From Acinetobacter lanii (GTDB taxonomy: Bacteria > Pseudomonadota > Gammaproteobacteria > Pseudomonadales > Moraxellaceae), in NCBI RefSeq assembly GCF_011578285.1, contig NZ_CP049916.1, forward strand, positions 1,736,001-1,800,000: 64,000 bases of DNA, in the 5' to 3' direction. Each line of letters starts with the position of its first letter. Within the stretch, counting starts at the first letter, position 1. Of this stretch, positions 1 through 64,000 are shown one piece after another. A program made the translations under genes and the position numbers. The notes below the pieces were generated by a model. That model did no database searches. It was given only the letters and a program-made list of their open reading frames with translations, and was not told the origin of the DNA.

Positions 1-18
1 TGTCTGATTCAGCTTCAT
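1..18 (-). CDS. 5' end of an unidentified ORF downstream of cioB (partial)
   Basis: Only the first six codons (MKLNQT) are inside the window; the gene continues past the left edge. The ATG at 18-16 has a clear GGAG ribosome binding site at 30-27 and lies 12 bases after the cioB stop, so it is probably the third gene of the oxidase operon. Such operons often carry a very small membrane subunit (DUF2474 or CydX-like) in this place. That identity is inferred from position only. Confidence 0.4.
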
Positions 19-30
19 TTGTGCAACTCC

Positions 31-1035
31 TCAGTGATAACCTCGGTCTCCTACTCGTACTTTATCGCGGAACACCCAATAGGACAGTCCTGTATAAAAC
101 AGAATAATGGGAATGAGCACCAATGCACCAATTAAGGCAAACATTTGACTACTTTGCGGAGCGGCAGCCTGCCATATCGTCACTGATGGCGGAATAATAT
201 AAGGCCATAAACTGATTAAAAACCCGGTATAGGCCAAAACCACCAAAACTAGGGTATAGATAAATGGGGCAAATTCTTGTCGTTGTTTAAGTGCCCGGAA
301 GATTAAAAATGTAAATAATGCCACCAATACTGGCACAGGACTAAAATAATATAGGTTCGGTGTACTAAACCAACGTTCTGCAATTTCAGCATGTGCCAAA
401 GGTGTATATAGACTCACCGCACCAAATAATATAAATAAACAGACCGTCAGTTTGGGCATCAGCTTAAACATACGATCTTGTAATTCATGATCCGTTTTAA
501 AGATCAGCCAACCACACCCGAGTGTGGCATACAATATGACCACTCCGAGTCCAGTGAATAAGGAAAATGGAGTCAACCAATCTAAGCCTCCTCCAGTATA
601 AATTCCATTTGTGGTTTTGATACCCTGAATATAAGCACCTAAAATCACGCCTTGTAAGAAGGAGCTAACCATTGAACCACCAATAAAAGCTTTGTCCCAC
701 AAATGTTTGGTTCTTTTGGCCTTAAATCGAAATTCAAACGCTACACCTCGGAAAATTAATGCCACCACCATTAGAATAATCGGCATATACAATGCAGATA
801 AAACAGTGGAATAGACCAATGGGAATGCAGCAAATAACCCTGCTCCACCTAATACCATCCAAGTTTCATTGCCATCCCAAACAGGTGCGACAGTATTCAT
901 CATCACATCACGTTCTTCAGCTGAGGAAATGAATGGAAATAGAATCCCAATTCCTAAATCAAAACCATCCAGAATCACATAGATGAGTACACCTACAGCG
1001 ATTATCACGATCCAAATCATTGATAAATCAATCAT
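31..1035 (-). CDS. cioB: Cyanide-insensitive cytochrome bd-type quinol oxidase subunit II
   Basis: The product has 334 residues with about eight or nine hydrophobic membrane segments. The N-terminal DGFDLGIGILFPF and the following WDGNETWMVLGG are the hallmark motifs of CydB/CioB. It is the partner of subunit I in a quinol oxidase of the inner membrane that reduces oxygen to water without pumping protons. It overlaps the end of cioA by 8 bases, which implies translational coupling. The family is certain; the CIO rather than classical CydB label rests on the short Q-loop of the neighbouring subunit I. Confidence 0.9.
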   Translation of the reverse strand: MIDLSMIWIVIIAVGVLIYVILDGFDLGIGILFPFISSAEERDVMMNTVAPVWDGNETWMVLGGAGLFAAFPLVYSTVLSALYMPIILMVVALIFRGVAFEFRFKAKRTKHLWDKAFIGGSMVSSFLQGVILGAYIQGIKTTNGIYTGGGLDWLTPFSLFTGLGVVILYATLGCGWLIFKTDHELQDRMFKLMPKLTVCLFILFGAVSLYTPLAHAEIAERWFSTPNLYYFSPVPVLVALFTFLIFRALKQRQEFAPFIYTLVLVVLAYTGFLISLWPYIIPPSVTIWQAAAPQSSQMFALIGALVLIPIILFYTGLSYWVFRDKVRVGDRGYH

Positions 1036-2473
1036 CTTTACGCTCCTGAGGTTGAGAAGAAGATGGCGTTATAGCGTGATCATCATCGATCGTACTCAAA
1101 GGTCGATTTGAGGCTTGAATGACATCACGATCACTATGTGCAACTGAATGAATAAATTCCGGTCCTTTGTGCATCATTTTGAGCATGTAATAGATGCCAA
1201 TTCCAAAAACAACGCAGTACACCAGTACGAAAATAATTAAGGTCAAACCCACTTGCTCTGCAGATACTGGAGATAATGCATCTTTGGTACGTAATACCCC
1301 ATAGACCACCCAAGGTTGCCTACCGACCTCAGTGGTAAACCACCCTGCAAGTAATGCTATAAAACCTGAAGGTCCCATTAAAATTGCAAAACGATGTAAC
1401 CATGAAGCATTATATAAACGCTGATTTTTTCTGAGCAATACACCTGACATTGCCAATAAAATCATGAGCACCCCCATCCCCACCATAATGCGGAAACTCC
1501 AAAACACCACCAATGAATTCGGGCGATCCTCTGGTGCAAACTCTTTTAGACCTTTGACTTGACCATCCAAAGTATGGGTCATAATCAGGCTACCGAGGTT
1601 TGGAATACCAATAGCATATTTGGTTTCTTCGGCTTGCATATCGGGGATACCAAACAGATAAAGTGGCATCCCTTCGTTGACGTTGGTTTCCCAATGTCCT
1701 TCAATCGCTGCGAGTTTTGCAGGCTGGTGTTTCAGTGTATTGAGACCATGCATATCTCCAACAAAAACTTGCAATGGTGCAAGAATAAGGATCATCCACA
1801 TGGCCATAGAAAAGGACGTTTTAACTAATGCATCGCGTCGACCTTTAAGTAGATGCCATGCTGAAGTTGCTGCGACCAATAATCCTGAAACAAGAAAGGC
1901 TGCAATGGCCATATGCGCCAACCGATAAGGAAATGACGGATTAAATACGATTGCAAACCAGTCTTGCGGCACGATAATGCCATTTTCGATGCTAAAACCT
2001 TGGGGTGTTTGCATCCAGCTATTGGAAGACAAGATCCAGAACATGGAAATACACGTGCCAATTGCCACCATCAACGTGGCAAAGAAATGTGTCTTAGGAC
2101 CAACACGTCCCCAGCCAAAGAGCATAATGCCTAAGAAACCTGCTTCTAAAAAGAAGGCACTCAAGACTTCATAGGAAAGTAATGGCCCTGTTACACCGCC
2201 AGCAATACGAGAAAATTCGCTCCAGTTGGTTCCAAACTGATAACTCATCACCACGCCAGAAACGACACCCATACCAAAGGCTAGAGCGAAAATTTTAATC
2301 CAAAACTGAAATAAATCTCGGTAAACAGGATCTTGAGTACGTAACCAACGCCATTCTAAAACGGCTAAGAAACTGGCTAGTCCTATTGAGATTGCAGGAA
2401 AAATAATATGAAACGAAACAGTAAATGCGAATTGGATTCGCGCCAATTCAAGTGCAGTAAAACCTAAATCCAT
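1028..2473 (-). CDS. cioA: Cyanide-insensitive cytochrome bd-type quinol oxidase subunit I
   Basis: The 481-residue membrane protein is cytochrome bd oxidase subunit I, which carries the b and d haems and the quinol site. It shows the N-terminal ARIQFAFTVSFHIIFPAISIG helix with a haem-ligand histidine, the GVVMSYQFGTNW segment and the EVLSAFFLEAGFLGIMLFG helix. The region between the quinol-site part and the later helices is compact, as in the short-Q-loop CIO group. It is first in an operon with cioB. The ATG is preceded by AAGGTGA-like sequence. It would support respiration under low oxygen or when haem-copper oxidases are inhibited. Confidence 0.9.
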   Translation of the reverse strand: MDLGFTALELARIQFAFTVSFHIIFPAISIGLASFLAVLEWRWLRTQDPVYRDLFQFWIKIFALAFGMGVVSGVVMSYQFGTNWSEFSRIAGGVTGPLLSYEVLSAFFLEAGFLGIMLFGWGRVGPKTHFFATLMVAIGTCISMFWILSSNSWMQTPQGFSIENGIIVPQDWFAIVFNPSFPYRLAHMAIAAFLVSGLLVAATSAWHLLKGRRDALVKTSFSMAMWMILILAPLQVFVGDMHGLNTLKHQPAKLAAIEGHWETNVNEGMPLYLFGIPDMQAEETKYAIGIPNLGSLIMTHTLDGQVKGLKEFAPEDRPNSLVVFWSFRIMVGMGVLMILLAMSGVLLRKNQRLYNASWLHRFAILMGPSGFIALLAGWFTTEVGRQPWVVYGVLRTKDALSPVSAEQVGLTLIIFVLVYCVVFGIGIYYMLKMMHKGPEFIHSVAHSDRDVIQASNRPLSTIDDDHAITPSSSQPQERKDD

Positions 2474-2556
2474 ATCTTCACCTTATTTATTGAAATTTGC
2501 GGGTGAGAAGCTTTGTTATGATTGAGATATGAATAAGATGATAGATAAAGTGTTTA

Positions 2557-2582
2557 TACTTACAAGCTTAGATATGTAAGTA
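2557..2582. promoter_or_regulatory. Inverted repeat upstream of cioA
   Basis: The 299-base gap 2474-2772 holds the cioAB promoter region. A perfect 8-bp inverted repeat, TACTTACA-N10-TGTAAGTA, lies about 85-110 bases before the cioA start. It has the size of a dimeric repressor or activator operator, but no local regulator gene is evident. I saw no clear FNR/ANR box (TTGAT-N4-ATCAA). Confidence 0.4.
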
Positions 2583-2726
2583 CAGAACACCGCTTTTTGG
2601 TCGAGGAGCAAGCTTCATTTTTAAAGAAGCGGCTGTTTCAGTCTCCTAAATTCATAAAATTTTTAATTAATTTGGATACTCATGAGTGAGACATCAAAGG
2701 GTTGAATTGTTGACTTCTTTTTCTCT

Positions 2727-2756
2727 GCCAATCTCATCAATCCCGATGAGATTGGC
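2727..2756 (-). other. 12-bp stem hairpin after the acyl-CoA ligase gene
   Basis: GCCAATCTCATC and its exact reverse complement flank a six-base loop. It lies 17 bases after the ligase stop on the minus strand. No U-tract follows on either strand, so it is either an imperfect terminator or a 3' RNA-stabilising hairpin. Confidence 0.5.
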
Positions 2757-2772
2757 TTAGCTCAATAACAAA

Positions 2773-4437
2773 CTACCTTAGATTTTTTCTTAAAATCTTA
2801 CCCACTGCAGATTTAGGTAACTGCTCAACAAACTCCACATATTTAGGCAATTTATAATTGGTCAAATGCTCTCTCAAATAAAGTTTAATATCCTCTTGCG
2901 TTAAACCATGATGTTGTTTCACTACAAATGCTTTAGGGACTTGTCCTGATTTTTCATCAGCAACCCCAATTACTGCACATTCAAGTACTTGAGGATGTTT
3001 AGAGAGTACACCTTCAACTTCATTGGGATAAACATTAAATCCAGACACCAAAACCATGTCTTTTTTACGATCGAGCAATGAAATATAGCCTTGCTCATTC
3101 ATACAGCCAATATCACCCGTGAGAAAAAAGCCATCTGCGGTAAACACTTCTGCAGTTGCTTCAGGTTGTTTCCAATATCCTTTCATGACTTGAGGTCCAC
3201 GAATAGCAATTTCTCCTGCTTGATTTAATTCAACGCTTTGACCTGATTCATCAAGAAGGACAATATCTGTACCGGGAAGTGGCAGTCCAATACTGCCACT
3301 GAAGCGTCGGCTCAAAGGCGGATTAAAGGTTACTGTTGGGGATGTCTCGGACAAACCATAGCCTTCATAAATATGACAGCCCGTAATTTCATACCACAAT
3401 GCTGCGATATTTTTTAAAACGGCAGCACCCCCACCTGTGGTGGATTTTAAACGAGAATGATGGGCTGTTTTAAAACGTGGATGATGAATTAAGGCATTAA
3501 ACAGTGTATTGACCCCTGGAAATACGGTAGGGGGATGTCGTTGATATTGGTCAATCAAAGCATCTAAATCACGAGGGTTGGCAATGAGGACATTGGCAAA
3601 ACCGCGAAACAATCCATAGCTGAGTAAACAAATGGTAAAACCATAAATATGATACAGCGGTAAAGCACAAAAAATATATTCATCTGGTTCAGCGACACGA
3701 TCACCAAAATGACTATTAAACACGGTGCTGTTTTGGGCGATATTAAACAGAATATTACGATGTGTCAGTTCAGCACCTTTCGAAATACCTGTTGTTCCTC
3801 CGGTATATTGCAGTAACGCAGTATCCTGTTGTGCCAATTCAGGTGACTGGATCTGAATATGCTCTACCTGATCGATCGCTGTTTTAAAATGAATGTGTCT
3901 TTGTTTTGCTTCAGTATTGGGTTCATCAAATGTACGGCTACCCTGTTCATTGTGCTGAGGCAAAATAAAATCGAAAGGATCAGTCGATAAAATATATTTC
4001 AGTGTTTCGCATTCTGTGAGCTGAGAAAATTGAGCCAAAGTATGATCAAGCAAAATTAAAACTTCTGCACCTGAATCTTTTAGCTGATGTAATAATTCTC
4101 TTTGGGTATACATTGGATTGACATTCACCAAAATATAACCCGCACGGAGAATCGCATAGATCGCAATCGGATATTGAATAATATTGGGTAACATCACCGC
4201 AATACGACTACCCTTCGCTACACCTAACTGCTGTAGAAATGTGGCTAACTTTTGGCTATAAATGTCAATCTGAGCATAACTAAAAGCATGATCTTCATAG
4301 AAAAATGCGGTGCGATCTTTAAATTTTTTTAAATTGTCATCAATCAGATGAACCAAAGTCGTCTCTGGGGCTGGTTCAACCAAATTTGGGTTGATATTCC
4401 ATTTTTTATATTCTTCCATCCATGGCCGATGAATCAT
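2773..4437 (-). CDS. AMP-forming fatty/aryl acyl-CoA ligase (FadD-like)
   Basis: The 554-residue protein is an ANL-superfamily acyl-CoA synthetase, which makes acyl-CoA from a carboxylic acid, ATP and CoA. It has the P-loop-like YTGGTTGISKGAELTH, the A5 motif EGYGLSETSPT, the A7 aspartate in FLTGDIG, the hinge DRKKDMVLVSGFNVYP and the C-terminal KSAVGKILRK with the catalytic lysine. I place the start at 4437 (MIHRPWMEEYKKW), where GGAG lies six bases upstream; longer starts run into the terminator at 4475-4508. It follows an acyl-CoA dehydrogenase and probably activates the acid that this cluster oxidises. The substrate cannot be read from sequence. Confidence 0.85.
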   Translation of the reverse strand: MIHRPWMEEYKKWNINPNLVEPAPETTLVHLIDDNLKKFKDRTAFFYEDHAFSYAQIDIYSQKLATFLQQLGVAKGSRIAVMLPNIIQYPIAIYAILRAGYILVNVNPMYTQRELLHQLKDSGAEVLILLDHTLAQFSQLTECETLKYILSTDPFDFILPQHNEQGSRTFDEPNTEAKQRHIHFKTAIDQVEHIQIQSPELAQQDTALLQYTGGTTGISKGAELTHRNILFNIAQNSTVFNSHFGDRVAEPDEYIFCALPLYHIYGFTICLLSYGLFRGFANVLIANPRDLDALIDQYQRHPPTVFPGVNTLFNALIHHPRFKTAHHSRLKSTTGGGAAVLKNIAALWYEITGCHIYEGYGLSETSPTVTFNPPLSRRFSGSIGLPLPGTDIVLLDESGQSVELNQAGEIAIRGPQVMKGYWKQPEATAEVFTADGFFLTGDIGCMNEQGYISLLDRKKDMVLVSGFNVYPNEVEGVLSKHPQVLECAVIGVADEKSGQVPKAFVVKQHHGLTQEDIKLYLREHLTNYKLPKYVEFVEQLPKSAVGKILRKNLR

Positions 4438-4474
4438 GTAATGCTCCATGTCTTTTGATCGATTTATTGTTTTT

Positions 4475-4508
4475 ATAAAAAGACCCATAATCGAGGTGAT
4501 CATGGGTC
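4475..4508 (-). terminator. Rho-independent terminator between dehydrogenase and ligase genes
   Basis: On the minus strand the stem GACCCAT...ATGGGTC (13-base loop) is followed by a run of five T. It starts 8 bases after the acyl-CoA dehydrogenase stop and lies upstream of the ligase start. It should attenuate readthrough, so the ligase may be expressed at a lower level or from its own promoter. Confidence 0.65.
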
Positions 4509-4515
4509 AATTTGT

Positions 4516-6318
4516 TTAATCAAATTTAAACTCTTCAGGGGTGAGCAAGAATAGACTCTCACCACCGGCCTGAATATTCGCAATATGCGTAGTCGTTCTT
4601 GGCAAAATTCGCGCAAAGAAGAATTGTGCTGTTTTGATTTTAGCGGCATAAAATGGATCTGAATCTCCTGCTTCAATTTTTTGCTGTGCTGTCACGGCCA
4701 TTTTCAACCACAAATAAGCAGAGACGACATAGCCTGAGAAGAACAAGTAATCGACTGATGCAGCACCAATTTCATTGGCAGAGCTTTGAGCCTGTGCCTG
4801 AATGGTTTGAGTCAACGTCAACCATTGTTCAGTCAATTGGCGTACTTGTTCAACTTGCTGACTAAACTGAGCATGTTGCTGGTTTTCTTGCACATAGCCT
4901 TGAATTTCGTCAGTGAGCGCCGTGAGTAAACTTAATTTAGAACCGAGCACTTTACGGGCCAACAAATCGATGGATTGGATTTCGGTGGTACCTTCATATA
5001 GGCTGGCAATACGTGCATCACGAGCGATTTGCTCCATGCCATGTTCGGCAATATACCCATGACCACCGAACACTTGCATGCCATGTTTCGCGGCTTCTAC
5101 GCCAGTTTCAGTCATCAAGGCTTTTGCAATAGGCGTTAACAATGCCAAACGGTTTTCAGCCGCTTTCTTCTCTTCAGGATTGTCCGTTGCTTCAGCTATA
5201 TCTGCATAGGTTGCCAAGTAATAGGCTAAAGCACGTGAACCTTCTGCAAAAACTTTCTGTGTGAGCAACATATTACGTACTGCAGGATGCACAATAATCG
5301 GATCTGCAGGTTGATTCGGTGCTTGGGCTCCTTCTAGTGAACGCATGGCTAAACGGTCTTTGGCATAAGCCAAAGCCCCTTGATAGGATGACTCCGCTGC
5401 TGCTAAACCTTGAATAGCTGTACCAATACGTGCCGAATTCATGAAGGTAAACATGCAATTCAAACCACGATTTTCAGGCCCGATCAAGAAACCTTTGGCA
5501 TTTTCGAAGTTCAATACACAGGTGGCATTACCATGGATCCCCATTTTATGTTCAATGGCACTACACACCACACCATTTCGAGATGCAACATTGCCCGCTT
5601 CATCTAAATTGTATTTCGGTACAATAAACAGTGAAATGCCTTTTGTGCCTGCTGGTGCATCAGGTAACCGCGCTAAAACGATGTGTACAATATTTTCAGC
5701 CAGATCATGTTCGCCTGCTGAAATAAAGATTTTTTCACCACTGATGCTATAACTACCATCGCTATTCGGCACAGCTTTGGTTCGAATTAAACCCAAATCT
5801 GAACCTGCATGTGATTCAGTTAAACACATCGTACCTGTCCAACGACCAGCAATCAGTGGGACAAGGAATTTTTGTTTTTGTTGATCTGTACCGTGATGCT
5901 CAAGCGTACGCATTGCGCCATGAGATAGCCCTGGATACATGCCCCAAGACCAGTTGGTCGCCGTGATAATTTCAGAAATCGCAATACGATAGAGTGTTGG
6001 GAATCCTTGACCGCCATATTGTTCATCGCCTGTGAGCGATGTAAAACCCAATTCAACATATTTGTCATATGCCGCTTTAAAACCATCTGGTGTGGTCACG
6101 ACGCCATTTTCTAAACGACAGCCTTGTTCATCCCCAATGGCATTGATGGGCAATAATTCGTTTTGGCAGAAATCAGCAGCAACTTCTAAATATTGCTCCA
6201 TTATGTCCATTGAAACTTTATCTGCAAACTTGGCATAGCCTTGATATTTTTGTTCAACATCAAGTAAGTCTTTTAGAACAAACTTCATATCTCTTAATGG
6301 CGCAATATAATTTCTCAT
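4516..6318 (-). CDS. Acyl-CoA dehydrogenase, long form (about 600 residues)
   Basis: This FAD flavoprotein introduces the 2,3-double bond into acyl-CoA. At 600 residues it belongs to the long group with an added C-terminal helical domain (DmdC/AcdB-like), not the 380-residue MCAD type. The N-terminus MRNYIAPLRDMKFVL is typical of that group and supports the start, which has AGGGA upstream. The substrate-binding motif CLTESHAGSDLG and the catalytic-base motif LYEGTTEIQ (Glu present) are intact. It is divergent from the thioesterase gene, and the shared 260-base gap carries two copies of a TTTC-N7-GAAA palindrome. The chain or ring specificity is unknown. Confidence 0.88.
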   Translation of the reverse strand: MRNYIAPLRDMKFVLKDLLDVEQKYQGYAKFADKVSMDIMEQYLEVAADFCQNELLPINAIGDEQGCRLENGVVTTPDGFKAAYDKYVELGFTSLTGDEQYGGQGFPTLYRIAISEIITATNWSWGMYPGLSHGAMRTLEHHGTDQQKQKFLVPLIAGRWTGTMCLTESHAGSDLGLIRTKAVPNSDGSYSISGEKIFISAGEHDLAENIVHIVLARLPDAPAGTKGISLFIVPKYNLDEAGNVASRNGVVCSAIEHKMGIHGNATCVLNFENAKGFLIGPENRGLNCMFTFMNSARIGTAIQGLAAAESSYQGALAYAKDRLAMRSLEGAQAPNQPADPIIVHPAVRNMLLTQKVFAEGSRALAYYLATYADIAEATDNPEEKKAAENRLALLTPIAKALMTETGVEAAKHGMQVFGGHGYIAEHGMEQIARDARIASLYEGTTEIQSIDLLARKVLGSKLSLLTALTDEIQGYVQENQQHAQFSQQVEQVRQLTEQWLTLTQTIQAQAQSSANEIGAASVDYLFFSGYVVSAYLWLKMAVTAQQKIEAGDSDPFYAAKIKTAQFFFARILPRTTTHIANIQAGGESLFLLTPEEFKFD

Positions 6319-6363
6319 CGTAATTCCCTTGTATGAGTTTTAATTGGTATATTTATGACAATA

Positions 6364-6382
6364 AATTTCATAATACGAAATT
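6364..6382. promoter_or_regulatory. Operator-like palindrome, catabolic family copy A
   Basis: AATTTCATAATACGAAATT is a 19-bp pseudo-palindrome (TTTC-N7-GAAA core) about 46 bases before the acyl-CoA dehydrogenase start. Close variants occur at 6545, 10696, 10844 and 58437. Confidence 0.5.
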
Positions 6383-6544
6383 ATGTTTTAAATCGAATAT
6401 AATATAAGTTCAAGGATAAAATCTAGTCATTCTGTGAATTTTCTCATTCAAAAGCATCAATTCAGATATGAAAAAACCACAGATTCTTCTGTGGCATTTC
6501 ATTGATCAATCGTTATATGATAAATTTTAATAAACAGAATGTTG

Positions 6545-6559
6545 TTTCATAAAGCGAAA
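6545..6559. promoter_or_regulatory. Operator-like palindrome, catabolic family copy B
   Basis: TTTCATAAAGCGAAA lies 20 bases before the thioesterase start and probably overlaps its promoter or 5' end. It shares 13 of 15 positions with copy A. Confidence 0.5.
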
Positions 6560-6578
6560 TATTTAATTAAGAGGAGTC

Positions 6579-7019
6579 ATGATGACCACTGCACAAATGA
6601 ATGGACTTGAATACTTAACTGCGATCAAAAATGGAGAACTCCCTGGTTCTGCCATGTCGCAGATCATTCCCATGCAACTCAGTGTGGTAAGAGAAAATTA
6701 TGTGGAATATGAAGTCTTTCCGGATGAACGCCATTTCAATTTACAAGGTGGAATTCATGGTGGCTTCTGTGCAACTGTTTTAGATAGCACGACAGGTGCT
6801 GCTGTACATACAACCATTGAAGCTGGTGTGAGCTTTTCTACGATTGACTTAAATGTCAAAATGCTAAAAGCCATGAAAACGGGTGAACGCTATACCGCGA
6901 TTGGTGAAGTGATTCGTGTCGGTCGAAATGTGCTGACTTCAGAGGGTCGTATCGTCGATCAAGACGGTAAAATCTATGCGTTTGGAACAGCAACTTTATT
7001 GGTCACAGGGCGCAAATAA
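6579..7019 (+). CDS. PaaI-family hotdog acyl-CoA thioesterase
   Basis: The 146-residue single-domain hotdog protein hydrolyses acyl- or aryl-CoA thioesters. The central helix motif GGIHGGFCATVLDSTTGAA is the family signature with its conserved H-G-G and acidic residue, followed by the strand FSTIDLNVKMLKAMKTGE. The ATG has GAGGAG upstream. It is transcribed away from the acyl-CoA dehydrogenase and followed by a terminator, so it is monocistronic. A likely role is release of CoA from dead-end thioesters of the neighbouring pathway; this is inferred from context. Confidence 0.85.
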   Translation: MMTTAQMNGLEYLTAIKNGELPGSAMSQIIPMQLSVVRENYVEYEVFPDERHFNLQGGIHGGFCATVLDSTTGAAVHTTIEAGVSFSTIDLNVKMLKAMKTGERYTAIGEVIRVGRNVLTSEGRIVDQDGKIYAFGTATLLVTGRK

Positions 7020-7036
7020 AGCTTGATTAAAGCTTT

Positions 7037-7062
7037 AAAATCCTCGCTTATGCGGGGATTTT
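7037..7062 (+). terminator. Terminator of the thioesterase gene
   Basis: The stem AAAATCCTCGC / GCGGGGATTTT has one G-T pair and a TTAT loop, and runs into T-rich sequence 17 bases after the stop codon. Confidence 0.75.
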
Positions 7063-7093
7063 TGATGGATTAGACTATTCATTACTTCCAATC

Positions 7094-7125
7094 AAAAAGA
7101 CCACAGATCTGTTTAGATCTGTGGT
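7094..7125 (-). terminator. Terminator of the thiolase operon
   Basis: A perfect 11-bp stem ACCACAGATCT / AGATCTGTGGT with a four-base loop is followed on the minus strand by CTTTTTG. It ends the paaF-paaH-paaJ transcript. Confidence 0.8.
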
Positions 7126-7147
7126 TTCTATCCTCCTGATGCTTACT

Positions 7148-8356
7148 TTATGCAGCAGGATTTTCAATGACCATGGCTAAACCTTGCCCCAAGCCGATAC
7201 ATAAGCTGATCACAGCATACTTTTTACCTGTACGTTGCAATTGACGTGCTACAGTTAAGGCTAAACGTGCTCCTGAGCACCCCAATGGATGACCAATGGC
7301 AATGGCACCACCATTTGGATTCACACGTGGGTCATCAAATGCAACATTTAGCCCTTTCAAGCAAGATAAAACTTGGCTCGCAAAGGCTTCGTTGATTTCG
7401 ATAATATCCATATCATCCAAAGTCAAACCTGCACGATGAACTGCTTTTTTAATTGCTTCAATTGGGCCCGCACCCATGATGCGTGGCTCAATGCCAGCGG
7501 CTGCAGAAGACAGGATACGTGCTAAAGGTTTTAAGCCATACTGTTCCTGAACTTTTTCACTGCCGATAATCAGTGCTGCAGCGCCGTCATTGATTCCTGA
7601 TGCATTACCTGCTGTTACCACACCGCCTTCAAACAACGGTTTAAGTTTAGACAATGCTTCAAAATTAGAAGATGCACGCGGATGTTCATCTTCTGTCACT
7701 TGTTTAGGTGGTAACTTACGACCTTGAGAAACCTCGATTGGCGTAATTTCACCCTCGTAAAATCCTGCTTCTTTTGCTGCTTGGTATTTGGCTTGTGATG
7801 ATGCAGCAAACGTATCTGCCTGTTCACGCGTAATACCAAATTCTTCAGCAACATTATCACCGGTTTCTGGCATGCTGTGTCCACCAAACTGATCAGTAAA
7901 CTTACGATTTGGGAAACGTGTACCAATGGTTGTGTCATAAATTTTTGCATCACGTGAATAAGCACTTTCGGCTTTACCCATCACAAATGGTGCGCGTGAC
8001 ATACTTTCGACACCACCTGCAATATAGAGATCACCTTCACCTGCAGTGATTGCGCGTGCAGAATCAATCACTGCACCTAAACCTGAAGCACACAAGCGAT
8101 TAACTGTTTGACCTGGAACAGTGACTGGCATTCCTGCCAAAAGTGCAGCAAAACGTGCCACATTACGACTGTCTTCACCCGCTTGGTTGGTACTACCAAA
8201 AATCACATCTTCTACATCGGCAGCGGGAATGCCTGTTTTTTCAAGGAGATTTTTAATGACTGTCGCAGCCAAATCATCAGGACGTACACTCGCTAAGCTA
8301 CCTGCATGACGACCGATTGGAGAACGTAAACCATCATAAATATAAGCATTTAACAT
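7148..8356 (-). CDS. paaJ: 3-oxoadipyl-CoA-type thiolase (PaaJ/PcaF/DcaF family)
   Basis: The 402-residue thiolase cleaves a 3-oxoacyl-CoA with CoA to acetyl-CoA and a shortened acyl-CoA. The nucleophilic cysteine is in VNRLCASGLGA (about residue 90), the histidine in AIGHPLGCSGAR and the second cysteine in SLCIGLGQG. Length and motifs match the 3-oxoadipyl-CoA thiolase subfamily. It is the third gene after the enoyl-CoA hydratase and hydroxyacyl-CoA dehydrogenase, separated by 24 bases. Dicarboxylyl-CoA or aryl-alkanoyl-CoA substrates are plausible; PcaF, PaaJ and DcaF cannot be told apart here. Confidence 0.88.
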   Translation of the reverse strand: MLNAYIYDGLRSPIGRHAGSLASVRPDDLAATVIKNLLEKTGIPAADVEDVIFGSTNQAGEDSRNVARFAALLAGMPVTVPGQTVNRLCASGLGAVIDSARAITAGEGDLYIAGGVESMSRAPFVMGKAESAYSRDAKIYDTTIGTRFPNRKFTDQFGGHSMPETGDNVAEEFGITREQADTFAASSQAKYQAAKEAGFYEGEITPIEVSQGRKLPPKQVTEDEHPRASSNFEALSKLKPLFEGGVVTAGNASGINDGAAALIIGSEKVQEQYGLKPLARILSSAAAGIEPRIMGAGPIEAIKKAVHRAGLTLDDMDIIEINEAFASQVLSCLKGLNVAFDDPRVNPNGGAIAIGHPLGCSGARLALTVARQLQRTGKKYAVISLCIGLGQGLAMVIENPAA

Positions 8357-8380
8357 TAAGGTTATTCCTTTAACTTTTCT

Positions 8381-9904
8381 TTAGTGTGTTGTTGTATGAA
8401 TCAATGGAAGTCCAAGCTGTACGCGACGACGTAACCAAGGACTTGGACGGTAACGTGGATCGCGTGTGATCGCGGTCATACGGTCTAATGTTTTCAGAAT
8501 TTTTTCAGCACCCAATACATCGCCCCATTCGATTGGGCCATACGGATAACCCAGACCTAATTTGACCGCGATATTGATATCTTCAACGGTAGCGACCCCT
8601 TGTTGGGCAATATCACAACCGAGATTGACAATCATGGCCAATGCACGTTGCGCCACAAAGCCTACACTTTCTTGGATGACGCTTGTGGTCACTCCATCTA
8701 GATTAAACATTGATTGAGCGGCTTGAACCAACGCTGGTCGAGTCACAAAGGTCGGCATTAAGGTCCGGTGCTTATTTAGACCATACAGAAGATCGATACA
8801 GACCACTTGTTGTGGTGCAACTTGATAACGCACTGCTGCTGACGTGGCATCCTCACCATAGGTTGCGATCAAAATCAGTGCATCCGTAGACGGGGTATCA
8901 GCTTGCTCAACTTGAATATTGAACTGCTGTAAATAGTGCTCCAATGCCTGACGGTCTTCGCTATATTCAGTACCCAGCCACACGCTATGATATTGATCTA
9001 ACTTTTCAAGCAATGTTGGGGGCACATCGCCTTGTTTATTGCCCGAACTATAGTCATAAAACCCTTTACCTGTTTTACGACCTAACTGTTTGGCAATATA
9101 GCGTTGACGTGTAATGACACTTGGACGATAACGTGCTTCTTCATAATATTGGTGGTAGATCGATTCGCTCACGGGGTGTGACACATCCATACCAGTTAAA
9201 TCACCCAATTCAAATGGCCCCATTTTGAAACCAATCCCGTCACGGTAAATACGATCAATATCGTAAAATGGGGTCACATTTTCATTCAGCATCGCATAGG
9301 CTTCACTACCAAATGCACGACCTGCATGATTAATAATAAATCCCGGTGTGTCTTTGGCTTTGACTGGACGATGCCCCATTTTAGTGGAAAGCTGAATCAG
9401 TGCATCCACAATGTCAGGATGCGTATTAAAACCTTCAATGACCTCAACCACTTTCATCAGCGGCACAGGGTTAAAAAAGTGATAGCCTGCAATCCGTTCA
9501 GGTTGGGTACAATTTGCCGCAATCGCACTGATCGACAAAGATGATGTATTCGATGCCAAAATAGCTTCAGGTTTAACAATCCCTTCGAGTTGCTGCATTA
9601 GCTTTTGTTTGATGTCTAGATTTTCAATAATGGCTTCAACAATCAAATCACAATCTTTGAGGTCTTCAATTTGCTCTGCAATCAACAAATGAGCCAAATC
9701 TTCAGCCGCTTTTTCATGGCTAAATTTACCTTTGTCTGCCAGTGTGGTTAAGGTTTTGGCTAACTTTTCTCGTGCTTGTTCAGCAGCGCCTGCTTTGGCA
9801 TCAAAGAGCACCACATTATGTCCAGACTGAATCGCAATTTGCGCAATCCCCGCACCCATTCTCCCGACGCCAATAATGCCAATTTTTTGAATCTGAATCG
9901 TCAT
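8381..9904 (-). CDS. paaH: 3-hydroxyacyl-CoA dehydrogenase, PaaH type
   Basis: The 507-residue NAD-dependent dehydrogenase oxidises 3-hydroxyacyl-CoA to 3-oxoacyl-CoA. The Rossmann motif GVGRMGAGIAQ is near residue 12, the catalytic histidine lies in GYHFFNPVPLMKVVE, and FKMGPFELGDLTGMDV marks the first C-terminal domain. A second, degenerate copy of that domain ends the protein (GYPYGPIEWGDVLGAEKIL), as is usual for the 500-residue PaaH form. It is the middle gene of a three-gene beta-oxidation operon, with a 2-base gap to paaF. No ring-cleavage paa genes are nearby, so the name indicates family, not proven pathway. Confidence 0.88.
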   Translation of the reverse strand: MTIQIQKIGIIGVGRMGAGIAQIAIQSGHNVVLFDAKAGAAEQAREKLAKTLTTLADKGKFSHEKAAEDLAHLLIAEQIEDLKDCDLIVEAIIENLDIKQKLMQQLEGIVKPEAILASNTSSLSISAIAANCTQPERIAGYHFFNPVPLMKVVEVIEGFNTHPDIVDALIQLSTKMGHRPVKAKDTPGFIINHAGRAFGSEAYAMLNENVTPFYDIDRIYRDGIGFKMGPFELGDLTGMDVSHPVSESIYHQYYEEARYRPSVITRQRYIAKQLGRKTGKGFYDYSSGNKQGDVPPTLLEKLDQYHSVWLGTEYSEDRQALEHYLQQFNIQVEQADTPSTDALILIATYGEDATSAAVRYQVAPQQVVCIDLLYGLNKHRTLMPTFVTRPALVQAAQSMFNLDGVTTSVIQESVGFVAQRALAMIVNLGCDIAQQGVATVEDINIAVKLGLGYPYGPIEWGDVLGAEKILKTLDRMTAITRDPRYRPSPWLRRRVQLGLPLIHTTTH

Positions 9905-9906
9905 GC

Positions 9907-10680
9907 TTATCGTCCTTGATAATTCGGTTTACGTTTTTCAATAAAGGCTTGCATACCTTCCTTTTGATCTTGTGAAGAAAATAGCATCTGGAATGACTTA
10001 CGCTCTAAAGCTAGCCCTGCATTCAGGGGGACATCTTCAGCCAATAGTGCGACTTCTTTAATTTGTTCTAACGCAATCGGCGGAAGCTTGGCTAAGCCTT
10101 CAGCCATTTTGATCGCTGTTACTAGGGTTTCAGCATCTTCAGTTACTTGTGACACTAGACCGATTTGATAGGCTTCAGGTGCAGGCACTAGACACCCTGT
10201 CATAATGATACGCATGGCGTGAAATTTACCCACTGCACGGAATAAACGTTGGGTTCCACCAGCACCTGGCATCACACCAACTTTCACTTCAGGCTGTCCA
10301 AACTGCGCACTTTTTCCTGCAATAATAATGTCGGCATGCATGGCCAACTCACAACCACCACCGAGCGCATAGCCATTGACTGCTGCAATCACCGGTTTTG
10401 AACATTGTGCTATCGCTTGCCAGTAACGTTCTGTACGACGTTGCATCATTTGAATAGATTCGGCTGTCGCCAATTCTTTGAGGTCAGCCCCTGCTGCAAA
10501 ATCAGTTTCACCGCCCGTCAAAATAATGGCACGCACCTCAACATCATCATTGAGTTCTAAGAATGCAGCTGCAAGTTTTTGGCGTACTTCTGTATTTAAG
10601 GCATTTTTAGCCTCTGGACGGTGAATTTTAACCATCGCCACATGAGGCGAAATACGCTCGACCTGAACAACCTGCTCCAT
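9907..10680 (-). CDS. paaF: Enoyl-CoA hydratase (PaaF-like crotonase)
   Basis: The 257-residue crotonase adds water to a 2,3-enoyl-CoA. It shows the oxyanion-hole segments DFAAGADLKELA and ALGGGCELAMHAD, with the two catalytic acids expected in QPEVKVGVMPGAGGTQRL. The start at 10680 is preferred over 10692 because GGAG lies six bases before it, inside the longer ORF. It heads an operon with the dehydrogenase and thiolase. It is the only crotonase hydratase in the window and so the best local candidate for the missing BadK step of the cyclohexanecarboxylate cluster at 51.6-56.1 kb. Confidence 0.87.
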   Translation of the reverse strand: MEQVVQVERISPHVAMVKIHRPEAKNALNTEVRQKLAAAFLELNDDVEVRAIILTGGETDFAAGADLKELATAESIQMMQRRTERYWQAIAQCSKPVIAAVNGYALGGGCELAMHADIIIAGKSAQFGQPEVKVGVMPGAGGTQRLFRAVGKFHAMRIIMTGCLVPAPEAYQIGLVSQVTEDAETLVTAIKMAEGLAKLPPIALEQIKEVALLAEDVPLNAGLALERKSFQMLFSSQDQKEGMQAFIEKRKPNYQGR

Positions 10681-10695
10681 AAAAAACTCCATTTA

Positions 10696-10710
10696 TTTTG
10701 TATAGCGAAA
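10696..10710. promoter_or_regulatory. Operator-like palindrome, catabolic family copy C
   Basis: TTTTGTATAGCGAAA lies 15 bases before the paaF start. It matches copy G at 58437 (TTTTGTATAATGAAA) at 13 of 15 positions. Confidence 0.5.
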
Positions 10711-10843
10711 TTTTATTTTATATAAACCTAAAGTTTCTGCTGCGACAAATCAAGCTTTTTTTGAACAATAAAATGGGAAAATAGCTTATTTATAAATTTA
10801 GAGTAAAAACTCTTGTCTGTTTGTGGGTTTTGTGATTAATTAA

Positions 10844-10858
10844 TTTCGCAATACGGAA
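10844..10858. promoter_or_regulatory. Operator-like palindrome, catabolic family copy D
   Basis: TTTCGCAATACGGAA lies about 215 bases before the AAHS transporter start, in the divergent region. Confidence 0.45.
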
Positions 10859-11074
10859 TATAAATTTCTTTATATGATTTTATACTTCATTTAAGCAATG
10901 ATTCATCACAATGCAAAATATAAGATCATCAATAAAGAACTTTAGGGTTATGTGAATCAGTGGATTTAACAACTTGAATAACTGTGAGAAAGAACAACAC
11001 ACTTTCCGAGAGGAATAGAAAGGGAATATCGAAATGGCACAGGAACGCTATTTCAAAAAATAGAGGATAGAAAA

Positions 11075-12373
11075 ATGACCAGTGATACGCTAGTAACTGG
11101 GGCTGAAAAACCGGTAAATGCTCCCATAGATCAACCGGTTCAAGCACCAAAGCGCCTATGGATGACGGCTTTCGTTTTTGCGTTCTTAATTTTACTTTGT
11201 GATGGCGCAGATATTGGGATTTTGGCATTTAGTTTAACCAGTTTAAAAGCTGAATGGGGACTCAGCACTGTACAAGCAGGTGCATTGGGTAGTTATTCTT
11301 TATTGGGCATGGGAATCGGTGGTTTTGTCGGTGGCTGGGCATGTGATCGCTTTGGTCGCGTTCGTGTAATTGTACTCGCGACCATTGCCTTTTCTATTTT
11401 GTCTGCTTACTCAGGATTCGCACAATCTTATACAGAATTTGCGATTTTACGCACTTTATCTTGCCTCGGTTTGGGTTGTTTATATATCGCATGCAACACC
11501 TTAATGTCGGAATATGTACCCACCAAGTATCGTACCACGGTACTGGCGACATTAATGACCGGTTTTACATTAGGCTCATTAGTCATCACCATGATTTCAG
11601 GTTGGATTATTCCTGAATTTGGTTGGCGCATGCTGTATTGGCTTACCATCGCACCTTTAGCCTTAGGTATTTTAATGCACTTCATGGTGCCTGAACCCGA
11701 ATCTTGGAAACATGTTCGTGCACTGAAAAAATCAGGTCAGATTGTGGATAATGATGCCAAGAAAGGCAATCCATATATCACGATTTTAAAAGACAAGACC
11801 CATGGCAAAATGTTTATCCTGTGGTCTTTTAGCTCAGGTTTTCTGTTATTTGGCTACTTCGGTGTAAGCAATTGGTTGCCAAGCTATTTAGAAGCTGAAC
11901 TCGGGATTAAGTTTAAAGAAATGGCGTTGTATATGGTGGGCACATTTATCACCATGATGTTTGCCAAAATTATTGCCGGTTATGTCGCAGACAAAATTGG
12001 ACGTCGTATTGTTTTTGCTTTTGGCACCATGGGGACTGCACTGTTTATCCCAGTTGTGGTGTATATGCATACTGCTGAAAATATTGGCATATTGATGCTG
12101 ATTTTCGGTTTCTTATATGGGATTCCGTATGCCATTAATGCAACTTATCTGACAGAAAGCTTTCCTACGGCAGTACGGGGAACTGCCGTTGGCGGGGCAT
12201 TTAATATCGGGCGTATTGGTGCGATTTTTGCCCCGATCACCATTGGATATTTAGCCATGCATGATTCGATCGGCACAGGCTTGATCGTCATGGGTGCGGC
12301 ATATTTCTTGTGTGGTTTGATTCCAGCACTGTTTATTAAAGACCGTTTATACGATCCGCAAAAGGCGGAGTAA
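11075..12373 (+). CDS. AAHS-family MFS aromatic/alicyclic acid:H+ symporter
   Basis: The 432-residue protein has 12 predicted membrane helices. The first helix carries LCDGADIGILAFSLTSLK, equivalent to the DGxD motif of PcaK/BenK transporters, and the loop GGWACDRFGRVRVI is the MFS signature between helices 2 and 3. ADKIGRR repeats it in the second half. It should import a carboxylate with a proton across the inner membrane. It lies next to a DcaP porin, and paralogues sit at 56946 and 62436. The substrate is probably that of the adjacent beta-oxidation operon. Confidence 0.85.
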   Translation: MTSDTLVTGAEKPVNAPIDQPVQAPKRLWMTAFVFAFLILLCDGADIGILAFSLTSLKAEWGLSTVQAGALGSYSLLGMGIGGFVGGWACDRFGRVRVIVLATIAFSILSAYSGFAQSYTEFAILRTLSCLGLGCLYIACNTLMSEYVPTKYRTTVLATLMTGFTLGSLVITMISGWIIPEFGWRMLYWLTIAPLALGILMHFMVPEPESWKHVRALKKSGQIVDNDAKKGNPYITILKDKTHGKMFILWSFSSGFLLFGYFGVSNWLPSYLEAELGIKFKEMALYMVGTFITMMFAKIIAGYVADKIGRRIVFAFGTMGTALFIPVVVYMHTAENIGILMLIFGFLYGIPYAINATYLTESFPTAVRGTAVGGAFNIGRIGAIFAPITIGYLAMHDSIGTGLIVMGAAYFLCGLIPALFIKDRLYDPQKAE

Positions 12374-12505
12374 TTTTAAGGAAGTCAGTATTGGCTTAGT
12401 GGATTAGCTTACTGGCTTCTTTTTATTTTTAAGATCACGTTTCCAAAAAATATGAATAGAAAGCGTTTAAATCAGGATTAGGAAATCATCTTTAGGGATA
12501 AAAGA

Positions 12506-13780
12506 ATGAAAAAATTAATTTTGGCGAGTTTATGTGGACTTGCATCAGCGCATGTATTTTCAGCAGAAATTTCTGAAGAACGAATCCAGTTTTTAGAATC
12601 ACAATTGCTTAAAATTCAAGCTGAATTAAATGAGCATAAGTTGGCTCAACAAGAAATCAAATCACAACAGCAAGAGCAACAGCAAGTTCAAGCGAAAGAA
12701 TCAAAATCTTTAAGCAAACTCTTAGATAACGTTGATGTCTATGGCTTAATCCGTCTCGATGGTGCAGTCGATTTCAAAAGTACACCTGAAGCGCGTGGAC
12801 GTACCATCAATCAGATTAATAAAGCCCCTTTTAAAGAAGCGGACTCGACACGCTCTGATTTTACAGCCGCAGCAAGCCGTATCGGATTTTTAGCCAAAGA
12901 TCTTAAGGGCGATCCTAATATTTTTGCCCGTGTTGAAACCGATTTTTGGACCAATGCAGGTAAAGGTGATGGCGGACTTCGAATTCGTCATGCTCATCTT
13001 AAATACTATAACTGGACTATTGGTCAGGCATGGTCACTGATGTCTACGCCTGAGATCAGTACGCAAAGTGTGGATTACAGTTTATTATTGGGCGGATCTG
13101 TTTTAAGAACACCTCAAGTGAGCTATACATGGATTTTAAATAATCAAAACAGATTAAATGCAGGTATTGAATATATGGCTGGAGGAGATAGATCTTCGGC
13201 ACTCCCCGCCTTTACCACGAAATTTGTGCATAACTCAGAGCACCTACACTTGCTTGCTCAAGGTTTTATTAATGAGAAACAAGCGCAAACCGCAGAGGGT
13301 GATATCAATAAAATGGGTTGGGGTGTTGGCGTAGGTGGACGCTATAGCTTTAATGATCGGCATTCAGTACAAGGGAATTACTTCCATATCGTGGGAGATC
13401 AGCGCATTGCATCTTTCTTAACACAAGGTTCAACCACGGATGGTAGTGCTTGGGGTGGTGATTTTTCAGTGGATAGCACCCAAAAACGTCTGCTGCTCAA
13501 CTCATTTAACAGCTTAAATTTAGGCTATTCACATAAATTCAATCCTAAACTAAAAGCTAACCTTTCAGGCAGTGTGGTTGCATTTGATGACTCAAGTGAT
13601 TATGCAAAAGCCAACCCAAGCAGTAATAAGATGTTAACCGACTATGTCGCCAATCTTATCTATTCACCAGCACCGAATATTAATTTAGGCTTGGAATATC
13701 ATCAGGGTAAACGTGAAACTTTTGATCATCAGGAAGCTGATATATCTCGTCTAAATTTATCTGGAACCTATAGTTTTTAA
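12506..13780 (+). CDS. dcaP: DcaP-family outer-membrane porin
   Basis: The 424-residue protein begins with a signal peptide (MKKLILASLCGLASAHVFSA), then a Gln/Glu-rich coiled coil at about residues 25-70 and a beta-barrel ending in a terminal Phe (LSGTYSF). DcaP porins of Acinetobacter are trimers that pass dicarboxylates and other small anions. It is 132 bases after the AAHS transporter, so outer- and inner-membrane uptake steps are adjacent. AGGGAT precedes the ATG. A second DcaP lies at 50075. Confidence 0.85.
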   Translation: MKKLILASLCGLASAHVFSAEISEERIQFLESQLLKIQAELNEHKLAQQEIKSQQQEQQQVQAKESKSLSKLLDNVDVYGLIRLDGAVDFKSTPEARGRTINQINKAPFKEADSTRSDFTAAASRIGFLAKDLKGDPNIFARVETDFWTNAGKGDGGLRIRHAHLKYYNWTIGQAWSLMSTPEISTQSVDYSLLLGGSVLRTPQVSYTWILNNQNRLNAGIEYMAGGDRSSALPAFTTKFVHNSEHLHLLAQGFINEKQAQTAEGDINKMGWGVGVGGRYSFNDRHSVQGNYFHIVGDQRIASFLTQGSTTDGSAWGGDFSVDSTQKRLLLNSFNSLNLGYSHKFNPKLKANLSGSVVAFDDSSDYAKANPSSNKMLTDYVANLIYSPAPNINLGLEYHQGKRETFDHQEADISRLNLSGTYSF

Positions 13781-13951
13781 AGCATATGAGACCTTAATAC
13801 AGCTTTCAATTGCCATAATTGGGCTCATTTTTGTGAAAAATAATGTTGATGCAGTCATAAGTGCAGTCTGATTTATCCGTAAAATATCAAAACATTGAGT
13901 GATAAATCAAAACTGCCATCCTTCACGGACTACCGGATGAATGTCTATGTA

Positions 13952-14077
13952 TTAATATCCTTGTTCAATTTCATGCAAGGTGTCTTCATAGGCATGTAAT
14001 TGTTGATAGGTATTTGGATCTGAAGCACATGCAGTTAAGGTAAATAGCATCATCAGCATAACAGCCGCTTTTTTCAT
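13952..14077 (-). CDS. Small lipoprotein, 41 residues
   Basis: A short ORF on the minus strand encodes a lysine start, a hydrophobic stretch and a lipobox LTAC at residues 14-17 (cleavage before Cys17), then a polar tail DPNTYQQLHAYEDTLHE. GAGG lies upstream of the ATG. The complete lipoprotein signal and good ribosome binding site make it credible. The mature peptide is only about 25 residues and its function is unknown. It stands alone between the porin and the TonB receptor. Confidence 0.7.
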   Translation of the reverse strand: MKKAAVMLMMLFTLTACASDPNTYQQLHAYEDTLHEIEQGY

Positions 14078-14302
14078 GGGAGACCTCAAAATCAAAGAGA
14101 TAGACAATTAAGATGTGCAAATAATAATCTCTTATCTGTTTTTTTTATAATATATAAAAGGAATGATCATAATCGTTTTTTTATTTTTTATAATCTAATC
14201 ATAATGTTAAGTCTTAGAAATGAAAAAAATCCAAACATAAATGAATATATTTGGATACTGATCTTGCACATTTGACTGATTTTCAACAAACATATTTGAT
14301 CT

Positions 14303-16495
14303 TTATAAAACTTTATAAGTCACTCCTGCATAGACACCAAATCCATCCCCGGGCGTGAGTCTTGCCGCATCTCGACCTTGATCGTTAAAACCTGGGGTCA
14401 CGGTTGACGCATATTTTTTATTGGCAATATTTCTAAAATCTAACCACGCCGAATAAGGTTGCTGGGCTTGCTGATAACCGAACGTTGCTCCCCAAATTTG
14501 GTAATGATCTGCATAATGCGTGTTGGCATAATCTATGGCTATTTTTGATGCATATTCGGTATTCAGCGCAGCATAAAATCCTTGCGGATGCTGGAACTGT
14601 AATTGTGCTTGATAGAAATGTTTTGGAATCCCTGCAAGCTCATTTTTATTAAAAATCGGATCATGTTTGTAGTGAAAATCACTCAAGGTATAACTTTGTT
14701 TTAATGAAACTTCACCATAATGATCATGACGCCATAATGATGAGTTTAGCCCAATTTCAAGCCCTTGATGAATCGTATCTGAGGCATTCGACTCAGCGAT
14801 CACTTGATTGGGTACAGGCTGTAACTCTACTGCCAATAATTCATTTTGCACTTGGGAATAATAGTACGCAATATCCCAATCCCCTAACCATGATTGACCT
14901 CGTCCACCGAGTTCAAGCGTATGCGCAGATTGTGTATCAATATGAATTGGTTCACGTTGTCGTCCGATGGACGCTTCATGACCTGCATTATTACCTTCAT
15001 TAAATTTCTGATCTGAACTCCAAATCATTGACCAAGGATGTGGCGCTTCTACGCTTCGGCTGATATTGGCAAACCATTGAGTCTGTGGCGTCATTTGATA
15101 GCGTAGACCGAGACTCGGTGCCCAATTCCATTCACTTAATTCTACTTTTTGGCTTTGCACTGGCCATGTGACTTGGCTTTGCCTTTGCATATAGGCAAGG
15201 TTGATACCACTTACCAGCCAAAATTCTGGGTTTAATTCAAACTCATGGTTAAAACTCAAGACATTGTCAGAACCTGTATGTTCAAAATGACGTGTTTCAG
15301 TACCTGCTTGAATATTATTTTGATTAACCCGATAACGTTCAATGATCTGTTGATCGCTTGGAATATCAGTGGTACTGCGCAGTCCGATCTTGAAACGATG
15401 TTCATGTCCTAACCAAGTTGCTTGTTTTTGGTAATTCATAAACGCCGTAATATCGTCATAATCGACCTGAGTACTGTATATGCCTTCTTGCAGATCCATC
15501 GGAAAATGATGGTAGGCCAAACCAAAGTCGAGTGTTCCCTGCTCATGTAAATTAATTTGTGTTTTATTGGCAAGCCACACACTGCCGGGTTGTGGTCGGT
15601 TGCTGTTATACAGCACATTATTGGGATTGGCTTGTTTAGGATCATCACTCAGTTGTGCTTTAGTGATTCTTCCCGGAGTTTGATGTTCTGTTTCCCGATA
15701 ACGTAAATAACTACGGTTTAAAATATCCGGTGTGATTTGATAACCCACATTGGCGGCAATGCCTTTGGCCGAACTTGAAGAATGCTGTTGGAAACCATCG
15801 CTGTCGGCATGGGATAGCGATACAAAATAATCTAAATCGCCAATGTGTTGTCCTGAGCTGATGTGGCTGCGTTGATAACCAAAACTGCCCCGCTCATGGT
15901 GGATGGCAAGCTTGGCTGCATCTTGCCCTGTTGGTGTGGCAAAGTTAATAGCCCCACCTAAAGTTAAAGCGCCAACACGGTTACCATTGGCCCCCCGATA
16001 GACTTCGGCATGATCGACCCATGCAGCATCGAGCAATTCATAAGGTGTGCCACTTGGGCTGGTAAATGGAATGCCATCGAGTAAAACATAGGTACCTGAA
16101 CCATGTGCGCCTGAACCTCGATTGATGCCCGAACCCCGGATTGAAAGTTTTACACCTTCATTGCCTGCGGATTTTGCATAGACCCCGGGTTGATAACCCA
16201 ATACATCTTCATTGCTATTGAGTTTACGCTGACGTAACAGCTCTGCATCGATAAAATTGGTCGCGCCATTCACTTGTTGAAGTTGTTGTTTGGCGAGGGT
16301 TTTATTTTTTTGATCTGTAGCAGATTGGCTAAGCTGAATGACGGGTAATGTCGTCACTGTAGATTCAGTTTGCGACTCCGTATTTAACTGAATATTGTTC
16401 AGCTCAACAGCATGCACAGATGAGGAAAGAATCAGCCATAGACTGCTGAATAGAACAGTCGGTGGTGTTGCAACTTTTAGTATGAATGGCCTCAT
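14303..16495 (-). CDS. TonB-dependent outer-membrane receptor
   Basis: The 730-residue protein has a signal peptide ending near SSVHA, a plug domain with ATNFIDAELL and SIRGSGINRGSG, a VYRGANGNRVGALTLGGAINF segment, and a 22-strand barrel that ends at the C-terminus (GVYAGVTYKVL). It imports a scarce ligand across the outer membrane with TonB energy. It is divergent from the NitT/TauT-type ABC permease, as is common for receptors paired with such transporters, so it may serve the guanidine locus. No Fur box was clear, and the ligand is not deducible. Confidence 0.85.
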   Translation of the reverse strand: MRPFILKVATPPTVLFSSLWLILSSSVHAVELNNIQLNTESQTESTVTTLPVIQLSQSATDQKNKTLAKQQLQQVNGATNFIDAELLRQRKLNSNEDVLGYQPGVYAKSAGNEGVKLSIRGSGINRGSGAHGSGTYVLLDGIPFTSPSGTPYELLDAAWVDHAEVYRGANGNRVGALTLGGAINFATPTGQDAAKLAIHHERGSFGYQRSHISSGQHIGDLDYFVSLSHADSDGFQQHSSSSAKGIAANVGYQITPDILNRSYLRYRETEHQTPGRITKAQLSDDPKQANPNNVLYNSNRPQPGSVWLANKTQINLHEQGTLDFGLAYHHFPMDLQEGIYSTQVDYDDITAFMNYQKQATWLGHEHRFKIGLRSTTDIPSDQQIIERYRVNQNNIQAGTETRHFEHTGSDNVLSFNHEFELNPEFWLVSGINLAYMQRQSQVTWPVQSQKVELSEWNWAPSLGLRYQMTPQTQWFANISRSVEAPHPWSMIWSSDQKFNEGNNAGHEASIGRQREPIHIDTQSAHTLELGGRGQSWLGDWDIAYYYSQVQNELLAVELQPVPNQVIAESNASDTIHQGLEIGLNSSLWRHDHYGEVSLKQSYTLSDFHYKHDPIFNKNELAGIPKHFYQAQLQFQHPQGFYAALNTEYASKIAIDYANTHYADHYQIWGATFGYQQAQQPYSAWLDFRNIANKKYASTVTPGFNDQGRDAARLTPGDGFGVYAGVTYKVL

Positions 16496-16838
16496 AACAT
16501 TCCTTTGTCTTGTCTCTATGTTTTGTTTCTATGGTTTGTCGTTATTGCGCAGATTATTTAGGCTAATCAAAAGCGATAAAATGGCGTTTTATCCGCATCA
16601 TGTTAAAAAATAATTTAAATAGCAAGCGGCTTTTATGCGCAAAAATAATGCGTTTTTAGATCATGATTCGATCTTTGGCGCTATTTCAAAATTTAGCCTT
16701 GATTGTCTGCGAACAGGCACAGTTATTTTTTTTCAATTTTCAAAAAATATTTAAATGAGTGCTAGAAAGAGTCGATTGATTGAGACGTGGCGAATCGCCT
16801 GATGCGTTTTAGAGTGCGAATTTGATTTAAAGTCTATT

Positions 16839-16854
16839 TGGCATTCATTTTGCT
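16839..16854 (+). promoter_or_regulatory. Sigma-54 promoter of the ABC transporter operon
   Basis: TGGCATTCATTTTGCT has the invariant GG and GC dinucleotides 12 bases apart, as in TGGCAC-N5-TTGCA. It lies about 42 bases before the permease start. Confidence 0.75.
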
Positions 16855-16859
16855 TAAAA

Positions 16860-16887
16860 GTATTACGTTTTATAAAAATAGTAATAT
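16860..16887. promoter_or_regulatory. NikR-geometry half-site pair at the transporter promoter
   Basis: GTATTA-N16-TAATAT (palindrome with one mismatch) begins five bases after the -12 element and covers the expected transcription start. E. coli NikR binds GTATGA-N16-TCATAC. The same spacing recurs at 22627 and 30373. Confidence 0.5.
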
Positions 16888-16895
16888 TAGGCAGA

Positions 16896-17846
16896 TTGCT
16901 TATGAGTTATATCGCACGAGAACTCACGCCCAGAACCAAAATTCTGTTTGGCTTCGGCTCCTTTTTGATTCCTATTTTACTGTGGTGCGCCGTGAGTTAT
17001 TTGCCTTTTATTTGGCATCCACAAGTCCAAATCACTGACTCAGGCAGTGTGCCTTTTTTACAAGAAGGCAGCCGTGTAGACAAACAAGTCTTTTATAGCG
17101 AAGCGCAAACTGCGGTTAATCAAGGCGCCGCACCACCACAAGGAAAATTGGTCAATCCGATTTATTTGCCTGCACCGCATGAAGTGGCCAAAGCTTTAGT
17201 GACCGCCTTTAATACAGCACCTCAACAGGAAGGCGCACCGTGGTTCCATGAAAGCCTCTGGCACAGTATCAAATTGGTGTTTAGTGCTTTTATCTTGTCT
17301 TCAATTATCGGTGTTCCTTTAGGGATTTTGTGCGGTTTTTCCAACAAGCTTTCGCAATTGACTGAACCTTTTGTTGAATTTTTCCGTTATCTGCCTGCAC
17401 CTGCTTTTGGGGCACTTGCCGTTGCCATTTTAGGGATCAATGATGCGCCAAAAATTGCCATTATTGTGATTGGAACCTTATTTCAACAAATTCTGATTAT
17501 TGCCAATACCACACGCTTGGTTGATAAGAGCCTGATTGAAGCCGGTTTTACCCTCGGAACCAACAAACTCAAAAGCTTATTTCATGTGGTGATCCCTGCC
17601 GCACTACCAGAAATTTACCGTGATTTGCGTGTGCTACTGGGTTGGGCGTGGACCTATTTAATTGTGGCTGAACTGATCGGCAGTACTTCTGGAATCACGT
17701 GGTTCATTACCCAACAAGCGCGTTACCAAAATTTTGACAATGTCTTTGCTGCGATTCTGATTATTGGTGTCATTGGACTGGTCTGCGATGTAGTGCTGAT
17801 GAAACTCGGACAACGTCTATTTAAATGGAAATTGGGAGCAAAATAA
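16896..17846 (+). CDS. NitT/TauT-type ABC transporter permease (guanidine locus)
   Basis: The 316-residue inner-membrane permease has a first helix, then an unusually long periplasmic loop (about residues 45-115, containing SGSVPFLQEGSRVDKQ), and the BPD_transp_1 helices with the EAA-type loop IEAGFTLGTNKLKSLFHVVIPAALPE. The nitrate/sulfonate/taurine family also serves urea- and guanidine-carboxylase loci. It overlaps the ATPase gene by one base (TAATG). The promoter is sigma-54 type. Guanidine or a guanidine derivative as substrate is inferred from context. Confidence 0.85.
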   Translation: MLMSYIARELTPRTKILFGFGSFLIPILLWCAVSYLPFIWHPQVQITDSGSVPFLQEGSRVDKQVFYSEAQTAVNQGAAPPQGKLVNPIYLPAPHEVAKALVTAFNTAPQQEGAPWFHESLWHSIKLVFSAFILSSIIGVPLGILCGFSNKLSQLTEPFVEFFRYLPAPAFGALAVAILGINDAPKIAIIVIGTLFQQILIIANTTRLVDKSLIEAGFTLGTNKLKSLFHVVIPAALPEIYRDLRVLLGWAWTYLIVAELIGSTSGITWFITQQARYQNFDNVFAAILIIGVIGLVCDVVLMKLGQRLFKWKLGAK

Positions 17847-18769
17847 TGAATCAAACATCACACCCTCAAGCTGAACCGACTCATGCACGTGTACAACCCG
17901 ATTTCAACGCCCGTGAATATTTCGATCGGATTTACCAACGCCCTGTGATTTTGGAAGCCAAAAAACTCACGCAAACCTTCAAACATGGCAAAACGCAACG
18001 CACCATCTTAAATGCACTCGATTTGAAAATTCATAAACGTGAATTTATTTGTGTGATTGGCCCCTCAGGGTGTGGCAAATCGACTTTTAGCCGTGTGGTG
18101 GCTGGCTTAGACCCTTATACCGAGGGTGAAATTTTGGTGGATGGTCAGCCAATTCTAGGCCCAAGTCCTGAACGTGGCATGGTGTTTCAAGGCTATACCT
18201 TATTTCCATGGAAAACCGTAAAAGAAAATGTCATGTTTGGCCCACAAATGAAAGGTCAAAGCCATGCCAGTGCTGAAGCCCATGCGCGAGAGTGGATTAA
18301 TATTATTGGTCTAGAGAAATATGAAAATCAGTACCCACACCAGCTTTCAGGCGGGATGAAGCAACGGGTTGCGATTGCACGCGCCTTGGTCAATGAGCCT
18401 AAAATTTTACTCATGGATGAACCTTTTGGTGCACTCGATCCCCATACCCGTCAAAAAATGCAGCGCCACTTGATGGATCTTTGGCAGAACATTGATATCA
18501 CCATTATTTTTGTCACACATGATATGGATGAGGCAATTTTATTGGCTGATCGTATCGTTGCGTTAAAAGCCAATCCAGGTGAGATCAAAGAAATTATCGA
18601 AGTGGATTTACCACGTCCACGTTCGCCTGATGTGATACTCACGCCTGAGTTTAAAGCTTTAAGACAACGTGTTGATCAACTGGTGCATGCTCAAGAGGAT
18701 GAACTCGACCCAGCATTGGCTGATTTACCGAGCATTCCACGAATGACGCAAGTCAGTCATCGCAAATGA
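17846..18769 (+). CDS. NitT/TauT-type ABC transporter ATP-binding protein
   Basis: The 307-residue ATPase has Walker [11 protein letters not shown]-loop [10 protein letters not shown], signature LSGGMKQRV, Walker [13 protein letters not shown] and the switch histidine in FVTHDMDEA. It energises the permease encoded just upstream. The ATG at 17846 overlaps the permease stop; a start at 17825 would add seven residues without a better ribosome binding site. The C-terminal extension of about 60 residues after the switch is longer than in SsuB/TauB. Confidence 0.88.
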
Positions 18770-18779
18770 GAGAGCAGCT

Positions 18780-19109
18780 ATGTCGTATTTGTATTTACTC
18801 ATTGCGGTGATTGCTGAAGTAATTGCCACGTCTGCCTTGAATGCATCCAAAGGCTTTACTCAAGTTGCCCCCACAGTCATAACCTGCATGGGTTATTTGA
18901 TTGCCATATATTTTCTATCCCTCACCATGAAAAGTATTCCAATGGGCATCACATATGCATTGTGGTCAGGTGCAGGTATTGTCTTTATCTCCACCATTGG
19001 TTGGGTGGTGTTTAAACAGCATCTTGATGCCGCCGCGATGATTGGATTGGCTTTTATCTTGTTCGGCATTGTGATTATCAATGTCTTTTCCAAGAGTACC
19101 CATGTTTAA
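18780..19109 (+). CDS. EmrE/Qac-type small multidrug resistance transporter
   Basis: The 109-residue protein has four membrane helices. The essential glutamate is Glu13 in VIAEVIATSALNAS, and the second-half motif IPMGITYALWSGAGIVFIS matches EmrE, with the tryptophan used by the polyaromatic-cation subgroup. SMR proteins of guanidine loci are usually of the Gdx guanidinium-exporter subgroup, but this one reads as Qac/EmrE type. It is 10 bases after the ABC ATPase and so in the same sigma-54 operon. It may export a substituted guanidinium or amine side product. Confidence 0.85.
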   Translation: MSYLYLLIAVIAEVIATSALNASKGFTQVAPTVITCMGYLIAIYFLSLTMKSIPMGITYALWSGAGIVFISTIGWVVFKQHLDAAAMIGLAFILFGIVIINVFSKSTHV

Positions 19110-19151
19110 TCCAGAGCTATCTAAAGTCGATTACTATTAATCCATTAAATC

Positions 19152-19179
19152 AAAGCCCAGTGAATGACGACTGGGCTTT
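19152..19179. terminator. Bidirectional terminator between convergent operons
   Basis: The perfect 10-bp stem AAAGCCCAGT / ACTGGGCTTT with an eight-base loop lies between the SMR gene (+) and the binding-protein gene (-). Confidence 0.8.
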
Positions 19180-19212
19180 GATTTATTTTATATGTAAAAG
19201 TTAGAACCAACT

Positions 19213-20235
19213 TTATTTAATGTCTTGCACTAAACTTGGATAAATCAATCCATCGGCATTTTGTTCAGTGGTATACACACCATTGATGACATTGAATTTA
19301 TTGACATGATAAGTTGAACCATAAATCGACTCAAAACCATCAGCTTTAGTGAATATTTTTTTGTTGTCAGCTAAATTCAGTAAATGTGTCCCTTCAATAA
19401 ATTGTTCATAGGCTTTTGGATCGACACCGACTTTATTGGCCATGATCTTTACTGCTTCATCATGGGTCGCAGGATCATTGATAAACTTCACCGTTTTGTC
19501 CCAGACTTGAATGATTTTTTTCCATTCTTCTTTATGTGCTGACAAATGGCTCATGTTGACGGTCAAAGTGTCATAAATCAGCCCGGGTTTGTCTTTTGAG
19601 CTATAAATGATTTTTGACCCTGCGACGGCCTTTAATGCTTGATTTGCCACAGGTTGCCATACTGCAATTGCTGATACATCAGGTGTATTAAACACTTGAG
19701 GTAATTCATTGGTCATCGAATTAATCAAGGTATATTGGTTGGGTTGAATTTTGGCATCGCTCATTGCAGTCGATAGTAATAAGTGATCGACCAAACCTTT
19801 TTCGACCGCAATTTTCTTGCCTTTTAACTCTTGAATATTGTTGATGCCATTTTTGGCAATAATCACATCATTGCCCGCAGAATAATCAGTCACCATAATC
19901 ATGGCACCTTGGGTTCCACCTGAGGCAATCACCAAATTATCCCCATTGGTCACGGACAAAGCATCAAGTTGATTGGCTGCAAATGCATTAATGGAAGCTG
20001 AGTAATCAAACCACTTAAATTCAACATTGACGCCTGCTTCTTTAAAAAAGCCTTTTTCAATCGCCACTTGCCAAGCGACCCAACCTGGCCAATCACTATA
20101 ACCAATCGTAATCGGTTTGGTATTCATACTCCCTGTTTCGTTTTTGGTTGGTTCAGGAATTTTGGCGGTATTGTCACACGCCGTAATGAAGAGGCTTAAA
20201 CAGGTCGAGAGTGCTAAAACGGATTTTTTGATCAT
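19213..20235 (-). CDS. NitT/TauT-type ABC substrate-binding lipoprotein
   Basis: The 340-residue periplasmic binding protein has a lipoprotein signal MIKKSVLALSTCLSLFITAC (lipobox ITAC). Its start at 20235 overlaps the allophanate hydrolase stop by ATGA. TIGYSDWPGWVAWQVAIEKG and AGVNVEFKWFDYSASINAF match the NMT1/TauA-like fold. It should deliver ligand to the permease and ATPase at 16896-18769, which lie in the convergent operon. The WPGW motif is typical of the urea-carboxylase-associated branch. Confidence 0.87.
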   Translation of the reverse strand: MIKKSVLALSTCLSLFITACDNTAKIPEPTKNETGSMNTKPITIGYSDWPGWVAWQVAIEKGFFKEAGVNVEFKWFDYSASINAFAANQLDALSVTNGDNLVIASGGTQGAMIMVTDYSAGNDVIIAKNGINNIQELKGKKIAVEKGLVDHLLLSTAMSDAKIQPNQYTLINSMTNELPQVFNTPDVSAIAVWQPVANQALKAVAGSKIIYSSKDKPGLIYDTLTVNMSHLSAHKEEWKKIIQVWDKTVKFINDPATHDEAVKIMANKVGVDPKAYEQFIEGTHLLNLADNKKIFTKADGFESIYGSTYHVNKFNVINGVYTTEQNADGLIYPSLVQDIK

Positions 20236-22040
20236 GGTGCAATTTCCCCTATGCCATTGCATTCAAATTTTGTATTACTCAGTTGTTTGGATTGAATATA
20301 GTCACGCCATCCGCCAAAGTGACTAATATCGGTGGCCTCGGCTAAAGCATATCCTTCACAAATGAAGCCTTTAACCCATGAGCCATCACTTAGCTCTACA
20401 TTACCAATACCAAGGGGTGCAGGTACTTCCGCGACGATTTGACCAAATGTTGCCAATGGAATATCCCAAACCTCGACTTCAATAGCACGACCTTGAGGAT
20501 TGAGTTGTAAGCCCGGTTTCGGTGGCTGGGTGTTTTTCAGTGCATATAAGCTGTAATGTGCTGCAGTCTTGGTTTTTTGCAGCAATGTCCCACCGCGTGT
20601 CGTTAATTGGAAATTCAAGGGCATTCCCGTCAAATGTGCACCGACCACCGCCAACTTGACACTATGGGCTGAACTGATCTGTGTTGAAGGTTGATACGTC
20701 TGCGAAGATGTTCCCAAATTTAAGCCCGTCGCGTGTTGCCATTTTTGTGCAAAATTCGCTAAGGCCTGATCCATCCATGCAGACGCTATAAAGGTCACGC
20801 CACTCGGTAAACCATCACCACGAATGGTGTTTGGCAGTGCGAATGCAGATAAATCAGCAAAATTAACAAAGTTGGTATAGGCACCCATATGGCTATTTTT
20901 TAGCAGAGGATCGGCTTTGACCTCTTCAATTTTATAAATGGTAGGTGCGGTGGGTACCATTAATGCATCATACGATGCTAAAGCAAGGTTAATTTTTCGT
21001 GCTAAATCTGCACGTTCATATTCGGCAGCCATACTGACGACTGCGTTAAATTGATCCGCTTGTGAAATGATTTGATGAATCACCGGATGAGTGACTTCTC
21101 TTTTCACCCGTTGTTCTACCGCATAGGTACGCTCTGCCACCCACGCTTTATTGTATAAGGCTGAAGCCAATTGGTTGAATACTGTAAAATCGATGGATTC
21201 AACTGTATAACCAAGTTGTTTCACCCGTTCGACTGCAAGTTGAAATGCCTGTTCAGATTCAGCGTCGCCGTAGAATTCAAGCTGGGCAGGAATTGCGATT
21301 TTTTGCTTAGAAAATTGTGTAGGTACGTTGCTCGGATGCTGACGTGAGTATTCATCTTTTTCATCATAACCTTGCATGATTTGTGCGACTTGCCATGCAT
21401 CATCCGTGGTCAATGCAAAAATAGACACCACATCTAAAGTACGACATGCAGGAATCACTCCATAGGTTGAAAACCAGCCTTTGGTCGGTTTTAAGCCCAC
21501 AATATTATTATGTCCTGCCGGTACACGACCTGAACCCGCCGTATCTGTGCCCAGTGAGAATGGAACCATTCCTTTTGCCACCACGACCGATGAACCTGAG
21601 CTTGAACCACCACTGATATACTCTGGGTTAAAGCTATTTTTGACAGCGCCATAAGGTGAACGTGTTCCGACTAACCCTGTGGCAAATTGATCGAGATTGG
21701 TTTTTCCCACCACGATTGCACCCGCTCCTTTGAGTTTTGCAACCACGGTGGCATCCTGAGTTGCCAAATATTCAGCTTCTTTACAGGCTGCCGTGGTATA
21801 GAACCCTGCAACATCAATATTGTCTTTGACTGCAAAAGGAACACCGTAAAGCGGAAGCTCATCTGCATTTTTGTTTTTTAACGACTCAATTTGAGCAGAA
21901 AGCTGTTGTTTTGATGAGATAGAGATCCATGCATGGTCATCATTTTGAATAGAAGCCACATAATTAAATAAATCATCCAATTGAATCTGTTGATGTCGAT
22001 ATGCATTTTTCCAATCGTGTATGGTCCATAAGGTCGTCAT
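20232..22040 (-). CDS. atzF: Allophanate hydrolase
   Basis: The 602-residue enzyme hydrolyses allophanate to two ammonia and two CO2. The N-terminal amidase-signature domain has the lysine in PFAVKDNIDVAG and the Ser-cisSer region GGSSSGSSVVVAKG (about residue 146), with LGTDTAGSGRVPAG. The C-terminal domain (about 455-602) is the allophanate-hydrolase-specific part. It overlaps the NikR-like gene by ATGA and the binding-protein gene by ATGA, so three genes are translationally coupled. In guanidine use it is the last step after the carboxylase and the DUF1989 deiminase. Confidence 0.9.
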   Translation of the reverse strand: MTTLWTIHDWKNAYRHQQIQLDDLFNYVASIQNDDHAWISISSKQQLSAQIESLKNKNADELPLYGVPFAVKDNIDVAGFYTTAACKEAEYLATQDATVVAKLKGAGAIVVGKTNLDQFATGLVGTRSPYGAVKNSFNPEYISGGSSSGSSVVVAKGMVPFSLGTDTAGSGRVPAGHNNIVGLKPTKGWFSTYGVIPACRTLDVVSIFALTTDDAWQVAQIMQGYDEKDEYSRQHPSNVPTQFSKQKIAIPAQLEFYGDAESEQAFQLAVERVKQLGYTVESIDFTVFNQLASALYNKAWVAERTYAVEQRVKREVTHPVIHQIISQADQFNAVVSMAAEYERADLARKINLALASYDALMVPTAPTIYKIEEVKADPLLKNSHMGAYTNFVNFADLSAFALPNTIRGDGLPSGVTFIASAWMDQALANFAQKWQHATGLNLGTSSQTYQPSTQISSAHSVKLAVVGAHLTGMPLNFQLTTRGGTLLQKTKTAAHYSLYALKNTQPPKPGLQLNPQGRAIEVEVWDIPLATFGQIVAEVPAPLGIGNVELSDGSWVKGFICEGYALAEATDISHFGGWRDYIQSKQLSNTKFECNGIGEIAP

Positions 22041-22492
22041 GATTGTTCTCCTTGTTCAATTTGATTTTGTGCAATAGGTGGCATCACAGCATCCATCAGT
22101 TCTAAGTGAACTTTGATCACCCCTTTTAGCGCAGTGAATTTTTGACTAATCATTTTCAAATCAATACTTTTGCCCTGAAGCAGCATCACTTCTAGAATTT
22201 TTTGATCATCGAGTTGAATATGCAGTGAGCTGACCACTTGAGCGATATATTGTTGTTGTAATTCAAAAAGTTGCTGTCTTAATGTTTTAGAGCTTAGGTC
22301 ATATAAGAGTGTCAGTGTTCCGACCATGACTTCATTGCGTTTGGCTTGATCATCGATTAAATGTTTATTGATCATGTCGACGATGGCTTGCGAGCGACTT
22401 TCATAGTGTTGCTCGACGATTTTTTCATCCAAAGCGTTGAGTGTGGTTTCAGGCACAGTGATGCTAATGCGTGCCAATTTGGTTTTAGGCAC
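22037..22492 (-). CDS. NikR-like ribbon-helix-helix regulator lacking the nickel site
   Basis: The 151-residue protein has a ribbon-helix-helix DNA-binding domain (about residues 6-45, ARISITVPETTLNALDEKI) and an ACT-like ligand domain ending near residue 135. Aligned to NikR, the four square-planar nickel ligands (His76, His87, His89, Cys95 in E. coli) correspond to Gln80, His91, Gln93 and Ile99, so only one remains. The start is GTG with AAGGAT upstream, overlapping the 42-codon ORF before it. It is first of the coupled nikR-like/atzF/binding-protein set. I infer a regulator of the guanidine genes with another effector or none. Confidence 0.8.
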   Translation of the reverse strand: MPKTKLARISITVPETTLNALDEKIVEQHYESRSQAIVDMINKHLIDDQAKRNEVMVGTLTLLYDLSSKTLRQQLFELQQQYIAQVVSSLHIQLDDQKILEVMLLQGKSIDLKMISQKFTALKGVIKVHLELMDAVMPPIAQNQIEQGEQS

Positions 22493-22613
22493 GTTTTTTA
22501 TCCTTATATGTGTGAGTTTGTGCTAAGTGAAATCCGGCACGTGACGTCAAAATTTCGATCAGAAAAATGATCAAAGGATGTTTTCTATGGGGAGTTTTTG
22601 CAGGTGTGGTCAT
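22485..22613 (-). CDS. Possible 42-residue leader ORF before the NikR-like gene
   Basis: An ORF with a strong AGGAG about seven bases before its ATG starts MTTPAKTPHRKHPLIIFLIE and ends KDKKRA; its stop overlaps the GTG start of the regulator gene. It lies wholly in the 5' part of the sigma-54 transcript. Overlap and ribosome binding site argue that it is translated and couples to the regulator. It could be a leader peptide, a small basic protein or a fortuitous ORF. No homology is claimed. Confidence 0.45.
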   Translation of the reverse strand: MTTPAKTPHRKHPLIIFLIEILTSRAGFHLAQTHTYKDKKRA

Positions 22614-22626
22614 GTGCATCTCCTAA

Positions 22627-22654
22627 ATAATACTTTTTATAAATTTCGTATTAC
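22627..22654. promoter_or_regulatory. NikR-geometry half-site pair at the nikR-like promoter
   Basis: ATAATA-N16-TATTAC lies just after the -12 element at the expected transcription start. Its half-sites are 21 bases apart start to start, as at 16860 and 30373. Autoregulation is the simple inference. Confidence 0.45.
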
Positions 22655-22662
22655 TAAAGAAA

Positions 22663-22678
22663 TGCAGTATCTGTGCCA
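22663..22678 (-). promoter_or_regulatory. Sigma-54 promoter of the nikR-like/atzF operon
   Basis: Minus-strand TGGCACAGATACTGCA has GG and GC 12 bases apart with the full TGGCAC box. An NtrC-type palindrome lies about 80 bases upstream. Confidence 0.8.
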
Positions 22679-22750
22679 ATAATTTTTATTGTTTAAATAT
22701 CATGGTTTTTTAGATAGTGTAGCTAACTCAATCGCCTATAAAACAGCAAA

Positions 22751-22771
22751 AAAGCACAATTATTGTGCTTT
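22751..22771. promoter_or_regulatory. NtrC-type palindrome and/or terminator of the small gene
   Basis: AAAGCACAATTATTGTGCTTT contains GCAC-N7-GTGC, the core of NtrC sites (TGCACC-N5-GGTGCA), 76-90 bases upstream of the sigma-54 element. On the minus strand it is followed by six T and lies 50 bases after the 67-residue gene, so it could also end that transcript. Both uses are possible. Confidence 0.55.
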
Positions 22772-22820
22772 GATTGAGGGAGTGGTTTTTATGATGGTTC
22801 AAATTAGCTTATCAAACGTT

Positions 22821-23024
22821 TTAAGTGCTGTTTTTTTGAATTCGAGCCCGTAGCTCGTCTAAAGTAAGCTTTATCTTTTTTTCACTTTTGGCTTGTACTG
22901 CTTGTTGCAATAGCCATTCATCTTCCGAAAGACAATCTTTCAAAATTTTTTTTGCATTTTTCAAGATTCGATTTTGACTTTCGGTACTACGTTGCATTAA
23001 GAGTTCTTCTAATTTTCTAGCCAT
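22821..23024 (-). CDS. Small antitoxin-like protein, 67 residues
   Basis: The product is charged and helical. The N-terminal half (MARKLEELLMQRSTESQNRI) resembles the segment before the helix-turn-helix of HigA-type antitoxins, but no helix-turn-helix follows; the C-terminal half (LTLDELRARIQKNST) is Lys/Arg-rich. It is divergent from the OLD nuclease gene with a 249-base AT-rich gap. A role as regulator or partner of the nuclease is possible but unsupported. It may equally be a remnant of a larger antitoxin. GAGAA lies upstream of the ATG. Confidence 0.55.
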   Translation of the reverse strand: MARKLEELLMQRSTESQNRILKNAKKILKDCLSEDEWLLQQAVQAKSEKKIKLTLDELRARIQKNST

Positions 23025-23273
23025 CGTTGGTATTCTCTTTTGTTTTAGACATCCGAAAAACTTACTACAAAGCGTGAATGGACAATCTTGTTCAGTATCC
23101 TATATATGCAAACAATAATTAAATGATAGCCAATTTATAGACTTATTTAAAGCTCAGTTTTCTGCTGATTAATTAATAAAATTATATTTATCTTTTAATA
23201 TATAAAACATAATGTTAGATTAAATTTGATTATTTTTTCAATCTACAACTTTTAACAAAAGAAATTTATTATC

Positions 23274-25136
23274 ATGAAATTAATAGCAATTAAGTTAGAA
23301 AATTTTAGGGGTTATCAGGGTATAAATCTGATAAATATTGATTCTAACTTAACAGGAATTATTGGTAAAAATGATGCTGGTAAATCCACAATTTTAGAAG
23401 CTTTAGACGTTTTCTTTGAGAACTCATCTTTGGATAAGAATGATAAATGTGTAAGCTGTGCCGAAGAGGATAATGTTTCAATAACATGTATTTTTGATGA
23501 CAATCCAACCTCTTTAATACTTGATGCTACATCTGTAACTACTTTACAAAATGAGTATTTATTAAATTCAGAAGGTTACTTAGAAATTAAAAAAACTTTT
23601 CGAATAAATCAGAAGGTATCAACTGACTTATGCCTGATTGCCAACTATCCAAATAATATTGGCTTAGATAATTTGATCATTTTGAAAAATGCAGAATTAA
23701 AAGCATTGATTAAGGCAAAAAATTTAGATATATCTCAAGTTCAAGACCAAAGATCTAATACATCGTTAAGACAATATTTATTCAAATCGGAAACTCTTAC
23801 TTTTCATTCCAAAGAAATTCCATTAAATAAAGAAGATGCTAAAAATGTTTGGGATGCTTTAAAGAACTTCTTACCTATTTATGCATTATTTAAATCAGAC
23901 CGCAATAGTAGCGATCAAGATAGTGAAGTCCAAGATCCAATGAAACTGGCAATTAGACACGCACTATCTGAAATTCAACCACAATTACAAGCCGTACAGG
24001 AACATATCAAAACAAAAGTTGAAGATGTAGCTGGAAGAACTTTAGAAAAATTATCAGAAATGGATTCAGCTCTAGCAAAAGATTTGATTCCGGATTTTTC
24101 AAAAGAACCTAAATGGGAGTCAATTTTTTCAATGGCTTTAGCCTCTGAACAAGGTATTCCTGTCAATAAAAGAGGAAGTGGTGTAAGAAGATTAATTCTT
24201 CTAAACTTTTTTAGAGCAGAAGCAGAGAAAAAATTTCGAGAAGCAGATGGTCGTTCAATTATTTATGCAATTGAAGAACCTGAAACTTCACAACATCCAG
24301 ATTATCAGGAGATGTTGATAAAAGCTCTTTTAGATTTATCCATATTACCAAAAACTCAAATATTAGTAACCACTCATACCCCAGCCTTAGCAGGGCTAAT
24401 GCCTATATCCAGTTTAAGATACATAACTAAAGATGAAACAAATCAACATGTAATTGCCCACGCTGATTGCAACGACATTTTAAAATCAATTAGTGAAGAT
24501 TTAGGTATACATCCTTTCGGTAATATTTCTAATCCTCAATGTCGAGGATATATCTTCGTTGAGGGTGTTTCTGATGTTGTATTTTTAAAACATATATTTT
24601 CTAAATATGCTGAAAAAGGATTGATTCATAAAGATTACATTGCTGAATTGGATATACAGCTTCTTATTAGTGGTGGAAGTGATAACTTAAAACATTGGGT
24701 AAACTATAAACTTATAGAATCATTACAAAAACCTTGGGCAGTTTTTTTTGATTCTGACAACGATGGAAATGACTGTCAAAAATATCAACAAAACTTGGCT
24801 AGTCAGTCCAAATATTCCAACATAATTTTTCATTTAACTGCAAAAAGAGAGTGTGAGAATTATCTACATCCTAATGTCATCCTCAGAGTATCTAATAACA
24901 GACTTAGCTATACCCCTGACAATTTTTCCGATCAAAAAGTGATTTTAACTCCTCTTTTATCCGATTTTATCGCTATTAAAAAAAGTAATTTAATTGAAAA
25001 ATTATGGGGAAATAGTACATGCGAGGAAATTATAGAAAGTTGCACAGATCAACAAGGAAATAATGAATTCCTTCAATTTATCAAGAGAATTGAGGGAAAG
25101 TTTGGTTTAACTGAACCAGAAAAAAAGACCGCCTAA
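23274..25136 (+). CDS. OLD-family ATPase-TOPRIM nuclease
   Basis: The 620-residue protein has an ABC/SMC-like ATPase domain with Walker A GKNDAGKST (residues 31-39), signature-like NKRGSGVRRLILL and Walker B IYAIEEPETSQHP. A TOPRIM nuclease domain follows, with the metal-binding glutamate in YIFVEGVSD and aspartates in AVFFDSDNDGND. OLD-type nucleases act in phage defence. No UvrD-like GajB partner or reverse transcriptase is adjacent, so it fits the stand-alone class. Its codon use is much more AT-rich than its neighbours, which suggests horizontal transfer into the guanidine locus. Its stop codon lies in the loop of the terminator hairpin. Confidence 0.88.
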   Translation: MKLIAIKLENFRGYQGINLINIDSNLTGIIGKNDAGKSTILEALDVFFENSSLDKNDKCVSCAEEDNVSITCIFDDNPTSLILDATSVTTLQNEYLLNSEGYLEIKKTFRINQKVSTDLCLIANYPNNIGLDNLIILKNAELKALIKAKNLDISQVQDQRSNTSLRQYLFKSETLTFHSKEIPLNKEDAKNVWDALKNFLPIYALFKSDRNSSDQDSEVQDPMKLAIRHALSEIQPQLQAVQEHIKTKVEDVAGRTLEKLSEMDSALAKDLIPDFSKEPKWESIFSMALASEQGIPVNKRGSGVRRLILLNFFRAEAEKKFREADGRSIIYAIEEPETSQHPDYQEMLIKALLDLSILPKTQILVTTHTPALAGLMPISSLRYITKDETNQHVIAHADCNDILKSISEDLGIHPFGNISNPQCRGYIFVEGVSDVVFLKHIFSKYAEKGLIHKDYIAELDIQLLISGGSDNLKHWVNYKLIESLQKPWAVFFDSDNDGNDCQKYQQNLASQSKYSNIIFHLTAKRECENYLHPNVILRVSNNRLSYTPDNFSDQKVILTPLLSDFIAIKKSNLIEKLWGNSTCEEIIESCTDQQGNNEFLQFIKRIEGKFGLTEPEKKTA

Positions 25137-25147
25137 GCGGTCTTTTT
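25122..25147. terminator. Bidirectional terminator containing the OLD stop codon
   Basis: AAAAAGACCGC and GCGGTCTTTTT pair around a CTAA loop. The TAA of the OLD gene (25134-25136) is in the loop. The carboxylase gene ends 13 bases beyond on the other strand. Confidence 0.85.
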
Positions 25148-25159
25148 AATTATATTTCA

Positions 25160-28100
25160 TCAAGCCACTGGTGCTAACGTAAACAACACTTGCCCCGTTT
25201 TCACCGTTTGCCCTTTTTCAATGGTAATAGCTTCAACTTTCATACGCTCAGGTGCAATAATTGGAATCTCAATCTTCATTGCTTCAATCACTGCAAGCGT
25301 TGCACCTTCTTCCACAATATCCCCGGACTGGCATTCAATTTTCCAAATTGAACCCGGCATATGCGACTCAACCGCACAACCGCCATTCGGAATTTCAACA
25401 CCTGCGCCGTCATCCATAGCATCTAAACTTTCAGACACATATTCTGCAAGACCTGCTTCATGCCAGCGACGACGTTCTGCATCAAAGTTGGCTTGTTGTA
25501 CAGACTTAAAGGCTGAAATGGATTCCTCATTTTCAATTAAGAAGTCGTTGTACTCTTTTAAGTTCAATATGCCTTCTTCAATACGAAGTTTTAAGCGACC
25601 TGCTTTAAAGTCCTCACGCATCTGCATCAGTTCAGTTTCAGAGACTTCATAGAATTTAATTTGGTCAAAGAAGCGCAGTAACCACGGTTTACCTTGCTCA
25701 AAGTCGGCATTTTTACGGTAGCGTGACCACATTTGCGTGGTACGACCAACAAACTGATAACCGCCCGGACCTTCCATACCATAGACACACATATAAGCAC
25801 CGCCAATACCCACGGCATTTTCAGGGGTCCAAGTTCGTGCAGGGTTATATTTGGTGGTGACTAAACGCTGACGTGGATCAAGTGGAGTCGCGACAGGCGC
25901 ACCGAGGTACACATCGCCTAAGCCCATGACCAAATAACTTGCATCATAGACCACATCTTTCACAGCTTGTTTGTCTTTTAAACCATTAATTCGACGGATA
26001 AATTCGATATTGTCCGGACACCATGGTGCATCTGGGCGCACAGTTTGCATATAGCGTTCCGTTGCCAATTGGGTTTGTGAATCTTCCCAAGCGAGTGGTA
26101 AATACACGGTACGAGATGGCACTTGCATCTCGGTCACATCAGGGAGTTCCGCTTCAGCGACTTGTAATAAACGCAATAAATTAATTTGATCAAGTTTGAT
26201 TGAATCAAAATGGATTTGCAGTGAACGGATGCCCGGTGTCAGGTCGATAATGCCCTGAATATTTTGCTTTTGAACCCATTGCATCAAAGCGTGAATACGG
26301 AAACGTAAGTTTAGATCAAGTACTAACTCACCATATTCCACCAACATGTAGTTGTTACCCGCAGGACGATACACCACATCAGGCGCACCATTTTCACCTT
26401 TTAAGGTATCGAGAACCGCATTTTTTAATGTCGAAAGTTCAGGATAGAACGACTCATCAAATACGACAGCTTTTGTATCTGACGCTTCTACTTGTGCATG
26501 ATATTTTTCATTGAGTAGTTTAGCTTGGTGATAGCTCACGGGGATAAATTTCACCTTGTCACCGGCTTTAAGCTGACCGAGTTTCCATAGTTCAGAGTTG
26601 ATCACCACTGCAGGACAAACGAAACCACCGAGACTTGGACCATCGGGACCAAGAATAATTGGCATATCACCGGTGAAATCAATCGCCCCAATGGCATAGG
26701 CATTGTCATGAATATTGGATGGATGCAGACCGGCTTCACCACCATCCTCACGTGCCCATTCAGGTTTTGGACCAATCAAACGAATACCGGTACGGCTTGA
26801 GTTAAAGTGAATTTCAAAGGTATTGTCAAAGAAGGTATCAATGTCATTTTTGGTAAAGAAATCAGGCGCACCATGTGGGCCATACATCACCGCAATTTCC
26901 CATTCATGGCTAAATGACGGCACTTGTTCAGGTGCAAGAGCTTTAATTTCATCGCTTGTAAATGCGGTGATTGGCAGCATATCGCCAATCAGTAAGTTAC
27001 GCCCTGCATGACCACCAAACTGACCTAAGGTAAAAGTTGATTGTGAACCTAGATATTCAGGCACATTCAAACCACCTTTGATGCCGATATAGGTACGGCA
27101 ACCTGTGGCGATTTTGCCACATTTTAACACCTGACCTTTACGCACATTGATGGTTTGCCACATCGGTACAGACACACCATCCAATGTTGATGGCATATCA
27201 CCACCAGCAAGCACGATTTGGCTGTCACAATGGAATTTTAACGTTGGACCTTGTAGCGTACATTCAAGCCCTGCGGTGTTATAGGCATTACCCAGCAATT
27301 GGTTTGCAACATTGAGAGATAATGGATCAATCGCACCTGATGGTGGTACCCCGACATCCCAGTAGCCTAAACGACCTGTGACATCTTGCACGGCAGTTTG
27401 AATACCGGCTTGCAGGACTTCAATCTTTTGGGTTTTCCATTCAAAAGTATTTAAGAAACGTGTGGTTTGCGTACCGGCTTTAAAGACTTCACCGTCGATG
27501 ATGTTTTGCAGATATTCAAGATTGGTTTCAATACCGGCTACTGAGGTTTTAGCAAGTGTATCGGTCATCGCTTGAATGGCAGAGGCACGATCATCTGCTG
27601 TGACAATGATTTTCGCAATCATCGGGTCATAGAATGACGATACATTCGAGCCCGTTTCCACCCATGTTTCATTTCGGGCATTAGGATCAAACTCAACATA
27701 TGTCAGTAAGCCAGCACTGGGTTGGAAGTTTTTAATTGGATCTTCAGCATATAAACGTACTTGAATCGAATGACCTTTTGATTCTAATGGTTCAGTTGGC
27801 GCAGTCCAATCACCGCTAGCCAAGGTGACCATCCATTCCACCAAGTCCACACCAAAGACTTGCTCGGTCACGCCATGTTCCACTTGTAGACGAGTATTCA
27901 CTTCCAAGAAATAGAATTCTTGTGTGTCGGTATCCATCACAAATTCAACCGTACCCGCAGAACGGTACTTCACCGACTGCATCAATTGAATTGCGACATT
28001 TTGGATATAGGCACGCTGTTCGTCATTGATATGCGGTGCCGGTGTTTCCTCAATCACTTTTTGGTTACGACGTTGTACCGAGCAATCACGCTCACGGAGT

Positions 28101-28765
28101 GCAATGACATTGCCTTGACCATCGCCAAAAATTTGCACTTCAATATGACGCGCGTTTTGTACAAATTTCTCTAAGTACAACCCTGCATCTTTAAAATTGG
28201 CTTGGGCTAAATAGGATACGGTTGCATACGCATCTTTTAGTTCTGCTTCATTCCACACCAAGCGCATACCGATTCCGCCACCGCCGGCTGTACTTTTCAG
28301 CATTACTGGGTAACCGATACGCATCGCTTCTGTGAGTGCTTCTGCTTCATCCTTCAATAACTGACTACCTGGCAGTAAAGGTACATTGGCTTGAATGGCA
28401 AGTTCACGCGCCGTGTGCTTTAAACCAAAAGCACGCATTTGTGCAGAGTTTGGACCAATAAAAGCAATACCTTGTGACTCACATAAGTCACAGAATTCAG
28501 CATTTTCAGACAAGAATCCATAACCCGGATGAATCGCTTGTGCGCCGGTTTGTTTGGCCACCTCTAAAATTTTATCGATATTTAAATAGCTTTGACTCGC
28601 TGGTGCTTCACCGATATAGACCGCTTCATCCGCTAAAGTCACATGGAGTGAATCACGATCGGCTTCTGAGTACACTGCAACGGATTGGATGCCGAGTTTT
28701 TTCAAGGTACGAATGACACGACACGCAATTGCTCCACGGTTGGCGATTAATACTTTATTAAACAT
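25160..28765 (-). CDS. Biotin-dependent guanidine/urea carboxylase
   Basis: The 1201-residue enzyme combines a biotin carboxylase domain (about 1-450, with [18 protein letters not shown] and [13 protein letters not shown]), a carboxyltransferase of two KipA/KipI-like halves (about 480-1060) and a biotinyl domain with the biotin lysine in IEAMKIEI (Lys1164). It is of the urea carboxylase family. The guanidine-I riboswitch upstream, two DUF1989 partners and a separate allophanate hydrolase mark the guanidine carboxylase branch, which makes carboxyguanidine. The start at 28765 has GAGGA upstream; the longer GTG start at 28786 lies inside the preceding gene. Confidence 0.88.
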
Positions 28766-28766
28766 G

Positions 28767-29432
28767 TTATGCGTCCTCGCCTTCACGGATGATCAATTGA
28801 ATTTTGGTTGGGTTATAGGCATTACAAGGATTATTCAGTTGTGGGCAATTGGAGATCAACACGATCAAATCCATTTCTGCTTTGATTTCCACATATTTAC
28901 CCGGTGCAGAAATACCATCATCAAACTTTAGATGACCCTCAGAGGTCACAGGCACATTCATAAAGAAGTTAATATTTGGACCGATGTGACGCACATTTAG
29001 ACCATGTTTTTTGGCAATTGGATGCTGAGACAGCGCAATCATGAAATTGTTACGGCAACTGTGCATTGGATATTTGTCATGTGCATAGCGAACAGTGTTA
29101 CTTTCACATGAACATGCACCACCTAAAGTGTCATGGCGACCGCAGTTATCATCATGGATGGTGGCAATTTTATTGCCAAAGTTGGTGTATAAAGCTGTGC
29201 CTTTTTCTAAATAGATTTGTTGATTGATTGCCAATGTATCGGTTGCGCTATAACGCTCTTCAGGGTTTGACGCCGAGATAAAGAGCGTATCCACCGCTTG
29301 GTTGCCTTCTAAATCCACAATACGAAAATATTGCCCTTTTTTGACTTCGCACATCCATGCTTCACCGGCAGGACAAACTTCGTTTAATACTGTTTTTTTA
29401 TGATTTTGTGTTGGGTTTACAAGTGCAGTCAT
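28767..29432 (-). CDS. DUF1989 protein, carboxyguanidine deiminase subunit-type (UAAP2)
   Basis: The 221-residue DUF1989 protein retains the metal-site-like stretch [20 protein letters not shown] and ends before the carboxylase start. In characterised guanidine loci the two DUF1989 proteins form the deiminase CgaAB that turns carboxyguanidine into allophanate and ammonia. It follows the other DUF1989 gene by 12 bases and precedes the carboxylase by one base. The pairing with a riboswitch makes the guanidine role likely; which of CgaA or CgaB it matches was not determined. Confidence 0.85.
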
Positions 29433-29444
29433 GATCTTTTTTCC

Positions 29445-30188
29445 TTAAGCAGTTAATGCGTAATAGCGATTGGTGTTTTGAAAAGCACGTTGATTTTGTG
29501 GACAAGAGTCACGACAAATATCTTTTTTGCTTAGGCTATTTGCTTTAAATAAGGAGAGTTCTATATCTGCGGGTAAATAATGTTCGATATGATCCAAAGT
29601 ATGTGGTGCAGCGGATAAAAACACCAAGCAGTCCATTTCAAAGCGGAGTTCGATCACTTGATTCGTATTGTCAGATGCCACATAGCTGAGATTGCCATTG
29701 TCATCCGGTTGAACTTTAGAAAACAGATTTAAAGTACTGCTCAGGTCTGTTGCAGATAAGCCAAACTTGGTCATCTCAAGGAGTAAAGAGTCTTTGCCAT
29801 TGCGGTACATGTCGTTACGTGCATCTTGGAAGGTTTTCGTGCCAAATTTTTTTTCAATTTGTTGTGCAGTACTTGGTGCACAAAACGCATCATTCCAACC
29901 ATGGTCATCTTTGACAATGGAAATCATCGCGCGCCCCAGATCAGATGTAAGAATATGCCCAGTGCTTAAAAATGCCGTATGTTGCCCTTTTAAGCTGTCA
30001 GGCATGTTATAGCGTTCGAGCTTGTCTTCACTGTTCACGCAGTACAGTGCGACATTGGCATTTTGACCTAAAGCTTTAAGTTGAAGAATTGCACCTTTTT
30101 GGATACGTGCTGACCAATGATGACCACCGGGTAAGATTTCTGTCCATAAAACTTGATTATTGTGAAATGTACTTTCAAAAGTGCCCAT
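29445..30188 (-). CDS. DUF1989 protein, carboxyguanidine deiminase subunit-type (UAAP1)
   Basis: The 247-residue DUF1989 paralogue is first in the carboxylase operon. The equivalent of the partner's DDNCGRHD stretch is VKDDHGWNDAFCAPS, so the Cys of the CGRHD motif is replaced and the two paralogues are not equivalent. The start at 30188 (MGTFESTFHNN) has GAGG at good distance; the longer ORF start at 30218 would lie in the riboswitch. It probably forms the heteromeric deiminase with the next gene product. Confidence 0.83.
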   Translation of the reverse strand: MGTFESTFHNNQVLWTEILPGGHHWSARIQKGAILQLKALGQNANVALYCVNSEDKLERYNMPDSLKGQHTAFLSTGHILTSDLGRAMISIVKDDHGWNDAFCAPSTAQQIEKKFGTKTFQDARNDMYRNGKDSLLLEMTKFGLSATDLSSTLNLFSKVQPDDNGNLSYVASDNTNQVIELRFEMDCLVFLSAAPHTLDHIEHYLPADIELSLFKANSLSKKDICRDSCPQNQRAFQNTNRYYALTA

Positions 30189-30215
30189 TTGTTTAACCTC
30201 TATCAGGTGTATTAA

Positions 30216-30332
30216 CAACCTCCCGGGCTTTTATCCCTCCGTGTAGCGAGCGGTTTTTCCTTTCGCCGTGAACTCTCGGTCTCAGGCGTAGTTCAATCTT
30301 TTATATCAGATCGCACTACCGGAACCCTAGAT
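30216..30332 (-). promoter_or_regulatory. Guanidine-I (ykkC) riboswitch
   Basis: The minus-strand leader has the conserved blocks of the ykkC class I RNA in order: CTAGGGTTCCGG, then CCGAGAGTTCACGG, then ACACGGAGGGATAAAAGCCC ending GGGAGGTT. It sits 28 bases before the first DUF1989 start. The class senses free guanidinium and turns gene expression on. This assigns the carboxylase operon to guanidine rather than urea. It is preceded by a sigma-54 promoter, so nitrogen status and guanidine are both read. Confidence 0.93.
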
Positions 30333-30354
30333 CACTTTATGATGAATAGATAAA

Positions 30355-30370
30355 TGCAAATGGCATGCCA
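30355..30370 (-). promoter_or_regulatory. Sigma-54 promoter of the riboswitch/carboxylase operon
   Basis: Minus-strand TGGCATGCCATTTGCA has GG and GC 12 bases apart. The predicted start near 30343 falls about 10 bases before the riboswitch core. Confidence 0.75.
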
Positions 30371-30372
30371 AA

Positions 30373-30400
30373 GTATTACGATTTTATTTTTTTATCATAC
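30373..30400. promoter_or_regulatory. NikR-geometry half-site pair at the riboswitch promoter
   Basis: GTATTA-N16-TCATAC is one base different from the E. coli NikR consensus GTATGA-N16-TCATAC. It starts two bases upstream of the -24 box. Confidence 0.5.
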
Positions 30401-30423
30401 TGAAATCATATTTAACTGGTCAG

Positions 30424-31098
30424 CTAAAGGCTTGCTAGATTCAATGAGGGAGAAAGACGTGTAATATGATCTTCGCCTGATGTCAGTTCCAATATAGAGG
30501 CATTGAGCACATGTAACTCCTGCGGATGATGGGTCACATACAGCATGGGTAAACGCATTTCATGATGAATCAAGCATAAGAAAGACAAAAGTTCCCGCCG
30601 TAAATCAGGATGTAATCCGGACAATGGTTCATCCAACAACAATAATTCTGGTGACGAGAGTAACGCACGTCCGATCGAGACGCGCTGTGCCTCACCACCT
30701 GACAGTTGCTGTGGTTTCCGATCAATCAAGTTTTCAAGTTTCAATACATCCACAACCTGATCAAAACTAAATTTTACTGGGGTTGGATGTTTATTTTTGG
30801 CGGCATAGTTGAGATTTTGTTGAACACTTAAGTGAGGAAACAACAAGGCTTGTTGAAAAATGAGTGCAATACGACGCTGATATGTCGGTATCTTTCGAGC
30901 AGATTGCGCATCAAATAATATGCGATCATGCAGTTGAATACTCCCGTGAATTGGCTGGAGCACACCTGCAAGACACTTGAGTAAAGTACTTTTTCCACTA
31001 CCTGACTCACCCACAATTCCCACGATTGATTGATCAACCCGACATTGTATATGCAAGTTGAGTGCAGACACTTGGTACTGAAAATCGCAATGCAACAT
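30424..31098 (-). CDS. modC: Molybdate ABC transporter ATP-binding protein, short form
   Basis: The 224-residue ATPase has Walker A GESGSGKST, signature LSGGEAQRVS, Walker B LLLLDEPLSGLHPD and the switch histidine in YVTHHPQEL. It ends where the ABC domain ends, so the C-terminal molybdate-binding TOBE domain (about 120 residues in E. coli ModC) is absent. It follows modB by 4 bases and is last in the moa-moe-mod operon. Confidence 0.88.
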   Translation of the reverse strand: MLHCDFQYQVSALNLHIQCRVDQSIVGIVGESGSGKSTLLKCLAGVLQPIHGSIQLHDRILFDAQSARKIPTYQRRIALIFQQALLFPHLSVQQNLNYAAKNKHPTPVKFSFDQVVDVLKLENLIDRKPQQLSGGEAQRVSIGRALLSSPELLLLDEPLSGLHPDLRRELLSFLCLIHHEMRLPMLYVTHHPQELHVLNASILELTSGEDHITRLSPSLNLASL

Positions 31099-31102
31099 CG
31101 TA

Positions 31103-31795
31103 TTAGCTCTTCATTCGTTGTTGATATTGGTACATCATCCAGTAATTTGCCAAAAGTGCAGAAAAAGCCAAAAACAGTGAAACAGCTACCAGTCGCATGG
31201 CCATCGCATCACCATTCGGCTGTTGTAATAAGGTATAAATGGCAATGGGAATGGTACGGGTTTCATCAGGAATATTGCCTACAAAGGTGATGGTTGCACC
31301 AAACTCACCTAAGCTACGGCTAAAGCCCAAAATGCTACCAATCAGTATGCCTGGTAAAGCTAAGGGTAAATAAATACCGATGAAGATTCTCAATGGATTC
31401 GCCCCCAAGGAGCTGGCCACTTGTTCGAGTTGTGGGTTGATGCTTTGAAAGGCCAAACGAATTGGCTGCACCATTAAAGGGAAACCGACGATGACAGAGG
31501 CTAAAACTGCACCTTTCCAGTTAAATGCCAATTCAATCCCCCAGTGCAGTAAATATTGCCCAATCATGCCTTGGTTGCCAAAGACCACTAAAAGTAAATA
31601 ACCCATTACCACAGGAGGTAGCACCATAGGCAAATGTAACAGCGCCTCTACAGCAAACTTGGCTGAAAACTGGTAGCGTGCCAATACCCAAGCCATGGCG
31701 ATCGCCAAGGGCAAACATAATAAAGTCGCACATGTCGCCACTTTAAGTGATAGCCACACGGCACTTAATTCTTCTGGGGTCAACAGGTCAGTCAT
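31103..31795 (-). CDS. modB: Molybdate ABC transporter permease
   Basis: The 230-residue permease has five to six membrane helices and the ModB-type motifs LLHLPMVLPPVVMGYLLL and VASSLGANPLRIFIGIYLP (EAA loop contacting ModC). It forms the inner-membrane channel for molybdate. It lies between modA and modC with very short gaps. Confidence 0.92.
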   Translation of the reverse strand: MTDLLTPEELSAVWLSLKVATCATLLCLPLAIAMAWVLARYQFSAKFAVEALLHLPMVLPPVVMGYLLLVVFGNQGMIGQYLLHWGIELAFNWKGAVLASVIVGFPLMVQPIRLAFQSINPQLEQVASSLGANPLRIFIGIYLPLALPGILIGSILGFSRSLGEFGATITFVGNIPDETRTIPIAIYTLLQQPNGDAMAMRLVAVSLFLAFSALLANYWMMYQYQQRMKS

Positions 31796-31803
31796 ACACT
31801 TAT

Positions 31804-32622
31804 TTAGCCCAAGGATTTGTCAGGCAGTAAAAAACCATAACGTTTGAATATGAGTTTTACTTGCGCATTGGTTTGGAGAAATTGACTAAATTGCTGAGCC
31901 GCTTTATTTTTCTGACCTTGTCGCGTTAAAGCGATTGGATATTCAATGGGATGATGGCTATTCGTTGGAAACGCACCTACGATTTGCATTTTATGACTCA
32001 TCAACGCATCGGTTTTATACACAATGCCTAAACGACATTCCCCTCGTTCAACAAAAGCCAAAGCTGCTCGAGCATCATCGGCTTCGACGATCCGGCCTTT
32101 CAAGCTACTGAGCCATTGCAACTGACTTAAACTTTGTTTGGCATATTTACCCAGTGGTACAGATTCCATTTGCCCCGTACAGAGACGTCCCTGAAGTGAT
32201 TGGGCAAAGTTAAATGCAGCGCTCGGTTGAAATGCAATTGGCTTACCTTTAGTTTGAATCAGGACCAACTGATTCGAAAGTAACAGATGTACATGGTTAG
32301 CTTGAACCTTATTCTTTCCGATCAAATATTGCATCCAGTCTTGATCAGCACTGAGAAAAAGATCGCTTGGTGCCCTTGCCTCAATGTGTTTGGCCAATTG
32401 AGAACTTGCCCCATAGACACCGATAATTTTCGTGTTGGGATATTGTTTTTGATACAGCTTAGAAATGTCATTCAATGCACTGCTTAGACTTGCCGCTGCA
32501 TACACTTTGACAGTCGCTGCATATGTGGAGTTTATACCTAAATATAAAATGATGGGTAAACGTTGCAGCCATTTCATTGCAGTAGCTCGAGACAAGTGAG
32601 AGGTTTGAGCGAATATTTGCAT
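31804..32622 (-). CDS. modA: Molybdate-binding periplasmic protein
   Basis: The protein of up to 272 residues carries VKVYAAASLSSALNDISKLY at the start of the mature part, the ModA signature, with further ligand-site segments FLSADQDWM and YKTDALM. The ATG at 32622 overlaps the moeA stop (TAATG). An internal start at 32577 (MKWLQRLPIILYLG) would give a more ordinary signal peptide ending near STYA, so the true start is uncertain by 15 codons. Confidence 0.88.
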   Translation of the reverse strand: MQIFAQTSHLSRATAMKWLQRLPIILYLGINSTYAATVKVYAAASLSSALNDISKLYQKQYPNTKIIGVYGASSQLAKHIEARAPSDLFLSADQDWMQYLIGKNKVQANHVHLLLSNQLVLIQTKGKPIAFQPSAAFNFAQSLQGRLCTGQMESVPLGKYAKQSLSQLQWLSSLKGRIVEADDARAALAFVERGECRLGIVYKTDALMSHKMQIVGAFPTNSHHPIEYPIALTRQGQKNKAAQQFSQFLQTNAQVKLIFKRYGFLLPDKSLG

Positions 32623-33878
32623 TAAATAAAAATGCCACTAAGTACAGCGCCTTTTTGAATGTTTTGATTGGCTGGAATACGGACTAAGCAATTGGCTTGC
32701 ATGAGGTTGGAAAGCATATGAGATTGTTGTTTGCTTAGGCTATTTAGGTAAAGCTGACCTTGCTCAAACTGCGCGTACATCCTTAAGAAGCGCTCACGTT
32801 GATCTGATTTAAGCTCATGTTGAATGATGCCACTGAACCAAGCACATGGTGATTTTTGTCCCTGAAGTGCTTTCATTAACAGGTTCACATACACTTGTAT
32901 CCCCACATAGACCGCAGCAGGATTGCCCGGTAAGCCCAATAAATAACAAGGGCTATGCTGTTTTCTTGCATATTCAGCAAAAAACATCGGTTTGCCCGGT
33001 TTCTGTTTGACTTTCCAAAAAATCTCTTTAAATCCTATATTCAAAGCAACGGGTCGAACAAAATCATAATCACCGACTGAGACTCCACCCGTGGTGAGTA
33101 TCACGTCATAACGATCTTTTAAGTCGTGGAATAATTGACTGACGGCGTATTCAGTATCTGTAACATGGAAAATATAGACTTGCTGATGCTGTTGCTGAAA
33201 CCAAGCGCGAATGAGTGGACCATTGGCATCAAAAATTTTTCCGCTTTGTAACTCATCCATCGTGTCTGCAATTTCATCCCCCGTAATTACTACTGCCACT
33301 TTGGGTAAAGCATAGACATGAACCGTTTGAACACCTGCCATACTCAAAGATGCAATGGCACCCACACTCAGCTGTTGCCCTGCTTGTCCCAAACATTGCC
33401 CCACAGCAACTTCTTCCCCGACATCTCGAATGTCTGCATGTGGTTGTAGTGCAGCGGTGATTTTAATCATGTTTTGATGCTCGATAGCTTGCACAATTTC
33501 CTGACGGGCTACCGTCGTGGTATGTACAGGAATCTTGGCTCCTGTAAAGAGTCGCACGGCTTGTCCCTGCTGCAAAACCAGCTCACTGCGCTGTCCAGCT
33601 CGAATCTCTCCAATTAGTTCAAAATGTACACCGGCTTCAATCTCACCTTCATGACATAAGGCATAACCATCCACTGCACTTTGGGAAAATAAGGGTAAGT
33701 TTATTTGCGAAGAGATCGGTGTTGCCAAATAACGATTCAATGCCTGATCTAACCCAATGCACTCTGTCGTTAAAGCTTGCGTTCTGTCCAAAATGAGCTG
33801 TAATGCCTCATCTACTGTGATTAAACCGGGCTCGCTTCCACAAGCAGAATGGTTATCTAGAGCTATCGCTTGATTCAT
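32622..33878 (-). CDS. moeA: Molybdopterin molybdenumtransferase
   Basis: The 418-residue MoeA inserts molybdate into adenylylated molybdopterin. The motifs SQINLPLFSQSAVDGYA, VVITGDEIAD, ILTTGGVSVGDYDFV and LLGLPGNPAAV are present in the usual order, followed by the C-terminal domain IV. One-base TAATG overlaps at both ends couple it to moaCB and modA. Confidence 0.93.
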   Translation of the reverse strand: MNQAIALDNHSACGSEPGLITVDEALQLILDRTQALTTECIGLDQALNRYLATPISSQINLPLFSQSAVDGYALCHEGEIEAGVHFELIGEIRAGQRSELVLQQGQAVRLFTGAKIPVHTTTVARQEIVQAIEHQNMIKITAALQPHADIRDVGEEVAVGQCLGQAGQQLSVGAIASLSMAGVQTVHVYALPKVAVVITGDEIADTMDELQSGKIFDANGPLIRAWFQQQHQQVYIFHVTDTEYAVSQLFHDLKDRYDVILTTGGVSVGDYDFVRPVALNIGFKEIFWKVKQKPGKPMFFAEYARKQHSPCYLLGLPGNPAAVYVGIQVYVNLLMKALQGQKSPCAWFSGIIQHELKSDQRERFLRMYAQFEQGQLYLNSLSKQQSHMLSNLMQANCLVRIPANQNIQKGAVLSGIFI

Positions 33879-34801
33879 TATTGATACCCTCCCGCATGTG
33901 GGATATTTTTTTGCACATCAAACAGATGCACCAATGCAGGTAAAATAGCGCTAAGCGACTCAAAAGCGCCTTGTCGACTACCCGGCAGCGTGATCACTAA
34001 ACTATTTTCAATATAACCTGCAACCCCACGACTCAAAGCCGCATATGGCGTACGGCGTTGACCAAAATTACGTGATGCTTCCATGAGTCCCGGAATTTCA
34101 CGTGTCAGTAGCGGTTGAATGGTTTCGACGGTTAAATCTTTCGGTCCCAACCCAGTACCGCCTACAGTGAGAATAAGGGGATATTGTTTTTTTTGATCAT
34201 GGATGAGCGCCAATAACTGCTTAGGATCATCAGGAATGATGTGATAGGCAATATTGCTAAAGTTCGCTTCTTGCAACAGATCCATCACATTCTGCCCTGC
34301 TGTATCTGGTTTTTTACCTGCGGCTACGGTATCCGACAACACAATCACCGAGGCACTTAAACTTTCCTTCAGCACACGGCTAAAGTGCGATTTACCGCCT
34401 TTTTTCTTTTCTAGTTTTACTTGATCTAGACACAGGTCTTCAGGTTCACAATGTGGTTTTAACATGTCATATAGCGTTAAACCTGCTAGACTCACTGCCG
34501 TGAGTGCTTCCATTTCCACTCCAGTCGGCCCAATCGTTTCAACAATGCCACGAATTTCGACCTGTGCCTCTCCTAAGGTGTATTCAACATCCGCACGATA
34601 AATAGGCAGTGGATGACACAGTGGAATCAATTCATCTGTACGCTTAGCCCCTAAAATGCCTGCAATACGGGCGGTTTTTAGTGCATCACCTTTTTCGGTA
34701 TTGCCTGTTCGAAGTAATTCAATGCAATGCGGGGGCGCATGTAAAATTCCTGTTGCAATCGCAGTGCGATAACTCTCTGCTTTCATTCCCACATTTTTCA
34801 T
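33878..34801 (-). CDS. moaCB: MoaC-MoaB/MogA fusion protein
   Basis: The 307-residue bifunctional protein joins cyclic pyranopterin monophosphate synthase (MoaC, about residues 1-145, with GAKRTDELIPLCHPLPI and GPTGVEMEALTAVS) to a MoaB/MogA adenylyltransferase-like domain (about 150-307, with LTVGGTGLGPKDLT and TLPGSRQGAFESL). The N-terminus is short compared with stand-alone MoaC. The ATG has AGGAC eight bases upstream. The fusion supplies two consecutive cofactor steps from one chain. Confidence 0.9.
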   Translation of the reverse strand: MKNVGMKAESYRTAIATGILHAPPHCIELLRTGNTEKGDALKTARIAGILGAKRTDELIPLCHPLPIYRADVEYTLGEAQVEIRGIVETIGPTGVEMEALTAVSLAGLTLYDMLKPHCEPEDLCLDQVKLEKKKGGKSHFSRVLKESLSASVIVLSDTVAAGKKPDTAGQNVMDLLQEANFSNIAYHIIPDDPKQLLALIHDQKKQYPLILTVGGTGLGPKDLTVETIQPLLTREIPGLMEASRNFGQRRTPYAALSRGVAGYIENSLVITLPGSRQGAFESLSAILPALVHLFDVQKNIPHAGGYQ

Positions 34802-34866
34802 TGAATTTGTCCTAGTGAATAAATATTGAATCTAAAAATATCGAACCTAAATATGAATATGTCTTG

Positions 34867-35412
34867 TTATGCGTCTGCCTTGTCACGCTGACACTGCACA
34901 CCATGTTGATGCCGATGCATTTGGTGCGATAAGGTGCCATTTAAAGTCATGGCATCTTTCGTCGGCGTTGGATGATCTTTACGAATACAACACCCCTCGA
35001 CATATTGGCTGCTCCCATCGGCATAAAACTCTTCCTTCCACACCGGAACTTCATGCTTTACCCGTTCCACTGCTTCTTCACAAGCCGCAAAAGCTTCTCG
35101 TCGATGGGCCGCATAAGCCACCGCAATAATTGCTGTTTCACCAATAGTGAGTGCACCTATACGATGAACGACGCGGACATAAGAGACGCCGTATTTCTGC
35201 TGAATGTCCTGCTCAATCTCTCGAATCATTTTTTCAGCCACAGGTGCATAAGCGGTATATTTGAGTGCGGTTACCGCTTTGCCCTCATGATGATTACGTA
35301 CCGTACCGATAAACATACCCATACCCCCACACTCAGGAAAATGTTCAATACCATCAAAAAGTTGTTGATCAAATAACATCGATTGAATCCGAGCAAATTG
35401 TTTGAGTTGCAT
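34867..35412 (-). CDS. moaE: Molybdopterin synthase catalytic subunit
   Basis: The 181-residue MoaE adds the dithiolene sulfurs together with MoaD. FIGTVRNHHEGKAVTALKYTAY and the lysine-bearing VPVWKEEFYADGS are diagnostic. The ATG at 35412 has GGAGGA just upstream; a TTG start at 35427 would overlap moaD more. A His/Gln-rich tail of about 30 residues follows the normal end of the family. Confidence 0.92.
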   Translation of the reverse strand: MQLKQFARIQSMLFDQQLFDGIEHFPECGGMGMFIGTVRNHHEGKAVTALKYTAYAPVAEKMIREIEQDIQQKYGVSYVRVVHRIGALTIGETAIIAVAYAAHRREAFAACEEAVERVKHEVPVWKEEFYADGSSQYVEGCCIRKDHPTPTKDAMTLNGTLSHQMHRHQHGVQCQRDKADA

Positions 35413-35413
35413 C

Positions 35414-35701
35414 TCATCCTCCTGCAACAGGTGATAGCAGCACCAACTGCGTATTTTGCTTTAAGTGTTGTTGGCGACTGACAATGTCTTCTCCAATCGC
35501 ACAGGCACAACGTTCTATTGCAGATTGCACCTGCGGATATTGCTCAACAATCTGATTTAAAACGCTTGAAATCGGTGTATCAACGTCACACTCTACGCTC
35601 ACGTCCTGAGGTAGCTGCCGTTCAATGGCGCCATACGCTTCTATATGGATATGAATGGTGGCCCGTTGATCATGGTCTTGATCATTATTGTATAGGTTCA
35701 T
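35414..35701 (-). CDS. moaD: Molybdopterin synthase sulfur carrier subunit
   Basis: The 95-residue ubiquitin-like protein ends in the essential double glycine (LLSPVAGG) that becomes a thiocarboxylate. It sits directly between moaA and moaE with gaps of one or two bases. The N-terminus is about 15 residues longer than in E. coli MoaD. Confidence 0.92.
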   Translation of the reverse strand: MNLYNNDQDHDQRATIHIHIEAYGAIERQLPQDVSVECDVDTPISSVLNQIVEQYPQVQSAIERCACAIGEDIVSRQQHLKQNTQLVLLSPVAGG

Positions 35702-35703
35702 GC

Positions 35704-36807
35704 TTATCCTCCGATCATATGCATACTGATTTTTCTGAGATTCTTTTGAGCATGTGCTGTATGTGTTTTATGAGTTGGGACTTGTACGGATAGATTTTCC
35801 AATGCGTTTAAATGTTGAATTTCGGCATAGCCGGACTTTTTATGCCAGATATAGTCTTTTAACTGATTCAATAGATCCATTTGGATGGCAGTTTTTTGAC
35901 ATTCAGATTGATCATCAGCCCTCATTAATCGTCCAATATGTTCTTTAATGTTGAGCCCCCTGGTGGCAAACAAACAATTAAACAACTCGCCTTGTGCATT
36001 AAGTCTTAAACGATCACACGCCCCACAAAATGAATGACTGATGGTTGAAATAATACCAATGCGTTGACCATTGACTAAATATTGCCGTGCAGGATGAGCC
36101 CCCTGATCAGCGACAACATCAACCTGATAATGCTGCTGTAGTTGCTGAAGAATATCGGCTTCAGTGACGACATCTGCTTGTTGCCAATGCTGATCGCCAT
36201 CTAAGGGCATAAACTCAATGAAACGCAGTTCAACTTGTTGTTGGCGTGCCCATTGCACCAAAGGCAGAATCTGATTTTCATTTTTGCCTTTTAGCAAGAC
36301 GGTATTGATCTTGATGGGGAAGCCAGCTTTTTTAGCCGCGTCAATACCGTCCAATACAGATGGTAATGATTTTTGGGTGAGTTGCTGAAATTGCTCAGGC
36401 ACTAAACTGTCTAAACTGATATTTAAGTCATCCAAACCCGCTTGTTTTAATTCAAATGCATAATCTGCCAAATAATGTGCGTTGGTGGTCATGGAAATAC
36501 GTTTCAGTCCTTTTGAACGTAAAGCCTGTAACTGCGCAATAAAATGCACCACGCCTTGGCGCATGAGCGGCTCTCCCCCCGTAATACGGATATCTTGAAT
36601 GCCCTGTTGCACCATCAAATCACAAAATACATAGAGCTGTTCAAAACTGAGTAAATCTTGCTTGTTCATCCAGGTGGGATGCTCAGGCATACAGTACACA
36701 CATTTAAAATTACAACGATCGGTCACGGAAATGCGTAATTTACGCTTCTGCCGTCCATACTGATCTTGAAATACACTGTGCTGTTTAAATGCGTTGATAC
36801 TGTTCAT
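35704..36807 (-). CDS. moaA: GTP 3',8-cyclase
   Basis: The 367-residue radical SAM enzyme carries out the first step of molybdenum cofactor synthesis. The N-terminal cluster motif is CNFKCVYC, followed by ITGGEPLMRQG. The C-terminal cluster cysteines lie in FCGACDRLRLNAQGELFNCLF. MoaA proteins normally end in a GG tail, and this one ends MHMIGG. The ATG at 36807 is preferred over the GTG at 36834. It heads the long moa-moe-mod operon behind a sigma-54-like promoter. Confidence 0.93.
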   Translation of the reverse strand: MNSINAFKQHSVFQDQYGRQKRKLRISVTDRCNFKCVYCMPEHPTWMNKQDLLSFEQLYVFCDLMVQQGIQDIRITGGEPLMRQGVVHFIAQLQALRSKGLKRISMTTNAHYLADYAFELKQAGLDDLNISLDSLVPEQFQQLTQKSLPSVLDGIDAAKKAGFPIKINTVLLKGKNENQILPLVQWARQQQVELRFIEFMPLDGDQHWQQADVVTEADILQQLQQHYQVDVVADQGAHPARQYLVNGQRIGIISTISHSFCGACDRLRLNAQGELFNCLFATRGLNIKEHIGRLMRADDQSECQKTAIQMDLLNQLKDYIWHKKSGYAEIQHLNALENLSVQVPTHKTHTAHAQKNLRKISMHMIGG

Positions 36808-36883
36808 TGACACGTCCCATGGCGCTTTTTGCACTGAATGAATTCAAATCAAAAAATACGCCCTATTTTCATACCCTATGAAT

Positions 36884-36899
36884 TGCAATATCTGTTCCA
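36884..36899 (-). promoter_or_regulatory. Sigma-54-like promoter of the moaA operon
   Basis: Minus-strand TGGAACAGATATTGCA keeps GG and GC 12 bases apart and a perfect TTGCA, but departs from TGGCAC at two positions. It lies 77 bases before moaA. Confidence 0.6.
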
Positions 36900-37042
36900 A
36901 CTTTGTGCTTAAGTGTTGTCGTTAACAAAACAATAAAATGACTGATCCATATTTAGATGACCTATTTTCTAGATTGCTTCTATTAGGCTGAATAAGCTGT
37001 TTTATTCTCTATATCAATCGCAAAATCAGGATTTAAAAATAT

Positions 37043-37666
37043 TTATATAAAGCTGAGCTGACGATGTTGTTGTAACTCATCAAAAGAATTAATACTGTGA
37101 AAAAAAAGGGCGTTATTTTTAAACTTGGCAATTTGCATATTCATTGCGGCAAAACAGACTTTTAAACTGCGCTGTTGTTGTGCTAAATGCTTCTCTAATG
37201 TCGCAAGACTGGAGCGCTTTAGTAAGCAAAATGGAAATAGGGCTTTGCCATTCATTTCAACCACGGCGACTTCAGCCTGCGGATGGCTCTGCAACACTTG
37301 ATGCAGTCGCGATATGACTTTTTGAGGGATATAGGTCACATCACAGGGTACAAACAGCACATAGTCCGACTGCACATGCGACCAAGCGCTTTTCATGCCC
37401 ATCAAGGGCCCATAAAAACCCGCTTCATCATCTGGAAAAAATTGAATCGATGGAATGATCCGTTGATACATCGAATGATCACGGTGGCTATTGACCCACA
37501 CCTTAGCCACATGAGATTTCAGTAGTTGGTGGATTTTGATCAGTTGAATTTCATCATCAAATTTTTGTAAGAGTTTATTGATGCCATTCATACGTCGTGC
37601 TTGACCACCCGCCAAAATGACCAAGTCAGTCGTTGGATATGTCGCATCTTTATCATTGTTATTCAT
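37043..37666 (-). CDS. mobA: Molybdenum cofactor guanylyltransferase
   Basis: The 207-residue nucleotidyltransferase attaches GMP to Mo-molybdopterin to form the bis-MGD cofactor needed by NasA. It has the N-terminal LVILAGGQARRMNGINKLL with the nucleotide-binding LAGGxxxRM signature, and FVPCDVTYIP with the metal-binding aspartate. It overlaps nasA by ATGA, so enzyme and cofactor maturation are coupled. It is the last gene of the nitrate operon. Confidence 0.9.
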   Translation of the reverse strand: MNNNDKDATYPTTDLVILAGGQARRMNGINKLLQKFDDEIQLIKIHQLLKSHVAKVWVNSHRDHSMYQRIIPSIQFFPDDEAGFYGPLMGMKSAWSHVQSDYVLFVPCDVTYIPQKVISRLHQVLQSHPQAEVAVVEMNGKALFPFCLLKRSSLATLEKHLAQQQRSLKVCFAAMNMQIAKFKNNALFFHSINSFDELQQHRQLSFI

Positions 37667-40443
37667 TGCATATTCTCCATTTGACAGGCTTTAATTAAGC
37701 CCCTGATCTCAGGTAAACACGACCCACAATTCCCTCCAGCTTTTAGGCAAGTCGTGACTTGTTTTTCATGCGTGATGTTTTGCGTTTTTATGGTCTCCAT
37801 AATTTTATATTTGCCCACTTTAAAGCAGCTACACACCAGTGGTCCGTCATTGTTCCCCATTGAGATGGCTTGACCCGCCAACAAGGCTTTGCGATGCATG
37901 GCACTGAGGCGTTCACGTTTAAATAAGCTCGCCACCCAATCCCGATCGGGCAATAAAGCTTTTGGGGCAATGTATAAACTTGCAATTAGCACACCATGTT
38001 GCAAAATCACGGTGTGTGAAATCTGTGAAGATGCATCTTCTAGATTGAGCCATTCAAAGCTTTCATCCTCAAAGGGCAATAGCGTTTTAATCTGCTGGGT
38101 GCTGTGGCTAAACTTTTGACGATCTGCCAGTTCATAGCGAATCGCTTTCTCCGTCATGACTTTGATCCACCACATGCTATTTTTAATCTTTTGCGCTACA
38201 ACAGTGTCAAAGCCTTGACGAACATATAGCACACCTTGCCATTGCACATAAAACGGTTGAATCATCACAGGCGTGTGTTTAAATTCAGGCTCGCCTGAAA
38301 TTGGATCAACCACCGGATTGACCACTTTGCCAATTCGGGCATCTGAGGCCACTTGATCATTCCAATGAATCGGTGCAAATATTTGCCCACGGCGAATGTT
38401 ATCCATAACTTGTGCACGCAACACACATAAGCCCCATTTGGAACGCACTTCGACTAGCTCTGCATCTCGAATGCCATATTTCAGTGCATCTTGGGGATGA
38501 AGCTCACAATACGGTTCAGCACGATGTGTAGCCAAATTGGCAGACAATCCTGTACGGGTCATGGTATGCCACTGATCACGTATCCGCCCCGTGTTTAAAA
38601 TCAAAGGATGCTCGTTATCCACTTGATGTACAGGATCAATGGCGGTGGTAGCAATCAATCTGGCTTTGCCATTGGGGTGGCTAAATTCGCCTTGAGAAAA
38701 TAAGCGGGCTACATCACTTTCTTTCTGACCTTTCAGCCACACCGGCCATTGGATGGGGGTTAAGGCATCATATTCTGACTTAGACAGTCCTGTTAAACCG
38801 TTTAAATTAAAATAGCGAAAATGTTGCGCCTGATCTCGATCGGAAAGAGAGGTATTTCCATAAGCAGACAACTGGGCATGCTCAATAAAAATCTCATGAC
38901 TATTTTGATAGTCAAAGCCTGCGAAACCGAGTCGTTGTGCCACTTGTGAAATCGCCCACCAATCGGCTTTAGCTTGCCCCGGTGCCTGCAAAAATGCCCT
39001 TTGACGTGAAATTCGGCGTTCCGAATTGGTCACTGTTCCATCTTTTTCACCCCAACCGAGCGCGGGAAGCAGAACATCGGCATATTGCGTCGTGTCCGTA
39101 TCCAGACAAATGTCTGAGACGACCACCAATTCGCATTTGTCTAATGCACGTTTGACTTGATCCGCATCAGGGAGACTAACAACAGGATTGGTCGCCATAA
39201 TCCAAATGGCTTTAATTTTGCCACTTTCCACCGCATGAAACAGATCGACTGCTTTTAACCCAACAGTCTCTGCCATAGAGGGACTTTGCCAAAAGGATTG
39301 CACCAATTCACGATGTTTAGGATTGTCTAACTCCATATGACTCGCCAACATATTGGCGAGTCCTCCGACTTCACGCCCGCCCATGGCATTGGGTTGGCCT
39401 GTCATTGAAAATGGTGCAGCGCCCAATTTGCCAATCTTCCCAGTCAGCAAATGGCAATTGATAATACTGTTGGCTTTATCGACCCCGCGAGATGATTGAT
39501 TGACGCCCATTGAAAATAAAGTCATCACTTTTTCAGTACAGGCAAACTGTGTATAAAATTGTTGTAATTTTTCTAAAGCAATTCCCGTTCGAAGGGACAC
39601 TGCTTCGATGGACGCTTCAGATTGACTGCTTGCTAACGCCGCTTCTAAACCTTGTGTATGTTGCTCAATAAAGTCTTGATCGATATAACCATGTTGCATC
39701 AGGTACTGTAACAAGCCATTGAACAATGCCACATCTTGACCCGGTAAAATGGGAAGATGTAAATCTGCGGTTTCACAGGTACTGGTAAATCGAGGATCAA
39801 TCACCACCACAAACAGATCACGTTGTTCTTTGGCTTTCATAATCCTTTGATACAATACCGGATGACACCATGCCGTATTGGAACCGACTAAAACCACCAT
39901 GTCGGTATGTTCAAAATCTTCATAACTTGCAGGAACGAGATCTTCCCCAAATGCGCGTTTATGCGCTGCCACGGCGGAAGACATACATAAACGTGAATTG
40001 GTATCAATATTGGCGGTACCTAAATAGCCTTTAACGAATTTATTTGCTACATAATAGTCTTCGGTCAGCAGTTGACCCGAGACATAAAAAGCGATGCTGT
40101 CACGCCCATATTGATCAATACACTGTTGCAACTTATTGGCAATGCTGTCGAGCGCATCCTCCCAATTACTGCTTATACGCTGTCCTTGACGACCGAGCAT
40201 CGGTGCTAAGACACGACTTTGCAAGCCGAGGGTATCAGCAAGATTACTACCCTTGATACAGAGCTTTCCATAGTTGGCGGGATGCTCAATATCGCCTTTC
40301 ACTGAAACATGTTTTCCTGAAGCTGTAGTGATCACTTGTGCCGTGACCCCACAGCCCACCCCACAATACGGGCACGTGGTTGGTGTGGTTTTCACTTGAG
40401 TTGCAGTGGAGCTTTGCAGTTCCACAATCGGGATACTTTTCAT
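37663..40443 (-). CDS. nasA: Assimilatory nitrate reductase catalytic subunit
   Basis: The 926-residue molybdoenzyme reduces nitrate to nitrite in the cytoplasm. The N-terminal TTCPYCGVGCGVTAQV binds a 4Fe-4S cluster, the bis-MGD core follows, and a molybdopterin-dinucleotide-binding domain lies at about residues 600-720. The C-terminus adds a BFD-like 2Fe-2S domain with VCSCFKVG and GGNCGSCLPE. That form takes electrons from the NAD(P)H reductase encoded upstream at 40637. No Tat signal is present. Confidence 0.93.
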   Translation of the reverse strand: MKSIPIVELQSSTATQVKTTPTTCPYCGVGCGVTAQVITTASGKHVSVKGDIEHPANYGKLCIKGSNLADTLGLQSRVLAPMLGRQGQRISSNWEDALDSIANKLQQCIDQYGRDSIAFYVSGQLLTEDYYVANKFVKGYLGTANIDTNSRLCMSSAVAAHKRAFGEDLVPASYEDFEHTDMVVLVGSNTAWCHPVLYQRIMKAKEQRDLFVVVIDPRFTSTCETADLHLPILPGQDVALFNGLLQYLMQHGYIDQDFIEQHTQGLEAALASSQSEASIEAVSLRTGIALEKLQQFYTQFACTEKVMTLFSMGVNQSSRGVDKANSIINCHLLTGKIGKLGAAPFSMTGQPNAMGGREVGGLANMLASHMELDNPKHRELVQSFWQSPSMAETVGLKAVDLFHAVESGKIKAIWIMATNPVVSLPDADQVKRALDKCELVVVSDICLDTDTTQYADVLLPALGWGEKDGTVTNSERRISRQRAFLQAPGQAKADWWAISQVAQRLGFAGFDYQNSHEIFIEHAQLSAYGNTSLSDRDQAQHFRYFNLNGLTGLSKSEYDALTPIQWPVWLKGQKESDVARLFSQGEFSHPNGKARLIATTAIDPVHQVDNEHPLILNTGRIRDQWHTMTRTGLSANLATHRAEPYCELHPQDALKYGIRDAELVEVRSKWGLCVLRAQVMDNIRRGQIFAPIHWNDQVASDARIGKVVNPVVDPISGEPEFKHTPVMIQPFYVQWQGVLYVRQGFDTVVAQKIKNSMWWIKVMTEKAIRYELADRQKFSHSTQQIKTLLPFEDESFEWLNLEDASSQISHTVILQHGVLIASLYIAPKALLPDRDWVASLFKRERLSAMHRKALLAGQAISMGNNDGPLVCSCFKVGKYKIMETIKTQNITHEKQVTTCLKAGGNCGSCLPEIRGLIKACQMENMQ

Positions 40444-40636
40444 TGTCTGCTGAGCTCCTGTTTTGACTAAGATGATGATTTCTTCTATTTTTCAAGCCCA
40501 ATCAAAAATTCTAAATTTGAGTAAAACTTTCAATACTTAGCTAGCAGGGATGTTTTCATTTAAATCCTGCTGAAGCCTTTTTTAAAAGAAGAATCTTTGC
40601 ATGAATCAATTAACGCATTCGGAAGAGATTTTTTCA

Positions 40637-42262
40637 TTAACCCGCTTTCTTTAATGCAAAATCTTTACCAAACAGCAGTTTGTTTCGAATAGAAGAGATG
40701 GGGGTCTGATCGGCAATCAACTCTGCATACCAAGCACCATCTTCGGTATCGCCAAACAAAACCGCACCCACGACTCTATCCTGTTGAATAATGATTCGCT
40801 TATAAATCTGACGTTTTTCATCATTTAAAAGAATGTCTTCAAACGGCATGTCATTGGTATCCGTATTGATCTCTATGCTGCCTGCTGAAAATACATCACA
40901 GCCACTGACTTTTAATTGGGTCGGCACTGTCGGGGCTTTGAAGGTCAAACTGCCATGTTCAGCCAAATGCGATGCACAAATAAAGGCTTGTCCCCATAAA
41001 GGCTCAACCAAACCAAACGTTTGTCCCCGATGTTCAATACATTCACCTACAGCATAAATACTCGGGTCATAGGTTTGCATGGTGTCATTCACCAATATTC
41101 CTCGATGACAGCGTAGCCCAGCGCTTTGTGCGAGGGTAATATTCGGACGAATACCGACCGCAAAGACCACCAAATCTGCCTTTAAAACCCGACCATCGGT
41201 TAAACAAATTTGACGCACCTGTCCCGATTCACCGATTAAACATTTTGTATTGGCTTCGGTGATAATCTGAATGCCTTTGGTCTCAATTGAATGTCGCAAC
41301 ATCTGACTGGCTTTCGCATCTAACTGTCGTTCCATAATACGGTCCGTCAGATGCAGCACCGTGACGTTCATGCCACGCTGTTTAAGTCCATAGGCAGCCT
41401 CTAGTCCAAGTAAGCCCCCACCAATCACCACAGCATGTTGGTGTGATACCGCATATTCCAACATGCGGTTAACATCATTGATATCACGGAAGCTCATCGC
41501 CCCGTTTAAATCTGCACCTGGAATCGGAGGTACAAAAGGTTTAGACCCTGTCGCTAGAATTAAGCGGTCATATTCCACCACAGCGCCTTGTTCGGTGTAG
41601 ATCTGTTTTCGTGGGCGGTCAATACGTACCGCAGGATCACCTGCAATCAAACGGATGCCTTTGTCAGCGTACCAATCATGTGGGTGCAGCATAATGTCCT
41701 GTATGCTTTTTTCACCCGATAACACAGGCGACAACATAATGCGGTTGTAATTGCCCCATGGCTCTTCACCAATCACCGTAATCTCATAACGATCCGGTGC
41801 CATATCCAACAAATCTTCGAGGCAACGCATTCCTGCTAAACCATTGCCGATCAAGACCAATTTCATTTTTTCCGGACTGCTTGCGTTATTGGTGATATAG
41901 GTTTTTTGAGGTGTAGGACTGACAAAAATTTTTCCCTGTTCAATTTTACTTGGAAAGACCAATAGCTTTTGGTCTTTATCTTCTAAACAACGCCCTGTAG
42001 CCAGACTAAAATTTTGTTTATACATCGGCGATGCCACCACACGTTCACCTTGTACATCTCCCACAATACCGCGGGACATCACATAAGCTTGGCTAAAGGG
42101 ATCTTGGTTACTTAAAGCGTAAACCCGTTGTTCCTGACCCACCCGAAAAATCGCAATGTGTTGATCTTCAATCCATGCACCCACACCTGTATTGGGTGTA
42201 ATGTCATCTAAATTGCATATTTCGACCCAATCCAATTCATTCATGTCTTTTAAAATTGTCAT
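40637..42262 (-). CDS. NirD-like domain fused to FAD NAD(P)H reductase
   Basis: The 541-residue protein has an N-terminal NirD-type Rieske-fold domain (about 1-115, with RGIVGDVQGERVVASPMYKQ and no Rieske cysteines) joined to a NirB/rubredoxin-reductase-like FAD protein (about 130-541, with LVLIGNGLAGMRCLEDLL and VVIGGGLLGLEAAYGL). The fused order puts the nitrite reductase small-subunit domain on the likely electron donor of NasA. No separate nirD or nasB is present, so the protein may serve both reductases. AAGGAG precedes the ATG. Confidence 0.88.
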   Translation of the reverse strand: MTILKDMNELDWVEICNLDDITPNTGVGAWIEDQHIAIFRVGQEQRVYALSNQDPFSQAYVMSRGIVGDVQGERVVASPMYKQNFSLATGRCLEDKDQKLLVFPSKIEQGKIFVSPTPQKTYITNNASSPEKMKLVLIGNGLAGMRCLEDLLDMAPDRYEITVIGEEPWGNYNRIMLSPVLSGEKSIQDIMLHPHDWYADKGIRLIAGDPAVRIDRPRKQIYTEQGAVVEYDRLILATGSKPFVPPIPGADLNGAMSFRDINDVNRMLEYAVSHQHAVVIGGGLLGLEAAYGLKQRGMNVTVLHLTDRIMERQLDAKASQMLRHSIETKGIQIITEANTKCLIGESGQVRQICLTDGRVLKADLVVFAVGIRPNITLAQSAGLRCHRGILVNDTMQTYDPSIYAVGECIEHRGQTFGLVEPLWGQAFICASHLAEHGSLTFKAPTVPTQLKVSGCDVFSAGSIEINTDTNDMPFEDILLNDEKRQIYKRIIIQQDRVVGAVLFGDTEDGAWYAELIADQTPISSIRNKLLFGKDFALKKAG

Positions 42263-42286
42263 TTCTGTTCTCCTTGAAAGCTTCGA

Positions 42287-44833
42287 TTAGGCTTCTACCA
42301 CCGGTATACGATTGGCATTTCGTTCTGCTTCATTTTTAGGACGAATTTGTCCACGAACAGCGGTAAACTGAATATGTGGGTCCTGTTGTTGTTCCGCTTT
42401 GGCATTGATAAATGTCTTAAAGCGTTTACGCACTTCAGGGTCTTCAATGGCGGTACGCCATTCATCTTGATACGTGCCGACCACATGTTGCATACGGTGT
42501 TCCAATTCCTGTGCAATTCCGAGTGAATCATGCACAATCACATCTTTGAGATAATCGAGTCCACCTTCCATGTTGTCACGCCATACCGAGGTTCGTTGTA
42601 AACGATCAGCCGTTTGGATATAGAACATAAAGAAACGGTCGATATATTTGACCAGCGTTTGTGTATCGAGGTCTGATGCCAACAATTCTGCGTGGCGTGG
42701 TTTCATGCCTCCATTGCCGCAGACATAGAGGTTCCAGCCTTTTTCAGTGGCAATCACTCCGACATCTTTACTTTGAGCTTCTGCACATTCACGAGTACAG
42801 CCCGATACTGCCATTTTGAGTTTATGCGGTGAACGTAAGCCCTTGTAGCGATTCTCTAAATAAATGGCTAAACCGACTGAATCATCTACGCCATAACGAC
42901 ACCAGGTACTGCCGACACAAGATTTCACCGTGCGTAGAGACTTACCATAGGCATGTCCCGACTCGAAACCTGCATCGATCAGCTTTTGCCAAATTTCAGG
43001 CAGTTGATGCACTTGTGCACCAAACATATCGACACGTTGTCCACCAGTGAGTTTGGTATAAAGTCCATACGCTTTGGCGATTTGACCGATGGCGATCAGT
43101 CCATCTGGCGTGACTTCACCGCCTGCCATACGCGGCACAACCGAGTACGATCCATCTTTTTGAATATTTCCAAGGTAATAGTCATTACTGTCTTGTAGTC
43201 CTGCATGGCTCGGTTTAAGCACAAAATCATTCCAACAAGATGCCAAAATATTGGCAATCGTCGGCTTACAGATATCACAGCCGAGTCCATGACCATGTTG
43301 TTCGATCAAGTCATCAAAGGTTTTAATTTTATGGACACGAACCAAGTGATACAGCTCTTGACGTGAGTAAGCAAAGTGCTCGCAGAGATGGTTATTTACA
43401 GTGACCCCTTGGCGTTGTAATTCAGCTTTGAGTACTTGGGTGACGAGTGGTGCACAACCCCCACATGCAGTGGCTGCTTTGGTACATTTTTTTATTGCTC
43501 CCAATGAGGTTGAGCCTTCTGCAATCGCGGAGCAAATATCGGCTTTAGACACGTTGTTACATGAACAGATCGTGGCGCTCTCTGGTAACAAATCCACACC
43601 ACTGCCCCCGGCTTGGGCATGGGCTTGCTCAAAGCCCGGCATGATTAAACTTTCTGGGTTCTCAGGCAGCGCCAAGCCATTCAACATCATTTGCAACAGA
43701 TCATTGTATTCCTTGGCACACCCGACCAATACTGCACCGAGTAGCTTAGTTTTTTCTTGATCCACCACAATTTTTTTATAAACTTGTGCGGCTTCATCGG
43801 CATAAAAATAGCTCAGCGCATTCGGCGTCATGGCATGTGCATCTCCAACTGATGCCACATCCACACCCATCAGTTTCAGCTTGGTGCTCATATCGGCACC
43901 GCTAAATTCATTACATGCTTGCTCCATGACATGTTTCGCTGCAATACGTGCCATATCGTAACCTGGTGCCACTAAACCGAAAATTTTATTATCCCAAAGC
44001 GCACATTCACCAATCGCATAAATATCAGCATTCGACGTTTGGCAATAATCATTGATGACAATGCCACCCCTCTCACCGATGGCTAATCCACTTTGACGTG
44101 CTAATTCATCACGGGGGCGAATCCCTGCACTGAATAAGATAATGTCGGTTTCAAGTTCAGATCCATCAGCAAACTTCATTGCGTGTTTAGCGGATACACC
44201 ATCTTCGATAGATGCAGTGGCTTTTTGGGTATGGACATGCACGCCTAGATTTTCGATTTTGGTACGTAACACTTTACCGCCCAAATCATCAATTTGTACT
44301 GCCATTAACCGGGGGGCAAACTCCACCACATGGGTTTCAAGATTTAAATCACGCAGTGCTTTGGCTGCTTCAAGCCCCAATAAGCCTCCGCCAATCACCA
44401 CGCCTGTTTTCGCATTTAGACTGGCTTGTTTCAGTGCATCTAAATGATCAATGGTGCGGTAAACAAAACAATTTTCACGGTCATTGCCCGGAATTGGGGG
44501 AACAAAGGCATACGAACCTGTGGCTAAAATCAGTTTGTCATAGTGCAGTACATCACCCTGATCAGTGGTTACGGTTTTATTGATTTGATTAATGTGCGTT
44601 GCTTTGGTTTTTAAACGTAGATCAATACCATACGCATCGGCAAAGTCTGTACGGCACAAGGTTAAATCTTTAACAGACTTGCCATTAAAGTATTCAGTTA
44701 AATGTACACGGTCATAGGCTAAACGTGGTTCTTCTGCCAATATGGTGATCTCAACCTCATCACCAGCATGTTCCAATACTGCTTCGATAAATTTGTGACC
44801 CACCATACCGTGGCCAATCATCACAATTTTCAT
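42287..44833 (-). CDS. nirB: Assimilatory NADH nitrite reductase large subunit
   Basis: The 848-residue enzyme reduces nitrite to ammonia. From the N-terminus it has the FAD/NADH part (IGHGMVGHKFIEA, GVVIGGGLLGLEAA), a BFD 2Fe-2S domain (ATICSCNNVS and CGGCAPLV) and the sirohaem/4Fe-4S part with CVGSTWCRYG and SGCTRECAEA. It lies between narK and the NirD-reductase fusion, with gaps of 72 and 24 bases. Confidence 0.94.
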   Translation of the reverse strand: MKIVMIGHGMVGHKFIEAVLEHAGDEVEITILAEEPRLAYDRVHLTEYFNGKSVKDLTLCRTDFADAYGIDLRLKTKATHINQINKTVTTDQGDVLHYDKLILATGSYAFVPPIPGNDRENCFVYRTIDHLDALKQASLNAKTGVVIGGGLLGLEAAKALRDLNLETHVVEFAPRLMAVQIDDLGGKVLRTKIENLGVHVHTQKATASIEDGVSAKHAMKFADGSELETDIILFSAGIRPRDELARQSGLAIGERGGIVINDYCQTSNADIYAIGECALWDNKIFGLVAPGYDMARIAAKHVMEQACNEFSGADMSTKLKLMGVDVASVGDAHAMTPNALSYFYADEAAQVYKKIVVDQEKTKLLGAVLVGCAKEYNDLLQMMLNGLALPENPESLIMPGFEQAHAQAGGSGVDLLPESATICSCNNVSKADICSAIAEGSTSLGAIKKCTKAATACGGCAPLVTQVLKAELQRQGVTVNNHLCEHFAYSRQELYHLVRVHKIKTFDDLIEQHGHGLGCDICKPTIANILASCWNDFVLKPSHAGLQDSNDYYLGNIQKDGSYSVVPRMAGGEVTPDGLIAIGQIAKAYGLYTKLTGGQRVDMFGAQVHQLPEIWQKLIDAGFESGHAYGKSLRTVKSCVGSTWCRYGVDDSVGLAIYLENRYKGLRSPHKLKMAVSGCTRECAEAQSKDVGVIATEKGWNLYVCGNGGMKPRHAELLASDLDTQTLVKYIDRFFMFYIQTADRLQRTSVWRDNMEGGLDYLKDVIVHDSLGIAQELEHRMQHVVGTYQDEWRTAIEDPEVRKRFKTFINAKAEQQQDPHIQFTAVRGQIRPKNEAERNANRIPVVEA

Positions 44834-44905
44834 GGTCTTGCTCCCATCTTTTTTATTTCTGCATTTATTTGTTCAATTGATGTGTTTAAGTGTCTTTGAC
44901 ACGAC

Positions 44906-46255
44906 TTAATGTTGTGCTTCAGCCATGTTGCGTTCATTCACCGCCTGTTCGAACAAGCGTTGTTCTTTTTCTTTATGTTCAACTGAAAAGCGGATCATGA
45001 GGACACAACTTGCCGCGATCACCACCAGACCACCCAAGACCATGAGTGTGGTTTGAATATCGAGCATACCTTTGAGTAAAAAACCTGCTGCGACAGCACC
45101 GAGATTGCCACCTGCACCAATGATGCCTGCGACACCCCCTAAGGCATCACGGTCGATAAATGGCACTAGCGCATAGGTGGCACCACATGCCATATGGGTG
45201 AATAAGGCAAATACGGTCATGACTAAAATCGCAAGCATCGGTGTATTCATTTGTGAAAATAAAATCAGAAACAAGCCTTCGAGCAAAATCATACTAAACA
45301 GCACTTTGGTACGACCATCCAGTCCTTTTTTAGTCGCCACTTTGTCAGAAATAATCCCACCCAAAGCACGCGCAAACAATGCAAGAAGACCAAAGATTCC
45401 TGCTGCCATCCCGGCTTCTTTTAAACCAAATTTGAAATTGTCGACGTAGTACATCGCGACAATGTTATGAATAAAGATCTCAATCCCAAAACACGCCGCA
45501 TAAGCACCAAATAAAATCCAAACACGGTAGTTTTTTGCAGCATGCATCAAGATCGCCATACCACCTTTTTTATCTGAACCGACTTGAATCCCTTGGGCAC
45601 GGAGTTCTTTAAAGTTACCTTGTGGGCAGTCTTGGGTGCATTTCCAATACAACAGCCCCACGATGACCATCATCACACCCGGCACAATCAACGCAATACG
45701 CCAACCCATGGCTTGCTCGACACCAAACATCACAATCGCAGAAAGCAGCAATGGCATTAAAGCTTGTGTCGCACCTCCGCCTGCATTGCCCCAACCGGCA
45801 GTGGTGGCATTGGCTGTGCCCACTACATTCGGTGCAAACATAATGCTGGTGTGGTATTGGGTAATCACGAAACTGGCACCGATCGCACCAATCAATAAGC
45901 GGAAAAACAGAAAGGATTCATAACTGTTGGCAGAAGCCACACCAAACACCGGAATACTGCCGATAATCAGTAACGCGGTATAGGTTTTGCGTGGTCCATA
46001 TTTGTCGCATAAAGGACCAACAGCCAAACGAACCAAAATGGTAATCGCCACGGCGGCAATATTAATATTGGCAATTTGATCTTTGGTCAGATGAAATTCA
46101 CCTGCAATCACTGGCATTAAGGGAGCACAAGCAAACCAAGCAAAGAAACACACGAAGAATGCCAGCCAACTTAAATGAAAGGCACGCATTGCGCCTGTAG
46201 AGAAGCTAAATAGATTAATTTTTGTTGCTTTTCGAGCATCTCGCTGTATAGACAT
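44906..46255 (-). CDS. narK: MFS nitrate/nitrite transporter, NarK/NasA type
   Basis: The 449-residue protein has 12 membrane helices and the nitrate signature segments GWGNAGGGATQALMP and GAGGNLGAVAAG (nitrate signatures I and II of the NNP family), with conserved arginines in helices 2 and 8. It imports nitrate. The start at 46255 has GGAG eight bases upstream. It is first in the nitrate operon behind a sigma-54 promoter and a structured leader. Confidence 0.9.
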   Translation of the reverse strand: MSIQRDARKATKINLFSFSTGAMRAFHLSWLAFFVCFFAWFACAPLMPVIAGEFHLTKDQIANINIAAVAITILVRLAVGPLCDKYGPRKTYTALLIIGSIPVFGVASANSYESFLFFRLLIGAIGASFVITQYHTSIMFAPNVVGTANATTAGWGNAGGGATQALMPLLLSAIVMFGVEQAMGWRIALIVPGVMMVIVGLLYWKCTQDCPQGNFKELRAQGIQVGSDKKGGMAILMHAAKNYRVWILFGAYAACFGIEIFIHNIVAMYYVDNFKFGLKEAGMAAGIFGLLALFARALGGIISDKVATKKGLDGRTKVLFSMILLEGLFLILFSQMNTPMLAILVMTVFALFTHMACGATYALVPFIDRDALGGVAGIIGAGGNLGAVAAGFLLKGMLDIQTTLMVLGGLVVIAASCVLMIRFSVEHKEKEQRLFEQAVNERNMAEAQH

Positions 46256-46289
46256 AACCACGACTCCAGAACTGAACATCTCTATATGG

Positions 46290-46381
46290 CTGATCTGCAC
46301 AGCTTAGTGTGTTAGATCAGTCACGATCAGAACGGACGTCGTTGGCCGTTGTAGTAAATTTGATTAAGTCGTCTTTGACTT
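46290..46381 (-). promoter_or_regulatory. narK leader RNA with NasT/ANTAR-type hairpins
   Basis: On the minus strand, starting near the predicted transcription start, hairpin P1 (46381-46366) is AAGTC-AAAGAC-GACTT. P2 (46350-46331) closes a loop AACGAC within AACGG...CCGTT. Both six-base loops have A at position 1 and G at position 4, the ANTAR-target rule. A third long hairpin (46320-46290, CTGATCT...AGATCAG) follows, without a U-tract. NasT and NasS encoded next door would act on it. Confidence 0.7.
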
Positions 46382-46392
46382 GTTTAGAATAA

Positions 46393-46408
46393 AGCAGAAT
46401 ACGTGCCA
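46393..46408 (-). promoter_or_regulatory. Sigma-54 promoter of the narK-nirB-nasA-mobA operon
   Basis: Minus-strand TGGCACGTATTCTGCT matches the TGGCACG -24 box perfectly, with GC 12 bases on. The predicted start is about 46382, directly at hairpin P1. Confidence 0.85.
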
Positions 46409-46566
46409 ACTTTTAATGACTCTTTATTAGTCATGTATTTTTAAAGACTTAGCCAAATGAGGAACGATCTTGAAATTTTGAGTTTTGAAAATTCAAAATT
46501 TATTCAGGTCCTCATTAAAGTCTCAAGCATGTCATTTTTTTGAATGTGTCTATAAACAGCGCAATG

Positions 46567-46583
46567 TGCATCAGCATGGTGCA
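46567..46583. promoter_or_regulatory. NtrC binding site between narK and nasT
   Basis: TGCATCAGCATGGTGCA matches TGCACC-N5-GGTGCA with one arm base different. It lies between the two divergent sigma-54 promoters, 79 bases from the nasT one and about 160 from the narK one. Confidence 0.7.
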
Positions 46584-46661
46584 GCTTTGCTTTCAATAGC
46601 ACATAGAATGCGGTGAATATCCTTTTTTAACATCAATATTAATTCTATTCTGTGAATGCTT

Positions 46662-46677
46662 TGGCACTTATTTTGCT
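46662..46677 (+). promoter_or_regulatory. Sigma-54 promoter of nasTS
   Basis: TGGCACTTATTTTGCT has the full TGGCAC box and TTGCT with correct spacing, 41 bases before the nasT start. Confidence 0.8.
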
Positions 46678-46718
46678 TACTGTCTACCGTTCACCATCAG
46701 GCAACCCTGAGCTGAGTT

Positions 46719-47306
46719 ATGCCAAACCTAAAAATTGCCCTGATTGATGATGATATTGAACGGGCTTCTTTTATCCAAACCTCACTTATCGAACATCAGT
46801 TCGAGGTGGTTGCTTGCGTGATGATTGATCATTTAAATCGCACAGATCTACAGCAACTTCAAGCCGATGTGATTCTGCTGGATATGGATCATCCACAGCG
46901 TGACGTGATTGAGAGTTGCGTCAGTCAATTTGACCTACCGACGGTTTTATTCACGAAAAACAGCCACAAAGAGACCATTAAACATGCCATTGATGCCGGC
47001 GTAACGGCCTATATTGTCGATGGGATTGACCCGACGAAATTAAATAGCATTCTCGAGATCGCCATTGAACAATTTAAAAAACATCGTAAATTGGTCTCGG
47101 ACTTAGAAGAAACCAAATGCAAATTGGCTGATCGTAAAGACATTGAAAAAGCCAAAGTCCTGCTGATGCAAATGCACCAAATACAAGAACAACAAGCCTT
47201 TAGTCTGTTACGTAAAAGTGCCATGAGTCAGCGCATGACCATGGGTGAGATGGCACGTCGTTTGCTCGATGCACAGTCATTGTTGAATGCTCAATTTAAG
47301 GAATAA
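46719..47306 (+). CDS. nasT: ANTAR-domain antitermination regulator NasT
   Basis: The 195-residue protein has a receiver-like domain (about 1-120, with IALIDDDIERASF and VILLDMDHPQ) and a C-terminal ANTAR RNA-binding domain (about 130-190, with DIEKAKVLLMQMHQIQEQQAF and the conserved Ala/Met helix). NasT binds leader hairpins of nitrate genes and allows readthrough. It is coupled to nasS by a 3-base gap. The narK leader described here is its expected target. Confidence 0.92.
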   Translation: MPNLKIALIDDDIERASFIQTSLIEHQFEVVACVMIDHLNRTDLQQLQADVILLDMDHPQRDVIESCVSQFDLPTVLFTKNSHKETIKHAIDAGVTAYIVDGIDPTKLNSILEIAIEQFKKHRKLVSDLEETKCKLADRKDIEKAKVLLMQMHQIQEQQAFSLLRKSAMSQRMTMGEMARRLLDAQSLLNAQFKE

Positions 47307-47309
47307 TCC

Positions 47310-48290
47310 ATGCCTCAACTTGAAAAAACTGAAATTCAACTGGGATATATTCCACTATTAGACAGTGTTGCGCTGCTCTGGGCGCATCATCAACATTATT
47401 TTCAAGATGAAGGCTTAAATGTCACTTTGGTGAAAGAAGCCTCTTGGGCCAGTCTAAGAGATCGTTTGGCTTATGGCATATTGGATGCTGCCCATTGTTT
47501 ATCCGCCATGTTGCCTGCCGCCGCCTTAGGTGAAGATCAAATTAGCATTCCATTACAAACCGGTTTGATCCTCAGTACCAATCGTGCCTATGTCAGTCTG
47601 AGTCAAAAGCACTGCTATGAATGGCATATCTCTGAACAAGATCGCCCCGAAATCTCAGCCTCTAAACTGATGCAAGCCATTCAATCCGGTCAACGTGTCG
47701 CATTGGCACATGTGTTTAAGCACTCGATTCATCATTATAGCTTAAGACAATGGTTGGCTTTGGCGAATGAAAGTTTTGCCAAAAATCTACAGCTTTTGAC
47801 CCTGCCGCCACCGTATATGGTCGAGGCCATTGCAGCAAAAACGATTGATGGTTTTTGTGTGGGTGAGCCGTGGAATATCCAAGCTGAAGTTGAAGGTCAT
47901 AGCCAAATCATTTTGCAAAGTCAGCAGATCATTCCCAATATTGCAGACAAAGTGCTCGCCACAACCCAAGAATGGGCACAATTACATCCGCATACCTTAA
48001 CTGCCCTACAAAATGCCATACAACGCGCTCAACACGATTTAGCCACATTGCAGCATCTAGATGAAGTCTGGGCACTTTTAAAAGGCTTAAACATTATTCG
48101 CTTTCCATGTTCAGCAAGCATTCATGTGCAGGCATATCATAAAATTCAGCAGATTATTCGTTGTTTTGGCACGCAACACATCCCCCAAGTCGAACATTTT
48201 GAATGGATCCTGCAACAAATGAATCACTGGGATGACTTAAATTTAGATGCTGAAAAAATCAAAGCGATCGCTCAATCTTGTATAATATAA
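47310..48290 (+). CDS. nasS: Nitrate/nitrite sensor NasS (NrtA-like, cytoplasmic)
   Basis: The 326-residue protein has the NrtA/CmpA periplasmic-binding fold (IQLGYIPLLDSVALLWAHHQ, DGFCVGEPWNIQAE) but no signal peptide, as in NasS. In the known NasS-NasT pair, NasS holds NasT until nitrate or nitrite releases it. It follows nasT and is the last gene of this short operon. Confidence 0.9.
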   Translation: MPQLEKTEIQLGYIPLLDSVALLWAHHQHYFQDEGLNVTLVKEASWASLRDRLAYGILDAAHCLSAMLPAAALGEDQISIPLQTGLILSTNRAYVSLSQKHCYEWHISEQDRPEISASKLMQAIQSGQRVALAHVFKHSIHHYSLRQWLALANESFAKNLQLLTLPPPYMVEAIAAKTIDGFCVGEPWNIQAEVEGHSQIILQSQQIIPNIADKVLATTQEWAQLHPHTLTALQNAIQRAQHDLATLQHLDEVWALLKGLNIIRFPCSASIHVQAYHKIQQIIRCFGTQHIPQVEHFEWILQQMNHWDDLNLDAEKIKAIAQSCII

Positions 48291-48549
48291 TTTTACTTAA
48301 AACTTAGACTTTAAATCGATTAATTGGTCAGCATCTGCCCTGTAATATGGCAAAAAAAGCAGTCCATTTGAAAATTAATAAAAAATAATTTCGATCATTT
48401 TGTTCAATATTATTTTACTATGCAATAGTCACAGATATCCTGAACAAATATAAACAAGTATTTTAAATACATGTTTAATAAATAATTTATTAAATAACAG
48501 AGTGAGCTAAATTGATTTCATTGTGCTGTGCTTCTGAATTAGAGCATTG

Positions 48550-48576
48550 AAACCCATTGCTTATTGATGGGTTTTT
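48550..48576 (+). terminator. Rho-independent terminator 1 of the nasS-lactonase gap
   Basis: The stem AAACCCAT / ATGGGTTT, with a nine-base loop, is followed by TT in a T-run of five. Confidence 0.75.
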
Positions 48577-48652
48577 ATACAGACATAGATTTTGGTCTTT
48601 TCGAATAATTGAATCTAAGTCTTATTAGGCATACAATTCAAACTATCTATAT

Positions 48653-48684
48653 GGAGATCACGTCTTGTTGATCTCCTTTTTTTT
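48653..48684 (+). terminator. Rho-independent terminator 2, just upstream of the lactonase start
   Basis: A perfect 8-bp stem GGAGATCA / TGATCTCC with an eight-base loop is followed by eight T, ending 20 bases before the ATG at 48705. It leaves no room for a normal promoter after it, so transcription of the gene must pass through it. Confidence 0.8.
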
Positions 48685-48704
48685 AAGATTCATTAGGCTT
48701 GAAA

Positions 48705-49916
48705 ATGAAAAACGTTAAATTGATTCAGCTATGTTTAATGACTAGCTTGGGTTTAGCCGTAAACAGCTATGCTGCTGAAAAAGACTCTTCGACAACAGCA
48801 CCAAGTTCACAAGAATTTTTAGTGGGTACTTGGACAGGTGGCGTACCTGATGGCTTAGGCGCACTCAAACCTGTATTAAACAGCCAAGGGATTTACCGTG
48901 TCCGTTTAAATGCTGACGGAACCATGCTTCCAATCAATCAGATTAAACTTGCAAATCCGTCTTGGTTGGCTTTTTCGAAGAACAAACAATTCATTTATGC
49001 CACCAATGAAGACAATGGTGACAAAGAAGGTCAAGTTTCAGCATTAAAATTCACCAAATCAGGTGATTTACAACTGTTGAATAAAGTGAAAAGTCATGGT
49101 CAACAACCGACCCATGCTGAGGTTTCACCTGACAACAAATTCTTGTTGATCTCAAACTACTCTTCTCGTCCAAATCATGCCGGCGTGACTGTTTTCCCAA
49201 TTAAGAAAGACGGTAGCTTAGGTAAATTGGCTCAAAAAGTCGCGTTTATCAAAGGGAGTCAAGCACTTCCAGATCGTCAAGCCGATGGTCATGCACACTC
49301 TACAACATTTAGCCCAGATGGTACTGTGGCATATGTTGCAGATTTAGGCAGTGATTTAATCAAAGCGTATCACTATGATGCTGATGCGAAACAACCTTTA
49401 AAACCAGCACCTGAGCTTGACCTTCAATTCCCTGAAGGCAGCGGTCCACGTCATTTGATTTTTAGTAAAAATGGCAACTACTTGTATGCAACCACTGAAA
49501 TGGATGCACAAGTTATTGTATTCAAAAAAGAATACAATGCCTATAAAATGATTCAAACTCAGAATTTGACTGAAGAAGTAGATGCTGAATCTAAAGGTGG
49601 TGCAGGTTTAATCTTCTCCCCTGACCAAAAATTCCTTTATGTTGGTAACCGTAAAAAAGTCAATGAAATCGTGGCTTACTCAGTTGACAGTAAAACCGGT
49701 AAATTAACCCTGATCGATCGTTACCCAAGTGGTGGTATTGAGCCACGTGCTTTTGACATTGATGAAACCGGTGAATACTTAGTGGTTGCGAATGTATTTA
49801 GTAATACTGTAAGTCAATTCAAACGTGACTTAAAAACCGGTAAATTAAAACCAACCCAAATTGCGTTACAAATTGGTTTACCGACGGATGTAAAATTCAT
49901 CCCAACCAATCGTTAA
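48705..49916 (+). CDS. Exported lactonase-type seven-bladed beta-propeller protein
   Basis: The 403-residue protein of the YbhE/6-phosphogluconolactonase beta-propeller family has a signal peptide ending near AVNSYA. Repeat motifs such as EVSPDNKFLLISNYSS, SPDGTVAYVADLGSD and SPDQKFLYVGNR mark the blades, and GSGPRHLIFSKNGNYLY is the family signature. Export argues against cytoplasmic 6-phosphogluconolactonase and for hydrolysis of a lactone in the periplasm. The ATG at 48705 is chosen over the TTG at 48699. Confidence 0.82.
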   Translation: MKNVKLIQLCLMTSLGLAVNSYAAEKDSSTTAPSSQEFLVGTWTGGVPDGLGALKPVLNSQGIYRVRLNADGTMLPINQIKLANPSWLAFSKNKQFIYATNEDNGDKEGQVSALKFTKSGDLQLLNKVKSHGQQPTHAEVSPDNKFLLISNYSSRPNHAGVTVFPIKKDGSLGKLAQKVAFIKGSQALPDRQADGHAHSTTFSPDGTVAYVADLGSDLIKAYHYDADAKQPLKPAPELDLQFPEGSGPRHLIFSKNGNYLYATTEMDAQVIVFKKEYNAYKMIQTQNLTEEVDAESKGGAGLIFSPDQKFLYVGNRKKVNEIVAYSVDSKTGKLTLIDRYPSGGIEPRAFDIDETGEYLVVANVFSNTVSQFKRDLKTGKLKPTQIALQIGLPTDVKFIPTNR

Positions 49917-49979
49917 TCTTTTTTATTCTGAGGTCGAGAGAGATTCATTTTCTCGACTCAGATAAATTGAGATCAGATC

Positions 49980-50008
49980 AAAAAGACCAACACGTGTTGG
50001 TCTTTTTT
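49980..50008. terminator. Bidirectional terminator, lactonase and DcaP porin
   Basis: A perfect palindrome with arms of about 14 bp (AAAAAGACCAACAC and its complement) with T-runs on both strands lies between two convergent genes. A further GTCGAGA...TCTCGAC hairpin precedes it at about 49933-49956. Confidence 0.85.
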
Positions 50009-50074
50009 ATTGGCTGGCTTTCACCTAGGTGATTATTTACAAAAACATTAGACCATGAGGCTCAAAGCAGAGCT

Positions 50075-51415
50075 TTAGAAATCATAAATCGCGGTGAAAT
50101 TGACACGATTGTCTTCACCGGTGCGGTTATCAAATGTTTTACGCTCACCATACATATATTCCACGCCTAGATTGAGTGGTTTGTAAGGGTTGTAGAACAT
50201 ATTGATCCATCCTTCAGCCAATTGTTTGTTTTGTGCTGCATCTGCATAGACCAATTTTGAGAAATCATTGTCGTCATCGGCACGCATATAACCAAAACCT
50301 AAAGTCCCACGAATTTTAGGGGTGAATTGCTGAGTCACACCAATGGCGATAGTATCCAGTTCATTCGGCTTCATATCACCATTTAAGGTCAGTGCATACG
50401 CAGAGTTGGTCCACAGCACATTTTTGGTGTCGCCTTTAATGTGGTTATAGTCCAAACGCAGCAGTGTTTTAGGCAAAATTTGTAGCTTGCCGCCTGCACC
50501 AATCCCCCACGCTAAAAATTCATCGCCTTTGCCATAAGAGGTTGCTTTTTGGGTCAGGAAAGCACGACCTGAAACCGCTGAACCATTGTCAAAGCGATAA
50601 TTGACGCGACCTGTCAGTGATGGCAGTTTTAATTTTGCATAAGGATCGGTTTTTACCGTTTCATTCCCTGTAGTGGTAATGGTCTCGGCTTTCGGGTCTT
50701 CAATACTGACTGCAAGGTTTAGATTTTTATCCACGGGATAGCTGTATTTAATCTGGGGTACACGGGTCAGTGAGCCACCGACAGACAATGACGCATCGAC
50801 TGTTTCAGGATAGTTTTCAATCGCATTAAAGTTCGACCAAGTTTGACCAATGAGCCATTGATCCAGTGTAATAAAGGCATGACGAATACGGAAAGTGTCT
50901 CGCCCTGTCCCGCCGAAAAAGTCCATCTCGACTTTACCGCCCAAATCATGCTCACCCATGATCGGGGTTTTAAAATTAAAGCCCAAGCGAGTGGCATTTA
51001 AAGTACTTTGGAAACGGTCAGAGTTTTTCTTTACATCTGCACTTCCCTCTAAAGGCAGTGCGCTGATTTTGTTGTAAATGGTATCTGCACCTTTGGACTG
51101 GTAACTGGCATCAGCACGAATATTCCCATAGATTTCAAGCTCAGCACCATTCTTGGTACTGAATTTATTCCATTCTTTTTTCGTACCCACTGGTGGAGGT
51201 GGCGGCGGTGGTGTTTGCGCTACAGCATGTAAATCTTGCTGAATTGAAGCATTGGTATTTTGTTGTTTCTTCATCAGCTCTTGTAATTCTTGCACTTGCT
51301 TTTGCAGGCTTGCGACCTGTTGCTCTAAAGTCATTTGTGCATAGCTAGATGAAGCCACCATCAGTATTGAGATACTGAGTACGCTTTTGGCAATGAAACT
51401 GACATTTTTTTTCAT
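50075..51415 (-). CDS. dcaP: DcaP-family outer-membrane porin (second copy)
   Basis: The 446-residue porin has a signal peptide ending near SSSYA, a coiled coil (EQQVASLQKQVQELQELMKK), then an unusual run of seven prolines (about residue 71) as a spacer before the beta-barrel. The C-terminus ends in Phe (FTAIYDF). It differs clearly from the copy at 12506 in linker and loops. It is upstream of the cyclohexanecarboxylate cluster in the same direction, so it may be its outer-membrane entry route. Confidence 0.85.
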   Translation of the reverse strand: MKKNVSFIAKSVLSISILMVASSSYAQMTLEQQVASLQKQVQELQELMKKQQNTNASIQQDLHAVAQTPPPPPPPVGTKKEWNKFSTKNGAELEIYGNIRADASYQSKGADTIYNKISALPLEGSADVKKNSDRFQSTLNATRLGFNFKTPIMGEHDLGGKVEMDFFGGTGRDTFRIRHAFITLDQWLIGQTWSNFNAIENYPETVDASLSVGGSLTRVPQIKYSYPVDKNLNLAVSIEDPKAETITTTGNETVKTDPYAKLKLPSLTGRVNYRFDNGSAVSGRAFLTQKATSYGKGDEFLAWGIGAGGKLQILPKTLLRLDYNHIKGDTKNVLWTNSAYALTLNGDMKPNELDTIAIGVTQQFTPKIRGTLGFGYMRADDDNDFSKLVYADAAQNKQLAEGWINMFYNPYKPLNLGVEYMYGERKTFDNRTGEDNRVNFTAIYDF

Positions 51416-51542
51416 TTTTAAAGTCCTTTTTTTGAATTTCTTTTACAAGAAAATTCACTTTTGATGATTGGGTCTTCAATGACCGTGTTGCTTGATTCTG
51501 TTTTTTTACACGTTTTACTTGAAAATGTGCGGTATAACAAAT

Positions 51543-51575
51543 AAAAAAAAAGATGAAGTCTGACTAAAGACTTCA
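51543..51575 (-). terminator. Terminator of the ali/bad operon
   Basis: On the minus strand TGAAGTC-TTTAGTCA-GACTTCA is followed after two bases by ten or more T with one A, 10 bases past the ligase stop. Confidence 0.85.
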
Positions 51576-51584
51576 CCCCTAAAG

Positions 51585-53240
51585 TTAACCTGCTGTTTTT
51601 AATGACTCCGCCAAGATTTCTCTGAGTTTGAATTTCTGAATTTTACCTGAAGGGGTCATCGGAATTTCTTGCCAGACTTCTAAACGCTCAGGAATATATT
51701 GCATGGCTAAATTATGGGTTTTGAGGAAATCGCTAATATTGCTCAACTCAAGTGTTTGAGCACTGTCTTTGAGTTTCACAATGGCACATGCCCGTTCACC
51801 TAAGCGCTCATCGGGGTATGCCACTAGTGCCACTACAGCAATATCGGGATGCTTATAGAGCAAGGATTCAATTTCAGCAACAGGAATATTCTCCCCGCCC
51901 CGAATAATCACATCTTTTTTACGCCCGCAAATACGGATATAACCTTGCTCATCTTGATAGGCAATGTCCCCAGTATCAAACCAATCCTCAGCATCGGTGT
52001 CGTTCAGATGTGGGCGTTTCAAATATCCACCAAAACTTGAACAGGCACGAATCATTAAACGACCTGCTTCACCATGGGCTTTAATATTACCTGCTTTATC
52101 GACGATTTTGATTTCAACCCCGGGTAAACCGATGCCATCAGTGTTAAATGAACGTTCATCATCATCACTGATTAAAGTGGTCGTAATAGCACCACATTCG
52201 GTCATGCCCCAAGCTGAAATCACTTTGACACCCAAAGCATCACGGGCTTTTTGAACTAAGGGTCCGGGAATCGGTGCACCTGCGCAAAGGAAGGTTTTCA
52301 GTGAGCTGACCTGTTCTTTCTGTTCGGCCACTGTATTGGATAAATCATTTAAGAAAGGTGTCGATGCCATGGTGAAGCTGACTTTGTATTTATGAATCAA
52401 TTCAATCGCTTGATTGACATCCCAAACATCTTGCAAAATCGCTTGAGCATTCAATTCAATCGGCATAATCAAGCCATACATAAAGCCGGTTTGATGTGCC
52501 ATTGGGGACGCCATCAGCACTACATCATTTTTATTCAAATTCAAACGTTCTGCATAAGGCACGATATTGGCATACAGTGTATTTGCCGTATGCATCACGC
52601 CTTTAGGTTCACCGGTTGTGCCTGAGGTAAAAATCAGTTGGGTAATATCATCCGGATGTGCTTCAAATTGATCAAGCTCAGCAATTGCAGATGAATTTTG
52701 CTCTAAAGCATGATTGACCAAGACTTTGTCAAAATTGTTATCCGCTTTGCCATTGATCACAATCACATGTTCTAAAGTGGGCAGTTTTGCTTTCAGGGTA
52801 TGTGCCAACTGTTCATGGTCAAAACCACGGTATTTTTCAGGCACCACAAAAACTTTAGATTCACCATGTTTCAACATGAATTCTAGTTCACGTTCTCGAA
52901 AAATCGGCATAAGTGGGTTCAGCACTGCACCAATACGGCTACATGCCAAATAAAGCAATGTAAACTCCCACCAGTTGGGCAATTGGCAAGACACTACATC
53001 ATTTTTGACCACACCCAATTGCTTTAAACCCAAGGCAATTTTATTGGTGGTATCCCAGATCTGCCGATAAGTGAAACTTTGCTCTGTCTTGGTTTCTGTT
53101 CTAAAACTGACCAAGCCGACTTTATCTGGATTGTGTTGCACTGCTGAACGCAGTGATCCAATCACGGTTTTGTTTAACCAGAATCCATCCTTCAGCATCT
53201 TCTCCCGTCTGGGAGCAATCAGAACCGCATCAAATTCCAT
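51585..53240 (-). CDS. aliA: Cyclohexanecarboxylate-CoA ligase-type enzyme
   Basis: The 551-residue ANL-superfamily ligase has LIFTSGTTGEPKGVMHT, SAWGMTECGAITT, WFDTGDIAY, RKKDVIIRGGENI and the catalytic lysine in TPSGKIQKFKLR. It is last in an operon after aliB, badI and badH genes, the same gene set as the Rhodopseudomonas ali/bad cluster, where AliA activates cyclohexanecarboxylate. The assignment of substrate rests on this company. AGGATG precedes the ATG. Confidence 0.85.
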   Translation of the reverse strand: MEFDAVLIAPRREKMLKDGFWLNKTVIGSLRSAVQHNPDKVGLVSFRTETKTEQSFTYRQIWDTTNKIALGLKQLGVVKNDVVSCQLPNWWEFTLLYLACSRIGAVLNPLMPIFRERELEFMLKHGESKVFVVPEKYRGFDHEQLAHTLKAKLPTLEHVIVINGKADNNFDKVLVNHALEQNSSAIAELDQFEAHPDDITQLIFTSGTTGEPKGVMHTANTLYANIVPYAERLNLNKNDVVLMASPMAHQTGFMYGLIMPIELNAQAILQDVWDVNQAIELIHKYKVSFTMASTPFLNDLSNTVAEQKEQVSSLKTFLCAGAPIPGPLVQKARDALGVKVISAWGMTECGAITTTLISDDDERSFNTDGIGLPGVEIKIVDKAGNIKAHGEAGRLMIRACSSFGGYLKRPHLNDTDAEDWFDTGDIAYQDEQGYIRICGRKKDVIIRGGENIPVAEIESLLYKHPDIAVVALVAYPDERLGERACAIVKLKDSAQTLELSNISDFLKTHNLAMQYIPERLEVWQEIPMTPSGKIQKFKLREILAESLKTAG

Positions 53241-53311
53241 TTCATGACATCCTATTCTTATAATATTTGGGTTTTTTTAATCCTAAATCAGGCTTTTAGC
53301 ACCATTTCAGT

Positions 53312-54469
53312 TTAAGCCGGAACAGACTTACGTCCGACTTTGTGACGTGCAATGATGGTTTTCATAATTTGCGCCGTACCATCACCAATTTGGAAGCCTA
53401 AAACATCACGCATGCGCTGTTCCATCACTCCACGGTCATATCCTGCATGACCAAAGGTCAATAAGCATTGATGGATCACGTCATAGGCAAGCTTCGGCCC
53501 CCACCATTTACACATACCCGCTTCTGAGGTATGTGGCAGATGATTGTCTTTGAGCCACAAGGTCTGTAAGCACAATAGGCGTGCTGCTTCGACTTGGGTT
53601 TCATAGTCTGCCAAAGGATGTGACACGCCTTGAAATGCGGTGAGCGGTTGACCAAAGGCTTGACGTTCTGCCGCATACGCCCATGCTTCATCTAAGCTGA
53701 CACGTGCAACTGCCAAGACTTGTAAACCAATCAAGGCACGGGAAAAGTCAAAACCTTGCATCACTTGTACGAAGCCTTTGTTTTCATCACCTAAGCGATG
53801 GTTAACTGGCACACGCACATTATCAAAGAAGATCGATCCGCGTCCGATGGCACGTTGCCCATGACAGTCAAAACGTGTGGTGCTAATGCCCGGTAAATTC
53901 ATCGGCACCAATAAAGCAGTCACGCCATGTGCGCCATCTTCATTGGCACCTGTACGTCCAAATACCACCGAAGCATCGGCTTGATCTGCGGCAGAAATCG
54001 AGGTTTTTTCGCCATTCATGACGTACTCATCACCATCACGTTCGATTTTTAAACGCAGGTTTGCTGCATCAGAGCCACCACGCGGTTCTGTTAATGCAAT
54101 GGAGAAAATCACTTCACCTGCGGTGAGTTTTTTTAGCCATGGTTCAACCACTTCAGGCTGACCATGTTCTGCCAAAATTTGACCATTTAAAGATGCAAGC
54201 AAATTGATATAGGAAAAACTCAAATCTGCTTTAGCTATCGCTTCATGAATCACGCCTGCTGCCAAGCGTCCTAATCCTTGCCCACCATATTGCTCAGGCA
54301 GTTCTGGAGCAATAAAGCCCATTTCGCCCATCTTTTTGACTAAATCTCGGTCAAAGACACGACTTTGATCACGTGCTAAGAAGCCTGGAGCCACATATTT
54401 CTGTGCGAATTTTTCTGCAGTTTCCGCCAAGAATTCTAAATCTTCATTGATATAAGGATTTTTTGACAT
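53312..54469 (-). CDS. aliB: Cyclohexanecarboxyl-CoA dehydrogenase-type acyl-CoA dehydrogenase
   Basis: The 385-residue acyl-CoA dehydrogenase has IALTEPRGGSDAANLRLK for FAD and substrate binding. At the position of the MCAD catalytic Glu376 (motif YEGT) the sequence reads IGDGTAQI, so the base would be Asp363. It should make cyclohex-1-ene-1-carboxyl-CoA. It lies between the badI-like gene (11 bases) and the ligase (71 bases). AAGGAG precedes the ATG. Confidence 0.83.
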   Translation of the reverse strand: MSKNPYINEDLEFLAETAEKFAQKYVAPGFLARDQSRVFDRDLVKKMGEMGFIAPELPEQYGGQGLGRLAAGVIHEAIAKADLSFSYINLLASLNGQILAEHGQPEVVEPWLKKLTAGEVIFSIALTEPRGGSDAANLRLKIERDGDEYVMNGEKTSISAADQADASVVFGRTGANEDGAHGVTALLVPMNLPGISTTRFDCHGQRAIGRGSIFFDNVRVPVNHRLGDENKGFVQVMQGFDFSRALIGLQVLAVARVSLDEAWAYAAERQAFGQPLTAFQGVSHPLADYETQVEAARLLCLQTLWLKDNHLPHTSEAGMCKWWGPKLAYDVIHQCLLTFGHAGYDRGVMEQRMRDVLGFQIGDGTAQIMKTIIARHKVGRKSVPA

Positions 54470-54480
54470 GTTTTGACTCC

Positions 54481-55263
54481 TTATTTAAAGAATTTACGGA
54501 ATTCAGGTTTACGTTTTTCTTTCAGCGCATTGACGCCTTCACGCGATTCTTCCGTGTCGTAATACAGTTTCAACGCATACATGCCCATGCCTGCAATACC
54601 AGCTTGGTGTGCGGTGTCCATATTGAAACTACGTTTTGCAATCGCAATCGCGGTTGGGCTTTTTTCACAAATTTCTTCCGCCCAAGCTTGTACTTCAGCA
54701 TCAAGTTGATCTGCGGGCACACATTTGTTGGCTAAACCAATATCCACCGCTTCTTGACCTTTATAGCGACGGCATAAATACCAAATTTCACGGGCTTTCT
54801 TTTCACCCACGACACGTGCTAAATACGCTGTACCAAAGCCGGGATCGACTGAACCCATTTTTGGACCCACTTGACCAAATACCGCATTTTCAGAACAGAT
54901 GGTAAGATCGCAGATGGTCGCTAAAACATTACCGCCACCAATTGCAAAACCTTGCACACGTGCAATCACCGGTTTCGGCACATCACGAATGGCAGCATGT
55001 AGTTCTTCCATCGGCAGACCAATCGTGCCACGACCATCGTAATTACCATCATGTGCAGATTGGTCACCCCCGGTACAGAATGCACGGTCACCTGCACCGG
55101 CAAGCACGATTGCACCGACTTCACGGTCATAGCCGGCTTTGTTTAGGGCTTTGATCAGTTCATCACAGGTGGTACCACGGAAAGCATTCATTTTTTCTGG
55201 GCGGTTAATCGTGATCCATGCCACGCCATTTTTAACTTCATATAAAATATCTTCAAAATTCAT
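54481..55263 (-). CDS. badI: 2-ketocyclohexanecarboxyl-CoA hydrolase
   Basis: The 260-residue crotonase-fold enzyme of the MenB/BadI branch opens the ring of 2-ketocyclohexanecarboxyl-CoA to pimeloyl-CoA. Key stretches are NRPEKMNAFRGTTCDEL, FCTGGDQSAHDGNYDGRGT, GFAIGGGNVLATICDL and GPKMGSVDPGFGTAYLAR. These match BadI as I know it nearly word for word. It is the most diagnostic gene of the cluster. AAGGATG precedes the ATG. Confidence 0.9.
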   Translation of the reverse strand: MNFEDILYEVKNGVAWITINRPEKMNAFRGTTCDELIKALNKAGYDREVGAIVLAGAGDRAFCTGGDQSAHDGNYDGRGTIGLPMEELHAAIRDVPKPVIARVQGFAIGGGNVLATICDLTICSENAVFGQVGPKMGSVDPGFGTAYLARVVGEKKAREIWYLCRRYKGQEAVDIGLANKCVPADQLDAEVQAWAEEICEKSPTAIAIAKRSFNMDTAHQAGIAGMGMYALKLYYDTEESREGVNALKEKRKPEFRKFFK

Positions 55264-55373
55264 TTTGCTACATCCTTTTATGTGTTTTCGCTCAGGTCAT
55301 TGAGCCTACATTTCATGTGTTTTTTCTGCACCAAACTTCTGGTTTAATGCTTTTTAATTTTTTTTAATCTCAA

Positions 55374-56141
55374 TTAACCATTCATGGTTAAACCGCCAGA
55401 TACGCTTAGTACCTGACCGGTGATGAAACTTGAGTCATCACTTAAGAAAAAAGCAATCGAAGAGGCCAAGTCATCAGGCTGACCTAAACGACCCAATGGA
55501 ATCGCTTTGACAAAGGCTTCACGTAATTTTTCAGGGTTGGCTGCACCATCTGTGACTTGTGCCAAAAGTGCAGTATCTGTAGGACCTGGGCAAACCACAT
55601 TAACCGTAATGTTATGACGAGAATGTTCACGCGCTAAAGTTTTAGAAAAAGACAGCAACCCACCTTTGCACGCTGCATATACCGCTTCACCAGAAGAGCC
55701 GACACGTGCAGCGTCGGAGGCAATATTGACAATGCGTCCAGCTTTACGTTCCACCATGCCTTTAAGAACTGCATGGTGCATATTTAACATACCGACCAAG
55801 TTGATTTGAATCAGTTTTTCCCATTCTTGCGGTTCAGATTTCACAAAAGGTTTGAAAATATCAAAACCCGCGTTATTAACTAAACCATCGATCGGACCCA
55901 ATTCAGATTCCACTTGTGCAACCGCTTGGTTGACCACATCGTGTTGAGTAATGTCACATTTGATCACTATAGCTTGACCATTTTGGGCTTTGATTTCATC
56001 TGCAATCTTATTTGCTGCTTCAAGATTCATATCAAATATCGCCACTTTGGCACCTTCTGCTGCCAAACGACGACAGGTTGCAGATCCAATACCACCTGCG
56101 CCACCGGTTACGATTACCACTTTATTGTGCAGTCCTTTCAT
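55374..56141 (-). CDS. badH: 2-hydroxycyclohexanecarboxyl-CoA dehydrogenase
   Basis: The 255-residue classical SDR has the NAD-binding TGGAGGIGSATCRRL, NNAG (VNNAGFDIF), the catalytic serine in NIASDAARVGSSGEAVYAAC with Tyr and, four residues on, Gly-Gly rather than the usual YxxxK lysine spacing (YAACKG, where Lys is present). VCPGPTDTALL follows. It should oxidise the 2-hydroxy acid thioester to the 2-keto form used by BadI. It is first in the operon, behind a good -35/-10 promoter and divergent from the MarR gene. Confidence 0.86.
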   Translation of the reverse strand: MKGLHNKVVIVTGGAGGIGSATCRRLAAEGAKVAIFDMNLEAANKIADEIKAQNGQAIVIKCDITQHDVVNQAVAQVESELGPIDGLVNNAGFDIFKPFVKSEPQEWEKLIQINLVGMLNMHHAVLKGMVERKAGRIVNIASDAARVGSSGEAVYAACKGGLLSFSKTLAREHSRHNITVNVVCPGPTDTALLAQVTDGAANPEKLREAFVKAIPLGRLGQPDDLASSIAFFLSDDSSFITGQVLSVSGGLTMNG

Positions 56142-56199
56142 TGTTGTACATATCCTTATTTTTACGGCTCTAGGTCATTGTTATTGAGCATCTAGAATC

Positions 56200-56228
56200 A
56201 GCATAATTTTAAGCTGAATTTATGTCAA
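56200..56228 (-). promoter_or_regulatory. Sigma-70 promoter of the badH operon
   Basis: On the minus strand TTGACA (56228-56223) and TATGCT (56205-56200) are separated by 17 bases. The -35 box is part of a 12-bp repeat (AATTTATGTCAA on the plus strand). Confidence 0.65.
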
Positions 56229-56317
56229 CATATTTACCTAATATTTTTATAAATTATTTTTAGTTATTAAAATTCAATACATTATAAAATTAAATTAGAA
56301 AGAACTTGACATAAATT
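56217..56317. promoter_or_regulatory. Pair of distant inverted 12-bp repeats in the badH-badR gap
   Basis: AATTTATGTCAA (56217-56228) and its exact complement TTGACATAAATT (56306-56317) face each other 77 bases apart. Each contains a TTGACA on the strand of its own gene. They are candidate binding sites of the divergent MarR regulator, which could repress both promoters. Confidence 0.5.
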
Positions 56318-56395
56318 TTAAATCTCCTTAGCTTTTTCATGAACTTAATTAATTTAAATCACATTTCAATTCAATCGATCAAGGTAAAGTTTTCT

Positions 56396-56914
56396 ATGCA
56401 TAAAAAAGGTTCGGTACATGATCGACAGGCGTTATATCAGGTACACAACCGATTATTTTTTCGTCTTTTTCAAGTCAGTAATCGTCTTGATCGCCAGTGC
56501 TTAAATGAGCTTGGGTTATCTTCTATTCATTGGGCGGTACTTGGCGCACTCGCTCGATCACATGTTGAAAACGGTATGGTTTTTTCAGATTTGACTGAAT
56601 ACCTACAAGTCAGTCGTCAAAATTTAGATGGTGTTTTAAAACGACTTGAGCGAGATCAACTGGTGCAAAGGCGAATTAATCTGGATGATCGTCGTTCTAA
56701 AATCGTGTCATTGTCTACTCAGGGACAGCAGTTATGGCAAGATTTACAAGACAATATTTCTATTTTTTATCAGCAGGCATTAAGTGATTTAGCTTTTGAT
56801 GATTTAATCAGCTTGGTGCATCTACTCAATAAAGTCCACTCAGGTCTAGAACAGATTTCAATTCACTCAGCAAAAGTGGAATACCCAAGTGTATTAAATA
56901 ATTGCAATCAATAG
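56396..56914 (+). CDS. badR: MarR-family regulator (BadR-like)
   Basis: The 172-residue protein has a MarR winged helix (about 45-130, with LTEYLQVSRQNLDGVLKRLE and the wing LVQRRINLDDRRSKIVSLS). In Rhodopseudomonas, BadR is a MarR protein that responds to 2-ketocyclohexanecarboxyl-CoA and controls the same genes. The ATG at 56396 is preferred; the upstream ATG at 56339 has no ribosome binding site. It is divergent from badH. Confidence 0.82.
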   Translation: MHKKGSVHDRQALYQVHNRLFFRLFQVSNRLDRQCLNELGLSSIHWAVLGALARSHVENGMVFSDLTEYLQVSRQNLDGVLKRLERDQLVQRRINLDDRRSKIVSLSTQGQQLWQDLQDNISIFYQQALSDLAFDDLISLVHLLNKVHSGLEQISIHSAKVEYPSVLNNCNQ

Positions 56915-56940
56915 GATGAGGTTGATCACCTCATCCTATT
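56910..56940. terminator. Bidirectional terminator between badR and AAHS transporter
   Basis: AATAGGATGAGGT and its complement flank a five-base loop, followed by T-rich sequence. The badR stop codon is in the stem. Confidence 0.8.
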
Positions 56941-56945
56941 TTGGT

Positions 56946-58220
56946 TTAAGCTTGTTGTGGGTCGTATTGTTTATCTTTAATAAATAAACCTGAAACAGCA
57001 CCACATAAGAAGTAAGCACCCCCCATAATTAGGAAACCTAAACCAATTGATCCTCCACTTGCTGCTGCCCCAATAATGGCAGGTGCAAACATGGCACCAA
57101 TACGTCCTGCATTATATGCACCACCCACAGCTGTACCCCGAATTGAAGTCGCAAAGCTTTCAGTCATATAGGTCGCATTAATGGCATAAGGAATGCCATA
57201 CAAGAAGCCAAAGAAAATCAATAAATAAGCAATATTATCTGGGCTGTTAAACAACACAATAATCGGTAAAAAAATAGCCGTTCCGATTGCACCAAAAGCA
57301 AAGACAAAACGTCGTCCTAAACGATCTGCTGCATACCCCGCAAGAACTTTGCCAAAAATCATCGCCACATACGTCCCGATCATATAGCCTGCCATGGATT
57401 TAAAATTCATATGCAGTTCTGACTCTAGGTATGCTGGCATCCAGTTATTGACACCGTAATAGCCGAACTGTAGGAAACCTGCAGTTAAAATCCATAACAT
57501 AAACATACGGCGGTTGGCAGGTTCAGCAAAAATCGTTTTAAAGGTGCTTTTCTTTTCAACCGTAGTGGTCGTGAATTGCTCAGGTGCATGTAGACGCATG
57601 AGTCGTGCACGTTGCCATGACTCAGGTTCAGGCACTAATTTTTGTATAAACAGCGCCAATACCGAAGGAATAATCGCAACGAAGAAAAGCATACGCCAAC
57701 CATGCTCAGGAATGATCCACCCTGCAAGCAATGTCGCTACAATGTAACCCACGGTCCAACCGGCTTGGAGTGTGCCAAGTACTGTGGTGCGATATTCAGT
57801 CGGTACATATTCAGCCATTAAAGTATTGGCTGCAATATAAAGTGAACCAATCCCAAAAGCAGATAAGAATCTTAAAACTGCAAATTGTTCAAAATTTTGT
57901 GTAAAGCCCAATGCTGCAGTCAGTATTGAGAAAACTAAAATTGAGATAACGACGGTTTTTACACGACCAAGCCGATCACACGCCCAGCCTCCCATAAAAC
58001 CACCCACAGCCATTCCTGCTAAAGTAAAACTGCCGAGCGCACCCGCTTGTAAATTACTCAAACCAAACTCGGCTTTTAAGCTGTTTAAGCTAAATGAGAG
58101 CAACAGCATATCGGCACCATCGACCAGTAAAGCGATAAAGGCGAAAATAAATGCAATCTTTTGTGTGGTTTTGGTGGTGGGCTGAATCTTATTGAGTGCA
58201 GCAGTTAATGTATCTGACAT
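56946..58220 (-). CDS. AAHS-family MFS acid:H+ symporter (second copy)
   Basis: The 424-residue protein has 12 helices with LVDGADMLLLSFSLNSLK in helix 1 and GGWACDRLGRVKTVV between helices 2 and 3. It is the same length as the paralogue at 62436 and close to that at 11075. The start at 58220 (MSDTLTAALNK) has GAGAAGGA upstream; the ORF runs longer without support. Its place next to badR suggests uptake of cyclohexanecarboxylate or a related acid. Confidence 0.83.
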   Translation of the reverse strand: MSDTLTAALNKIQPTTKTTQKIAFIFAFIALLVDGADMLLLSFSLNSLKAEFGLSNLQAGALGSFTLAGMAVGGFMGGWACDRLGRVKTVVISILVFSILTAALGFTQNFEQFAVLRFLSAFGIGSLYIAANTLMAEYVPTEYRTTVLGTLQAGWTVGYIVATLLAGWIIPEHGWRMLFFVAIIPSVLALFIQKLVPEPESWQRARLMRLHAPEQFTTTTVEKKSTFKTIFAEPANRRMFMLWILTAGFLQFGYYGVNNWMPAYLESELHMNFKSMAGYMIGTYVAMIFGKVLAGYAADRLGRRFVFAFGAIGTAIFLPIIVLFNSPDNIAYLLIFFGFLYGIPYAINATYMTESFATSIRGTAVGGAYNAGRIGAMFAPAIIGAAASGGSIGLGFLIMGGAYFLCGAVSGLFIKDKQYDPQQA

Positions 58221-58264
58221 AAGGTAAAAATCCTTCTCATTCATTCTATTTGTTTTGTATGACA

Positions 58265-58295
58265 AAATTTTATTCTGCTCCGTAGAATAAAATTT
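58265..58295. promoter_or_regulatory. Perfect 12-bp inverted repeat before the transporter
   Basis: AAATTTTATTCT-N7-AGAATAAAATTT lies 45-75 bases before the transporter start, at promoter distance. It looks like a dimer operator and is unlike the badR repeats. Confidence 0.55.
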
Positions 58296-58436
58296 ATTAC
58301 CCTTACTGTTGATATGTACTTAAGTTAAATGACCTATCTTTTTAGATATTGTCTTTCAATTTCTCCTTAGTTGATTCAATTTTTATAGTCAGACTACGCA
58401 TTCATGTATAAGAATTCAACATTTTTTGATATTTTA

Positions 58437-58451
58437 TTTTGTATAATGAAA
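58437..58451. promoter_or_regulatory. Operator-like palindrome, catabolic family copy G
   Basis: TTTTGTATAATGAAA lies 93 bases before the CaiB-type gene and is nearly identical to the copy before paaF (TTTTGTATAGCGAAA). Confidence 0.5.
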
Positions 58452-58543
58452 TTTACAATCATTTAGACCTATAATCTTCAAACTGAATTGCTAAACAAAA
58501 AATTCAGTGAGAAGTCAGAACAATAAACAACATGGAGTGTGAA

Positions 58544-59767
58544 ATGGGTGCATTAACAGGTTATCGGGTATTGGATTTAAGTCGTATTTTGGCAGGGCCT
58601 TGGTGTAGTCAAATTTTGGCGGACTTGGGTGCTGAAGTAATTAAAATTGAAAAGCCGCAACATGGAGATGACACGCGTAAATGGGGCCCCCCATGGCTCA
58701 AAGATAATGCAGGCAATGATACACGTGAATCTGCTTATTATTTGTCTGCGAATCGTGGCAAACATTCCGTTGCTGTCGATTTGTCCACCCCAGAGGGTCA
58801 AGCCCTGATTCAAAAAATGGTCATTGAAAGTGATGTATTAATCGAAAACTATAAGGCAGGTTCACTTAAAAAATATGGTTTGGATTATGAAAGCTTGAGT
58901 CAACTTAATCCCAAACTGGTTTATTGTTCGATTACAGGTTTTGGCCAACACGGTCCGAGAGCGGCGGAACCGGGTTATGACTTTATCATTCAAGGCATGG
59001 GTGGCATGATGAGTGTGACCGGTGAACGAGATGATTTACCTGGCGGTGGACCACAAAAAGCGGGACTCGCCTTTGCAGATTTAACCACAGGTCTATATGC
59101 AGCAATTGCGATTCAAGCCGCACTGCTCTCCCGTGAAAAAACTGGAGAAGGTCAACACGTCGATATGGCGCTATTGGATACGCAAGTCGCCTCATTATCT
59201 GTATTGGCTATGAATTATCTTACATCTGATAACATTCCAGGTAGATTTGGTAATGCTCATGCCAATATTGTGCCTTATCAAGTCTTTAAAGCTAAAACTG
59301 GGGAATTTATTATTGCCTGTGGCAATGATCAACAATTTAAAGCTCTATGTCGCAGCATTGAACGAGCTGATCTTGCAGAGGATTCACGTTTTGAAACCAA
59401 TGCCGGTCGTGTGATTCATCGTGAAATTATCACAGATCTTTTACAACAGCATTTTTATACCCAAGCTGCAGAATTTTGGGTCGATCGAATCCATGCAGTT
59501 AATGTCCCTGTCGGTATGATTAATAACTTAAAGCAAACGCTTGAAGAACCTCAAGTCATTGTCCGTGACATGGTCATTGATATGCCCCACACTTTGCGTA
59601 AAGACTACCGTTCGATTGGCTCTCCCATCAAACTCTCTAAAACCCCAGTGCAATATCAAAAAGCGCCGCCTTGCTTAGGCGAAGATACCGATCAAATCCT
59701 GAGAAAATTTCTTTCAACTGAAGAGTTAGCACAGTTAAAGTCCAAAGGAATTATTCAACAAAGTTAA
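58544..59767 (+). CDS. CaiB/BaiF family (class III) CoA-transferase
   Basis: The 407-residue protein begins GALTGYRVLDLSRILAGPW, with ADLGAEVIKIEKP and the catalytic aspartate in HVDMALLDTQ. The family moves CoA between acyl groups through a bound anhydride intermediate. The sequence resembles dicarboxylate (glutarate/succinate) transferases, but that is a guess. The start at 58544 has GGAGTG upstream, overlapping the first ATG at 58532, which has none. It could supply CoA for pimelate, glutarate or the ring acid. Confidence 0.82.
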   Translation: MGALTGYRVLDLSRILAGPWCSQILADLGAEVIKIEKPQHGDDTRKWGPPWLKDNAGNDTRESAYYLSANRGKHSVAVDLSTPEGQALIQKMVIESDVLIENYKAGSLKKYGLDYESLSQLNPKLVYCSITGFGQHGPRAAEPGYDFIIQGMGGMMSVTGERDDLPGGGPQKAGLAFADLTTGLYAAIAIQAALLSREKTGEGQHVDMALLDTQVASLSVLAMNYLTSDNIPGRFGNAHANIVPYQVFKAKTGEFIIACGNDQQFKALCRSIERADLAEDSRFETNAGRVIHREIITDLLQQHFYTQAAEFWVDRIHAVNVPVGMINNLKQTLEEPQVIVRDMVIDMPHTLRKDYRSIGSPIKLSKTPVQYQKAPPCLGEDTDQILRKFLSTEELAQLKSKGIIQQS

Positions 59768-59797
59768 TCATTTAACGCATCTTAGATTAGCATTAAA

Positions 59798-59819
59798 AAA
59801 GGAACCAAATGGTTCCTTT
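59798..59819. terminator. Bidirectional terminator between CaiB and MFS genes
   Basis: AAAGGAACC-AAAT-GGTTCCTTT with A- and T-rich flanks lies between two convergent genes. Confidence 0.8.
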
Positions 59820-59828
59820 CTTATTTAT

Positions 59829-61034
59829 TCAATCACAGATGTGGATTGAACGAACTCGATTCATCTTATAGCGATCCAAAACGTCAAATACCACAGTCAA
59901 CAAACTAAAGCCCAAACCAAATAGACAACATCCCATCCACCCCCAATGCGACCAAGCATATACACCAACCGTAGAACCTAATGCCGCCCCCATAAAGTAC
60001 AGAAACATATAAATTGAATGTTGGCGTGACCGGGTGTCGTCCGCTTGTCGTAAAATTAAACTTTGATTAAGTACGTGTAAGACTGAGATTGCAAAATAGC
60101 CACTCAATAATCCAATGATATAAATGACTAAAGATTGTTTGGCAAAAAATAACATCACCCATTGCAAAATCAATAAAGTACATCCCATGATCGCCACTTT
60201 CTTTTCTCTAAAGGCATCGATATGTCGCCCTGCCCATTTGGTTGCATAAACACCCGCCGCACCGACCAAACCAAACATCCCAATATAGAATTCAGACATC
60301 GAATATGGTGGATTGGCCAATACAAATGCCATGGTACTTAAAGCCAAGATCATAGAGGCAAAAGCCATTGCACCGACGCAACCGCGTCGTATCAGTTGAG
60401 GTGAACGCCAAGCAATATGCAACATGGAATGATAAATCGAAAACAGTTTGATCTGCTGAGTGACAGGTTTAGGCACCGGTAACTTAAGATACATCACTAA
60501 GGTCAAGATCAGCATTAAAATGCCACTGCTTATATAAACAGTATGCCAGTCAGCAAAAGTACTGATTGCACCTGCATAGGCTCGTGCCAACAAGATTCCC
60601 AAGAATAAACCACTCATTAATGTGCCAATGATCTGCGACATTTTTTCTGAGTCGCCTAAGCTCGAAATGAAGGGAATCAGCACTTGAGAACCAATTGAAA
60701 ATGTCGTCGCCAAAAAAGTAAGTAAATACAAACTCCATAGCTGCTGCGAGTAGCCAATTAGAATTTGAGCGATACCACTGATGCTCATCAGGCAAAGTAC
60801 CAGTTTACGTTTAGAGAATTTATCTCCCAAAGGAATCAGTAAAATTAAACCCAACGCGTAGGCAAACTGACTGATCACGATGGTAAATGCTGCTTTTTCG
60901 ACAGGCACCTGCAGCGTCTTGGCGATTTCATACACCAAAGGCTGATTATAGTAATTGGAGCCTGCACAGACACCACAGGTAATCGCCATAATTAAAATAA
61001 AACTACGGCTAAATGTGGTGGATGTTTGCATCAA
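59829..61034 (-). CDS. MFS transporter, DHA1-like
   Basis: The 401-residue, 12-helix transporter has GSNYYNQPLVYEIAKTLQV near the start and the loop LIPLGDKFSKRKLVL after helix 2. It is not of the AAHS family of the three other transporters here. It is 23 bases downstream of the CoA-transferase subunit B gene and so last in that operon. It may export or import an intermediate; its substrate is unknown. Confidence 0.8.
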   Translation of the reverse strand: MMQTSTTFSRSFILIMAITCGVCAGSNYYNQPLVYEIAKTLQVPVEKAAFTIVISQFAYALGLILLIPLGDKFSKRKLVLCLMSISGIAQILIGYSQQLWSLYLLTFLATTFSIGSQVLIPFISSLGDSEKMSQIIGTLMSGLFLGILLARAYAGAISTFADWHTVYISSGILMLILTLVMYLKLPVPKPVTQQIKLFSIYHSMLHIAWRSPQLIRRGCVGAMAFASMILALSTMAFVLANPPYSMSEFYIGMFGLVGAAGVYATKWAGRHIDAFREKKVAIMGCTLLILQWVMLFFAKQSLVIYIIGLLSGYFAISVLHVLNQSLILRQADDTRSRQHSIYMFLYFMGAALGSTVGVYAWSHWGWMGCCLFGLGFSLLTVVFDVLDRYKMNRVRSIHICD

Positions 61035-61056
61035 TCAATCCTTCCGTCGGTTTCAA

Positions 61057-61734
61057 TTAAGCAGATTGTTTTGGGTTTGATAAAGCCGTACGGGCATCAA
61101 TCAATGCACATCCTGTCATTTGTTGTAATGCCTCAAAACTTAAACCGTCCACAATTTCAAGGACGTATGCTTTTTCATCTTTTAATTCAATAATGCATAG
61201 ATCCGTATAAATACGGTCAACACAGGTTTTGCCGGTTAAAGGATAGGTTAACTGCTCAACAATACGCGCTTCACCATTTTTAGTGACATGCTCCATACAC
61301 ACGTAGACACATTTCGCACCGACAGCCAAATCCATTGCTCCGCCAACAGCAGGTACCGTTTTGGTCGATCCTGTATGCCAGTTGGCAAGATCCCCATTTA
61401 CTGCAACTTGGAAAGCCCCCATAATGCAGCAATCTAAGTGCCCACCGCGCATAATGTCAAAAGAGTCCGCAGAATGCATAAATGCACCACCCGGCAACAT
61501 AGAAATCAGTTCTTTACCCGCATTAATCAAATCATCATCCGCTTGCTCAGCATCAGATAACGCTGTAAATCCTAAGACGCCATTTTCTGAATGAAGCGTA
61601 ATATCCTGTTCTGGCTTTAAGTAGCCTGCCACTTTTGTAGGCAAGCCAATACCTAAATTCACATACGCGCCATACGGAATATCTTGAGCAACACGTTCTA
61701 CAATTTGGTCACGGGTTCTTTTTTGAAAACTCAT
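61057..61734 (-). CDS. 3-oxoacid-type CoA-transferase subunit B
   Basis: The 225-residue beta subunit of a class I CoA-transferase has the catalytic glutamate in LHSENGVLGF (about residue 50) and GAYVNLGIGLPT near the start. It pairs with the subunit encoded at 61731, and the genes overlap by ATGA. The family includes PcaJ, CatJ, ScoB and DcaJ, which use succinyl-CoA as donor. In this cluster a dicarboxylic or 3-oxo acid from the ring-opened chain is the likely acceptor. Confidence 0.85.
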   Translation of the reverse strand: MSFQKRTRDQIVERVAQDIPYGAYVNLGIGLPTKVAGYLKPEQDITLHSENGVLGFTALSDAEQADDDLINAGKELISMLPGGAFMHSADSFDIMRGGHLDCCIMGAFQVAVNGDLANWHTGSTKTVPAVGGAMDLAVGAKCVYVCMEHVTKNGEARIVEQLTYPLTGKTCVDRIYTDLCIIELKDEKAYVLEIVDGLSFEALQQMTGCALIDARTALSNPKQSA

Positions 61735-62402
61735 GCAATATCTCCTACACGAACAACATGCTGAACAAAAATGCCTGGGGTAATAATATGTTCTGGGTCT
61801 AATGCACCTGAGTCGACCACTTCATGTACCTGTGCAATTGTGACTTGAGCCGCTTTTGCCATCAGTGGCCCAAAGTTTCGAGCAGCTTTACGATAAGTTA
61901 AATTCCCCAATGGATCAGCTTGATTGGCAAAAATAAAGGCATAATCTGCCGAAATGGGATATTCCAACACATAATGTTTACCGTTAATCTCACGAGTTTC
62001 TTTCCCTTCAGCCACAGCGGTTCCATAACCTGTAGGGGTAAAGATTGCGCCTAATCCTGCTCCTGCTGCTTGAATACGGGCTGCGAGGTTCCCTTGGGGC
62101 ACCAATTCTAAATCGACTTTTCCAGCACAATACAGCTCTTCGAACACTTTGGTATTATTGGCTTTCGGAAATGAACAAATCATTTTCTTCACTAAACCAG
62201 ACAGTAGTAATTTGGTTAGACCACGATCGCCAGAGGCTGCATTATTATTAATCACCGTTAAGTCTTTGGGTCCAAAATCAATCAATGCCTCAATCAATTC
62301 AATCGGCTGCCCTGCAAGACCGAATCCACTGGTCATAATGCTCGCACCATCTGGAATCTGCTTTAAAAGCGTTTCAACATCCTGTGTGATTTTATTGATC
62401 AT
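61731..62402 (-). CDS. 3-oxoacid-type CoA-transferase subunit A
   Basis: The 223-residue alpha subunit has the CoA-binding glycine loop IMTSGFGLAGQPIELIEAL and ENLAARIQAAGAG-like QGNLAARIQAAGAG. It is upstream of subunit B with a four-base overlap and 33 bases downstream of an AAHS transporter. PcaI, ScoA and DcaI cannot be told apart by reading. Confidence 0.85.
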   Translation of the reverse strand: MINKITQDVETLLKQIPDGASIMTSGFGLAGQPIELIEALIDFGPKDLTVINNNAASGDRGLTKLLLSGLVKKMICSFPKANNTKVFEELYCAGKVDLELVPQGNLAARIQAAGAGLGAIFTPTGYGTAVAEGKETREINGKHYVLEYPISADYAFIFANQADPLGNLTYRKAARNFGPLMAKAAQVTIAQVHEVVDSGALDPEHIITPGIFVQHVVRVGDIA

Positions 62403-62435
62403 ACGTCTTCCTTATCCTTTATTCTCAATCTTCAC

Positions 62436-63710
62436 TTAATCTGCTTTTTGCGGGTCAAATAAACGGTCTTTAATAAATAACAGTGGGATCAGACCACATA
62501 AAAAGTAAGCAATGCCCATGATCAATAACCCTGTTCCAATTGAACCCCCTTGGGCAAAGAAACCAATGGTCACAGGCGCCAACACCGCACCCAAACGTCC
62601 GATATTGTAGGCACCGCCAATAGCTGTACCACGCACTTTGGTTGAAAAACTTTCTGTCATATAGGTGGCATTAATGCCATACGGGATGCCATAGAGAAAA
62701 CCGAAGAACAACATCAGCCATAAAATATTGTCGGGAGAATTACCAAACACAATGATTGGAATAAAAATTGCGGTTCCCATGGTGCCAAAGGCGAAGACCG
62801 CACGACGACCAATTTTGTCCGCAATCATGCCTGCAATGACTTTGGTACACATCATGATGATGAATGTCCCAATCATATACATGGTCATGGCTTTAAATTT
62901 GATGCCTAAATCGGACTCAAGATATGCAGGTAACCAGTTACTGACACCGTAATAGCCAAACTGTAAAAATGCCGTACTGAATGACCATAGGATAAACATG
63001 CGACGACTTGAAACATCCTGCATCACCATTTTAAAGGTATTTTTTGGTTTATCTTTGATATTACCCGACGTTTTCAACAGCTCACGTTGGCGACGGCTTT
63101 CCAGCCATGCTTTGGGTTCTGGGACCAAGAAATGCATGGCCACTGCTAACACAATGGGAATAATGGAAATGAAGAATAAAATGCGCCAACCATGTGTTGG
63201 GATCAGCCAACCTGCTAAACCCGTTGCCACAATTGAACCTAAAGTCCAACCTGTCATAAGCGCTGCTAATGCGGTGGTACGATATTTGGTTGGGACATAT
63301 TCCGCCATTAAGGTGTTACAGGCAATATAAAGTGCCCCTAATCCAATGGCGGAGATAAATCGCAAAGTCACAAACTGCTCATAACTTTGAGTAAAGCCTA
63401 ACCAAAACGTTAACAAAGAAAACAGTGCTATAGCCAAAACAATCACTCTGACACGTCCAAAGCGGTCACATGCCCAACCACCAAAGAAGCCACCCACAGC
63501 CATGCCTGCTAAGGTCCAACTACCGAGCGCACCCGCTTGAATGCTACTTAAGCCAAATTCTTGTTTTAAACTGGTTAAGCTATATGACAATAATGCGATA
63601 TCAGCACCATCCACCAACAATGCAAGAAAGGAGAAAATAAAGGCAAAAAGCCATACTTTTTTAGATGGGGCGTCCTGACTTACCGCTTCAGTTGCAGAAT
63701 TTGCTGTCAT
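62436..63710 (-). CDS. AAHS-family MFS acid:H+ symporter (third copy)
   Basis: The 424-residue protein has 12 helices with LVDGADIALLSYSLTSLK in helix 1 and GGWACDRFGRVRVIV after helix 2. The start at 63710 (MTANSATEAVS) has AAGGGAT upstream; a longer ORF start lies 14 codons earlier. It heads an operon with both CoA-transferase subunits and the DHA1-like transporter. Confidence 0.84.
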   Translation of the reverse strand: MTANSATEAVSQDAPSKKVWLFAFIFSFLALLVDGADIALLSYSLTSLKQEFGLSSIQAGALGSWTLAGMAVGGFFGGWACDRFGRVRVIVLAIALFSLLTFWLGFTQSYEQFVTLRFISAIGLGALYIACNTLMAEYVPTKYRTTALAALMTGWTLGSIVATGLAGWLIPTHGWRILFFISIIPIVLAVAMHFLVPEPKAWLESRRQRELLKTSGNIKDKPKNTFKMVMQDVSSRRMFILWSFSTAFLQFGYYGVSNWLPAYLESDLGIKFKAMTMYMIGTFIIMMCTKVIAGMIADKIGRRAVFAFGTMGTAIFIPIIVFGNSPDNILWLMLFFGFLYGIPYGINATYMTESFSTKVRGTAIGGAYNIGRLGAVLAPVTIGFFAQGGSIGTGLLIMGIAYFLCGLIPLLFIKDRLFDPQKAD

Positions 63711-63762
63711 TTCAATATCCCTTTTTGTTAAGCACTCCTGTGCTTTCAACATCTTGTTTTGA

Positions 63763-63784
63763 AATACAGTGGATTCACTGTATT
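63763..63784. promoter_or_regulatory. Perfect 9-bp inverted repeat, operator candidate
   Basis: AATACAGTG-GATT-CACTGTATT lies 53-74 bases before the third AAHS transporter. It is a compact 22-bp dimer site, unlike the other repeats in the window. Confidence 0.55.
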
Positions 63785-63961
63785 GAGTATTAAATCTAAT
63801 TTTGGTTTTAGCTGTGACAAACGTTGATCCATTACGTTTGGTCTATATATGTCTCTTCTCTTGTTCTCTACAAAACGAATGTCGTCCAATCCACATCATT
63901 TTTTTAAAATGCAAAAACCTAAGATGAATACTTTCGATTCAACTTTGAGAACTTGAGAAAA

Positions 63962-63985
63962 ATGACCTAGTGATCACTAGGTCAT
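63962..63985 (-). terminator. Terminator-like palindrome at the right edge
   Basis: A 24-bp perfect palindrome with half ATGACCTAGTGA is followed on the minus strand by TTTTTCTC. It probably ends a minus-strand gene that lies beyond the window. Confidence 0.6.
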
Positions 63986-64000
63986 GGTTTGAGACTACTT

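Follow-up and report, generated by a model that had tools for sequence, protein, structure and literature searches.

A NikR-like regulator family without the NikR nickel site as a candidate guanidine-responsive repressor

The guanidine carboxylase route is nickel-free, and a protein resembling the nickel-responsive regulator NikR lies among guanidine genes in Acinetobacter lanii. What this regulator responds to, and which genes it controls, is the question raised by the 64-kb stretch of A. lanii DNA analysed here (the window).

A NikR-like regulator among guanidine genes

The regulator is encoded at 22037..22492 on the minus strand, starts with GTG and has 151 aa. A NikR-like fold and length had been noted in the sequence-only reading of the window, and profile searches agree. 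Pfam NikR_C (PF08753) matched at 2.9e-19 with 69.5 bits, against a gathering score of 22. Ten distinct PDB sequences matched the protein, all named nickel-responsive regulators; the best was P. horikoshii NikR (2bj1, 1.4e-21), with a computed identity of 37% over residues 5–125. The alignment to PDB NikR, at residues 5–126, takes in the N-terminal ribbon-helix-helix-like stretch, which scored 18.9 bits on RHH_1, below the cut-off of 20.5. No second NikR_C match was found in a genome-wide search of A. lanii. The window protein missed the NCBIfam NikR equivalog cut-offs (NF003381, 96.9/105; NF002815, 71.5/83; TIGR02793, 67.4/175.45), and one relative (L119) scored 115.1 on NF003381, over the cut-off. 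Since curated models can score family members as nickel-responsive NikR, they would misdirect nickel predictions.

The locus consists of three units. On the plus strand, an ABC transporter permease (16896..17846) and ATPase (17825..18769) are followed by a small multidrug resistance (SMR) family transporter (18780..19109), all identified by profile matches. By analogy, the SMR transporter is a possible guanidinium exporter; SMR genes occur under guanidine-I riboswitches in the available part of PMC12186494. The second unit, on the minus strand, comprises a small ORF, the regulator, allophanate hydrolase (20232..22040; NF006043 and TIGR02713 over cut-off) and an NMT1-type ABC transporter substrate-binding protein (19213..20262; best NCBIfam match TIGR03427, below cut-off). 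The third, also on the minus strand, holds UAAP1 (29445..30218; TIGR03425), which we take to be a carboxyguanidine deiminase subunit, UAAP2 (DUF1989; 28767..29432; TIGR03424) and a guanidine (urea) carboxylase (25160..28786; NCBIfam profile match). Asp703 of this carboxylase aligned to Asn1330 of K. lactis urea amidolyase, presumably the deciding active-site position. According to the part of PMC12186494 that is available, which also describes the guanidine carboxylase pathway, an active-site Asp marks guanidine carboxylases and an Asn urea carboxylases. The regulator and the carboxylase are separated by an OLD-like ATPase gene (23274-25136). A Guanidine-I (Gd-I) riboswitch (30218..30341, minus strand; RF00442, 72.6 bits, gathering 63) precedes the UAAP1–UAAP2–carboxylase genes, as expected for the guanidine operon setting claimed earlier. 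The identified neighbours of the regulator are guanidine uptake and carboxylase genes, with no nickel transport or nickel enzyme gene among them.

Translational coupling to allophanate hydrolase had also been claimed. In the window, the two frames do overlap by 4 bases (22037-22040); this arrangement is local and does not define the family. Among 40 fetched same-genus loci, the binding protein lies near the regulator in 39, the carboxylase in 31 and allophanate hydrolase in 25 (hits below 30% query coverage were dropped, and one 25%-identical amidase was left uncounted). The most constant regulator partner in these loci is the transporter binding protein and not allophanate hydrolase, which rules out the latter as an obligate partner. 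Outside the genus, the 52 loci with full flanks among the best 80 of 365 relatives contained ABC transporter genes in 48/52, creatininase-family and GSIII genes in 49/52 and the carboxylase in 37/52. Plasmids of Novosphingobium and Asticcacaulis join transporter, regulator, UAAP1, UAAP2, carboxylase and allophanate hydrolase.

Nickel ligands and distribution of the family

The nickel ligands of E. coli NikR are His76, His87, His89 and Cys95 (PMC7055735, available part). In the corresponding columns, the window protein has Gln80, His91, Gln93 and Ile99, the very residues that the sequence-only reading had named. The His-His-His-Cys quartet was found in 0/127 non-redundant family members, a set freed of identical, short and decayed sequences, versus 22/22 NikRs, which were separated from the family by score and not by ligands. 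The E. coli row among these NikRs was entered by hand. Homologues with intact ligands were sought in the same kind of locus among the 127 members, and none was found. As the quartet is absent in 127/127, nickel sensing through the standard site is ruled out; that the window protein and the sampled family cannot form the NikR nickel site is well supported by these alignments.

The loss of ligands is graded. Cys95 is kept in 0/127 members, His76 in 15/127 and His89 in 69/127. His87 (His91 in the window protein) is kept in 121/127 and replaced by Ser or Thr in 6/127, with 73/127 rows fetched by a pattern that fixed His87, Val82, Ser84 and Ser85 and left positions 76, 89 and 95 free. Among the 54 rows fetched without the pattern, His87 is present in 48/54 and Ser85 in 54/54. 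His89 and Cys95 are missing from all 44 rows of the same genus, and in 7 sphingomonad/Caulobacter rows His87 is the sole ligand kept; most other rows keep HxH. The four columns read QHQI, QHQV, HSQI and the like in the window's genus and xHFS in sphingomonads. At the potassium site, Glu30 is replaced by Gln in 124/127, and position 34 is Asp or Glu in 109/127. The DNA-contacting Arg3 is present in 127/127. Gln79 and Gln106 of the window protein (Gln75 and Gln102 in E. coli) are the same in every one of the 127 rows, at positions that the search pattern left free, and Ser89 (E. coli Ser85) is also invariant, partly by construction of that pattern. Family-specific invariant residues of the C-terminal domain are kept over three proteobacterial classes.

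In a tree of 76 thinned family rows and 24 NikRs, which is unrooted and carries a long-branch warning, one branch with support of 100/99 separated the two groups, and this branch was present in all 200 bootstrap trees. The regulator was matched in 83/149 same-genus genomes, two of them with evidently decayed copies (G018, G063). As the orthologues are conserved, these two being the decayed copies seen, a degenerate or chance copy is ruled out. The family was found in 9/398 Pseudomonadota genomes at 4e-23 or better; the next matches began at 1e-13, and all 20 of them for which a protein was extracted carry the nickel quartet. UAAP1 scored over cut-off in 42/398 genomes, and the regulator occurred in 8/42 of these versus 1/356 others (Fisher 6.7e-8, with kinship ignored and 5/8 of the genomes with both belonging to two families). 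A scan of GTDB species genomes gave 365 relatives, of which the best 80 were used; these include Methylobacterium, Hyphomicrobium, Aquabacterium, Thiobacillus and Methylovorus. No homologue was confirmed in viral contigs.

Predicted operator, promoters and the guanidine riboswitch

A motif first spotted by eye upstream of the regulator (42 loci) and the permease (34 loci) reads GTAWTAC-N14-GTAWTAC, with half-sites 21 bp apart. In the window, putative operators lie in the promoter of the small ORF–regulator–allophanate hydrolase–binding protein unit (22627..22654, 1 mismatch), ahead of the permease unit (16860..16887, 1 mismatch) and, as a putative third site, 5' of the carboxylase unit's sigma54-like element (30373..30400, 2 mismatches). 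No other site in the 64-kb window matches as well as these three, one at each promoter of the guanidine locus. With up to 2 mismatches, same-genus loci contained the motif ahead of the regulator unit in 40/42 (the exceptions, L052 and L053, are decayed loci), the permease in 34/34 and UAAP1 in 26/29 (3 more at 3 mismatches), and in 0/41 ahead of the internal binding-protein gene, which served as negative control. Exact operators were found in 78/83 same-genus genomes with the regulator (143 sites) versus 9/66 without (9 sites); the reversed-pattern control gave 14 sites with and 19 without. The genome of A. lanii itself contains near-exact operators and no exact one. At up to 1 mismatch it has 5 sites, two of them in the guanidine locus, versus 4 of the reversed pattern. 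As the latter is nearly as frequent, single-mismatch sites elsewhere in this genome are no evidence. Two genomes without the regulator (G052, G080) retain an exact operator ahead of the riboswitch unit, and one with a decayed regulator (G063) has a weak one there, with 3 mismatches.

Outside the genus, we considered the 66 loci of the best 80 of 365 relatives that had a binding-protein gene and 300 bp of sequence. The operator, with spacing 21 and up to 2 mismatches, was found upstream of this gene in 64/66, versus at most 5/66 for each other spacing from 15 to 28. The best site was exact in 23 loci and had 1 mismatch in 35, 2 in 6, 3 in 1 and 6 in 1; a shuffle control reached 2 mismatches in 2/1,320 cases and nothing better. 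Operator sites also occur in the sphingomonad/Caulobacter clade (L072, L074, L191, L193; those of the unannotated L192 are unplaced). In four Hyphomicrobium loci the sites read GTATGAC-N14-GTCATAC, a form that equals the published E. coli NikR operator, GTATGA-N16-TCATAC (available part of PMC7055735). The motif is probably an operator whose half-sites are spaced as in the published site of E. coli NikR, and the predicted operator and regulon strongly support a role of the regulator in guanidine metabolism.

The predicted sites accompany sigma54-like promoters, for which the consensus is GG-N10-GC. In the window, sigma54-like -24/-12 elements lie at the regulator unit (TTGGCACAGATACTGCA, 22663..22679, minus strand), the permease unit (TTGGCATTCATTTTGCT, 16838..16854, plus strand) and the carboxylase unit (TTGGCATGCCATTTGCA, 30355..30371, minus strand). 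In 41/42 same-genus regulator promoters, GG-N10-GC is found no more than 40 nt 5' of the best operator, and a fixed pattern found a sigma54-like element in 39/66 loci outside the genus. The operator is downstream of -12 in two window units and upstream of -24 in the carboxylase unit. Since its position differs between units, position does not point to one sign of regulation throughout. Directly upstream of the regulator, and overlapping its start, lies a conserved small ORF of 42 aa (22485..22613, minus strand; alternative ATG at 22619). This ORF is under purifying selection, with a pN/pS of 0.38 and pN below pS in 804/814 pairs (6/820 pairs with fewer than 5 differences were dropped); it was seen in the window's genus, to which the search was confined.

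Comparison with the guanidine riboswitch adds a further line of evidence. Among the 42 Pseudomonadota genomes with UAAP1, Gd-I was found in 2/8 with the regulator versus 33/34 without (Fisher 3.6e-5, kinship ignored). Gd-I or Gd-II, the two classes of guanidine RNA counted in this sample, was found in 3/8 versus 33/34. We also compared 50 named genomes, picked from the best 80 of 365 relatives mostly for long flanks and with kinship ignored. Gd-I was present anywhere in the genome in 2/23 where regulator and carboxylase share one unit, 0/3 where they diverge, 12/12 where the carboxylase forms a separate unit (L124, L146 and L160 being counted here though the operator sits between UAAP1 and the binding-protein gene) and 12/12 where there is no carboxylase within 10 kb. 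Fourteen loci were scanned against all Rfam families. In the 11 with an operator-headed carboxylase unit (L106, L124, L125, L131, L142, L146, L148, L152, L154, L161, L183), no Gd-I was found ahead of UAAP1; Gd-II occurs somewhere in the locus in 7, and L124 has Gd-I elsewhere in the locus. In the separate-unit loci L133, L149 and L180, Gd-I directly precedes UAAP1, and Gd-II is also present. Thus the regulator takes the place of Gd-I, and not of Gd-II, at the operon head.

The window's genus departs from this pattern: its operator and Gd-I both lie on the carboxylase unit. Gd-I was found in 85/149 same-genus genomes: 82 have both regulator and riboswitch, one has the regulator only (the decayed copy of G018), and three have the riboswitch only (G052, G080, G121), and the stretches fetched from these show no complete carboxylase operon. 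Regulator and Gd-I are thus not strict alternatives, and a strict either/or is ruled out.

The candidate ligand and relation to known systems

Sequence comparison supports the family, its lost nickel site, the predicted operator and regulon, and the distribution. The reading that we favour, and consider fairly probable, is that of a nickel-independent, NikR-derived repressor which confers guanidine-specific induction on sigma54-type promoters. Nitrogen limitation would open the three guanidine promoters via sigma54, and the regulator, sitting at the promoters of the uptake, allophanate hydrolase/binding-protein and carboxylase units, would block them as long as neither guanidine nor a derivative very close to it has entered the cell. 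One regulator tetramer would span the two palindromic half-sites 21 bp apart, in the manner of NikR, and guanidine or its derivative may bind the ACT-like C-terminal domain at the former nickel position. We infer repression because the operators lie just downstream of -12 in two of the three units. Guanidine is the best guess for the ligand, as its Gd-I riboswitch is partly replaced by the regulator. The C-terminal domain has no invariant acidic residue (position 73 is Asp or Glu in 93% and position 97 in 79%, otherwise mostly Gln), which fits a guanidinium ligand poorly and weakens this assignment. Of the earlier interpretation, the absence of the NikR nickel site and the regulatory role in guanidine metabolism have thus held up, and the new ligand is still a guess.

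The missing acid also speaks for a ligand other than guanidine acting through the same regulon and operator, a possibility that we regard as real but rather unlikely. Carboxyguanidine, allophanate, methylguanidine, a product of the creatininase-family or GSIII enzymes, or a co-repressor that signals nitrogen status, for example glutamine, could take this part. Amino acids are frequent ligands of ACT-like domains, the invariant residues at E. coli positions Gln75, Ser85 and Gln102 are polar and uncharged, and creatininase-family and GSIII genes are more frequent than the carboxylase in the loci outside the genus (49/52 versus 37/52). However, the operon makes no allophanate where the carboxylase is not close, the sigma54-like promoters seem to read nitrogen status already, and the exchange with the guanidine riboswitch points to guanidine itself.

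Two further explanations concern the C-terminal domain in other ways. A repressor without ligand could set a threshold that is relieved by competition with the sigma54 activator, by dilution or by a partner protein, for example the product of the 42-aa ORF, which is conserved and under purifying selection. This ORF was seen in a single genus, the one searched, and the C-terminal domain retains family-specific invariant residues across the three classes, making such a repressor very unlikely. It is harder still to believe that the regulator remains a metal sensor whose altered site takes up nickel weakly or some other metal, if not in the whole family then in the members with HxH. His87 (121/127, pattern-fixed in 73 rows) and His89 (69/127) would be available for such a site, and Cys76 or Met95 of some rows could serve as ligands, but the window's genus and the sphingomonads lack HxH and Cys95 and yet have the same operator and locus, and the carboxylase route needs no nickel.

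If the guanidine-responsive repressor is confirmed, a metalloregulator would have switched from a metal to an organic ligand with hardly any change in its DNA site, and one pathway would offer a case of a protein changing places with a riboswitch. Guanidine-binding transcription factors are named as still undiscovered in the available part of PMC12186494. In the open-licence literature, as far as its text is available and with most subscription journals outside it, no protein regulator of guanidine operons and no report tying NikR-like or CopG regulators to guanidine genes was found. One text describes metformin plasmids on which two putative transcription regulators, left unnamed there, adjoin genes of guanidine type and nickel chaperones. 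As a possible first guanidine-sensing protein the family is a strong candidate, and it offers a predicted operator, a regulon and testable partners. We judge the chances to be slightly in favour of its being the first guanidine-sensing transcription factor, in which the metal was swapped for an organic ligand, the DNA geometry of NikR was kept and Gd-I was replaced at the operon head in several lineages.

A further close system is that of Vreelandella boliviensis, in which a guanidine carboxylase operon is combined with methylguanidine demethylation (PMC12508155, available part). A 2OG dioxygenase gene, likened to this system by gene type, occurs in 24/42 same-genus loci. Control is attributed to riboswitches in the available text of PMC12508155, which does not mention NikR, CopG or ribbon. 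The regulator family resembles NikR in length, in its N-terminal RHH-like stretch joined to NikR_C, in its 37% identity to the P. horikoshii protein, in keeping Arg3 and Arg28-Ser29 and in its predicted operator, whose two half-sites are as far apart as those of NikR. It differs from NikR in that no sampled member has the four nickel ligands, Glu30 is replaced by Gln, Gln102 is invariant where most NikRs have Arg or Lys, a C-terminal Ala-x-x-Pro is conserved, the predicted operator is mostly GTAWTAC and the genes around the regulator are guanidine genes. The Guanidine-I (ykkC) riboswitch accompanies the same carboxylase genes in other Pseudomonadota; however, it is an RNA that acts after initiation, whereas the regulator is a protein that would act at the promoter.

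Small ORF and cargo upstream of the regulator

A conserved small ORF (22485-22613, minus strand) has counterparts upstream of the regulator in other Acinetobacter loci, where it lies with the predicted operator on one side and the regulator on the other. Across these loci it encodes about 37-45 amino acids, with a core resembling FLVELLSVRAGLYVKQ that is found in 41 of 42, and its pN/pS is 0.38.

The gap between the regulator and the guanidine carboxylase gene is a cargo spot whose gene content differs among the Acinetobacter loci. It spans 0.3 to about 5 kb, and 9 kb in one locus. In the window it holds an OLD-like ATPase with a TOPRIM domain (23274-25136), and the cargo elsewhere in the genus includes further large ATPase-like frames, unassigned frames and, in one locus (L075), a toxin-antitoxin pair. 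This spot is possibly a site for defence genes.

Regulator relatives and their neighbours outside the genus

The gene for a TonB-dependent receptor (14303-16495) adjoins the guanidine transporter genes in the window, as it does in Novosphingobium and Sphingobium (L072, L191 and L193). As L191 and L193 carry a second predicted operator in the interval between the receptor gene and that of the uptake binding protein, the receptor may belong to the regulon.

Genes for a creatininase-family protein and a type III glutamine synthetase occur near the regulator in 49 of 52 loci outside Acinetobacter (within L106-L185) that have full flanks. In one of these, L119, they occupy 7742-9964, with the transporter on one side and the regulator relative (9971-10438) on the other. 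This relative lacks the nickel ligands and nevertheless scores above the NikR cut-off of NCBIfam NF003381, so annotation may label such proteins as nickel sensors. Family members also occur on contigs labelled Verrucomicrobiota and Acidobacteriota (L126 and L137). These contigs come from binned metagenomes, so they are possibly misbinned.

Dioxygenase genes and methylguanidine

The window contains neither a 2OG-Fe(II) dioxygenase gene nor the hypothetical-protein gene that accompanies it; among the 42 Acinetobacter loci they are found in 24 and 21, respectively (e.g., L075, 15664-17552). The methylguanidine demethylation operon reported in PMC12508155 likewise combines a dioxygenase with a hypothetical protein, a likeness in the kinds of gene present.
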